33,885 nucleotides of DNA from IMG/VR virus record IMGVR_UViG_3300028837_001414, positions 1-33,885 of that record; one strand, written 5' to 3'. This DNA is from a virus. Below, piece after piece: positions 1 through 33,885 of the stretch. The notes under the pieces were generated by a model. That model had not been told where the DNA came from. It ran no database searches and saw only the letters and a list, made by a program, of their open reading frames with translations. How positions within the stretch are numbered: position 1 is the stretch's first letter; every line of letters starts with the position of its first letter. The translations under genes were made by a program, and so were the position numbers.

Positions 1-369
1 CCCGTACTCCGCCGCGGTCGCCAAAAGCTCCGCTTTGGTCATGGCATCGAGATCGGGGCCTTCGGCCTCATCGTCGGCGCCATCGTCCCCCTCATCGCCA
101 CCATCGGCCGCTTCGGGCTCAGGGGCGGGCTCAGGGGCCGGCTCTGGTTCAACGGCCGCTGGTTCAGGCTCCGGTTCCGGCGCCGGCTCAGGGGCCGCTG
201 GGGCCACGGAACGACCCGACTTGGGCTTAGTCCAGCCCGGAGTAGTCAGAAGGAACTCCGCGTCTTTGCCCGGTACATCGAACACGCCATCGGCATCCCC
301 TGTCACAGTCCCCGTACCGTACTTGAGGCCCAGCTCCATGCCGGCCAGACTTGGATTCTTGATCTTCAT
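1..369 (-). CDS. Partial gene: Pro/Glu/Ala-rich protein with a HeH/SAP-like end
   Basis: The ATG is at 369-367 and the frame stays open for 123 codons to the window edge, so the C-terminus is missing. A good ribosome site (AAAAAGGACA) precedes the ATG. The N-terminal ~65 residues look folded (KNPSLAGMELGLKYGTG). Residues ~68-100 form a low-complexity linker of AxPEPxPEP repeats followed by an acidic run. The last visible residues (LDAMTKAELLATAAEYG) match the start of HeH/SAP-like helical domains found at the ends of many small phage head or tail proteins. It lies directly downstream of the major capsid gene, across a terminator-like hairpin, so a minor head protein or head-tail connector accessory is likely. 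That role is inferred from position. The plus-strand reading of the same stretch is a shadow of this repetitive gene. Confidence 0.75.
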   Translation of the reverse strand, partial: MKIKNPSLAGMELGLKYGTGTVTGDADGVFDVPGKDAEFLLTTPGWTKPKSGRSVAPAAPEPAPEPEPEPAAVEPEPAPEPAPEPEAADGGDEGDDGADDEAEGPDLDAMTKAELLATAAEYG

Positions 370-390
370 TGTCCTTTTTCCCTCCGAAAA

Positions 391-425
391 GTAGAAAGGG
401 CGAGCGAACTAATGCCCGCTCGCCC
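391..425 (-). terminator. Terminator-like hairpin after the capsid gene
   Basis: A 9-bp perfect inverted repeat (GGGCGAGCG at 398-406, CGCTCGCCC at 417-425) surrounds a 10-nt loop. Read on the minus strand it is followed by TTTCTACTTTT. It lies between the capsid stop codon and the next start. The T tract is interrupted, so it may only partly terminate and serve to keep capsid mRNA more abundant than downstream message. Confidence 0.6.
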
Positions 426-458
426 CGTTCTACCAGCTTTCGCTATGGGCTTCCTCCC

Positions 459-1868
459 TTAGAGGCTGCCCGCTTCGCGACCGATGTTCTTGACCACGAT
501 GTTCTTGGCGGGCGTGTACAACTTTATCGCACCATAGACTACCTGAGCCCACCTGATGCTCGTGTCGATGGTTGCGAGGGGAATCCGGGTCATTGGCAAG
601 AGCTGAGCCCATGACATTGACCGCTGATTCTGCTGCAAAACGAAGCCCTTGGTGGTCCCCGGAATGTCGCCGTTGCTGTCCGTAATGACCTGCGTTGCGC
701 CAGTGCGCGCGACGCGTGTCATGAGCTGAGCGGTGCCCGCTGCGCCGCCGACCGTGGAACGGTACAGCTCGTAGAAGGTCGTGCCCTGCCCACCGTCTGC
801 CACCGTGAAGGTGACGTTCTCGCCCGCAGCTACCGTGACCCCGGCCGTGGTGACCGGAGTGCTGACGCCGTAGCGGTTGCCCGCCATGACTTGGTAGATG
901 TACACGCCCGCGTCAGCCAGGATGAACTGGCTGCCCGTGCCGGCCGCTGCCGGTGCCACGGTGATCGTGGGAGTGAGCGGTCGCTTCGAAGCGTCGCCCA
1001 AGCCGTTTGCAAGCGGCGTCTGGGAGTCTTCAAAGAACACGTGGTCGTGCAAGTTGATCTTGCCGTGCTGGCCCTGGAAGGCCGTGACGGAAGCGCCGAG
1101 CACACCGGGTGCCGGTGCAATGGCGAATCGTTGCCGCTCGTAGACCTGCTTCGCGAGATCCGAGAATGCCCCGGCGCTAAAGTAGGCATCGGTCGCCATC
1201 CCGTAGTTTTCGCGAATCTGCAACAGCATGTCGTTCATCGCGTTTTCAGTGAGCGCAGCGCCACGAAGGTCGACCACGTTATCCGGCGCCGCATCCGAGA
1301 TCAGCTTTTCGAGACCGTCGAGCTGTTCGGGGATGAGCGAGGAGTTGCCGAAGAACAGGGAGTTTTCCAGATTCTTCAACAAATCCATGGTCTTGTTCAT
1401 GGTTTCGAGCGCGATCACGTTGCCGTGCGCGGCTCGAATGGTGTTGGCTACGTGCGTGACGCGGCCGACAACGCCCAAGAATTTCGTGAGAACCGTCACG
1501 CGTTCGTACGTGCTGTCCTCTTCCTCGGGAAGAGCGCCTTCACTCATCCAACCCATGTTGAAGCGACGGCTGCCTGAGCGGCTGTAGCTTACAAGTCGGT
1601 TGAACTCCTCCACTGTGTTCTGTGCACTCACCTTGGAAATGCTACGAAACAGCTTGATTTCTGACATTTCGAACGTCAGATTTTTGAGTTGTGATTCGAG
1701 ACTTTCCGTCCTCAACGGAAAACCGACACCGGGCGCAACGCCTGGGTCGTTCACGTCACTGCCGGCCGTAAGGGCCTTGCGCAGCTCAGCTAGCTCGTCG
1801 GGCGACGATGTGCCCCAACCGCCGTAATCGCGGTAGTCACGCGCCGAAACAAATGATCCTACACTCAT
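459..1868 (-). CDS. Major capsid protein, SPO1/K/A511-like HK97 fold
   Basis: This 469-residue protein forms the icosahedral shell. Recognition rests on blocks shared with capsid proteins of SPO1-, K- and A511-type phages: NTVEEFNRL near residue 86, LTENAMNDMLLQIRENYGMA followed by TDAYF in the middle, and LLPMTRIPLATIDTSI then YGAIKL near the end. Residues ~295-400 form a Gly/Thr/Val-rich beta insertion (GVYIYQV...FYELYRS) resembling an Ig/fibronectin-like surface domain, as in those relatives. The first ~31 residues look like a removable propeptide ending L29-R-K31|A32-LTAG. The motif DPGVAPGVGFPLRTESLE that follows is nearly repeated in the prohead protease. The start is supported by AAAGGA 8 nt upstream of ATG; the stop is TAA. 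It follows the scaffold gene by 31 nt in the late operon. Confidence 0.93.
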   Translation of the reverse strand: MSVGSFVSARDYRDYGGWGTSSPDELAELRKALTAGSDVNDPGVAPGVGFPLRTESLESQLKNLTFEMSEIKLFRSISKVSAQNTVEEFNRLVSYSRSGSRRFNMGWMSEGALPEEEDSTYERVTVLTKFLGVVGRVTHVANTIRAAHGNVIALETMNKTMDLLKNLENSLFFGNSSLIPEQLDGLEKLISDAAPDNVVDLRGAALTENAMNDMLLQIRENYGMATDAYFSAGAFSDLAKQVYERQRFAIAPAPGVLGASVTAFQGQHGKINLHDHVFFEDSQTPLANGLGDASKRPLTPTITVAPAAAGTGSQFILADAGVYIYQVMAGNRYGVSTPVTTAGVTVAAGENVTFTVADGGQGTTFYELYRSTVGGAAGTAQLMTRVARTGATQVITDSNGDIPGTTKGFVLQQNQRSMSWAQLLPMTRIPLATIDTSIRWAQVVYGAIKLYTPAKNIVVKNIGREAGSL

Positions 1869-1899
1869 CTTGTTTTTCCTTTGTTCTTTCTAGGCGCGT

Positions 1900-2826
1900 T
1901 TAGGCGTACTGCCGAGCCGCGTCCGCCTCATTTGGATGGGTCTGGAGGAAGTTGTGAACGGCGCCGACTGTCTTCTGGTCGATGACGTTGCCCCCCTCGA
2001 ACAGCCCGACCAATTCGGACGTTCGGTGGCCATTGATCTCGTGCATGCCTTTTTCAAGGTTCATGTACGTGAGGGTCGAAAGGATCTCGCTCTTGCGAAG
2101 CTCCTTACCACCCTGGCCAAGCTCACCGGGCAGTGCCTTGTGAAGCGGCTGCGCCCCGGAAAGCTGGGTAGCTCCCTTTGGTGCGGCCGGTGTGCGCTCC
2201 ACGATGTTCAGGCGCTCTCCGAGAACCTGAATGACGTTGCTCTGGCTCTTGAGCAATCCACCGATCTGGTGAAGTGCCGCGGCGAGCTTCTGGTTCACAT
2301 GAGACTGCTGGCCTTCGAAGGCTCCCGCGCTCTTGCGAATCGCATCGAGCTGATCTGCCGTGCGGGCAGTCAGCGCCTCTAGGAACGGCGACACATCGAT
2401 GGTGTCGGAGAGATCAGGATCTTCCCGGTACACATCCATGCTCTTCTGGAAAGCGTGCGCCTCAGACTTGTCGAAGGGATTTTCCTTCTTGTCCTTGTCG
2501 TCACCCTCTTCGTCGCCCTCTTCCTCTTCCTCTTCCTCATCGTCGCTCATGAAAGCGGCGAAAGCGTTGATCGTTCCGGCAGGAATGCCCGCGGCGCTCA
2601 TCTTGGCGATCATGAGATCGTCAAGCCCGCCTACGTCACCACCACCGGCCGTTGCGCCTGAGCTTGCACCACGCTCGTCCACACGGCCGCCGGTCTCCAC
2701 CGATGTGCCGCCGTACGCTTTGGTCAAGCTCGTGGCGTCCGCAGCCTTTAGAAGCTCATCGAGAGCGTTCCCAAGACCGTCGTCAGTCACTTGCGGCTCC
2801 GCTGGAGCCTGGTTCTCATCCGGCAT
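1900..2826 (-). CDS. Scaffold-like capsid assembly protein
   Basis: The protein has about 308 residues. I chose ATG 2826 because GGAGG lies 9 nt upstream; the in-frame GTG at 2832 is only 3 nt from that site. It is highly charged, with an acidic run of about nine Glu residues near 100-107, and its second half is predicted to be largely helical. Position between protease and capsid gene is the classical place for a scaffold. It carries nine [L/I/F]xK[A/S/G] tetrapeptides (for example LLKA, LTKA, IRKS, LLKS, LHKA, LRKS), far more than expected by chance. This fits a scaffold chopped into peptides by the maturation protease before DNA packaging. No sequence family was recognised, so the function rests on context and composition. 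It overlaps the protease gene by 11 nt. Confidence 0.7.
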   Translation of the reverse strand: MPDENQAPAEPQVTDDGLGNALDELLKAADATSLTKAYGGTSVETGGRVDERGASSGATAGGGDVGGLDDLMIAKMSAAGIPAGTINAFAAFMSDDEEEEEEEGDEEGDDKDKKENPFDKSEAHAFQKSMDVYREDPDLSDTIDVSPFLEALTARTADQLDAIRKSAGAFEGQQSHVNQKLAAALHQIGGLLKSQSNVIQVLGERLNIVERTPAAPKGATQLSGAQPLHKALPGELGQGGKELRKSEILSTLTYMNLEKGMHEINGHRTSELVGLFEGGNVIDQKTVGAVHNFLQTHPNEADAARQYA

Positions 2827-3556
2827 GTTCACTATCCTCCGTTTCGGCGTGCCACTTCATCGCGTACGCCACGATTTTCTCTGCTAGCGCGCCGTCCAGG
2901 TTTGGCCGGATTGCGCGGAGTTTTTCGATCGCCTCAGTCGCTTTGTAGAGGCGCTTTTTCTTTTTCTTTTTCTTGCCGCCTTCGAGCGATTCATCGCGAA
3001 GCGGGAAGCCTTCACCGGGTGCAGTGCCGGGGTCGCTCACGGCGTTGCCGGCGCTCAGCGACTTGGCGAGCACATCGAGCCCGGTGTTCGTGTTCACGGG
3101 GCAGCGCGTGATCGCGACCTCGCGCACGGTCGCCTTGCGCACGACCTTGGGGTTCACGGAGTCGCGCTCTTCGATCTGCCCTTCGACGCTAAACCCGAGT
3201 CGGCGGTCGCTCTTTTGAAGCGCCTGCGCGATGTTCCAAAGGTTGTCAGAGCGTTGGTGGCCTTTGAGCAGGTAGCCTTCGACGTACCAACCTTGCTCCC
3301 CATCGGGCAGCTCCCGAAGCTCGCAAAGGTCGGGATACCCGACTAGGGCCTCAGTGCTGTGATCGTGGTTGTCATTGAACCAGCCACCCTTCAAAAACGG
3401 GCTGAAATCGAGCCCCTTCTGGATCAGGCGCTCGCCTTGGCGGTCGACTTCGCCAGTCGACACGATGCCCCCGATGCGGCGCTCTTTGGAGGGATCGACT
3501 CCCGCCTTTTCAAAGCACTCAACTTGAACATCGAACTTGAATGGTGTTGCCGTCAA
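2816..3556 (-). CDS. Prohead maturation protease
   Basis: A 246-residue serine protease of the herpesvirus-assemblin/HK97 prohead type, expected to act inside the procapsid. The core covers residues ~1-165: RRIGGIVSTGEVDRQGE at the start, the likely catalytic His in WFNDNHDHS (H64 or H66), and the likely Ser in RRLGFSVEG (S123), followed by the family-typical VREVAITRCPVN strand. After core residue K165 comes SLSAG and then DPGTAPGEGFPLRDESLE, almost identical to the capsid protein just behind its own LRK|A site. A run of seven lysines and a helical tail follow. The start is a TTG with GGGGGG just upstream; no ATG or GTG fits as well. It begins 18 nt after a strong terminator, so it may have its own promoter or depend on read-through. 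Confidence 0.85.
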   Translation of the reverse strand: MTATPFKFDVQVECFEKAGVDPSKERRIGGIVSTGEVDRQGERLIQKGLDFSPFLKGGWFNDNHDHSTEALVGYPDLCELRELPDGEQGWYVEGYLLKGHQRSDNLWNIAQALQKSDRRLGFSVEGQIEERDSVNPKVVRKATVREVAITRCPVNTNTGLDVLAKSLSAGNAVSDPGTAPGEGFPLRDESLEGGKKKKKKKRLYKATEAIEKLRAIRPNLDGALAEKIVAYAMKWHAETEDSEHAG

Positions 3557-3573
3557 TGTCGCCCCCCGAACGC

Positions 3574-3609
3574 AAAAAAGGCGGCCAACCGTCGATGGTT
3601 GAACCGCCT
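3574..3609 (-). terminator. Rho-independent terminator inside the late operon
   Basis: On the minus strand AGGCGG pairs with CCGCCT and CAACC with GGTTG (separated by AA opposite C), with a 6-nt loop, and TTTTTT follows directly (plus-strand A-run 3574-3579). It separates the portal/MuF/zinc-protein block from the protease/scaffold/capsid block. Confidence 0.85.
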
Positions 3610-3674
3610 CTAATGGCCACGCCCCCGCGTGACCTAGGCCCTGGTGATGATCTGACAGTATCCCCTAGGGCGTG

Positions 3675-3908
3675 TCAACTCTTGGGGACGGTGAAAACGG
3701 CCTTTCGCAGCTCGATCTTCGCCCTAGCGAGGATAACCGCGCGCTTGCACGAGCCGCAGTTGATCTCCACGTCGCCGCTCTTGTGCAAAACCACGATCGA
3801 CGTTTTCGCTTTGTAGCGTGCGCCGGAACTACTCTTGCGGAATATGGGACGATCACAGTGCGGGCAGTGCAAGTGCTTGTCGCCGTTCATTATCCCTTGT
3901 TCAGTCAT
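3675..3908 (-). CDS. Small zinc-ribbon protein (Com-like)
   Basis: The 77-residue protein has two Cys pairs, CPHC (residues 15-18) and CGSC (51-54), the usual spacing of a zinc ribbon. The segment HKSGDVEINCGSCKR resembles small phage Com-type proteins; Mu Com regulates translation of mom. No mom homologue is visible here, so a regulatory role is not shown. It overlaps the MuF gene by ATGA. A second possible start lies at M7 in GGGATAATG. The C-terminus IELRKAVFTVPKS ends with the LRK|A motif and resembles the end of the 1296-aa protein (LRKAAFTVPKRR), which suggests that this protein is also packaged and trimmed. Confidence 0.75.
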   Translation of the reverse strand: MTEQGIMNGDKHLHCPHCDRPIFRKSSSGARYKAKTSIVVLHKSGDVEINCGSCKRAVILARAKIELRKAVFTVPKS

Positions 3909-5680
3909 GCCCAGATTTTTCGATACGCTTTGTGCACGAATGCGAACTGCCGTGGCCAGCGAAGCATAAGCCGCTGGCGATGGTACAGATAGAGCATCGT
4001 GACTTCGGCGGCATTCTCGATGGGCTCGCGTAGCGCGTAGTCGCTCACGTAGCCCTCATCCTTGCTGATCGTGTCGAGCGACGCATGCCATGCCTTGACC
4101 GCTGCGATGCTGCCGAGTTGCCGGATGAGGTAGACGTTTAGCGAGTGTCCGATCTCATGCGGGAGCACGCGCGCGATGCGCTCCGCGGGAAGCGTTTGCG
4201 AGATACGGATCTCGTTGCCGCTCCAATACGCGTAGTCGTGTTCATCGAGCGGGTTCTGCACCCGCGGGATATCCGTAGTAACAAACGTGATACCCACGTC
4301 TTTGTCAAAGATTTCGGGGGGTGTCTTGTCGATCACCTTCTGGATCTCATCCATCATGGTGGGGTCGCCGACACGCACGCTGATCCCCTTTTCGGGCCGG
4401 CTATCCCCGTAGCTCAGCACGGGCGCATCGGGTGTCGGCTTCGGGAGCGCCTTGCGCAGATCCCAATTCAGCCAGTCGCTTCGCAGCAATGACTCCGGCA
4501 CCATCTCGCCCGTTTCGTCGAAAGCCCAGCCTTCGGGCACGTGGATGATATCGCAGCCACACCACGGATGGACGGGGCCGACCGTGGCCTTCCAATCGCG
4601 TGCCTTGCGGCCGACGTTGCTCCCGTTCTCGACCAGCTCACTCATCTTGAAGATCCGCAGTTGGCCCGTGGGCAGCTTGTGCAGCCTCATGCAATGCGGG
4701 CACGCGTCCGGGTTTGGCATCTTGGCGACCCGGATATCTTCGGGATCGCCGTAGCGTGAGGCGAGCCCCTGGACGATGCCCTCTTGCATGGCCTTCTGCT
4801 TCTCAGTGGCCGCGATGCGCTTGAAGTCGCGAGACCAATCCCCGGTCTTGTCGCCCAAGTCGCTCGCGAGCTGGCGCCACGTTTGCTGGCGCTGAATGTT
4901 CTCCGCGGTGGAGTCTCGGATCACGCCTTCGTAGCGCCGCCGCAGATCCTTGTCGGCCTCGATGGCGATGGTCGAAAAGTCGTCCGATATCTTGTTCCCG
5001 AGCCCCTTGATCTCCGTGGCCGCGGAGTGCTTGGCCCATTCGACCGCGTGCTTCTCGTTCGGCCCTATCGGGATCTTCGGGGCGAAGTCACTCACGAATT
5101 GCTTGTAGGTGAGCCCGTGGCGCCGCTTTTTCTCTTCGTAGGACCGCGACGCGCTCAGGACGTGCCCATAGCGGTAGGCGTCTTCGATGGCGTCCATGGC
5201 CGCTGGGGGCATCTCTGAGGCCGTGGGGACGAATGTATGCCGTAGGTCTTCGGGGAGTATCCCCGCGTCGATTAGGCGCTCTACAGAGCCCGGCGGTAGG
5301 GTCTCCGGGCCGATGGTCCCGGCGATGAACGCTTGGTGGTAGTCTTCGACGATCTGAGTCAGCTCATACAGCTCCCCCGGCGTGATCAACGGCTTCGGGG
5401 TGTCGGCCTTGGTGAGCTTCACCTTGATCGTCTCTTCGATGTAGTGCCGCATCTCAGACACCATCTTGTCGAGCTGCTTATCGTAGGCGCGTTCGAAGCG
5501 GCCCACGCTCGTGAGCATCGCCTTGTAGCGGCGGAACGTGCCCTTGCCGTAGCGCGGAACGGGCTCCGCTTTGACCAGAAGTCCGTTTCCGACCACCGCT
5601 TGGGCGATCTCGATAGGATCTAGGTCTGCGGGCGCGTCGACTCGAATCTTGGCTTTCGCCGCCACGTCGCCCCCCTGCAT
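3905..5680 (-). CDS. MuF-type head protein fused to a zincin metallopeptidase
   Basis: The 591-residue protein starts at an ATG in TAATG, sharing bases with the previous stop. Residues ~90-400 are the MuF (phage Mu gpF / SPP1 gp7) region, ending in the typical cysteine signature CPHC (~331) and HPWCGCDI (~373). MuF proteins bind the portal and are carried into the capsid. A linker with DLRK|ALPKPTPDAP follows, then a separate C-terminal domain with HEIGH near residue 506 and a conserved REPIENAAEV about 45 residues later, the layout of a zinc metallopeptidase. LVK|A (37) and LTK|A (~90) sit in the N-terminal arm. MuF proteins with C-terminal toxin or enzyme domains are a known arrangement; the substrate here is unknown. 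It lies two genes downstream of the portal, as expected. Confidence 0.85.
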   Translation of the reverse strand: MQGGDVAAKAKIRVDAPADLDPIEIAQAVVGNGLLVKAEPVPRYGKGTFRRYKAMLTSVGRFERAYDKQLDKMVSEMRHYIEETIKVKLTKADTPKPLITPGELYELTQIVEDYHQAFIAGTIGPETLPPGSVERLIDAGILPEDLRHTFVPTASEMPPAAMDAIEDAYRYGHVLSASRSYEEKKRRHGLTYKQFVSDFAPKIPIGPNEKHAVEWAKHSAATEIKGLGNKISDDFSTIAIEADKDLRRRYEGVIRDSTAENIQRQQTWRQLASDLGDKTGDWSRDFKRIAATEKQKAMQEGIVQGLASRYGDPEDIRVAKMPNPDACPHCMRLHKLPTGQLRIFKMSELVENGSNVGRKARDWKATVGPVHPWCGCDIIHVPEGWAFDETGEMVPESLLRSDWLNWDLRKALPKPTPDAPVLSYGDSRPEKGISVRVGDPTMMDEIQKVIDKTPPEIFDKDVGITFVTTDIPRVQNPLDEHDYAYWSGNEIRISQTLPAERIARVLPHEIGHSLNVYLIRQLGSIAAVKAWHASLDTISKDEGYVSDYALREPIENAAEVTMLYLYHRQRLMLRWPRQFAFVHKAYRKIWA

Positions 5681-6435
5681 TACGGTGTCGTGACCAGATC
5701 CCCGGCGACCATGACGCGTACGCGCGCATTGCTCGTGAGCGACGTATTGCTGATCGATACCGAACTTGTGTTGACCGTGGCGAGCAAGTAGGCGAGCACG
5801 CCATCCGCTGCGCTCGCGCCCGAAGGATCGGCGGGTCGCTGGACCTGCATCGCGCTCGCGCCCGGAGTGCTGTTGATCCCGTTGGTAATCCCGATGGAAT
5901 GTCCCAAAATGGCCAGTGCGGTGCCGCTCTGAATGTCGATTTCCGACCCGGTGCCGGTCGTGGTGCTCGCGAGCCGCAGCTCGCCGCCGTTATCCGACGC
6001 AACGGGCGCTTGGCCGTTCAACGCAAGGCACGAGTTGATGCGGTTGACGACCTGAGCGAGCGACTGATCGGCCGCATCGAAGCTGCACGAGACCAGCCCA
6101 CCGTTGTCCACATCGAGATTCAGGGTCTCGCCGCCGGCAAAGCCGGTCGGGTAGGTGCCCCCGGAGCCGTCCACGATTGCAGCCGTGGCGAGCGCACCCC
6201 CGAAGGTCACTTCGATCTCTAGGTCGCTTTCAACGTAGATGAGCCGGGCTTGGGTCACGTCGCCCATGTCGATCGCGAGGTTCGTAGTGCCCGACTCGAT
6301 CGTGAGCACTTGGGAGATCGCGTGGTCGAGCGTGTCTAACAGCTCCGTGAAGCTCCGCTCGAAAAGGCAGTCGTCCAGCGAGTTATTGAGACCCACTTCG
6401 AGCGATAGCACTGTGTTGGTTCGTACCCCCATCAT
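5680..6435 (-). CDS. Lysine-free beta-rich virion protein
   Basis: A 251-residue protein between portal and MuF. It contains no lysine at all, unlike every neighbour. The middle and C-terminal parts (VVNRINSCLALNG, SDNGGELRLASTTTGTGSEI) have the Gly/Thr/Ser-rich strand-turn pattern seen in many phage structural proteins, including sheath, baseplate and fibre domains. Its first ~60 residues are helical and start with two Met codons. It is joined by ATGA to the portal and by TAATG to MuF, so it is part of the head operon. No specific family was recognised. A decoration, connector or head-fibre role is possible. The absence of lysine means that it has no candidate LxK protease sites. Confidence 0.6.
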   Translation of the reverse strand: MMGVRTNTVLSLEVGLNNSLDDCLFERSFTELLDTLDHAISQVLTIESGTTNLAIDMGDVTQARLIYVESDLEIEVTFGGALATAAIVDGSGGTYPTGFAGGETLNLDVDNGGLVSCSFDAADQSLAQVVNRINSCLALNGQAPVASDNGGELRLASTTTGTGSEIDIQSGTALAILGHSIGITNGINSTPGASAMQVQRPADPSGASAADGVLAYLLATVNTSSVSISNTSLTSNARVRVMVAGDLVTTP

Positions 6436-8231
6436 TCCCCCACGATCTCTACATCGATGATCTGGCGATCATTGTGCACTCTTTGGCTCTTCCGCAACAC
6501 TTCGACGGTACGGATGGCCGACTCAGAAGCCGCTAGGGCTTCCTTCTGGGATGCCTTGCCGCCCTTGACCCCCGAAGGTAGGTCTTTGCCCGAAGCCGAC
6601 TCTTTGCCGCCCCCCTTGGCGCCTGGGGGGCCTTGCTGCTTCCCCTTGTCGTCGCCCTTGTCTTTGTCCTTGTCGGAACCGCCGAACCAGTCGGGAAGGC
6701 CACCGGAGTCGCCATCGCCGTCCCCGTCGCCTTCCTCGCCGAAGCCGCCTTCCTCGCCGCCCTCATCCATGCCGGTCTTGCCCTGGACCCATTGCAGGAA
6801 CGTCGGGTCGAGAATGATCTCCCCAAGCCCATCGGGCAGCGGATCTTGATCCATCTCAGCGCGGATTTCGTCGACCGTCTTGACCTTGGTGACTTCAAGC
6901 ATCCGAGCCTCACGCTCTTTGTCTTCGGCCTTGGCATCGAAGCCGGTGAACTCGAATTCAAAGTCGGGCTCTAGCTCCCACACGATATGCTGATTGATCG
7001 TGTCTTCGATGTGCTCGATGAGCGGCCGGAGCCCCTTATCCTTCGACTCTTGCACTTCGGCCTGGTTCGGCCGGGATTCGAAGAGCGATGAGCCGCCGCC
7101 GCCGGAGCCGTAGATGAACCCGATCTCTAGGGGGTCGATCCCGTAGACCGAACAGATCGACTTGGTTAGGAAGTCGAGCCACTGGCCAAACTCCATTTCG
7201 CGGTTCGTCGAATGGAGCGAGACCCATTGCAGGTCTTCCGCATTCAGAATCGGGGTCTTCCAACTGTTCTGGACGCCCGTCACCATCGAGTACCACATGC
7301 GTCGGAACGCGCGGAGCTGGCGGTCTGGAATGGCGCCCTTGACGTTGATCACGCCCTTGATTGCGGAGCCCTGAGAGAAAAATTTGGTATTGTATTCGAA
7401 GCCATAGAGCCAGCTCGTGATCATGCGGATGAGCTGTTCAATGGGCGAAAACCCGAAGCCATTCACGCGCAAGTCGCTTCGCGGGTTCATGACGCTCCAC
7501 GCCATATCGTCAGGGCCGAACTCAGCGATCACGGAGTCTTCGTAGACCTGGACGTAAGCGACCCGGTTGCGGCGCTCTTCTGGGTCCATGTGCTCCACGT
7601 CCGCGACTGCGGGACGGATAGTCTCCGTGGGCAGCGCGATGAAACGGCTAATCCGACCTTTGCGGTCGCGGATCTTCTCGATGCAGATTTGGTCGTAGGT
7701 GAGGCAGTCCCGCACGATCTTCTTTAGGAAGCTGCGGAACGAGTCGCGATCGTACGCCTTCTCATCGGGGAGCATGTACCCGGTGGTTTCGATCATGCGC
7801 TCTAGCTCAGTCGCCTTCGTTTGCTGCGCTTTCGTCATGACCTTGGTTTTGTCGCGACGGTCCCGAAGGATAATGCGGTAGCCCCGGTCGTAGTCGCCTT
7901 GCTGCGGCACGGCGAACTGGCTGAGCTGGTTCACGCGGGTCTGGATAATGGCCGCGATCACCGTGTTCGATATGCTCATTTGGCGGAGCGTATCGTACGT
8001 GAGAATGCTGGGACGTTGCCGCCAGCCGCCCCAATCCATGACGCTGTAGGGATCATGAAAGAGACCACGGGGCTTCTCTTCCGTGGGCTGCGCGAGCCCG
8101 CCCTTCATGAGTGCATCCTGCATCTCATCGAACGGCACATCGTCGCCAAGGTCATCGGCCTTGCGCAATGACTGCATGGCGCCGTCAAGAGCGCCCGTCC
8201 CCGCCGTTCGGATATCGTCTAGGAGCCCCAT
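6432..8231 (-). CDS. Portal protein
   Basis: A 599-residue portal, the twelve-subunit ring through which DNA enters and leaves the head. Supporting segments are MDWGGWRQRPSILTYDTLRQ, ISNTVIAAIIQTRVNQLSQF, YDQICIEKIRDRKGRISRF, WKTPILNAEDLQWVSLHS and IYGSGGGGSSLFESRPNQ, all typical of phage portals. The C-terminal ~100 residues are a low-complexity Gly/Asp/Lys-rich tail. Near the N-terminus SLRK24|A and LMK43|G follow an amphipathic helix, and LRK|S lies about 15 residues from the end, so both ends may be trimmed. The start ATG lies in TAATG overlapping the previous stop; the stop overlaps the next gene by ATGA. Confidence 0.9.
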   Translation of the reverse strand: MGLLDDIRTAGTGALDGAMQSLRKADDLGDDVPFDEMQDALMKGGLAQPTEEKPRGLFHDPYSVMDWGGWRQRPSILTYDTLRQMSISNTVIAAIIQTRVNQLSQFAVPQQGDYDRGYRIILRDRRDKTKVMTKAQQTKATELERMIETTGYMLPDEKAYDRDSFRSFLKKIVRDCLTYDQICIEKIRDRKGRISRFIALPTETIRPAVADVEHMDPEERRNRVAYVQVYEDSVIAEFGPDDMAWSVMNPRSDLRVNGFGFSPIEQLIRMITSWLYGFEYNTKFFSQGSAIKGVINVKGAIPDRQLRAFRRMWYSMVTGVQNSWKTPILNAEDLQWVSLHSTNREMEFGQWLDFLTKSICSVYGIDPLEIGFIYGSGGGGSSLFESRPNQAEVQESKDKGLRPLIEHIEDTINQHIVWELEPDFEFEFTGFDAKAEDKEREARMLEVTKVKTVDEIRAEMDQDPLPDGLGEIILDPTFLQWVQGKTGMDEGGEEGGFGEEGDGDGDGDSGGLPDWFGGSDKDKDKGDDKGKQQGPPGAKGGGKESASGKDLPSGVKGGKASQKEALAASESAIRTVEVLRKSQRVHNDRQIIDVEIVGE

Positions 8232-9049
8232 TAGTTACACGTGCAATGTCCGGGCGGGATCAGAAGAGTCTGCATCTTGGTGAGGTCGTGGTAGCCGTGT
8301 ACCGGACAGTCGCCGTCCCCCTTTACCACGAACTCCGGTTCGGGTGCGGTAAATGCGCGCCGGGTCTCCGCGACCTGAGACTTGCGAAGCGCGATGCTGG
8401 GGTCTTCGGTGTCATCGATGAACGAGCCTTGCTCATGGTGGTCGGCGAGCTGCGCCGAAGGCCGTGCTCCGGGGTCTTCCTGAATCCAGGGAGCCTCTTT
8501 GGAGTAGTGGGCCACTTCGCCCCTGTACCCGTTGCCCGCATCGTTGTCGAAGCCGCTCACATCGGGCTGAATGAGCCCGGAGTTGCGGAGGATATTGGCG
8601 ATGCTCACGGCCGTCGCATCCTTGCCGGCAGCCATGAGATCGGGGTTGTTCCGCATGTAGACGACCAGCTCGTTCATGATGCGCATGGCAAAGAAGTTGA
8701 GCTGATCATCGTAGCCCGTGGGCTTGTTTTTCACGTGCTCGCATTCCTGCTTCTCGTGCTCGTAGGCTTGCTCTACGAACGCCCCAAGGTACTGCGGCAA
8801 GAGGTTGTCAGAGAGCTTGCGGCCCTTGCTCTCCGGCCCGCTCAGCTCAAAGGCATAGAGCCCCTTTTTGAGCGAGGGTTCGAAGTGGCTCTTGCGAGCC
8901 TTGCGTGTATTGCATCGGCCGATGAGCTGTTGCACTACGTCGTCCGCGACACCCGCGGCCTTCATTTTGCCGATCAGCTCTTGGGTAATATCCCCAGCCT
9001 TCATCTTTGCGATCAGCTTTTGGATGATATCGCCCTTGCTCTTCCCCAT
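8231..9049 (-). CDS. Virion-associated protein with C-terminal zinc knuckle, overlapping the previous gene
   Basis: A 272-residue protein starting at ATG 9049 with no clear ribosome site. The N-terminus has two near copies of a helix (IIQKLIAKMKAGD / ITQELIGKMKAAG). Residues ~60-180 look like a helical globular domain (LSDNLLPQYLGAFVEQAYEH, FFAMRIMNELVVYMRNNPDL). The C-terminus has a compact Cys/His cluster (CPVHGYHD...HCTCN) that could bind zinc. Candidate processing motifs LKK|G, LRK|S and VVK|G separate these parts. The gene overlaps the end of the 1076-aa frame by 203 nt in another frame. Either it is a separate, coupled gene, or a +1 shift near the GGGG at 9047-9044 joins the two. It abuts the portal by TAATG. 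The function is unknown. Confidence 0.65.
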   Translation of the reverse strand: MGKSKGDIIQKLIAKMKAGDITQELIGKMKAAGVADDVVQQLIGRCNTRKARKSHFEPSLKKGLYAFELSGPESKGRKLSDNLLPQYLGAFVEQAYEHEKQECEHVKNKPTGYDDQLNFFAMRIMNELVVYMRNNPDLMAAGKDATAVSIANILRNSGLIQPDVSGFDNDAGNGYRGEVAHYSKEAPWIQEDPGARPSAQLADHHEQGSFIDDTEDPSIALRKSQVAETRRAFTAPEPEFVVKGDGDCPVHGYHDLTKMQTLLIPPGHCTCN

Positions 9050-12000
9050 GAACGATGGTCCGCTTCATTTGCGTCGGCGCAGTCCGCATCGAAAGGAGCC
9101 CGTCAGGGATATCCCCGCGCATCGCATGCGCGATTTTTTGCGAAGATCGAACGTCCGCGTTGTCGAGCTTGTTTTTGATCGCCCTAGCCATGCCATCGAT
9201 GCTGATCTCATCGTTGCCAGCTTCGACGGCCTCCGTGAAGTCTTTGAGATCCTTGGGAAGCCCCTCGATCACGCCGACCGCCCAACCGCCACCCAAGACA
9301 CTGCGGGCATCGCTGCCACGCTTGACCTTGCCACCGCCCGCACCCGGTGCGTCCCGGTAGATCCACTTGCCCCCGGCACCACGCGTGCGCTGCCGGCCTT
9401 TCTTGGAGCCCGGTGCGCTGTGCCAGCCGCCGCCACTGGCCTTGCGGAGTGATTCGAGCCCATCGATGGCGTCGCCGCTTTTCTTGTGGCGCATGTACTT
9501 GGCCGCGTGGGTATGCCCCTGAGCCGCGTCGTCATGAAAGTGGGCCGTGTGGACGGCGGCCCGGATCTTGTCGTTCGTTTCCTTGCCGAACTTCGGGTCG
9601 ACGCCGCCGGAGATATTGGCCCCTTCTCCGACGCCGAGCTTCTTACCGTAGGCTTTGACTTCCGCGGCGTGCTTTAGCTCGCGCCATTCGCTCATCTTGT
9701 CGCGGTACGCGTCGCGGTGCTTGCCCGCGGCGCCGTAGTGGTCGCTCTTCGAATGTCCAGGGAAGAGCTGTTGCACGGCCTTGCCGAGCCCGGATGCGGA
9801 CTGGATCTGATCCCACGTGGGATTGTTCTGCCCCTTGATATTGAACTTCTGGCCCCGGTAGGAGTCGGGCGAGATATCGATCGCGGCGTGCTTGGCCTTG
9901 GCTTCCTCGCGCTGCTTATCGTGCGCGGGCTTTAGGTGAATCGCATCGAAGTGCGCATTCTTGGCGCTCTCGATTGCTCGCTGGATCTTCGCGTCGCCGT
10001 GCTCTTTAGCCCAGCTTACCGCCGCTTCGATATCCTCTTTGGGTACATCGGTGAAGGCTTTGAGCTTTTCCGCGGCGTTGTCGTTCCACTGGTTCAAGTG
10101 GTGGTCGTGGTAGAGATCGACGATCTTCTGGGTCTTGGCGCGCGCGTTCGGATCGGTATCCTTCGTAGCTCCGGGGCGCTTATCGTATTGCTCTTTGGTG
10201 TAGTAATACTTGTAGCCCTTGCCCCCAGCCTTCGGGACACGCTTGTAGTATTTGCCGCCGCGCTGCACACCTTTGAGCAACACTTCGAGCCCTTCGATCG
10301 CATCGGCGCTCTTCTTAGCGTCCATCTCAGCCTTCTTTTTGCGCCACGCTTCGAGCGGATCTGCGCCCTTCATACCGCCGCTCTTCTCTTTGTTCCGGCG
10401 CACGGTCTCTGCCAGCTCCGCATCGGTCGAACTGCGGTAGCCGCTCTCCGCGCGCGTTCTGACGTTGCGCCTCTTGTTCTCCGCCAGCTCCGCATCGGAG
10501 CGGCGGCCCTTTGCGCGGTCTGCCCCGCGCTCTTCGGGGCTCTTGACCTTAGTGCCCTTCGGCCAACGGCCCTTGCCCTTGCCCGCATCGATAGCCGCCG
10601 CTGCTTTGCTAGGCGGCACGAATACATCGATTCTTCCGCGCTCTGTACCGGAGCCTTGGCGCACGGTGATATCGGATTTGCTGCCAACTAGCGTGGCCGC
10701 CACCGCGTTCATGATGTTATCGATAGTCCCTTGTGGCAGCGTCTTATCGACCGTGAGACTCAGCTCTTGCGTGCCGTCGTCATGCGTGAGCGCGGTCGAG
10801 CTTTCCACGCCTGCGATTTGCTTCACGGCCGTGGCCATGCGCTTGCCCGTTCCTTCTTGTAGCTCTCTGAGGCCGCTCTTGCCGGAACGCTCCCGCTCCG
10901 CATCGGTACGTCGACCCTTGGTCTTCTTTTCCGTCTCACTAAAGTCAGCACTTCTAAGCGCCAACTTCTGAGCCTCTTCTAGCGACGATGCGTACCCCAA
11001 TTTTTTGGTGGGGTTGCCCGCTTGCGACACGTGAAACAAGCCATCTTCGTCCGTAGCGTCAACAAAGATCCCGTGATCGTATTTGTAGCGGGTTCCGCCG
11101 TACTTCATGTTGCGAATCACGGTGGGCTTGCTGCCTAAGTCGCGACCGCCCCATGCTTTGGTCTGGCCTTTGGCCTTGTCCGCTTTGCGCTTTCGAGCGT
11201 CGTCCTCGCGCTTCGCGAACACGTTGCGCATCTCCGATACCCGATCCCGAAGCGACGGGGGCACGACGTGGTGCTTGGGGCCGAACCGCTTGTCAGCGAC
11301 TTCAATGCCCCTCGCAAGCTCCTGGTAGGCCGCGTACTTCACCGGCCACTGTACGGAGCCGTCATAGGTGCGCTCGCTATCCCAGAGCTTGTCAGCGGCC
11401 TCTATGATGCGCGCCTTCTCGCCCTCGGAAGGATTCAGCGGATCGATAGCATCCGCGGCGTCGTTCTGGTTCTTAGCGATGCGCTTGGCTAGCTCGAAAT
11501 CCGTAGCCTCAGTGACCGGGGTGAGCTTGGTTCCGCCCGTTGGCGCATCGAGCACCATGATGTGCCGAACGCCTTTGATCGTGCTCCGAAAGTCGGCTTG
11601 CTCCGCGTACCACGCCTCGTTTTCGAGCTTTGTGCGCGCCATGTCAGCGGCGAGTGCCCGGCCTTCGGGGCTCGCATCGTTCGCTTTGCGGTTCGCCGCG
11701 TGCCAGCCCTCCGACCACGCATCGAGATAGGGCATGGTGCCGCCGACTTTCAAATCGAACGGCGTGCGGGCCATGAACTCTCTGTCTTGTGCGGACGCTT
11801 GAATGCCTTCCGCATGCGCTGCGGCGCCACGTGCGCGAGCTTGCTCCGGGGAAGTCCACTTGCCGGCGCCGCTCTTGGCTTTGCCCTTGGCTTTGCGCTT
11901 ACCGCCCTTGCGGGGGCTACTCTGCCAGCCGCCGGAGCCGTCAGGATAACGGTACTGATACTTGCCGCCGACTCGCTTGCGCTGCCCGCCCTTAGTGCCC

Positions 12001-12077
12001 TTGGGGATATTGCCCCAGCCGCCACCACCCGGCGCACCCTTGGCGAGCCGGCCTAGGCTATCGATTGCATCTCTCAT
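8847..12077 (-). CDS. Giant modular internal protein, 1076 aa (C-terminus uncertain)
   Basis: The ATG overlaps the previous stop (ATGA). The protein is Lys/Arg/Ala-rich and built of segments bounded by a repeated signature: DAIDSLGRLAK|G at residues 3-14, DAIEGLEVLLK|G near 595 and DAIDGLESLRK|A near 875. Each is followed by a basic Tyr/Trp block: GGWGNIPKGTKGGQRKR with YRYPDGSGGWQS, then RGGKYYKRVP with YKYYYT, then GGGWHSAPGSKKGRQRTR. The long segments between them are not recognised; a His-rich stretch lies near residue 860. The last ~70 residues after MKRTIVHG have a composition typical of an out-of-frame reading (ADRKDEGWGYYPRADRQNEG), because another gene uses this DNA. The natural end may be near 9047, or the product may continue by frameshift. 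A packaged, processed polyprotein is inferred. Confidence 0.75.
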   Translation of the reverse strand: MRDAIDSLGRLAKGAPGGGGWGNIPKGTKGGQRKRVGGKYQYRYPDGSGGWQSSPRKGGKRKAKGKAKSGAGKWTSPEQARARGAAAHAEGIQASAQDREFMARTPFDLKVGGTMPYLDAWSEGWHAANRKANDASPEGRALAADMARTKLENEAWYAEQADFRSTIKGVRHIMVLDAPTGGTKLTPVTEATDFELAKRIAKNQNDAADAIDPLNPSEGEKARIIEAADKLWDSERTYDGSVQWPVKYAAYQELARGIEVADKRFGPKHHVVPPSLRDRVSEMRNVFAKREDDARKRKADKAKGQTKAWGGRDLGSKPTVIRNMKYGGTRYKYDHGIFVDATDEDGLFHVSQAGNPTKKLGYASSLEEAQKLALRSADFSETEKKTKGRRTDAERERSGKSGLRELQEGTGKRMATAVKQIAGVESSTALTHDDGTQELSLTVDKTLPQGTIDNIMNAVAATLVGSKSDITVRQGSGTERGRIDVFVPPSKAAAAIDAGKGKGRWPKGTKVKSPEERGADRAKGRRSDAELAENKRRNVRTRAESGYRSSTDAELAETVRRNKEKSGGMKGADPLEAWRKKKAEMDAKKSADAIEGLEVLLKGVQRGGKYYKRVPKAGGKGYKYYYTKEQYDKRPGATKDTDPNARAKTQKIVDLYHDHHLNQWNDNAAEKLKAFTDVPKEDIEAAVSWAKEHGDAKIQRAIESAKNAHFDAIHLKPAHDKQREEAKAKHAAIDISPDSYRGQKFNIKGQNNPTWDQIQSASGLGKAVQQLFPGHSKSDHYGAAGKHRDAYRDKMSEWRELKHAAEVKAYGKKLGVGEGANISGGVDPKFGKETNDKIRAAVHTAHFHDDAAQGHTHAAKYMRHKKSGDAIDGLESLRKASGGGWHSAPGSKKGRQRTRGAGGKWIYRDAPGAGGGKVKRGSDARSVLGGGWAVGVIEGLPKDLKDFTEAVEAGNDEISIDGMARAIKNKLDNADVRSSQKIAHAMRGDIPDGLLSMRTAPTQMKRTIVHGEEQGRYHPKADRKDEGWGYYPRADRQNEGRGCRGRRSATAHRPMQYTQGSQEPLRTLAQKGALCL

Positions 12078-15000
12078 CGAATATCCCCCACAACGAACCG
12101 CCTCTTGGGCACGGTGAACGCTGCCTTGCGAAGAGTATCCCCTTCGAGTCGGCGCATCATCTTTTCAAGTAGGCCCGACTCTTTGAACTTCGCAAAGATG
12201 TTCTCGAAGAGCGGGGCCATCGCGTCGGTTTCCTCGTCGGTCGGCCAAAGCCCGTCAGGCGAGCTAGCCGCCTTCCGCAGTGCCACAAGGTACGTATTGC
12301 TGCGCCCTTGCTTAGCCATCTTGCGCTGTAGGTGCCGTTCGAAGCTGCGGGCGAACATTTCGACGTGGCTCCGCCAATACTGCTTCTCCGGCGGAGAGTA
12401 GAGCGGGTTCTTGTCCATGGCCGTCGTGATCCGGGCATCGAACTTTCTAAACGCCTCGCTATCACGGAGCGCCGTCACGGCCTCGCGCGTAGGCGACGGT
12501 GGACCTTGGCTGGCGCCGCGTGGGACACGGCTCCCCGTAAGGTTGTTATCCCGGTTGCGACCGCCATTTAGGTCGGCTGCGCCCGCGTTCGAATCAAAGA
12601 AGTGGCCCCATTCGTGCGCGAGCGAGCCCGCGCCGTTTAGCCGCGTCAGGTTGATCGCGTTGGCGGTGGGTTCGTAGTGCGCGAGTGCCCCCGCGACACC
12701 ACGTGCGCCCACGGCCATCGCGAGCTTGCCGTTGTAGCCCATCATGCTCGCCGGCAAGCCAGTCAGCTCCGCCATGTCATCGAAGCTATCGACCAGACTC
12801 TTTAGATGGTGAACGCGCTCTTGGTCCGTGACGCTCTTGCCGAGCTGTAGGCCGCGCATCTTGAACGGGCCGCCCTTGCTCATGAGCTTGCGGCCTTGCT
12901 CGATGTGCTCGTAGCGGCTCTTCGGCCCCTTACGTTCCATCTTGTCCGTGTCGTACATGTCCCGAAGGTTGACCGCGTAGCCCTTGCCGCTCTTCTTTTC
13001 CCCGAAGGCCGCGTTGATGCTCTTGCCTTCCATGACCAGCATCGCCGCTTCGGTGGCTGCGCTATTGATCGCGTCGGCGTCTGGCCCGTGCTTCCTAGTG
13101 GCGCGGGATTTGATATCGTCGACTTGCCGCGATGGCCGTGTCTTGCCGCTCACTTGGCCGTTGTACGCCTTGCGCAAGCTCTCGATCTCCGCGGGGTGCT
13201 TGCCTTCGGCCCTGGCCCGCTGATACGCCGCACGGATCTGATCTTCGAGCCTGGTCGGCTCCGTGGTCGGCGGCCCGTAGCTGGGATACCGCATTTGCGG
13301 AGCTGCTTCGGGAGCACGGCCCGACGCGGAGTGCTTCTCGATGATCCCTTGAACCGTCGCGTACGCGTTGTAGTAGCCTTCGAGCGCGTCCCGCTGCCAT
13401 TCCTTGGAGACTTCCGCCCACTTTTCGGGGTTGTTCCGGGCCTCTTCTAGCTCCGCCGCTTTCGCCTTGTACTCCGGGCTTTGGTGGTAGTCGTAGGTGC
13501 CCCGGCCCTCACGCTTCACGTCCCTGAAAAACCAAGCACGAGTAGGCGCGGTGCCGACCTTGGGCGGCTTCGCGGGGAACTTGTTCATCGCGAAGTAGTA
13601 GTGCGCTTGGTGGAGCACCCCATCTACGCCTTCCGCCTTCTGCGCGCGCCCGATGAACTCGATGGGCTTCTCACGGAGTAGGAACTTCCGCGTGAACATG
13701 GCGGGTGCGTCTTCTGAATCAAGAGCTTCGCGTAGGCTCTTCCAAGCCATCGCCCGGTGGCGCGCGCTGCCGAACACGTCTTCGCCGATCTGGCGTACGT
13801 TGCTATCCCGATCGTTGACGTACTCGCCTTCCTCGATCATCGATTCAGTCGTGTGCGACGCCTTGCCGCGTGGTGTGGAAGCGGGGGCCTTCTTAGGCGG
13901 CTGCGACTCTACATCCGCCTTGCTTTGCGCGCCCACTTGCTGGACCCACATCTTGTCCGTCGCGCTCACTGTGAGCGCGAGCGATTCGCCCGTTGCGACG
14001 TTCATGGTCGCAAGGTGGATCTTGAACCCCTTCTTACCCGACGCGATGATCCGGTACTGTTCATCGCCGAAGGGATGCAACACGTCGCCCGGCTTTATGA
14101 ACGACGCGGCAAGGTGCACGATATCGGGCATGCCTTTGGGCGTGTCGGGCTCTTTGGGCGCCTCAGTCGCGCCGAAGTCGAGCGTCGTTTGGCCCGCCTG
14201 CTTCTTATCGGGGGCCTTCTTTTTGGGTGCGCTTCGCTTGCGCGATGCGCCGCTCTGCCAGCCACCCTTGCCATCGGGATAGCGGTAGACCCACTTCATC
14301 CCCACGCGCTTGCGCTGGCCCCCACGCTTGCCGGCGGGAATGTTCCCCCAGCCCCCGGCTTTCTCTAGGTCGCCGACTACGAACCTATGTAGGGGCACGC
14401 TGTAGAGGCTCTTGCTAGTACCGCCCCGGCCGGGGATATCTACGATCTCGTCGCCGTCCCGATCCCGAAAAATGTACGCGCGCCCCTGGTCCTGCATCGC
14501 CTCGACCATGAGGCGAATGTCATTGACTGACTTCTCGTCTTTGGAGCCCGTCAGTTTTTCCGTGAGGTAGCCTAGATTGTGGGACGCTGTTTTGATCGCG
14601 TCAGCCACGTTCACGGCCGTGACTGAGCGCGACGGCTTAGCCATGGGCCACGGCTCGCCGTACTGGCCTTTGCGCGGCGGTAGCGTGTTTAAGTGCTCCG
14701 CGAAGTCGAGCCCGGTCTTCGTCAGGTCTTTTTGGTCATAAAACCCACCGTTGGAGAGAGCTAGGATACGGCCAAACTGCGGATGCGTTTCGACCTTGGC
14801 CCCGTCAGCGACAACGGACTGCATGAACGCTTTGAGCGTCGTGACCTTGCCATCGATGCTCCGCTGCTTATTGAGCGTCGCGTTGACCTTGGCCTTGCGC
14901 GCGGGGGTCATCTTGTCCGTGAAGCCTTGCGTGTCTTCGGCTTTGGCCTTCAACTTGGCGTCATTATCCTTTTGCGCTTGCACGCGCGCCGCCATCTTGT

Positions 15001-15964
15001 TCCGGCTTTCGGCTTGCCGTACGTCTAGGTTCTGTTCATCCGCAAGGTCTTTGCCATCGATGAGAGTGAGCATCGTGTGCCCCTCCGTTTCGACCATGAA
15101 CTTGCCGTTGGCGTGCTTGCCGACGATCCTTCGTTCGCCGTCCGCAGAATTCCAACGCTCTTTCGTATGCGGCGGGAGCTTTTTGCTGGGGTCTTGCTTG
15201 GCCGGCGCGAGCTTCGCTTCGAGACTATCGCGGCGCTCGTGGAGCTTGGTTAGCTCGCGCTTGTCGATATCCGCCTGGATCTTCCCGGCCGTCGAAGGGT
15301 TGCTCTCGTTCTCGCCGATGCGCCATTCGCGCACGCCGATCTCATCCCGTGTGCGAAGCAACTCGCTCTCAGTCGCGCGCTTCGGGTTCGCGGCGCGCTT
15401 CTTTTGCTCTTCGACCAGCACGCTCGCCTGGTCACGGTAGTAGCCGCCGTTGTCCGTGTTCATCTCACGGTCCATCGAATCGGCGCTTGGGAGCGTGGCG
15501 CGAATGTCATCGAGCGCCCCGCTGAGAGCTTGGGGCGTCATCCGGTAGGCGCGCTGGCGGTACTCATCGAAATTGAGCGACCGGCGGGTGACCGGGCCGC
15601 GGGCGGCGTTCTGCCGGCGGCTCTCTTCGATGGACGCGTCTAAACGCTTCCCAGCCGCTTCCTTGCGCTCTTGCTCCCACCGCTTGGTCCTAGCCTCGAA
15701 CTTCTTGACCTTGTGATCTACGAGTCGGCCTCGGATGCTCGTGTCCCGCTTAGGGCCGTGCTGCGGCTTGCCTCGGCTCACTCCGCTCTGCCAGCCGCCC
15801 TTGCCGTCCGGGTAACGGTAGAGATACCCCTTGCCGCTGCGCTTGCGCTGCCCGCCGTGCTTGCCGTTCGGGATATTACCCCATCCGCCCTTACCCTTTT
15901 CGAGCCCGCGCGCCATGATGGAACGCAACGAAGCCGCGTCCCCTATCGGTAGTCTCCCCGCCAT
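12074..15964 (-). CDS. Giant polyvalent protein with LPD1 zincin domain, 1296 aa
   Basis: The ATG follows the previous TAA with no gap. Residues 21-60 hold LEK|G, then GGWGNIPNGKHGGQRKR and YRYPDGKGGWQSG. A second copy near 530-570 follows DLEK|A and separates two halves. The first half is not recognised. The second half has a small beta domain near 620 (KPGDVLHPFGDEQYRI), a helical region, SLRK|A near 930, and from ~1000 the LPD1 'large polyvalent protein-associated' domain: LPASMMGYNGKLAMAVGARG, ALAHYEP, AINLTR, GAGSLAHEWGHFFD (HEWGH near 1116) and HVEMFARSFE. HExxH plus a downstream Glu indicates a metallopeptidase. The tail LRK|AAFTVPKRRFVVGD resembles the C-terminus of the zinc-ribbon protein. 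Polyvalent proteins of phages and conjugative elements are thought to be delivered with DNA; delivery here is inferred. Confidence 0.8.
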   Translation of the reverse strand: MAGRLPIGDAASLRSIMARGLEKGKGGWGNIPNGKHGGQRKRSGKGYLYRYPDGKGGWQSGVSRGKPQHGPKRDTSIRGRLVDHKVKKFEARTKRWEQERKEAAGKRLDASIEESRRQNAARGPVTRRSLNFDEYRQRAYRMTPQALSGALDDIRATLPSADSMDREMNTDNGGYYRDQASVLVEEQKKRAANPKRATESELLRTRDEIGVREWRIGENESNPSTAGKIQADIDKRELTKLHERRDSLEAKLAPAKQDPSKKLPPHTKERWNSADGERRIVGKHANGKFMVETEGHTMLTLIDGKDLADEQNLDVRQAESRNKMAARVQAQKDNDAKLKAKAEDTQGFTDKMTPARKAKVNATLNKQRSIDGKVTTLKAFMQSVVADGAKVETHPQFGRILALSNGGFYDQKDLTKTGLDFAEHLNTLPPRKGQYGEPWPMAKPSRSVTAVNVADAIKTASHNLGYLTEKLTGSKDEKSVNDIRLMVEAMQDQGRAYIFRDRDGDEIVDIPGRGGTSKSLYSVPLHRFVVGDLEKAGGWGNIPAGKRGGQRKRVGMKWVYRYPDGKGGWQSGASRKRSAPKKKAPDKKQAGQTTLDFGATEAPKEPDTPKGMPDIVHLAASFIKPGDVLHPFGDEQYRIIASGKKGFKIHLATMNVATGESLALTVSATDKMWVQQVGAQSKADVESQPPKKAPASTPRGKASHTTESMIEEGEYVNDRDSNVRQIGEDVFGSARHRAMAWKSLREALDSEDAPAMFTRKFLLREKPIEFIGRAQKAEGVDGVLHQAHYYFAMNKFPAKPPKVGTAPTRAWFFRDVKREGRGTYDYHQSPEYKAKAAELEEARNNPEKWAEVSKEWQRDALEGYYNAYATVQGIIEKHSASGRAPEAAPQMRYPSYGPPTTEPTRLEDQIRAAYQRARAEGKHPAEIESLRKAYNGQVSGKTRPSRQVDDIKSRATRKHGPDADAINSAATEAAMLVMEGKSINAAFGEKKSGKGYAVNLRDMYDTDKMERKGPKSRYEHIEQGRKLMSKGGPFKMRGLQLGKSVTDQERVHHLKSLVDSFDDMAELTGLPASMMGYNGKLAMAVGARGVAGALAHYEPTANAINLTRLNGAGSLAHEWGHFFDSNAGAADLNGGRNRDNNLTGSRVPRGASQGPPSPTREAVTALRDSEAFRKFDARITTAMDKNPLYSPPEKQYWRSHVEMFARSFERHLQRKMAKQGRSNTYLVALRKAASSPDGLWPTDEETDAMAPLFENIFAKFKESGLLEKMMRRLEGDTLRKAAFTVPKRRFVVGDIR

Positions 15965-18900
15965 TTACCGTTTCCTCGCTGTGAGCCTAACTCGCTTCTT
16001 CTTCTTTTTCCGCTTTGATTTCGGCTTGTCTTCGCCCACTAGCTCCGTGTCCTGGTAGGTCGTCTTCCCCTTCTCTTCGCGGGTGCGTGCATTCAGCTTG
16101 GGGCTCACGCGGAGCGGCTTGCCTGTTTCCCGGTCTTGCGGTTGCTTGAACGCGGGATCGCTTTCCGTCCGGTCCATCTCCCATTTGATGGCCGGCTTGG
16201 CGCTGAGCACCTTGCCATGAAAGCCCCATTTGCCGCGCGCCCGCTTGGCATCGGCTTGCCGGCGGTTCATCGCCTGGTCCCGCTCGCGCTTGTGGGCGTC
16301 GCTGTCTTCGGGGGGATAATAGATGCCTTGGTAGTCGGGCATCGGCGGCGTATCGAAGCGGGGTGCGCCTCGTGCTTCGCCTACCTGAATGTTCGGCGTG
16401 AGGATCGAACGGGCCTTCACGATCAAGGTGGGCTCGCTCTTGACGACCAGTGTGGGTTCCATGCTCTTCTTTGCCTCACCCTTCATGGCCCGCTCTAGCA
16501 ACGCTTCGGGCGATGGCTTGTCGCCGAACATGCTGTCTTGATCTTCGGGGTGCTGGGCAGCGAGCGCGGCGTAGTCGCGGAAGACGGCGCTCATCTTTTG
16601 GGGGCCATTCTTGCGGATGAGCACTTCAAGCAAGGTCATGGCGCGGGGGTTGTCGAGAATCGGGTTCCGCTCCCCGAACATCTCCGCTTGCGCGAAGAGC
16701 CCCTTGAACTCTTTGTCGCTCATGTCGGCGTTCAAAGCTGCCCGGTGGCCTTGCCGAGCCCGGAAGCTCAGATCGTTGAACTGTTCAAGCGCGACTTTGA
16801 GATCATCCCCTAGGTCATACGTGGCACCGTGGGCCTTGGCTTGCGCCATGAACGGCACGCTTCGGGCGATATTCCCGACGATCTTGGCGGTCGTGTTGCT
16901 GAGCAAGTCAGCGTCGCCGACCGTGCGCCCTACAAGCACGCGCTCGACCAGTTGCTTGCCGTCCTCGTTCAACCGCTTGGTGCCCTTGACCATGTACTGA
17001 TTCGAGTTGCGCTGATCGATCACGCCAACGCGGGTGAGCGCATTGATGAACCCTTCGGCCCGTGGCGAATCAAGAAAGGCATTCAGGGTCTCATCGGCTT
17101 CCATCGAATCGCCAAGTTGCTTGACCGCTGCATCGTCCAGCTTACGGCCCATGGCGACCTGCATCGTCCGCGGGTCCATCCCCTGAGTGAACGACTCGTT
17201 CATTTGCCGCACGAGTAGCTTCTGGTCGTCCGGTCCCGTCGACTCGACCACGCGCACGAGCACGGGGTTTTTGAGCGCCTTCACGTCTTCGGGGGTGAAC
17301 CCGGTCTCATGGGCGTGGGCTTCCATGTAGGCCCGTAGCTCTTTGGCCCGATCGGGGTGCTTCTCATAAGCGAGTTGCATGCTCATCGTGCGCGAGTTGC
17401 CCCCCAGCACCACGCCGTTCTGGTCCAGAATGGGTGGGCCGTTGACCGCATCGGGGTTCGTATTGACCAGGAATGCGGGATTGAGCTTGTTCGCGTTCCG
17501 CATGACCTTGGCTTGTTCGGCCCGGTCCCGGTGGTAGGCGCGCTCTTGCACCCCTTCGGGATACCCCTCCCGTTGCTTGAATGAGTTGGGGTCATGCGAC
17601 GCGACGGCCTCAGAGGCTTCCACGAGCTTGTAGCGGGCCTTTAGAGCCCGCGGAGCGCCGTTCTCGCCCGCTACGTACACCACGGCCGAAGCGCCCTCAC
17701 GCGTCGGCTGAGAGCGCGGAATGACCGCCTGCACTTGGGCCATCGCATCGCGGGTCGGCTGGATGGCCTTGTCTTTGAGCCCTGGCATCGCCTGAGCCAC
17801 GAGCGCGAGCCGCGCCATCGCGGGGCTATTGAGCGCGGCTTCAAGGGCCTCTTTGGGGTTGCCGTCCCGTGCCTTGGCCAGTGCCGAGCTGAGCGTCGCC
17901 AGCTCCGTTTCGGCCTTCCCAGCCAGATCGTCGACTTCGGCTTTGAGCGTCTTGCCGCCGGGTGGGTCGAGAATATCGGCCATCGCCTGGACGTGCCCAG
18001 CCTTGACCTTGCCGCCGCCGGCTAGGTTCTCCGCCCCCTGAATGGTCTGGCGGTAGGCCATGTTCCGGTGCTCTATGACGTTCCCAATGACCGCCGCGCG
18101 GGCTTCGGGCTCCCAGCCCTTGCGCTCTAGGACGGTGCCGAGCACCCGCTTCGCTTCGAACGGGCTCACCCCGGAACGCTGAAAGCTGGCCCTGAGCTTG
18201 GCGTAGACTTCGGGCACCCGCTTTTCGAGCTGCGCCATGCGCTCCGCGTCCGTGCCTTTCAGGTCGGTTAGCATCTCACGGGGCACGTGGCGGAGCACGG
18301 CGTTGACCGTCTGCGAAGCCCGCTTCTCCGCCCATTCGAAGTACCGATCGCCGTAGTGCTTGGCCATGAGCTTCGACCACTGGTCCGCAGTCACAGTGCG
18401 CTTGCGCTTGCCCTCACGGATCGTGATCTTGCCGTCTTTGTCGATCCCCAACACTTCGGCGACGCGCTCTCCGAGCTTCACGGTCTCGCCCACGGTCACG
18501 TCACGGGCTGCGGCGCTCTCCCGGTAGTAGTAGCGATACTTGCGCTTGCCGTTCACGTAGTACGGCACGCGTTTGATGTACTTGCCCCCGCGCGCGGCTT
18601 GCTCGCCTTTGCTGAGCGAAGTCACAAGGATGGGCTCATTATCCTCTGACTTTTGGAGCTTCATACCCGTCGACCGCAGCGCCCTTTCGAGCTGATCACG
18701 GACGCGGGGTTTCAGCGAGCTTGGGCCGTTGCGCACGTAGTGGTCGAAGGCTTCGGCGAACAGCTCCCCATCATCGGTCTCCGCGTACTGAGTCACGAAC
18801 TCATCGGGGATCGATGCGTTGACGGTCCCGGCCTTGACCGCTTGCCGAAACGACTCCCCCATTTGCTCCGCGGTCTGCCCGTAGTGCGGCACGTTGCCCC

Positions 18901-21262
18901 ACTTATCGAGCTTGTCGCTGCCGAGCTTTAGCTGTTGGAGTAGGAACTTCTGACGCTTCGCTTCGGGCGTGCCCTTAGCTTCGAGTGCTTTGAGCGTGTA
19001 AAGCACGTCCGCTTTGGGGCGGCCCTCGGAATTCATTTCGAGCAAGTCAGCCAGCTCTTCCACGTCGTCATCCGTGACCTTCTCACGCCGGCTTTCGTAG
19101 AAGTTGGCCCATTCCGCGCGCGCCTTGCTGCCCATGAGCTGGTAGTACACGCGGTGCCCTAGCTCATGCGTGACCACGCGTTGCGTGTTCCCGCTGTTGA
19201 ACAGCCGCACATAGTCTTGCTGCACATTGTAGTAGCCGGCCGTCGTGAAGTTTTCGCGCCCCCGGTGCTCATGCCCTTCGACGGAACGGCGCGTTTCGTT
19301 GTGCACGTGCACGCGCAGCCCAGCCAAGGTCTTGCCGAGCCCCATCTTGTCGAGCTTCGTTTTGACCCGGAGCGCGGTCTCGACCACGTTCGCGATCTCA
19401 TCGTCGCCCGCGGCCGTGCCTTCGAAGCCTTCCCCGTGGACGGCGAACTGAATGCCCTGCTTATTGAACGTGCTGATCGGGGTGCGACTTGTCTGCCCCG
19501 CGTGGGTATCTGCGATGAACGTGTCGACCGCATTCAGCAAGCCACGCACGCGCCGCTGAGTCTGCTTCCAAGCCGTAGCGGCGTACTCCGCCATCTCAAT
19601 GCCGGGCGCGTACGTCACGCTCTCTTTGTGTTGCATCGCTTCGGGGAAGCCCCCTGTAAAGTGCATGCCGCTCAACTTGGTAGCTATGTCGCGTCGGCCG
19701 ATCTCAGGGATATCCTCCGGCTTTGTCAGTAGGGCTCTGCCCTCTAGCCCAAGCACGTGGCTTGTGGCCCACCCGCGCAACTGCATCCCCATGTTTTCCA
19801 CGACATTCTTGGCTTCGTAGAACTTCTCCGCAAACTCTTCGGGCACTTCGGGCTCAAAAGCGAAGGGGCGCTTCGATGGTTCGATCGCGTTGTGCGCATC
19901 CCACTGCGGCCGGAAGATCGTTTCGGCCTCATCCATGATTTGCTTCTGGAGCTTGGTGGCTTGGCGGAAATCTTTGCGCCATTGTGCGACCGCTTCGTGG
20001 GACAACGGCCCCCACACGTTCACGCGCTTCTTAGCCTTCTTTTTGCGCCCCGTGCGCTTCGGCTTGGCGCTATCGGGATACCAATACTGCCAGCTCCCAG
20101 CGTGGCGCTTGCGGTAGCCGCCGCGCTTGCTGTTCGGAACGGCGGAATAGCCGGCTGGTGGCCCCTCTTTGGGGGTCGAATCGCGCGTGAAGTCGAGCCC
20201 TAGCTGTTCGGCCTTCTCGATGGTCGCGAGTTTTTCGTAATAAGCCGCGTCTTCGGTCAAATGGTCCATGGCGATCTCGGTTGCGATGGCACGATCGCTC
20301 GTGTGCTCCATTTCAACCTTGATACCCGCCGCTAACTTCGCTTTGTCGAAGTCAGAAGGCTTCTTTTTGTCGGCGAGACCGCCTGGGATCTTGTCGGCCT
20401 TGCGAAACTCCGCCCCATCGAAGTCACGGGCCTGTTCAAGTAGCTCATCTTTGTCGAGCGCCACTTCGATACAGGGCACTTTTTGGTCGAGCGCCTTGCA
20501 TGCGGCCCAACGGTGGTGCCCATCGAGAATAAAGCCGTCGTGACTCACCACGATCGGCTTTTTCAACGCTTCGGGAGTGTTTTTCAGCCGCTCGACCTTG
20601 GCCGTATCGAGTTTGTTCTGCATCGGTTGGAGCTTGTCGGCGTCGTAGCTCTTACGCTTGCACTTCGCGCCGTCTTTGCGCAGCTCTTTCAGGAATGCCG
20701 GGAGCTTTTTGGCAACGATCTGCGGCATTTCGATGCGCTTCTCATCGCCATTCAGGCGTTGCGCCTTGATCACGAGCGTGGGCTCGCTCTTGACCGCTAT
20801 GGAGCGGATGGTGGGCACCTTGCCGTAGTCGGTTTGCGTCGTTCGGCGCCAGTACGCGATCACGCGCTTGGTTAGCTCCATGCGAATGTCGGAGCTGATA
20901 TACGGCATGGCCCGCAGCACGGTCACAAAGCGTTCGCGAGCGAGCGCGATGCGTTGCGTTTGCTGAGTCTGGTCGAAATGCGCGTTGGTATCGACAATGA
21001 GCCGCTGTACCGCCTGCTCATCGGCGGAGTCGAGCCCCAAGCCGGCGGTCACGTCCTCGATGGTGACGATATGACGCGGCAACGGAGCATCCTCCGTGGT
21101 CATGTTCTGCCGAAAGATGCGATTCGCAGCGAGTTGGGGGTCTAAAAGGCCGCCTTTACCCGCAACAAGGCGCGCACGAATCTTGTTCGTGGGAGCCATC
21201 GACGGGAAGCCCGATGAAGCGTTGGTGTGCCAACGCGAGCGTTCTGCTTTGCGAAAGGCCAC
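15965..21262 (-). CDS. Giant polyvalent protein: ParB-like, DUF5661, zincin and DdrB-ParB domains, 1765 aa
   Basis: Domains in order: a helical N-terminus; ParB-like near 215-290 (KPIVVSHDGFILDGHHRW); DUF5661-like near 305-352 (VEMEHTSDRAIATEIAMDHL); a basic block (GGYRKR...WQYWYPDS) near 380-400; a zincin with HELGH near 697 and a later GELFAEAFDHY Glu near 835; a second basic block (GGKYIKRVP, KYRYYY) near 890; long helices; a DdrB-like ParB domain near 1205-1550 (KLNPAFLVNTNPDA, VVLGGNSRTMSMQLAYEKH, VRQMNESFTQGMD); and a basic tail. LxK-type motifs sit between modules (EFRK|A, IEK|A, LQK|S, VVK|S, IVK|A). ParB-like domains of polyvalent proteins are proposed nucleases or DNA-binding units. 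The start is GTG 21262 with GGTGA seven bases upstream; ATG 21199 is an alternative without a ribosome site. The stop TAA touches the next ATG. Confidence 0.82.
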   Translation of the reverse strand: MAFRKAERSRWHTNASSGFPSMAPTNKIRARLVAGKGGLLDPQLAANRIFRQNMTTEDAPLPRHIVTIEDVTAGLGLDSADEQAVQRLIVDTNAHFDQTQQTQRIALARERFVTVLRAMPYISSDIRMELTKRVIAYWRRTTQTDYGKVPTIRSIAVKSEPTLVIKAQRLNGDEKRIEMPQIVAKKLPAFLKELRKDGAKCKRKSYDADKLQPMQNKLDTAKVERLKNTPEALKKPIVVSHDGFILDGHHRWAACKALDQKVPCIEVALDKDELLEQARDFDGAEFRKADKIPGGLADKKKPSDFDKAKLAAGIKVEMEHTSDRAIATEIAMDHLTEDAAYYEKLATIEKAEQLGLDFTRDSTPKEGPPAGYSAVPNSKRGGYRKRHAGSWQYWYPDSAKPKRTGRKKKAKKRVNVWGPLSHEAVAQWRKDFRQATKLQKQIMDEAETIFRPQWDAHNAIEPSKRPFAFEPEVPEEFAEKFYEAKNVVENMGMQLRGWATSHVLGLEGRALLTKPEDIPEIGRRDIATKLSGMHFTGGFPEAMQHKESVTYAPGIEMAEYAATAWKQTQRRVRGLLNAVDTFIADTHAGQTSRTPISTFNKQGIQFAVHGEGFEGTAAGDDEIANVVETALRVKTKLDKMGLGKTLAGLRVHVHNETRRSVEGHEHRGRENFTTAGYYNVQQDYVRLFNSGNTQRVVTHELGHRVYYQLMGSKARAEWANFYESRREKVTDDDVEELADLLEMNSEGRPKADVLYTLKALEAKGTPEAKRQKFLLQQLKLGSDKLDKWGNVPHYGQTAEQMGESFRQAVKAGTVNASIPDEFVTQYAETDDGELFAEAFDHYVRNGPSSLKPRVRDQLERALRSTGMKLQKSEDNEPILVTSLSKGEQAARGGKYIKRVPYYVNGKRKYRYYYRESAAARDVTVGETVKLGERVAEVLGIDKDGKITIREGKRKRTVTADQWSKLMAKHYGDRYFEWAEKRASQTVNAVLRHVPREMLTDLKGTDAERMAQLEKRVPEVYAKLRASFQRSGVSPFEAKRVLGTVLERKGWEPEARAAVIGNVIEHRNMAYRQTIQGAENLAGGGKVKAGHVQAMADILDPPGGKTLKAEVDDLAGKAETELATLSSALAKARDGNPKEALEAALNSPAMARLALVAQAMPGLKDKAIQPTRDAMAQVQAVIPRSQPTREGASAVVYVAGENGAPRALKARYKLVEASEAVASHDPNSFKQREGYPEGVQERAYHRDRAEQAKVMRNANKLNPAFLVNTNPDAVNGPPILDQNGVVLGGNSRTMSMQLAYEKHPDRAKELRAYMEAHAHETGFTPEDVKALKNPVLVRVVESTGPDDQKLLVRQMNESFTQGMDPRTMQVAMGRKLDDAAVKQLGDSMEADETLNAFLDSPRAEGFINALTRVGVIDQRNSNQYMVKGTKRLNEDGKQLVERVLVGRTVGDADLLSNTTAKIVGNIARSVPFMAQAKAHGATYDLGDDLKVALEQFNDLSFRARQGHRAALNADMSDKEFKGLFAQAEMFGERNPILDNPRAMTLLEVLIRKNGPQKMSAVFRDYAALAAQHPEDQDSMFGDKPSPEALLERAMKGEAKKSMEPTLVVKSEPTLIVKARSILTPNIQVGEARGAPRFDTPPMPDYQGIYYPPEDSDAHKRERDQAMNRRQADAKRARGKWGFHGKVLSAKPAIKWEMDRTESDPAFKQPQDRETGKPLRVSPKLNARTREEKGKTTYQDTELVGEDKPKSKRKKKKKRVRLTARKR
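21219..21236. repeat. Perfect hairpin near the start of the 1765-aa gene
   Basis: GCGTTGG-TGTG-CCAACGC: 7-bp arms, 4-nt loop. It lies between the two possible start codons (GTG 21262 and ATG 21199), so it could affect start choice or initiation. It may also be chance in coding DNA. Confidence 0.4.
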
Positions 21263-21275
21263 AAAAAATCACCGC

Positions 21276-21339
21276 CCGTACGCGGCCCCATTCATGCGCC
21301 TCGGATTCCCCCGAATCTGATTTGCGAAGCCGCGTACGG
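21276..21339 (-). promoter_or_regulatory. Large leader hairpin upstream of the 1765-aa gene
   Basis: An 11-bp perfect inverted repeat, CCGTACGCGGC (21276-21286) and GCCGCGTACGG (21329-21339), encloses 42 nt with a second hairpin (GATTC-CCCC-GAATC, 21304-21317). On the minus strand it is followed by GCGGTGATTTTTT and then the GTG start. It fits either a weak terminator after the 136-aa gene or a regulatory leader for the giant gene. The T run begins 7 nt after the stem, so a classical terminator is doubtful. Confidence 0.55.
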
Positions 21340-21351
21340 ACGATCCCCCGA

Positions 21352-21762
21352 TTAGAGACTGTTGTTTGAGCTGAAGCCCAAGCACCACGCCGACACGGTA
21401 TCGCCATCGGGCGCGAGTGCGGTCGGAAGAGCGATGGTCCATGTGCCATCTACCTCTTGGGTTGCATCGGGGATCGCGGTTCCTGCCGCGGCCCCTGTGA
21501 TCAGGTTGAGATCCACCTTTGCAGCCGAGCCCGGAAGCTGGAGCTGCAATGAGGGACCAGTGGCCTCACTCAGATAGATAACAGCCGGATCGAATGGGAT
21601 GCCTGTGAGGCTCCCGCCTGCGCCGCCAGCGCCGACAACTTCGCCCACAAACGAATCCGTCATGTGCCGGCCAAGCCCTTGCGCGATCTCCCGATGATCC
21701 GCGTACGGAACTGAATCCTGCGAAGTCGGAATTTGCGATTGTGCGTAATTGTCTCTTGCCAT
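21352..21762 (-). CDS. Small beta-rich virion-like protein, first gene of the late operon
   Basis: This 136-residue protein starts at ATG 21762 behind an AGAGGGAAGG ribosome site and stops at TAA. A short polar N-terminus with many Gln and Ser (NYAQSQIPTSQDSVPYADHR) leads into a Gly-rich hinge (GEVVGAGGAGGS) and a compact beta domain (DGTWTIALPTALAPDGDTVSAW). The Gly hinge between two parts and the Thr/Ala/Gly-rich strands are common in phage decoration or fibre proteins, but no family was recognised. As the promoter-proximal gene ahead of the giant proteins it is probably part of the virion. It is almost lysine-free (one Lys) and lacks the LxK processing motif. Confidence 0.65.
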   Translation of the reverse strand: MARDNYAQSQIPTSQDSVPYADHREIAQGLGRHMTDSFVGEVVGAGGAGGSLTGIPFDPAVIYLSEATGPSLQLQLPGSAAKVDLNLITGAAAGTAIPDATQEVDGTWTIALPTALAPDGDTVSAWCLGFSSNNSL

Positions 21763-21796
21763 CGGATAGACCTTCCCTCTTTTAGCGCCCGTTGGG

Positions 21797-21813
21797 TTGT
21801 GCGCGCGTCACAA
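21797..21813. promoter_or_regulatory. Inverted repeat in the divergent late/terminase control region
   Basis: TTGTG-CGCGCGT-CACAA forms 5-bp arms around a CG-rich centre. It lies in the 147-nt gap between the late operon (minus) and the terminase cluster (plus), where a regulator of both could bind. A GGGGATAATG sequence on the minus strand at 21853-21861 resembles an extended -10 box for the late operon, without a clear -35. Nothing else is evident in the gap. Confidence 0.35.
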
Positions 21814-21909
21814 TGCTGCCCGCAAGGGTACGCCAGTGCAACGGTGAAGGCTCATTATCCCCTGGCGCCAAACTGGACCCGCAGCCCTGAGCTGGGGCAC
21901 GATAGCGAA

Positions 21910-22149
21910 GTGCCCCTGATCTATGTGCAGTGCGCCGCGTGCAAAACCGAAGAGCCCGCGACCGATAACGACGGCAAGCCGGATATCCCATCGCACTGGC
22001 GCGCGCTTTGGGCGGAGAGCAATCCGAAGTATGAGCTGTACGCGTGCTCGCCCTCATGCCGGCGAATCACGAGCTACGCGCTCGTGCAGTCCTACCCCGA
22101 AGATCACATCATGGAACGCCGTGTGGAATGTCTAGCGAGCCACGCTTGA
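21910..22149 (+). CDS. Small zinc-finger-like protein
   Basis: About 79 residues from a GTG at 21910; another GTG at 21925 is possible, and the frame is open further upstream but with a poor composition. The product has CAAC near the start and CSPSC about 40 residues later, a plausible treble-clef or zinc-ribbon pair, in a Trp/Tyr-rich context (IPSHWRALWAE, YELYACSP). Small phage proteins of this form often sit in early or packaging clusters, with no known role. It overlaps the next gene by 22 nt. The start codon is uncertain because no strong ribosome site is present. Confidence 0.55.
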   Translation: MPLIYVQCAACKTEEPATDNDGKPDIPSHWRALWAESNPKYELYACSPSCRRITSYALVQSYPEDHIMERRVECLASHA

Positions 22150-22496
22150 AGATCGTGATCGTCGAATCGCCGTACTCCGGCGAGGTAGAGGATAATGAAG
22201 CGTACGCCGAAGCGTGCTTGTTCGATTCGCTTCTGCGCGGAGAGAGCCCGTTCGCCAGCCACTTGCTCTACACGCGGGTGCTGGACGACACGATCCCTGA
22301 GCACCGCACACTTGGGATGCTCGCTGCGCGCGAGATCATGCTCCGCTCCGATCTCACGGCGGTCTACATGGACCGCGGGCTCACGGACGGCATGAAAGAG
22401 GGGATCAAGCACGCACGCTTGCACCACCGTCCCGTCGAAGAGCGTTGGCTCAGTCGCTACACCCCCACGGGCGGGTCGAGCGGCGTGCGCCCGTAA
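22128..22496 (+). CDS. DUF7768-like protein (deoxyribosyltransferase-like fold suspected)
   Basis: The 122-residue product from ATG 22128 has the recognisable pattern of the DUF7768 family widespread in phages: KIVIVESPYSG near the start, then EDNEAYAEACLFDSLLRGES, PFASHLLYTRVLDD, and DLTAVYMDRGLTDGMKEGI followed by HRPVEERWL. The ESPYSG loop and VYMDRG strand suggest a Rossmann-like fold related to nucleoside deoxyribosyltransferases or DUF4406 proteins; enzymatic activity is not shown. A longer in-frame N-terminus exists, but its first 28 codons overlap the upstream gene and look out of frame. It probably belongs to the same transcript as the terminase. Confidence 0.75.
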   Translation: MSSEPRLKIVIVESPYSGEVEDNEAYAEACLFDSLLRGESPFASHLLYTRVLDDTIPEHRTLGMLAAREIMLRSDLTAVYMDRGLTDGMKEGIKHARLHHRPVEERWLSRYTPTGGSSGVRP

Positions 22497-22565
22497 CGAT
22501 CTTACAGACTCGAAACAGGAAAATGCCGTCATCCCTGGACGTGGCCACTTGGTTTGGCTAAACAG

Positions 22566-22772
22566 ATGGCCGTGGGGATTCATTGGAGTGACAAGCCTTA
22601 TCACGCATCGCATTGGTGGGAAGCACATGGCGGGCGTGTTCGTTGCAAACTCTGTTGGATGGAACGGTCTAACATTTTCGTAGGAGCGCGGTTCCAATGC
22701 GACGCCTACGAAAAGAAACCGGCGAAACGTCCACGACCGTTACACGTAGGGCAAAAGCAGCCCCGCGTCTGA
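22566..22772 (+). CDS. Small Cys/Trp-rich protein
   Basis: A 68-residue product from ATG 22566 (a TTG at 22554 is also possible). It begins MAVGIHWSDKPYHASHWW and has VRCKLCWMERSNIFVG then FQCDAYE, with three Cys residues suited to a small metal site. The Lys/Arg/Pro-rich end is probably disordered. No clear ribosome site precedes either start, and coding is judged only from the plausible composition. If it is not a gene, the interval 22497-22806 contains nothing else I can support. Confidence 0.4.
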   Translation: MAVGIHWSDKPYHASHWWEAHGGRVRCKLCWMERSNIFVGARFQCDAYEKKPAKRPRPLHVGQKQPRV

Positions 22773-22806
22773 ATCCGGCAACTGACAACTTAGGGGAACG
22801 GTACTC

Positions 22807-23001
22807 ATGGCAAGAGCCACGATTGTGTTCAAAGACGCGCCTAGTGGGACGGCGCTTCTACGCATCGGTCCAATGGAGCGATGGTACGGCAAGGATCACT
22901 TGCCGCTCCCCGCACTAGAACCACCGCGTGCTGTCATCGAACGGTACAAAGCATGTAAGACTGCGGATCGTGTCGAGCCTGAGCACCGCCGAAGTCGATG
23001 A
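22807..23001 (+). CDS. Small protein ahead of the large terminase
   Basis: A 64-residue product from ATG 22807, with AGGGG about 11 nt upstream. It begins MARATIVFKDAPSGTALLRI and is followed by MERWYGKDHLPLPALEPPRA; the last third is basic. It overlaps the 5' end of the terminase frame, so either the terminase starts downstream or the two are coupled. It lies where a small terminase subunit would be expected, but it is too short and shows no helix-turn-helix, so I do not call it that. The function is unknown. Confidence 0.5.
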   Translation: MARATIVFKDAPSGTALLRIGPMERWYGKDHLPLPALEPPRAVIERYKACKTADRVEPEHRRSR

Positions 23002-24559
23002 GCTGATCCTCGAAATGCAGGGGGCCGAAGACGACCCCTACTGGCAAGCCCTCTACCAAGAGCTTCTAAAGAATGATCTTTGCTTGTTCGCAAAGGATAT
23101 TCTGGGGCTAGAGATCGGGCCGCATCTCATGGATTGGGGCGACCTGATTCACGACAACCGCCGCATCGCAATCAACGCGGCTCGTGACCATTCGAAGAGC
23201 ACGTTCTTTTCGTACGCGTACCCGATCTGGCGCGCATGGTCTGAGCCCGGCTGCGAAGTGTACATGTTCAGCGCGACGCTCGATGGTGCGATGGAATTCC
23301 TCGATATCATCATCTACGGACGCGACAACTTGAAGGGGATGATCGATATCCCTGAGTTGCAACACTTGGTTCCGCAGAACGAAGGCAAGGGCACGCGCAC
23401 GCGCTTGAACCGCAGCGACGCACGGCTCACCAACGGCTCGCGCATCCGGGCCATCGGCTACGGCAAAAAGGTTCGCGGTCGTCACCCCAAGTACATCATC
23501 GCGGACGACGTTCTAAACGATGAGGATATGTGGAGCGAGACCGTCCGCAAAAAGAACATCGAGTATTTCAAGAGCGCGATCACAAACATGCTCACGCCCG
23601 AAGGCCAGCTCGTGTGCGTCGGGACGCCGTACCACGCCGCCGACCTATGGGGCTTCCTTCGGCACAACTCGCAATACGTGTTCAAAAAGTACCCCGGCAT
23701 TATCCGCGACAAGGATACCGGCGATGAGCGCGCGCTGTTCCCTTGGCGCTGGACGCTGAAACGCCTCTACGACAAGCGCGAAGAGATCGGCTCAGTCAGC
23801 TTCACGCGCGAGATTCTGTGCGAACCGATCAGCGATGAGCTGAGTATATTCCCATCCCACTTGTTCCCACCGCTCTTCGACCCCGTGCTCAAAATGCGCC
23901 CCTCGCTTGCGGAGATCAAGCAACGCGGCTGGCAAACGTACATGGGCGTCGATATCGCGCGCAGTGCCAACGTCGGCGCCGACTACTTCGTTGTCTACAC
24001 CATCGCCAAGGATCGTCAGGGCAATGTGATCCCCATCGAGATCAACCGCACCAAGGGCTTGCCGTTCAACGCGCAGCTAGAGCAAGTCACGCGCGACGCA
24101 CTGGCGTATGACCCCGGCCTGATCTTCATCGAGTCGAATGCGATGCAACAGATTTACACGGATGAGATGCGGCGCTTGACCGATCTCCCCGTCAAAGAGT
24201 TTGTCACGCTCGCGACGAACAAGTACCCGCTCGACCGTGGCGTTCCGGGGCTCCGCATCCTGCTAGAGAACCAGAAGGTGATCATCCCGCGCGGCGACGC
24301 GTACAGCCGGCAGCAAACGGATATCTGGATCGAAGAAATGTCGATGTTCGGATACATCGAAGGCAAGCTCCAAGGCATCGGCGCGCATGACGATACTGTT
24401 ATGGCGTGGTGGTTTGCGAACGAAGCGGCCAAGGCTGGCGGCTTCTCGTTTGCGTTCGGCGACGAAGACGAAGACGAAGGCGACGAAGACGATGAGGGCG
24501 GCGATTGGGAAAGCGTCATGCTAGGCGAAGACGAAGACGACTCCGCGTTCGGCACCTAG
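22928..24559 (+). CDS. terL: Terminase large subunit
   Basis: The packaging motor ATPase and nuclease that cuts concatemers and drives DNA into the head. Visible motifs: Walker-A-like AARDHSKST (residues 84-92), Walker B KYIIADDVLND (188-197), coupling motif VCVGTPYH (229-236), then the RNase-H-type nuclease with MGVDIARS (Asp 342), IFIESNA (Glu 402) and GAHDDTVMAWW (Asp 488/489). The length of 543 residues is normal for phage TerL. The C-terminal ~40 residues are an acidic low-complexity tail (Glu/Asp/Gly), which is less usual. The first ~20 residues are doubtful: GTG 22928 has no ribosome site and GTG 22970 is equally possible. The stop TAG is 4 nt inside the convergent minus-strand gene. 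Confidence 0.95.
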   Translation: MLSSNGTKHVRLRIVSSLSTAEVDELILEMQGAEDDPYWQALYQELLKNDLCLFAKDILGLEIGPHLMDWGDLIHDNRRIAINAARDHSKSTFFSYAYPIWRAWSEPGCEVYMFSATLDGAMEFLDIIIYGRDNLKGMIDIPELQHLVPQNEGKGTRTRLNRSDARLTNGSRIRAIGYGKKVRGRHPKYIIADDVLNDEDMWSETVRKKNIEYFKSAITNMLTPEGQLVCVGTPYHAADLWGFLRHNSQYVFKKYPGIIRDKDTGDERALFPWRWTLKRLYDKREEIGSVSFTREILCEPISDELSIFPSHLFPPLFDPVLKMRPSLAEIKQRGWQTYMGVDIARSANVGADYFVVYTIAKDRQGNVIPIEINRTKGLPFNAQLEQVTRDALAYDPGLIFIESNAMQQIYTDEMRRLTDLPVKEFVTLATNKYPLDRGVPGLRILLENQKVIIPRGDAYSRQQTDIWIEEMSMFGYIEGKLQGIGAHDDTVMAWWFANEAAKAGGFSFAFGDEDEDEGDEDDEGGDWESVMLGEDEDDSAFGT

Positions 24560-24780
24560 ATCCCTTTGAGCTGTTTCTTGTCGGCGAGCCACTTCGGGAT
24601 CTGCAAACAGCAAAGCGCCGTGCGGCTACCGTACGCCTCTTGCAACGCTTCGACGTTCAACGCTTCGAGCTGGCTCTTCGGGAGCCACACGACCTTGCCT
24701 TGGGTCATAACGCGAAAGGCGCTCTCACTCTTTGAGAGCACCTTGTCGATATCGATTTCGATGGTGGGGGTCTTCGCCAC
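24556..24780 (-). CDS. Small conserved phage-type protein
   Basis: A 74-residue product from GTG 24780, with AGG about 8 nt upstream. It contains GKVVWLPKSQLEAL followed by LQIPKWLADKKQLKG. Short phage proteins with a 'WLPKSQ...VPEWLA..KGL' pattern occur near nuclease or modification genes, but their role is unknown to me. It ends in TAG, overlapping the terminase stop by 4 nt tail to tail, and is the last gene of the leftward accessory operon. Confidence 0.65.
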   Translation of the reverse strand: MAKTPTIEIDIDKVLSKSESAFRVMTQGKVVWLPKSQLEALNVEALQEAYGSRTALCCLQIPKWLADKKQLKGI

Positions 24781-24798
24781 CCGCGGAACCTATCGTGA

Positions 24799-25128
24799 TC
24801 AATACTCTGACGCGAGCATGATGGTGAGCACGCGCACCGTGCTGGGATCTGCGGCGTTCTGCGCCCCCAAGCTATAGCTGGCGTCGGCGTAGTAATCGAA
24901 CTTCCAGAAGTAGGTCACCCCGTCGAAGTCGAGCGCGCCGAAGTCGTGCTCGCCGTGGGGGTCGTTCCCATCGAGCATGCCGGCCTCATCGAAGGCGTCG
25001 TAGCCCTTCACGAGCTGCATGAGCCCGCGCAGCTTGTCGACGGGCAGCGCATCTACGCCCGTGGTGGCCACGAGCCGGCAAGCGCCGTGCTTGCGCGCGT
25101 GGTCGTTTAGCTCTGAGATGGTGCTCAT
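24799..25128 (-). CDS. DUF3768 family protein
   Basis: The 109-residue product matches the DUF3768 pattern over nearly its whole length: ISELNDHAR at the start, then GACRLVATTGVDALP, a central NDPHGEHDFGALDFDG, FWKFDYYADA, and the closing RVLTIMLASEY. The family is common in phages and plasmids of alpha-proteobacteria and others; its function is unknown. Its ATG overlaps the stop of the upstream 92-aa gene (ATGA), so it is co-transcribed with it. This is one of the firmest family assignments in the accessory cluster. Confidence 0.85.
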   Translation of the reverse strand: MSTISELNDHARKHGACRLVATTGVDALPVDKLRGLMQLVKGYDAFDEAGMLDGNDPHGEHDFGALDFDGVTYFWKFDYYADASYSLGAQNAADPSTVRVLTIMLASEY

Positions 25129-25400
25129 GATGTTCGGCTCTCTTCCTCTAGGTCGGCAAGGCGCTCGTGGGCGGCGTCCAGCTCCGTGAGCAACGTGTTC
25201 ACGTCGGTTTCGTAATCGTAGAACTTGGGGAATGGGGACACGACTTCGGCCTCATCGACCTTGCGTTCACACGCGAGGCAAAAGCCGTAGCCTTCGTAGT
25301 CTGCGCGGCTCATGTCGACTTCGCCGAAGCAACCGTGGATGTGCACGAATCGCTTGATTGACATAGCCGTGAGCCGCGCCCTGATCTTCGCGTGGTTCAT
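25125..25400 (-). CDS. Small protein with CxxC motif and C-terminal helix
   Basis: About 91 residues from ATG 25400, which shares bases with the upstream stop (TAATG) and has GGCGG 7 nt before it. A GTG/ATG further upstream would overlap the previous gene more. The middle has YGFCLACERKVDEAE, a possible half zinc site, and the last ~35 residues (DVNTLLTELDAAHERLADLE) should form an amphipathic helix or coiled coil. No family was recognised. Confidence 0.55.
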   Translation of the reverse strand: MNHAKIRARLTAMSIKRFVHIHGCFGEVDMSRADYEGYGFCLACERKVDEAEVVSPFPKFYDYETDVNTLLTELDAAHERLADLEEESRTS

Positions 25401-25978
25401 TAGAGCACCGCCTTGCAAAAGCGTTTAGCGGCGGCGAGGGCCTTGCGTGCGTCCGGGTACATGGCGCCGTAGGTGTCGTACTGCGGGTCGTTCACGGCGG
25501 GCTTGAACGACGGGCCTACCTCGAAGTGGAACTCGCAACCAGCAAGCGGGTGCCCGCTGCGGAACGTGAGCACGTACTCTTCGGTCCCGACGCGCACGTA
25601 GTTGGTTTGGCACGTGCCCTGGTCGACCAGATCGTACATGCACTCCAGAGAGCCGACGGTATTCCCGTCCAGAAGCACGGACTGTTCATGGGTCTCGCGA
25701 TGCTCGCCGGGGACGGGCTTGGTGAAGCTCACGCCGTGCTTGGCGGTCTCAGTCGCAACGCCAGCCACCGCGCCGGTCTCCCGGTTGAATAGCTGCACGG
25801 CGAACTTGCCGGGCTGGTCGAGCACGGTGCCCTTTGCGCCGTTGCACTCGACTACTTCGTACTTGAGCCCTTGGCCCCGGTACTCGACACAAATCTCGTA
25901 GTTGATGGCCCGCTGCGCTTCGTGCTTCGTGCTGAAAATCCGTACTCGCTTGAATGTCTTTGTCTTGCTCATGGTCAT
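25400..25978 (-). CDS. Hypothetical accessory protein, 192 aa
   Basis: It begins with ATG-ACC-ATG; AAGGG lies 3 nt before the first and 9 nt before the second, so the second ATG (25972) is a good alternative. The N-terminus (KTFKRVRIFSTKHEAQRAIN) looks like a small alpha/beta fold. The middle has strands rich in Gly and Val (FAVQLFNRETGAVAG), and the end (PQYDTYGAMYPDARKALAAAK) is helical. No family was recognised. It is the first gene behind a predicted leftward promoter at 26022-25994 and is coupled by TAATG to the next gene. Confidence 0.6.
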   Translation of the reverse strand: MTMSKTKTFKRVRIFSTKHEAQRAINYEICVEYRGQGLKYEVVECNGAKGTVLDQPGKFAVQLFNRETGAVAGVATETAKHGVSFTKPVPGEHRETHEQSVLLDGNTVGSLECMYDLVDQGTCQTNYVRVGTEEYVLTFRSGHPLAGCEFHFEVGPSFKPAVNDPQYDTYGAMYPDARKALAAAKRFCKAVL

Positions 25979-25993
25979 CGTCCCTTCCCTTTC

Positions 25994-26022
25994 AAGATAG
26001 ACGACCGATCGGCTACGGCCAA
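25994..26022 (-). promoter_or_regulatory. Predicted leftward promoter for the 192-aa gene operon
   Basis: On the minus strand TTGGCC (26022-26017), a 17-nt spacer and TATCTT (25999-25994) fit a sigma-70 type promoter 16 nt from the start codon. The spacer holds the palindrome CCGATCGG (26005-26012), a possible operator. Confidence 0.5.
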
Positions 26023-26143
26023 CCGCAGACCAGTGAGGCGGATTACCAAAGCGCCAGAATCTTGCTTACCATGAACGCATGCGATTCACTCGACCCCATG
26101 CGTGGTGGGAGCACTTCATCGCTCGCTGGCGGCTAAAGCGGCG

Positions 26144-26482
26144 CTAGTTGGTACGGAGCCGGCGGAAAGTCGCCTCGTGCCCGTACGCCTGGACGGCGCC
26201 GGTCGGGCGCTTGTCGACGGGCGTGATCTCGCGCACGCACACGGCCCACTTGTGGCTGCGGCGTAGCGCGTTCATCCCCAAGCGGACTAGCTTCTCTTGG
26301 CTCGTCCAGCGGTAGACCGCTTGCTTGCCGTCGTACGTGATCCCCACGAGCATGGCGATCGGCGCATCGCGCGCGGTTCGATAGAAGACTTCCGTACCAT
26401 CCGGCATGATGGCCATGTAGTCCTGTGAGTAGCCTTGCTTGCACACGGGGCACGGGGCTTGGGGGGTCGTTTCGGTGTTCAT
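26144..26482 (-). CDS. Small protein with N-terminal CPVC
   Basis: A 112-residue product from ATG 26482, preceded by AAAGAGAA. The frame is open further upstream, but those codons cover a predicted promoter. It begins MNTETTPQAPCPVCKQGYSQ, with CPVC as a single visible Cys pair, and continues with beta-strand-like segments (DGTEVFYRTARDAPIAMLVG, DGKQAVYRWTSQEK). A compact beta fold is likely. No family was recognised. The promoter just upstream suggests that it starts a leftward transcript. Confidence 0.6.
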   Translation of the reverse strand: MNTETTPQAPCPVCKQGYSQDYMAIMPDGTEVFYRTARDAPIAMLVGITYDGKQAVYRWTSQEKLVRLGMNALRRSHKWAVCVREITPVDKRPTGAVQAYGHEATFRRLRTN

Positions 26483-26514
26483 CGGGGGTTCTCTTTCTTG
26501 GCGTCCTCGCGCCG

Positions 26515-26544
26515 AACCTACCCCAATGCACCGCCTACGGTCAA
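26515..26544 (-). promoter_or_regulatory. Predicted leftward promoter for the CPVC gene
   Basis: TTGACC (26544-26539), an 18-nt spacer and TAGGTT (26520-26515) on the minus strand, 33 nt before ATG 26482. The spacer contains ACCG-CCTA-CGGT (26530-26541), an inverted repeat like those in the other early promoters but with the arms in the reverse arrangement. Confidence 0.55.
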
Positions 26545-27216
26545 CTAGGCAACACTCCAAAGCCAGTCATGCACTTCAGCCGTGCCCATGCGCGGGAAGC
26601 GATAGCGGAGCACGTCGTCACGGTCGCGGAGCGCAGTCTTCCACCGCGCCCAATGCTTGCCACGGGGCCGCACGATGGGATGCCCGCCTTGGCCCCCGTA
26701 GTGGCTCCCCTCCCCTTCGAAGCGCCGCACGTAGGGATTGCGCGTCGTGTGCCCGCGGTTCGTATGCGCGTCGACCCGGCACCCCGTGAGCCCTTGCTCG
26801 CAAAGCGCGTCGCGTAGCTCATCGGCAAAGCCCCCGTCGCCGCCAGTATCCCCCTGAGCCGTGCTGCAACAGTAGAGCGTGACAACCGGCGAGTCGTCTA
26901 TCGACACCGCAGTGATATGCCGCGCGAGGGCCGACAAGTGATTCAGCCGAAAGCCAAACTGCACCCCCGTGCGCCAGCCGTGCGCGAAGATCGCCAAGTG
27001 CCGAAGCTGACTCGTGCCCCCCAACGCGTGAATCAGCTCGTGACGGCGAACGTGGTTTGTAGCCCGGTTGTCGACGCACACGACGCGGCCCGACAAGCCT
27101 TGCCCTTCCCAATAGTCAACGAACCGATGTGCTTCTGGGATGAACGCGCGCGACGCATCCCGCTTCCCCTTCGTATCGTGCAGCGGTGCAATCGCTAGCA
27201 CCTCTTCTCTCCCCAT
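26545..27216 (-). CDS. Possible caspase/CHAT-like hydrolase
   Basis: The product has about 223 residues. ATG 27216 is preferred over GTG 27222 because GAGG lies 8 nt upstream. The order RHLAIFAHGWRTG (His near residue 79) and VVTLYCCSTAQGD (Cys near 117) matches the His-Gly and Cys catalytic pattern of clan CD peptidases such as caspases and CHAT domains, each at the end of a hydrophobic strand. GDGGFADELRDALCEQG then predicts a helix, and GCRVDAHTNRGHTTRNPYVRRF follows. The fold assignment is inference; a non-peptidase alpha/beta hydrolase-like protein is possible. Such an enzyme could act on host or rival-phage proteins, or in an abortive response. It is co-transcribed with the upstream gene (stop TGA overlaps the start region). 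Confidence 0.6.
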   Translation of the reverse strand: MGREEVLAIAPLHDTKGKRDASRAFIPEAHRFVDYWEGQGLSGRVVCVDNRATNHVRRHELIHALGGTSQLRHLAIFAHGWRTGVQFGFRLNHLSALARHITAVSIDDSPVVTLYCCSTAQGDTGGDGGFADELRDALCEQGLTGCRVDAHTNRGHTTRNPYVRRFEGEGSHYGGQGGHPIVRPRGKHWARWKTALRDRDDVLRYRFPRMGTAEVHDWLWSVA

Positions 27217-27218
27217 GG

Positions 27219-27575
27219 TCACCCCCTCAGTGTCTTCAATCGATACGCTAACTCCGCATCGCTCATATCTACATCGTAGTCTTGGGGCTCGCCGTGCTTG
27301 AAGGGGTTCAACTTGCTGGGGTGCGTTTGGCCGGAGACTGACACGCGGGCTTCGACCATCATCGGCAAGCGTTCGCGCATCGCGAGCTTGAACTTCTCTA
27401 GGTCGAAACCGCGCGCCACAAGCATCAGCTCGATGTGCAACACGTCGCTCATCTCATTGGGCGTGATCTCCGCTTCGAGCACGCCGGGGTAGGCGAGCAC
27501 CATTTCCTGTAGCGAGCGGATCGTGTAGGCCACGCCCCAGAATGCCCGCAAAGCCAGAGATTCACCACGCCCCAC
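27219..27575 (-). CDS. Hypothetical accessory protein, 118 aa
   Basis: Read from GTG 27575, although the start is uncertain: a TATAGT-like -10 at 27586-27581 would place transcription initiation at about this codon, so a downstream start (for example ATG 27503) may be used. The central part MSDVLHIELMLVARGFDLEKF, with ERLPMMVEARVSV, predicts a beta/alpha fold; the end (DVDMSDAELAYRLKTLRG) is an amphipathic helix. No family was recognised. It leads the leftward accessory operon and faces the first rightward early promoter. Confidence 0.5.
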   Translation of the reverse strand: MGRGESLALRAFWGVAYTIRSLQEMVLAYPGVLEAEITPNEMSDVLHIELMLVARGFDLEKFKLAMRERLPMMVEARVSVSGQTHPSKLNPFKHGEPQDYDVDMSDAELAYRLKTLRG

Positions 27576-27594
27576 GGGAAACTATACGGCGCGT

Positions 27595-27623
27595 TTGACA
27601 CGATAGACGGCGTGCCGTAGTGT
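27595..27623 (+). promoter_or_regulatory. Early promoter cassette 1 with operator
   Basis: TTGACA (27595-27600), 17-nt spacer, TAGTGT (27618-27623). The spacer end carries the inverted repeat ACGGC-GT-GCCGT (27607-27618). The ATG follows 23 nt after the -10 box in a leader with GAAGGG and GACCATG, shared with cassettes 2 and 3. The operator also lies between divergent genes, so it may regulate both directions. Confidence 0.75.
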
Positions 27624-27646
27624 TTGGAGTGAAGGGTAGAGAGACC

Positions 27647-27862
27647 ATGAGCAAACCAATCGTTATCGAAGTCAGCACCGTTTGCCGGAGCTGGACCAAT
27701 CAACACCCCGCCCGATTCGTCGACCCCCGCACGGGCAAGCCCATCGAGAAAGACTCGTGGGGCCACGCCATGACCTACCAGAGCGAAGACTCTGCGCGCG
27801 AAGTCGCCTACGAGCGCGACTACGATGTGGTGGGATGCGACTACGTGCAGCACGTCGTCTAA
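27647..27862 (+). CDS. Small early protein under promoter cassette 1
   Basis: A 71-residue product from ATG 27647, the codon placed as in the other two promoter cassettes. It begins MSKPIVIEVSTVCRSWTNQH and continues with DPRTGKPIEKDSWGHAMTY and a closing helix/strand (REVAYERDYDVVGCDYVQHV). It looks like a single small alpha/beta domain. No family was recognised. It appears monocistronic: after the TAA come direct repeats and a strong terminator, so the promoter, this gene and the terminator form a closed unit. Confidence 0.7.
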   Translation: MSKPIVIEVSTVCRSWTNQHPARFVDPRTGKPIEKDSWGHAMTYQSEDSAREVAYERDYDVVGCDYVQHVV

Positions 27863-27870
27863 CAACTTCG

Positions 27871-27903
27871 GGCGAGCGCACGCTTTGGTCGGCGAGCGCA
27901 CGC
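27871..27903 (+). repeat. Two 13-bp direct repeats spaced by 20 bp
   Basis: GGCGAGCGCACGC occurs at 27871-27883 and 27891-27903, exactly 20 bp apart start to start, about two helical turns. It lies in the noncoding gap 27863-28006, ahead of the terminator. It could be a protein-binding site or a remnant of a short duplication. Confidence 0.6.
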
Positions 27904-27954
27904 CCACGGGGGCACTCCGTAGTATCCCTTCAAGACCTCTACGGGCGCCTACTC

Positions 27955-27993
27955 GACCCCTCAGAGCATGCTGTTCTGGGGGGTCACTTTTTT
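27955..27993 (+). terminator. Strong rho-independent terminator
   Basis: An 11-bp stem (27955-27965 with 27975-27985; GACCCC pairs with GGGGTC, then T-G and CAGA with TCTG), a 9-nt loop, then AC and TTTTTT at 27988-27993. It ends the transcript of the 71-aa gene. Confidence 0.88.
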
Positions 27994-28006
27994 GTATGGT
28001 CCGCGC

Positions 28007-28210
28007 ATGGTCGACCCGCCACCGTTCGAAGATCCCGACTCCAAGAACATCGTGCCGCCCGAAGACGTGGACGCCTTTTGCCCCATACACGGATGCGTCG
28101 CGACGATCACGCTAGAGCGGAGCTACGGCGCCTACGTGATCACGTGCGGGAAGTGCGGGCAGCCGTGCGCAGTGCACGCACATGTTGACACGCCCACAAG
28201 CCGGCGTTAG
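28007..28210 (+). CDS. Small zinc-ribbon-like protein
   Basis: A 67-residue product from ATG 28007, immediately after a terminator, so it needs its own promoter, which I cannot identify with confidence. The polar N-terminus (MVDPPPFEDPDSK) leads to CPIHGC, then YVITCGKCGQPC, giving a Cys/His set adequate for one zinc ribbon. An earlier in-frame start would lie within the terminator. No family was recognised. The stop is TAG. Confidence 0.6.
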   Translation: MVDPPPFEDPDSKNIVPPEDVDAFCPIHGCVATITLERSYGAYVITCGKCGQPCAVHAHVDTPTSRR

Positions 28211-28273
28211 CTTCCGGTCATGCCTTTCCACCATTGACGGTCGCGCGACTGACGCGCAGCAAGAGAACACTTC

Positions 28274-28308
28274 GCCCCAACTCGCTTCACCGCGGCTTGG
28301 GGCTTTTT
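28274..28308 (+). terminator. Terminator abutting the first tRNA gene
   Basis: GCCCCAA (28274-28280) pairs with TTGGGGC (28297-28303), a 16-nt loop lies between, and TTTTT fills 28304-28308. The T run ends exactly one base before the tRNA acceptor stem begins. A TTGACG at 28234-28239 resembles a -35 box, but no matching -10 is clear. Confidence 0.75.
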
Positions 28309-28392
28309 GCGTGGGTAGCTCATCGGAAGAGCGACGGGATGCACCTAGTGCTGCCCCGGAGGTAGGTGGTTCAATTCCACCCCCACGTACCA
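28309..28392 (+). tRNA. tRNA-like gene with aberrant anticodon arm (isotype unclear)
   Basis: A 84-nt element with an encoded CCA end. The acceptor stem GCGTGGG/CCCACGT pairs with one G-U at the end; the D stem GCTC/GAGC and the T arm GGTGG-TTCAATT-CCACC are perfect. The anticodon arm is not standard: it fits GGGATGC/GCTGCCC with two internal mismatches around the loop ACCTAGT, which centres CTA (an amber-reading anticodon) but lacks U33. An alternative places ATGCACC as the loop with anticodon GCA (Cys) and about 9 extra bases before the 3' strand. It could be a divergent functional tRNA, a decoy, or a tRNA with an insertion. Confidence 0.6.
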
Positions 28393-28393
28393 A

Positions 28394-28470
28394 GGCGTCG
28401 TGTTCCAACGGCCAAGATACGGACCCTAATGAAGTCCGCGATGGGGGTTCGATTCCCTCCGACGCCGCCA
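28394..28470 (+). tRNA. tRNA gene with 9-nt anticodon loop (isotype unclear)
   Basis: A 77-nt element, one base after the first. The acceptor stem GGCGTCG/CGACGCC is perfect, the T arm GGGGG-TTCGATT-CCCTC has one G-U, the discriminator is G, and CCA is encoded. The anticodon stem CGGAC/GTCCG closes a 9-nt loop (CCTAATGAA). Opening the register to a 7-nt loop (CTAATGA) gives U33 and anticodon AAT but needs a C-A pair. The D stem is weak. A phage tRNA is likely; its amino acid cannot be assigned by eye. Confidence 0.7.
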
Positions 28471-28472
28471 AG

Positions 28473-28838
28473 CTGTACGTAGTGACCCGCGACGATCTCC
28501 CGCCGGGGCTCGCCGCAGCTCAGCTTGGGCATGCGCTCGTGGGCTACGTGCTCGCTCAGCCCGCTCAGGCGGCCCGCTGGCACACGCGGAGCAATAACCT
28601 CGTGTGCTTGGCCGTCCCGACCCTAGAGGCCCTAAGCGGGCTCGTGGAGCGCCTTGCCGGCGCGAGCGTGCCAATGCTCTGCTTCCACGAGCCCGACCTA
28701 GGTGGGGAACTCACGGCGGTTGCGGTTGCGCCAAGTGGTGCCCGGCTACTCGCATCGCTCCCCCTCGCGCTCCGCCAAGTCAGCCAAGATGAGGGGCCGG
28801 TAGTGCTCAGCGAGGGCACGAGCGATACCGCCGGGTAG
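28473..28838 (+). CDS. Peptidyl-tRNA hydrolase 2-like protein, abutting the tRNA
   Basis: About 121 residues if read from CTG 28473. The pattern matches the PTH2 family, which frees tRNA from stalled peptidyl-tRNA: LYVVTRDDLPPGLAAAQLGH (first strand and helix), NLVCLAVPTLEALSGLV, then CFHEPDLGGELTAVAVAP. The EPDL and TA elements are characteristic of phage and bacterial PTH2-like proteins. The reading frame is open back through both tRNA genes, but no ATG, GTG or TTG precedes the first beta strand outside them; the first GTG (28485) would remove half of that strand. Translation may therefore start at CTG, or the gene may have lost its start. The C-terminal ~30 codons overlap a minus-strand gene. 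The tRNA-PTH adjacency supports a role in translation. Confidence 0.65.
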   Translation: MYVVTRDDLPPGLAAAQLGHALVGYVLAQPAQAARWHTRSNNLVCLAVPTLEALSGLVERLAGASVPMLCFHEPDLGGELTAVAVAPSGARLLASLPLALRQVSQDEGPVVLSEGTSDTAG

Positions 28839-28979
28839 GTCTACCGTGCGGTCATCGTAGACCCGGCAAGCCCAGAGCTTGTTGAACACGCCTAGCTCTG
28901 CGGTGTAGTAGCCCATGATGAGATAATCGGGCTTGGGCAGCTCCCGCTCGATACAGATTTCGAACCATTGCGGCTTCAT
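28746..28979 (-). CDS. Small protein convergent with the PTH2-like gene
   Basis: A 77-residue product from ATG 28979, with GTAGGG just upstream. The sequence starts MKPQWFEICIERELPKPDYL, then MGYYTAELGVFNKLWACRVY, and ends in an amphipathic helix (ALAEHYRPLILADLAERE). The composition is protein-like and unlike typical antisense reading. It overlaps the end of the PTH2-like frame by 93 nt tail to tail, so one of the two C-termini may be shorter than drawn. No family was recognised. Confidence 0.5.
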   Translation of the reverse strand: MKPQWFEICIERELPKPDYLIMGYYTAELGVFNKLWACRVYDDRTVDLPGGIARALAEHYRPLILADLAEREGERCE

Positions 28980-29044
28980 GCCCTACTGACGCGGAGCCCC
29001 CGGCCCCTCTGACACCCTTCTGCCCCTTTGGTGAGATAGCTCAC

Positions 29045-29073
29045 TTGGCGTTGTACGGTCCACCGTCTACGAT
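29045..29073 (+). promoter_or_regulatory. Early promoter cassette 2 with operator
   Basis: TTGGCG (29045-29050), 17-nt spacer, TACGAT (29068-29073). The inverted repeat ACGGT-CC-ACCGT fills 29055-29066 inside the spacer. The leader AAGGGAACGAAGACCATG follows, as in cassette 3, with ATG 25 nt after the -10 box. Confidence 0.72.
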
Positions 29074-29098
29074 GAAAGCCATGAAGGGAACGAAGACC

Positions 29099-29329
29099 AT
29101 GGACCGATTCAAGCTAATGGGCGCGTTGCGCCATCTCATCGTGCGCATCGAAGGGCTCGAAATGAACCACTGCGAAGAGCGCGACCCCGCGGAGAGCAAA
29201 GAGCTTCGCCGCCAGCACAATGCGCTTCGCGCGCAGTACACCGCGGTTGTCGCCAAGCTCGGCGGTCACCCCACGATCGGCGAATGGGCCGACTTCCAAG
29301 ACGCCAAGCGGAACGGGAGTGCGTCATGA
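29099..29329 (+). CDS. Small helical early protein under promoter cassette 2
   Basis: A 76-residue product. ATG 29099 was chosen because AAGGGAACGAAGACC immediately precedes it, the same leader as before the 153-aa gene; earlier in-frame ATGs lie at or before the expected transcription start. The sequence MDRFKLMGALRHLIVRIEGL, with KELRRQHNALRAQYTAVVAK, predicts an antiparallel helical pair or coiled coil. No family was recognised. It overlaps the next gene by ATGA. Confidence 0.7.
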   Translation: MDRFKLMGALRHLIVRIEGLEMNHCEERDPAESKELRRQHNALRAQYTAVVAKLGGHPTIGEWADFQDAKRNGSAS

Positions 29330-29826
29330 ACACCCTCGAAATCGTCAAGCACTACCAACTCCCTGAGAACGTCAAATGGACCAAGGATAACGGCGCGGCC
29401 CACGTGTATGACACGCGCGAAGAGGCCAAGGCGTTCCAAGGCGTGATCGACGAAGCACTCGGGCACGGTCACGCGGCAACCACGACCACCCGCTGCGCTT
29501 TCTTTGGGGAGCCGGAATGCGGCTGGACCGTCGCGCTCGACTTCCACGGCGGGACCAGCGGCGGCTACTGCACCGTCTTTCCCGCGGAGAGCTTCACGGT
29601 CGCCCAAGCGAACCACGAGCCCCTTACCGAAGACGATATCGACGCGATCTGCGCAGAGTACGACGACGAAGAGATCGCCAAGCGCCGTCGCCTCTACAAG
29701 CGACTCGACTCACTCTGCGAGCACATCGAATCCCTGGAGCACCAAGCGCACGATACGCGCATGGAGCTGGAGGATATTGAGAAGGGCATCATCGCAACCG
29801 CCAACGAAGAGCTTTGGGAGATTTAG
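29326..29826 (+). CDS. Hypothetical early protein with C-terminal coiled coil
   Basis: A 166-residue product from ATG 29326 (ATGA overlap), with GGGAG upstream. The N-terminal half is alpha/beta (NTLEIVKHYQLPENVKW, DTREEAKAFQGVIDEALGHG, CGWTVALDFHGGTSGGY). An acidic linker (LTEDDIDAICAEYDDEE) leads to a long charged helix (LYKRLDSLCEHIESLEHQAH) typical of a coiled coil and probably used for dimerisation. No family was recognised. It sits in the polycistronic unit of promoter cassette 2 and ends TAG, 3 nt before the next ATG. Confidence 0.65.
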   Translation: MNTLEIVKHYQLPENVKWTKDNGAAHVYDTREEAKAFQGVIDEALGHGHAATTTTRCAFFGEPECGWTVALDFHGGTSGGYCTVFPAESFTVAQANHEPLTEDDIDAICAEYDDEEIAKRRRLYKRLDSLCEHIESLEHQAHDTRMELEDIEKGIIATANEELWEI

Positions 29827-29829
29827 GCC

Positions 29830-30387
29830 ATGAGCACCGACAACGACACCACCCAACCTTTCGACTTCGACGCGCCGACCGAACAGCGCGAGCCCGCAGT
29901 GTTCACCAACTGGAATGAGGCCGCGCGCACCGCTCGCGTGCTCACGGATCGGGCCGCGAGCCGCGTCTTCGTGGTCCAGCACGACCGGGACCAGCACGGG
30001 CGATTCGTGATCCGCATCTTCAACACCGAAGGCGCCAAAAAGGTGGCGCTCGGCATGCTCCAAGAGCGCGACTTCCGCCGGCACCTAATCTCGCATTTCC
30101 AGGTCGGCGACGGCGTGCACTACAGCCACCCCAGCGACGTGTACCCGGCGACCGTGCGCAAGGTGAGCAAGAGCGGGCACATGATCTGGGTCAGCTCGGA
30201 TCGCATCGCCAAGAGCGAATGGGATGAGAGCTTCGGCCCTCGCGCCCGGCTCTACGAGCCCGTCGAAATGCCGGAGTGCGAATGGCGCTGCTTCACCCGC
30301 CGCCAAGACGGCGAATACCGGGCCAAGGGCCACACGAGCCCCGTGCTCGGCTTCGGACGTGACTTCAATCAGCCTAGGGAGATATGA
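29830..30387 (+). CDS. Hypothetical early protein, 185 aa
   Basis: It starts at ATG 29830, three bases after the previous stop. After an acidic, Thr-rich N-terminus (TDNDTTQPFDFDAP) comes a small domain (RVFVVQHDRDQHGRFVIRIF). Next is a segment resembling a Tudor/KOW-like barrel (VGDGVHYSHPSDVYPATVRK), followed by HMIWVSSDRI. The C-terminus (WRCFTRRQDGEYRAKGHTSP) has the 'FTRRxDGxYRxKG' pattern found in many small phage proteins of unknown role. The stop overlaps the next ATG (ATGA). Confidence 0.65.
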   Translation: MSTDNDTTQPFDFDAPTEQREPAVFTNWNEAARTARVLTDRAASRVFVVQHDRDQHGRFVIRIFNTEGAKKVALGMLQERDFRRHLISHFQVGDGVHYSHPSDVYPATVRKVSKSGHMIWVSSDRIAKSEWDESFGPRARLYEPVEMPECEWRCFTRRQDGEYRAKGHTSPVLGFGRDFNQPREI

Positions 30388-30587
30388 GCCGCAGAATCGA
30401 CGTGCGGGCCATACTCGCCGATCCCCAGCTCCGCCGGGAGCTAATGGTCGGCGTGATCGTGGCCACGCAAGCCCGTGAGGGTATCGAGACCACGCGCGAG
30501 CAAGCCGAACGAGCCTACGATCAGGTCCAGCTTGACGACCGTATACGGCGTGCCGTACACTCTAGGGGAAGGGAACGAAGACCATGA
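30384..30587 (+). CDS. Small helical early protein; its 3' end holds promoter cassette 3
   Basis: A 67-residue product from ATG 30384 (ATGA overlap). The sequence MSRRIDVRAILADPQLRREL, with MVGVIVATQAREGIETTREQ, predicts a mostly helical protein. Its last ~18 codons (LDDRIRRAVHSRGRERRP) are the same DNA as a promoter, operator and ribosome site of the next gene, so the basic tail may be tolerated rather than selected. The stop overlaps the next start by ATGA, giving both coupled translation and a fresh promoter for the downstream gene. No family was recognised. Confidence 0.65.
   Translation: MSRRIDVRAILADPQLRRELMVGVIVATQAREGIETTREQAERAYDQVQLDDRIRRAVHSRGRERRP
30532..30561 (+). promoter_or_regulatory. 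Early promoter cassette 3 with operator
   Basis: TTGACG (30532-30537), 18-nt spacer, TACACT (30556-30561). The repeat ACGGC-GT-GCCGT (30545-30556), identical to the one in cassette 1, fills the spacer end; here it extends to TACGGCGTGCCGTA. GGGAACGAAGACCATG follows, with ATG 22 nt after the -10 box. Confidence 0.75.
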
Positions 30588-31045
30588 AAACCATTATCCG
30601 CTACACCACCGCGCACATCGACTACGACTACAACTACACGACCCACTTGGGCATCGTGGCCCACGACAAAAACGGCAAGCCCGTGCGCAAGGTGCGCATC
30701 GAAGCGGGGCGCGCTGACTACCAGTGCGGGCGCTACGGCTCCGGCATGTGCAACGCCATCGATGAGCACGACTACCAAGAGCAAGTCGGCTACGGATGGA
30801 TGGTCCCCGTCGCAACCGCCACGATCGCAGTGGACGACCTTGTGCGCTTGCGTGAGACCCTTGCCGACGTTCTGGACGGCATGGCCACGGAGCGCATCTC
30901 TTCCGAACGCGACGCACGTGATGAATCCGATCGCTACGATCGCGGCTACAGCCAAGGCCGTGCGCAAACGCTACAAGACGCGATCGGGCCGATCGAAGTG
31001 CTCCAGGCGCTACTATGCGACGCCGAAACCAAAGCCGCGTCATGA
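30584..31045 (+). CDS. Hypothetical early protein under promoter cassette 3
   Basis: A 153-residue product from ATG 30584 with the shared AAGGGAACGAAGACC leader. The N-terminal half is beta-rich and Tyr-rich (KTIIRYTTAHIDYDYNYTTH, LGIVAHDKNGKPVRKVRIEA). The second half begins VPVATATIAVDDLVRLRETL and continues as long charged helices (MATERISSERDARDESDRYD). No family was recognised. It starts a run of at least twelve closely packed genes that reaches the window edge. The stop overlaps the next ATG. Confidence 0.7.
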   Translation: MKTIIRYTTAHIDYDYNYTTHLGIVAHDKNGKPVRKVRIEAGRADYQCGRYGSGMCNAIDEHDYQEQVGYGWMVPVATATIAVDDLVRLRETLADVLDGMATERISSERDARDESDRYDRGYSQGRAQTLQDAIGPIEVLQALLCDAETKAAS

Positions 31046-31602
31046 CCCGCCATCGCATCGAGCTAGCCACGGTTATCCTTTGGCTCGCCGTCGAAGCCCT
31101 AGCGACCCCCAGCGCGGCGGTTGCTCAGGCCCCCGTGTGGGCCTTCACCGATGCCAAGCGCCAGTACCAAGACAGTGCCGACGCCGCCGGCCCCAACTAC
31201 GATCGCATCCCCGTGCTCTACCGGGAGCGGGCGCTGCGCTCGGAGCTGGCGTACACCGCATGCGTGGCGACCTACAGCATCGGCTTCGCGGACGATCCTC
31301 GATGGACCAAGAACGCCATCCGCAACACGTGCGTCGACACTCAGCCGCAGTGGGGCCAGTGGCTCGACTTTGAGCTGCGCGAGACCGGCGCTTTCCCCCC
31401 GGCCTACTTCGGCCAAACGGCCATCTCCGTGCTCCACGTGAAGCGCGTGCACCGGGTCATCCGATTCACGCTTCGCTCACTCACGCCCGCGGATGCCAAA
31501 ACTCGCCTAGTGCTACGCAAGTACGTGGTCCCCGCGCTAGTGCGGGAGCTGCGCGAGGCCCAGAAGGCCCACGAGATCCCCCCAACCGCCCCCAAAGGAT
31601 AA
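31042..31602 (+). CDS. Predicted exported protein
   Basis: A 186-residue product from ATG 31042 (ATGA overlap). The N-terminus is a clear signal peptide: MTRHR, then a hydrophobic core (IELATVILWLAVEALA), then a small-residue site near AVAQA|PVW at about residue 31. The mature part is rich in Arg and aromatic residues (WAFTDAKRQYQDSADAAGPN) with two Cys (TACVAT, RNTCVDT) that could form a disulfide outside the cytoplasm, and ends in helices (LVLRKYVVPALVRELREAQK). A periplasmic or surface-acting early protein, for example in superinfection exclusion, is possible but not shown. No family was recognised. Confidence 0.7.
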   Translation: MTRHRIELATVILWLAVEALATPSAAVAQAPVWAFTDAKRQYQDSADAAGPNYDRIPVLYRERALRSELAYTACVATYSIGFADDPRWTKNAIRNTCVDTQPQWGQWLDFELRETGAFPPAYFGQTAISVLHVKRVHRVIRFTLRSLTPADAKTRLVLRKYVVPALVRELREAQKAHEIPPTAPKG

Positions 31603-31604
31603 TC

Positions 31605-31814
31605 ATGAAGCTCACACCCGCCCATCCCATGCCCAAGCGAAAGGCCCGCATCGAAGCACGCGAGCTAGCGCGCAACGATGAGATCATGGTCGCCACCGGG
31701 GGATATTCGCGTATCACCGAAGTGGGCTTCCGCGACGGCAAGATCATGGTCACCACGGAGACCGGCGAAAAGACCCTCATGCGCCCGTCGACACTCGTAG
31801 CGATTCAGCGATGA
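31605..31814 (+). CDS. Small beta-barrel-like protein
   Basis: A 69-residue product from ATG 31605, 5 nt behind an AAAGGATAA site that also contains the previous stop. After a basic N-terminus, EARELARNDEIMVATGGYSR is followed by ITEVGFRDGKIMVTTETGEK, which has the alternation of a small SH3/KOW-like barrel. It resembles in layout the 81-aa protein at 32525 (VRASKLKKGDAIEGHHRV), so the two may be distant paralogues. The stop overlaps the next start (ATGA). Confidence 0.65.
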   Translation: MKLTPAHPMPKRKARIEARELARNDEIMVATGGYSRITEVGFRDGKIMVTTETGEKTLMRPSTLVAIQR

Positions 31815-32209
31815 GCGCCGAACCCTTCGACCCCGACACGCTGATCGAAGCCGGCCTAGCTCAGCTTGCCGATACCAAGCGCGCCATCGATGAGCTGAGC
31901 ACGTGGATCAAGGAACAGCCCAGCCCCGATGCGGCCGTGACGGCGCTCGTGGCGGTCTCGACCATGCTGTTATCCCGTGCTCCAAGCGACCGCCTACGGG
32001 ACCAAACGCTCGCGCGCGCCGACCTCTTGCTGCGCTTCCACTACGGCCTTGTGATCGACGATGGGGGCGCCCTCGACCGCCTTGCCGCAGCCAGCCCCGA
32101 AGTCTCCGAACTGCGCGAAGACCAGATCAAGGCACTCATGGATCGGCTCTTTGAGAACTTCCCGCTTGGGCAGTCCGTGCCGGAGAGCGAGGATAACGGG
32201 GATGGGTGA
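31811..32209 (+). CDS. Hypothetical helical early protein, 132 aa
   Basis: It starts at ATG 31811 (ATGA overlap). It is almost wholly helical: TLIEAGLAQLADTKRAIDEL, AAVTALVAVSTMLLSRAPSD, then ARADLLLRFHYGLVIDDGGA, with an acidic end (SVPESEDNGDG). The central hydrophobic segment is too broken for a convincing membrane span. No family was recognised. It ends at TGA 8 nt into the next gene. Confidence 0.65.
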   Translation: MSAEPFDPDTLIEAGLAQLADTKRAIDELSTWIKEQPSPDAAVTALVAVSTMLLSRAPSDRLRDQTLARADLLLRFHYGLVIDDGGALDRLAAASPEVSELREDQIKALMDRLFENFPLGQSVPESEDNGDG

Positions 32210-32426
32210 TATCTACGGGATCGCGCAGCTCGTGCTCACCATGGTGAAAGAGCGTGGCTGGGTCGTCCGCTACGAAAGCCCCGAAGCCGAAGCGCGGGGG
32301 ATAATGAAAGAGGATGCGCGCATGGAAATGGACGGCAAGTGGGAGTCGCCGTGCTTGTGCGATCCGTGCGCCGTGAAGGTGAAGCTGCGGGCCGATGAGC
32401 TGCGCGAAGAGCGCGAAGGTGCTTGA
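32202..32426 (+). CDS. Small protein with CLCDPC motif
   Basis: A 74-residue product from ATG 32202, preceded by GAGGATAACGGGG. The sequence MGDIYGIAQLVLTMVKERGW is helical, the middle is charged, and CLCDPC lies near residue 52 with no second Cys pair, so any metal site would need a dimer or a partner. The C-terminus (VKVKLRADELREEREGA) is a basic/acidic helix. The longer open frame upstream is the neighbouring gene read out of frame. Confidence 0.65.
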   Translation: MGDIYGIAQLVLTMVKERGWVVRYESPEAEARGIMKEDARMEMDGKWESPCLCDPCAVKVKLRADELREEREGA

Positions 32427-32547
32427 CCTTCACGCGATCCTTTGGCTATTGCTCGCCGTGGCGTGGTGCTCGACACCCGGCGACTCGGTTATCCTCGAAG
32501 CCCCCGCGTTCACAGTCGACAACGATGCGCAACGTACGGGCGAGTAA
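32419..32547 (+). CDS. Tiny membrane or lipoprotein-like ORF
   Basis: A 42-residue frame from GTG 32419 (an ATG at 32395 would add eight residues), overlapping the previous stop and the next start. MLDLHAILWLLLAVAWCSTP gives a hydrophobic segment ending AVAWC, which resembles an imperfect lipobox (Trp before Cys is unusual), followed by a short polar tail (GDSVILEAPAFTVDND). It fills an otherwise empty gap between genes 32426 and 32525. Short phage genes of this type include lysis or immunity peptides; no function can be claimed. Confidence 0.45.
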   Translation: MLDLHAILWLLLAVAWCSTPGDSVILEAPAFTVDNDAQRTGE

Positions 32548-32770
32548 GCTGAAAAAGGGCGACGCGATCGAAGGCCACCACCGGGTGACCGAAGTGATCA
32601 AGGTCGGCGACTACCACGGCGAAGACGGCGTGACTCAGCTCGCCGGGCTCTACGTGCTCGTGACGATGCGCTTCGAAGCAGATCACGGCGCCTACTTCCA
32701 AGAGACCCGCACGTGGTATCCCGGCGAAGAGATCGTGCCGATCGTGCGCAGCAAAGAAAGGAAAGGATAA
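32525..32770 (+). CDS. Small beta-rich early protein
   Basis: An 81-residue product from ATG 32525; no clear ribosome site, so coupling to the overlapping tiny ORF is likely. VRASKLKKGDAIEGHHRVTE is followed by strands (GLYVLVTMRFEADHGAYF) and WYPGEEIVPIVR, a small barrel like the 69-aa protein at 31605. The stop is part of GGATAATG, which also begins the next gene. No family was recognised. Confidence 0.65.
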   Translation: MRNVRASKLKKGDAIEGHHRVTEVIKVGDYHGEDGVTQLAGLYVLVTMRFEADHGAYFQETRTWYPGEEIVPIVRSKERKG

Positions 32771-33060
32771 TGAAGCGGGAGATCACATGCGCGAAGTGCA
32801 CGGAACGCTGGCGCGCAATGGTGGGCAAGTACCCCGGCGAAGAGATCAAGCTCGTCGAAGGGAGCACCCTCAAAGACTTCATTTGCGACGGTTGCGCGGT
32901 CCCGCTCCCCAAGGGCACAACCGTGCACGCGATGAGCCTCTACACGGAGCGCACGCCGTACTTCCCATGGGAAGACGACTTCATTGCGCGGGAGCCCGCC
33001 TTCCGCGGCCTACGACCGCTTCTCAAAGAACGCGCAAAGGATAACGATGCCAAAGAATGA
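32770..33060 (+). CDS. Small zinc-ribbon-like protein, 96 aa
   Basis: ATG 32770 lies in TAATG, fused to the previous stop, with AAAGG just before. CAKC (residues 7-10) and CDGC (39-42) form a typical two-knuckle zinc site. LPKGTTVHAMSLYTERTPYF and DDFIAREPAFRGLRPLL follow. No family was recognised; DNA, RNA or protein binding is possible. It overlaps the next gene by 14 nt. Confidence 0.7.
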   Translation: MKREITCAKCTERWRAMVGKYPGEEIKLVEGSTLKDFICDGCAVPLPKGTTVHAMSLYTERTPYFPWEDDFIAREPAFRGLRPLLKERAKDNDAKE

Positions 33061-33250
33061 CGAAGTGATCCCCGCAGACCCCGGCGATATCGTCACGGGG
33101 GACAATCCCATTGTGGGCCTAGAGCTAAAGACCAAAGACGGGACGCCGCACACGTTCCACATGACGACCCGCAAGGCTCGCGCGTTGGGGCTCCGGCTTA
33201 TCAAGTGGGCCGATGAGCTAGACGCGGAGCAAGCCGCAAGGGATAACTAG
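33047..33250 (+). CDS. Small conserved-looking early protein
   Basis: A 67-residue product from ATG 33047, 5 nt after AAGGATAACG. An acidic start (MPKNDEVIPADPGDIVTGDN) is followed by strands (IVGLELKTKDGTPHTFHMTT) and a helix (KARALGLRLIKWADELDAEQ). The strand-strand-helix plan is common in small phage proteins. No family was recognised. The stop is TAG directly before the next ATG. Confidence 0.65.
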   Translation: MPKNDEVIPADPGDIVTGDNPIVGLELKTKDGTPHTFHMTTRKARALGLRLIKWADELDAEQAARDN

Positions 33251-33445
33251 ATGCCCACTGAGAACCGACCCACCGTCAAGCTCGTAGGCTGCGACGGCAA
33301 CGCGCTCTCGATGCTCGGCCGCTGCCACAAGGTGATCAAGCGCGACTGGCCCCAAGAGCGGTGGAAGGCGTTCTGCGCCGAAGCGACGAACGGCGACTAT
33401 GACCACGTGCTCCAAACCATCATGGAGCACTTCGAAGTTGAGTAG
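33251..33445 (+). CDS. Conserved small phage protein
   Basis: A 64-residue product from ATG 33251, behind AAGGGATAACTAG. TVKLVGCDGNALSMLGRCHK, then FCAEATNGDYDHVLQTIMEH, match a very widespread small phage/prophage protein family (KLVGxDGNAFxILG ... EATSGDYDHLLxT). The role is unknown, and no catalytic motif is evident. Its presence supports the early, accessory nature of this array. Confidence 0.75.
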   Translation: MPTENRPTVKLVGCDGNALSMLGRCHKVIKRDWPQERWKAFCAEATNGDYDHVLQTIMEHFEVE

Positions 33446-33447
33446 CC

Positions 33448-33759
33448 ATGGCCGACCCTGATTATCCTTCCGAAGAGACCATCGCCAAGATCAAGGAATG
33501 GCGCGATACCGATGGCCCCGGCCTGGTCGCGTTCCTACGTGAGCAATGGACCTTCCCTGAATACTTCACGGTCGACGATGGGATCGCGTACATGAGCACG
33601 GCCGGGTGGAGCGGCAACGAAGAGATGGTCGAAGCTATCCCGCCCATGTGGTGGTCTCTGCACTGGCGCGCGAGTCAATGGGGCGGCCACCATATCCTCC
33701 GGCTCGACCTGAGCGATCACCGCACCGTGAAGATCACCGTGCCCGACTCCGAAGGATAA
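33448..33759 (+). CDS. Conserved phage protein, 103 aa
   Basis: It starts at ATG 33448. An N-terminal helix (SEETIAKIKEWRDTDGPGLV) is followed by YFTVDDGIAYMSTAGWSGNE and EMVEAIPPMWWSLHWRASQW, then GGHHILRL. The 'TGGWSGNEEM...W' pattern recurs in a family of small phage proteins found next to the family of the previous gene; the function is unknown. It ends in GGATAATG, which supplies the next start codon. Confidence 0.7.
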   Translation: MADPDYPSEETIAKIKEWRDTDGPGLVAFLREQWTFPEYFTVDDGIAYMSTAGWSGNEEMVEAIPPMWWSLHWRASQWGGHHILRLDLSDHRTVKITVPDSEG

Positions 33760-33885
33760 TGAAAACCTTTGAGCCTCATGACCGCGTTCGCCTACTGCAC
33801 CCCGTCGCGGGCTGCACGCTGAGCGGCACGGTCATGCGCTCGACTACGCTACGCGGCAAGCCCGCCGTGCTCGTGCAGATCGATC
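33759..33885 (+). CDS. Partial gene: KOW/SH3-like small protein
   Basis: ATG 33759 in TAATG; the frame stays open to the window edge, with 42 codons visible. MKTFEPHDRVRLLHPVAGCT followed by LSGTVMRSTTLRGKPAVLVQ has the strand pattern of a KOW/SH3-like barrel, a third example of this fold type in the array. The C-terminus lies outside the window. Confidence 0.6.
   Translation, partial: MKTFEPHDRVRLLHPVAGCTLSGTVMRSTTLRGKPAVLVQID

Follow-up and report, generated by a model that had tools for sequence, protein, structure and literature searches.

We analysed a 33.9-kb virus record (the window), which carries on its minus strand a head operon that reads, in transcription order, gp136, PVP1, PVP2, PVP3, gp272, portal, gp251, a MuF-like protein, gp77, the head maturation protease, a scaffold-like protein and MCP (Table 1). 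The initial annotation had placed PVP1 beside portal and MuF; all three do share this minus-strand operon, but PVP2, PVP3 and gp272 separate PVP1 from portal. Nor does a head-operon position set PVP1 apart from known polyvalent proteins, as had been suggested. It is ordinary, since phage polyvalent proteins typically adjoin virion genes, with MuF a frequent fusion partner (Iyer 2017, PMC5512222). At 8847-9100 (minus strand) PVP3 and gp272 overlap in different frames, and in relatives covering this region they form one in-frame protein; ~85-100 codons are missing at the junction compared with relative G001, reflecting either a real deletion or an assembly error.

Table 1. Features of the head operon and predicted fragments of PVP1 (↓, candidate cut; aa positions are those of the respective protein).
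Feature	Coordinates	Strand	Description
PVP1 (P0001), putative polyvalent cargo polyprotein	15965..21262	minus	1765 aa, 197 kDa, pI 9.5; ORF + homologue in G001
Predicted fragment 1, N-terminal module	20765..21262	minus	aa 1-166, 19 kDa, ends SEPTLVIK↓A
Predicted fragment 2, ParB-like	20399..20764	minus	aa 167-288, 14 kDa, ends AEFRK↓A; PHROG ParB matches
Predicted fragment 3, DUF5661	20213..20398	minus	aa 289-350, 7 kDa, ends ATIEK↓A; Pfam 6e-10 on fragment alone
Predicted fragment 4, type-B tag + HELGH zincin-like peptidase	18650..20212	minus	aa 351-871, 59 kDa; PHROG 6.6e-5
Type-B tag GGYRKRHAGSWQYWYPD	20063..20161	minus	about aa 368-400
Predicted fragment 5, type-C tag + DdrB-ParB	16439..18607	minus	aa 886-1608, 80 kDa, between SLSK↓G and LVVK↓S; Pfam ddrB-ParB
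Type-C tag RGGKYIKRVPYYVNGKRKYRYYY	18515..18607	minus	aa 886-916
Predicted fragment 6, basic C-terminal tail	15968..16414	minus	aa 1617-1765, 17 kDa, pI 10.3
PVP2 (P0002)	12074..15964	minus	1296 aa, LPD1 with HEWGH; sites aa 23, 535, 1280; type-B tags after aa 23 and 535
PVP3 (P0003)	8847..12077	minus	1076 aa; 13-aa leader MRDAIDSLGRLAK↓; internal sites aa 602 and 879, tag after each; fused to gp272 in relatives
gp272	8231..9049	minus	in frame with PVP3 in relatives
Portal protein	6432..8231	minus	sites aa 24 (SLRK↓A) and 581 (VLRK↓S)
MuF-like head protein	3905..5680	minus	C-terminal HEIGH zincin; site aa 410 (DLRK↓A), where relatives bear tag + ParB-like cassette
Prohead (head maturation) protease	2816..3556	minus	phrog_1028 1.3e-43; C-terminal segment after VLAK↓S (aa 165)
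Scaffold-like protein	1900..2832	minus	9 sites vs 1.2 expected; position of the SPO1 scaffold gene
MCP, SPO1/Herelleviridae type	459..1868	minus	sole site ELRK↓ALTAG after aa 31

PVP1 is a single open frame that begins with GTG. All four motifs quoted for it in the initial annotation lie in this frame, on the minus strand, which that annotation did not give. PVP1 is a real gene, because its 1930-aa homologue in G001 is 92% identical and dN/dS is 0.08-0.27 in five segments along its length. Domain searches bore out the proposed combination of a ParB-like region, DUF5661, a peptidase and DdrB-ParB, disparate domains in one polypeptide, as in polyvalent proteins. Pfam matches above the gathering cut-off were found for ddrB-ParB (aa 1207-1339, 1.2e-20) and DUF5661 (aa 310-350, 5.2e-8), and the ParB-like region (aa 171-291) matched PHROGs at 5e-21 and 8.6e-6, with Pfam ParBc_2 reaching only 0.034. 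The DdrB-like ParB domain has the conserved superfamily motif, including the predicted active-site Arg: GGNSRTM is invariant across 11 sequences, and the 10 homologues of this module are 47-62% identical. The HELGH region (aa 694-741) is followed by ELFAEAF, but we consider its assignment as a putative zincin only moderately firm, and the least firm of the four, because the PHROG match is 6.6e-5 and Pfam support is weak. A PDB sequence search with PVP1 and a PADLOC search with PVP1-3 gave no match.

The head module is of the SPO1/Herelleviridae type, with homologous MCP and protease (MCP versus gp6.1, E 9e-53) and with the SPO1 order portal-protease-scaffold-MCP kept, although gp251, MuF and gp77 intervene between portal and protease in the window. 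Both SPO1 and the window have LxK↓S/A sites and a protease whose C-terminus resembles the MCP N-arm (window, VLAK↓SLSAG..DPGTAPGEGFPLRDESLE versus ELRK↓ALTAG..DPGVAPGVGFPLRTESLE; SPO1, PLDK↓SLEAGYEV..FRKESLD versus ALNK↓ALEAGHTV..FRVESLE). In distant relatives the two segments change together, and MCPs with as little as 29% identity retain the N-arm site. In PDB 9row, a phi812-type virion MCP chain (439 versus 463 aa at full length) begins 24 aa in, at the Ser right after VVK, whose Lys matches that of the N-arm site, judging from chain length and alignment. The Glu that precedes the cut in T4-type motifs (LxE or SxE) is replaced here by Lys, both in MCP N-arms and before 113 of 123 tags (see below). 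Phage A511 is cut after Lys, which we did not use as evidence, and no published cleavage-site data for SPO1-like phages were found in the literature searched. A search of cultured phages gave no match for the C-terminal segment of the window protease (2816-3061, minus strand). As a mimic of the MCP N-arm, this segment may serve as a decoy substrate or as a core-targeting tail.

The candidate cleavage linkers of the initial annotation can now be specified as [LIVMF]xK↓[AGS]. This site occurs at the end of the 31-aa MCP N-arm (once), at the protease C-terminus, in the scaffold and in portal, and the same site lies at module joints of PVP1, PVP2, PVP3 and MuF; PVP1 thus bears the same candidate motif as MCP, and it is the sharing of sites with MCP, protease and scaffold that ties its candidate linkers to the head protease. 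The total for scaffold, protease, portal, MuF and the small operon proteins is 34 sites versus 8.0 expected; the non-head genes of the window, with 8 versus 5.2, are not site-rich. The SPO1 scaffold has 11 versus 1.3 expected, and SPO1 scaffold and protease are site-rich like those of the window. PVP1-3 alone are not enriched for the loose motif (24 versus 18.6 expected, p 0.12), and because this count is non-significant we made no argument from raw site frequency. Lysine-rich linkers inflate the background. A strict form, [ILV]xxLxK[AGS], gave 7 versus 0.9 expected in PVP1-3, with the motif chosen after seeing the data. The interior of the DdrB cassette holds 28 unconserved sites versus 30.2 expected, whereas the boundary site is present in every cassette whose start is covered. 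Some copies in PVP1 (e.g. at aa 1130 and 1426) probably lie buried and escape cutting. The 251 residues of gp251 (5680-6435, minus strand), encoded between portal and MuF, include no lysine, and its counterparts in six relatives have 0-1; this is odd in an operon whose candidate cut sites carry Lys, and gp251 may be protected from the protease.

Many of the candidate sites are followed directly by one of three short basic-aromatic tags: A, GPYIGPRGGKWADxxHTIPWK (core IGPRGGKWADxxHTIPW); B, GGQRKRxGxKWxYRYPDG; and C, GGKYIRRVPY..KYRYYY. Among 123 distinct GPRGGKW tags from 82 uncultivated-virus loci, chosen by tag and not by site though not fully independent, 113 begin 4-9 aa past a site (null, 9.5%); 19 of 19 type-C and 8 of 10 type-B tags also come after a site. 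The other ten GPRGGKW tags have no LxK site. Three of these (L045, L095 and L106) carry Arg right before GGPF (APR↓GGPF, VSR↓GGPF and KHR↓GGPF), so the residue preceding the cut might also be Arg. Sequences behind tag A have only the tag in common; they match InPase, Zeta toxin, RelA/SpoT, ART-PolyVal, topoisomerase I, DarA_C, SAM lyase, PRTase and SNF2, which by these matches is much of the polyvalent repertoire. Homologues of head-operon genes are found in 84 of 96 tag loci. Several tag genes open with a leader of ~8-20 aa that ends in a site (e.g. MMDAIEGLVRMIK↓ and MTIEALDEFAK↓), similar to T4 capsid-targeting sequences (PMC9026906). At one locus, L039, the gene itself begins M-AGPYIGPRGG behind a ribosome site, the tag being the natural N-terminus; this start equals the predicted cut product with no need of cutting. 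In a DNA scan, viral contigs contained 98 stretches with tag A and 84,980 prokaryote genomes only 3, with no credible match in plasmids or in 50,697 cultured phage records; the lack of a credible GPRGGKW match in the latter separates the window group from SPO1/Herelleviridae. The tag occurs in Myxococcales and Zixiibacteriota genome assemblies (L136 and L137), a hint at host phyla. A text search of the literature with the tag letters found no paper.

Relatives G001, G004 and G008 share this operon but carry insertions, losses or replacements of modules, and the exchanges fall at the sites. Where the window reads EFRK↓ADKIPGG in PVP1, G004 has EFRK↓AGAYIGPRGG...YRK↓ADKIPGG and G001 has ELRK↓AGAYVGPRGG...LRK↓ADKIPGG; where it reads DLRK↓ALPKP in MuF, G008, L032 and L010 have DLRK↓AGPYIGPRGG...LKK↓GEP. 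Each inserted cassette, in PVP1 as in MuF, is thus flanked by two copies of the site. Overall, 7 of 10 module breakpoints lie ≤9 aa from a site (p ~4e-5), and two PVP3 breakpoints have no site nearby. At two further loci (L028:13098-17009 and L027:6121-9837) the PVP2 position is occupied by a tag with a Zeta-toxin-like kinase cargo.

The same comparisons delimit the predicted fragments of PVP1. At the first boundary, where the site is at aa 166, homology to G001 runs out at aa 168 and an L044 homologue spans aa 7-169. The ParB-like block (aa 176-289/298), the DUF5661 block (aa 282-352) and the DdrB block (aa 878/892-1573/1605) recur in unrelated proteins, with their ends close to the module joints. 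Among the 10 DdrB homologues, a candidate cut site precedes the fragment 5 tag in every one whose start is covered. In G004 and G008 the fragment 4 peptidase is swapped for another HExxH module, and fragment 6 is kept from aa 1610 though the middle of the protein is exchanged.

The sequence supports the domains, the operon, the SPO1-type head module, the conserved sites, the tags and module exchange at the sites. Building on these, we infer cleavage, the cleaving enzyme, packaging, ejection and every cargo activity, as follows. PVP1 is probably a cargo polyprotein: the prohead protease would split it into about six head proteins, which would then be ejected. During prohead assembly, PVP1 and its two operon neighbours would enter the core. 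The activated protease would cut PVP1-3 after the Lys of [L/I/V/M/F]-x-K↓[A/G/S], the site it would also use on the MCP N-arm, its own C-terminus, scaffold and portal ends. PVP1 would yield about six products: N-terminal (19 kDa), ParB-like (14), DUF5661 (7), tag with zincin (59), tag with DdrB-ParB (80) and basic tail (17). On the simplest view, the prohead protease would treat PVP1-3 as it does MCP and scaffold, and the cargo would arrive in the head as separate, often tagged proteins. The basic-aromatic tag, which would start many released cargo domains, may have affinity for DNA or for the inner capsid, or may help in ejection. Leaving the head together with the DNA, the fragments would make PVP1 a putative injected toolkit, as initially suggested, whose ParB-like and DdrB modules would shield DNA or act on it. 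The cargo would thereby form a putative set of host-takeover proteins.

The embedded zincin-like peptidases (HELGH in PVP1, HEWGH in PVP2 and HEIGH in MuF) could instead process the polypeptide, in the head or after injection, along the lines of the model for P1 DdrB in Iyer 2017 (PMC5512222). We regard this as unlikely, since MCP, scaffold, protease and portal have identical sites, tag proteins whose cargo is unrelated have them too, and exchange of the zincin module for one of another type (G004 and G008) leaves the sites unchanged. PVP1 might also be packaged and ejected as one uncut chain, like the N4 virion RNA polymerase, which is packaged unprocessed (PMC5512222), with LxK sites and tags merely flexible joints or recombination points; 1765 aa is not too long for ejection. 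This appears quite improbable, as the motif recurs at residue level in tagless proteins, in scaffolds and at the inferred virion start of homologous MCP, and L039 has the product end as its gene start. Least probable of all is a core-binding or capsid-targeting helix (e.g. DAIEGLExLxK) repeated along the chain, with cutting incidental or absent: short amphipathic leaders do precede the first tag of several genes, as in T4 capsid-targeting propeptides (PMC9026906), but the T4 peptides are themselves removed by cutting and Lys-[AGS] varies less than the helix that precedes it.

Polyvalent head cargo is already known, as is single-propeptide cutting of internal proteins (T4, SPN3US and P1). Polyvalent proteins share with the window DdrB-ParB, zincin, LPD1 and the head-gene neighbourhood, and with its relatives InPase, ART-PolyVal, RelA/SpoT, PRTase, DarA_C and Zeta (Iyer 2017, PMC5512222). 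The window group differs in that its modules are bounded by a head-protease-like site and a shared tag, a grammar not found in that study. In P1, a head-carried protein likewise has a DdrB-ParB domain and DarA is cut by the prohead protease; however, the P1 proteins are separate and each bears a single propeptide or targeting signal at its N-terminus, the MCP cut follows Glu and no tandem tag-cargo array was seen (PMC9024508, PMC12810830). T4 internal proteins and Alt resemble our model in losing a short N-terminal leader to the prohead protease before ejection, but T4-type sites end in Glu, cargoes are single and no product tag is described (PMC9026906). SPN3US and phiKZ have many head proteins cut, some multiply, and a protease that loses a C-terminal propeptide, but their cleavage motif has Glu at its end and, except in the protease itself, the propeptides lost are all N-terminal, with no polyprotein (PMC10052503, PMC7411985). 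The literature searched contained no polyprotein in which tandem tag-cargo units are bounded by an LxK head-protease site. What looks new is the site and tag grammar of the polyprotein, not a polyvalent protein near head genes.

On balance, we favor the view that a two-part address, an LxK↓ site followed by a basic-aromatic tag at the new N-terminus, is widespread and undescribed, and that SPO1-type phages of uncultivated hosts use it to string unrelated effectors into cargo polyproteins for the capsid-maturation protease to dice in the head. The standing idea for polyvalent proteins is self-cleavage by built-in peptidases, with zincin self-processing proposed by Iyer 2017 (PMC5512222); the evidence here points instead to head maturation by the phage's own protease, and the residues concerned can be named exactly. 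Such processing may have been overlooked because trypsin also cuts after Lys, so that ordinary trypsin proteomics hides these cuts. In uncultivated phages the site and tag rule flags effectors that are predicted to be injected, even unknown ones, and, if true, the address alone would predict which proteins these phages inject.
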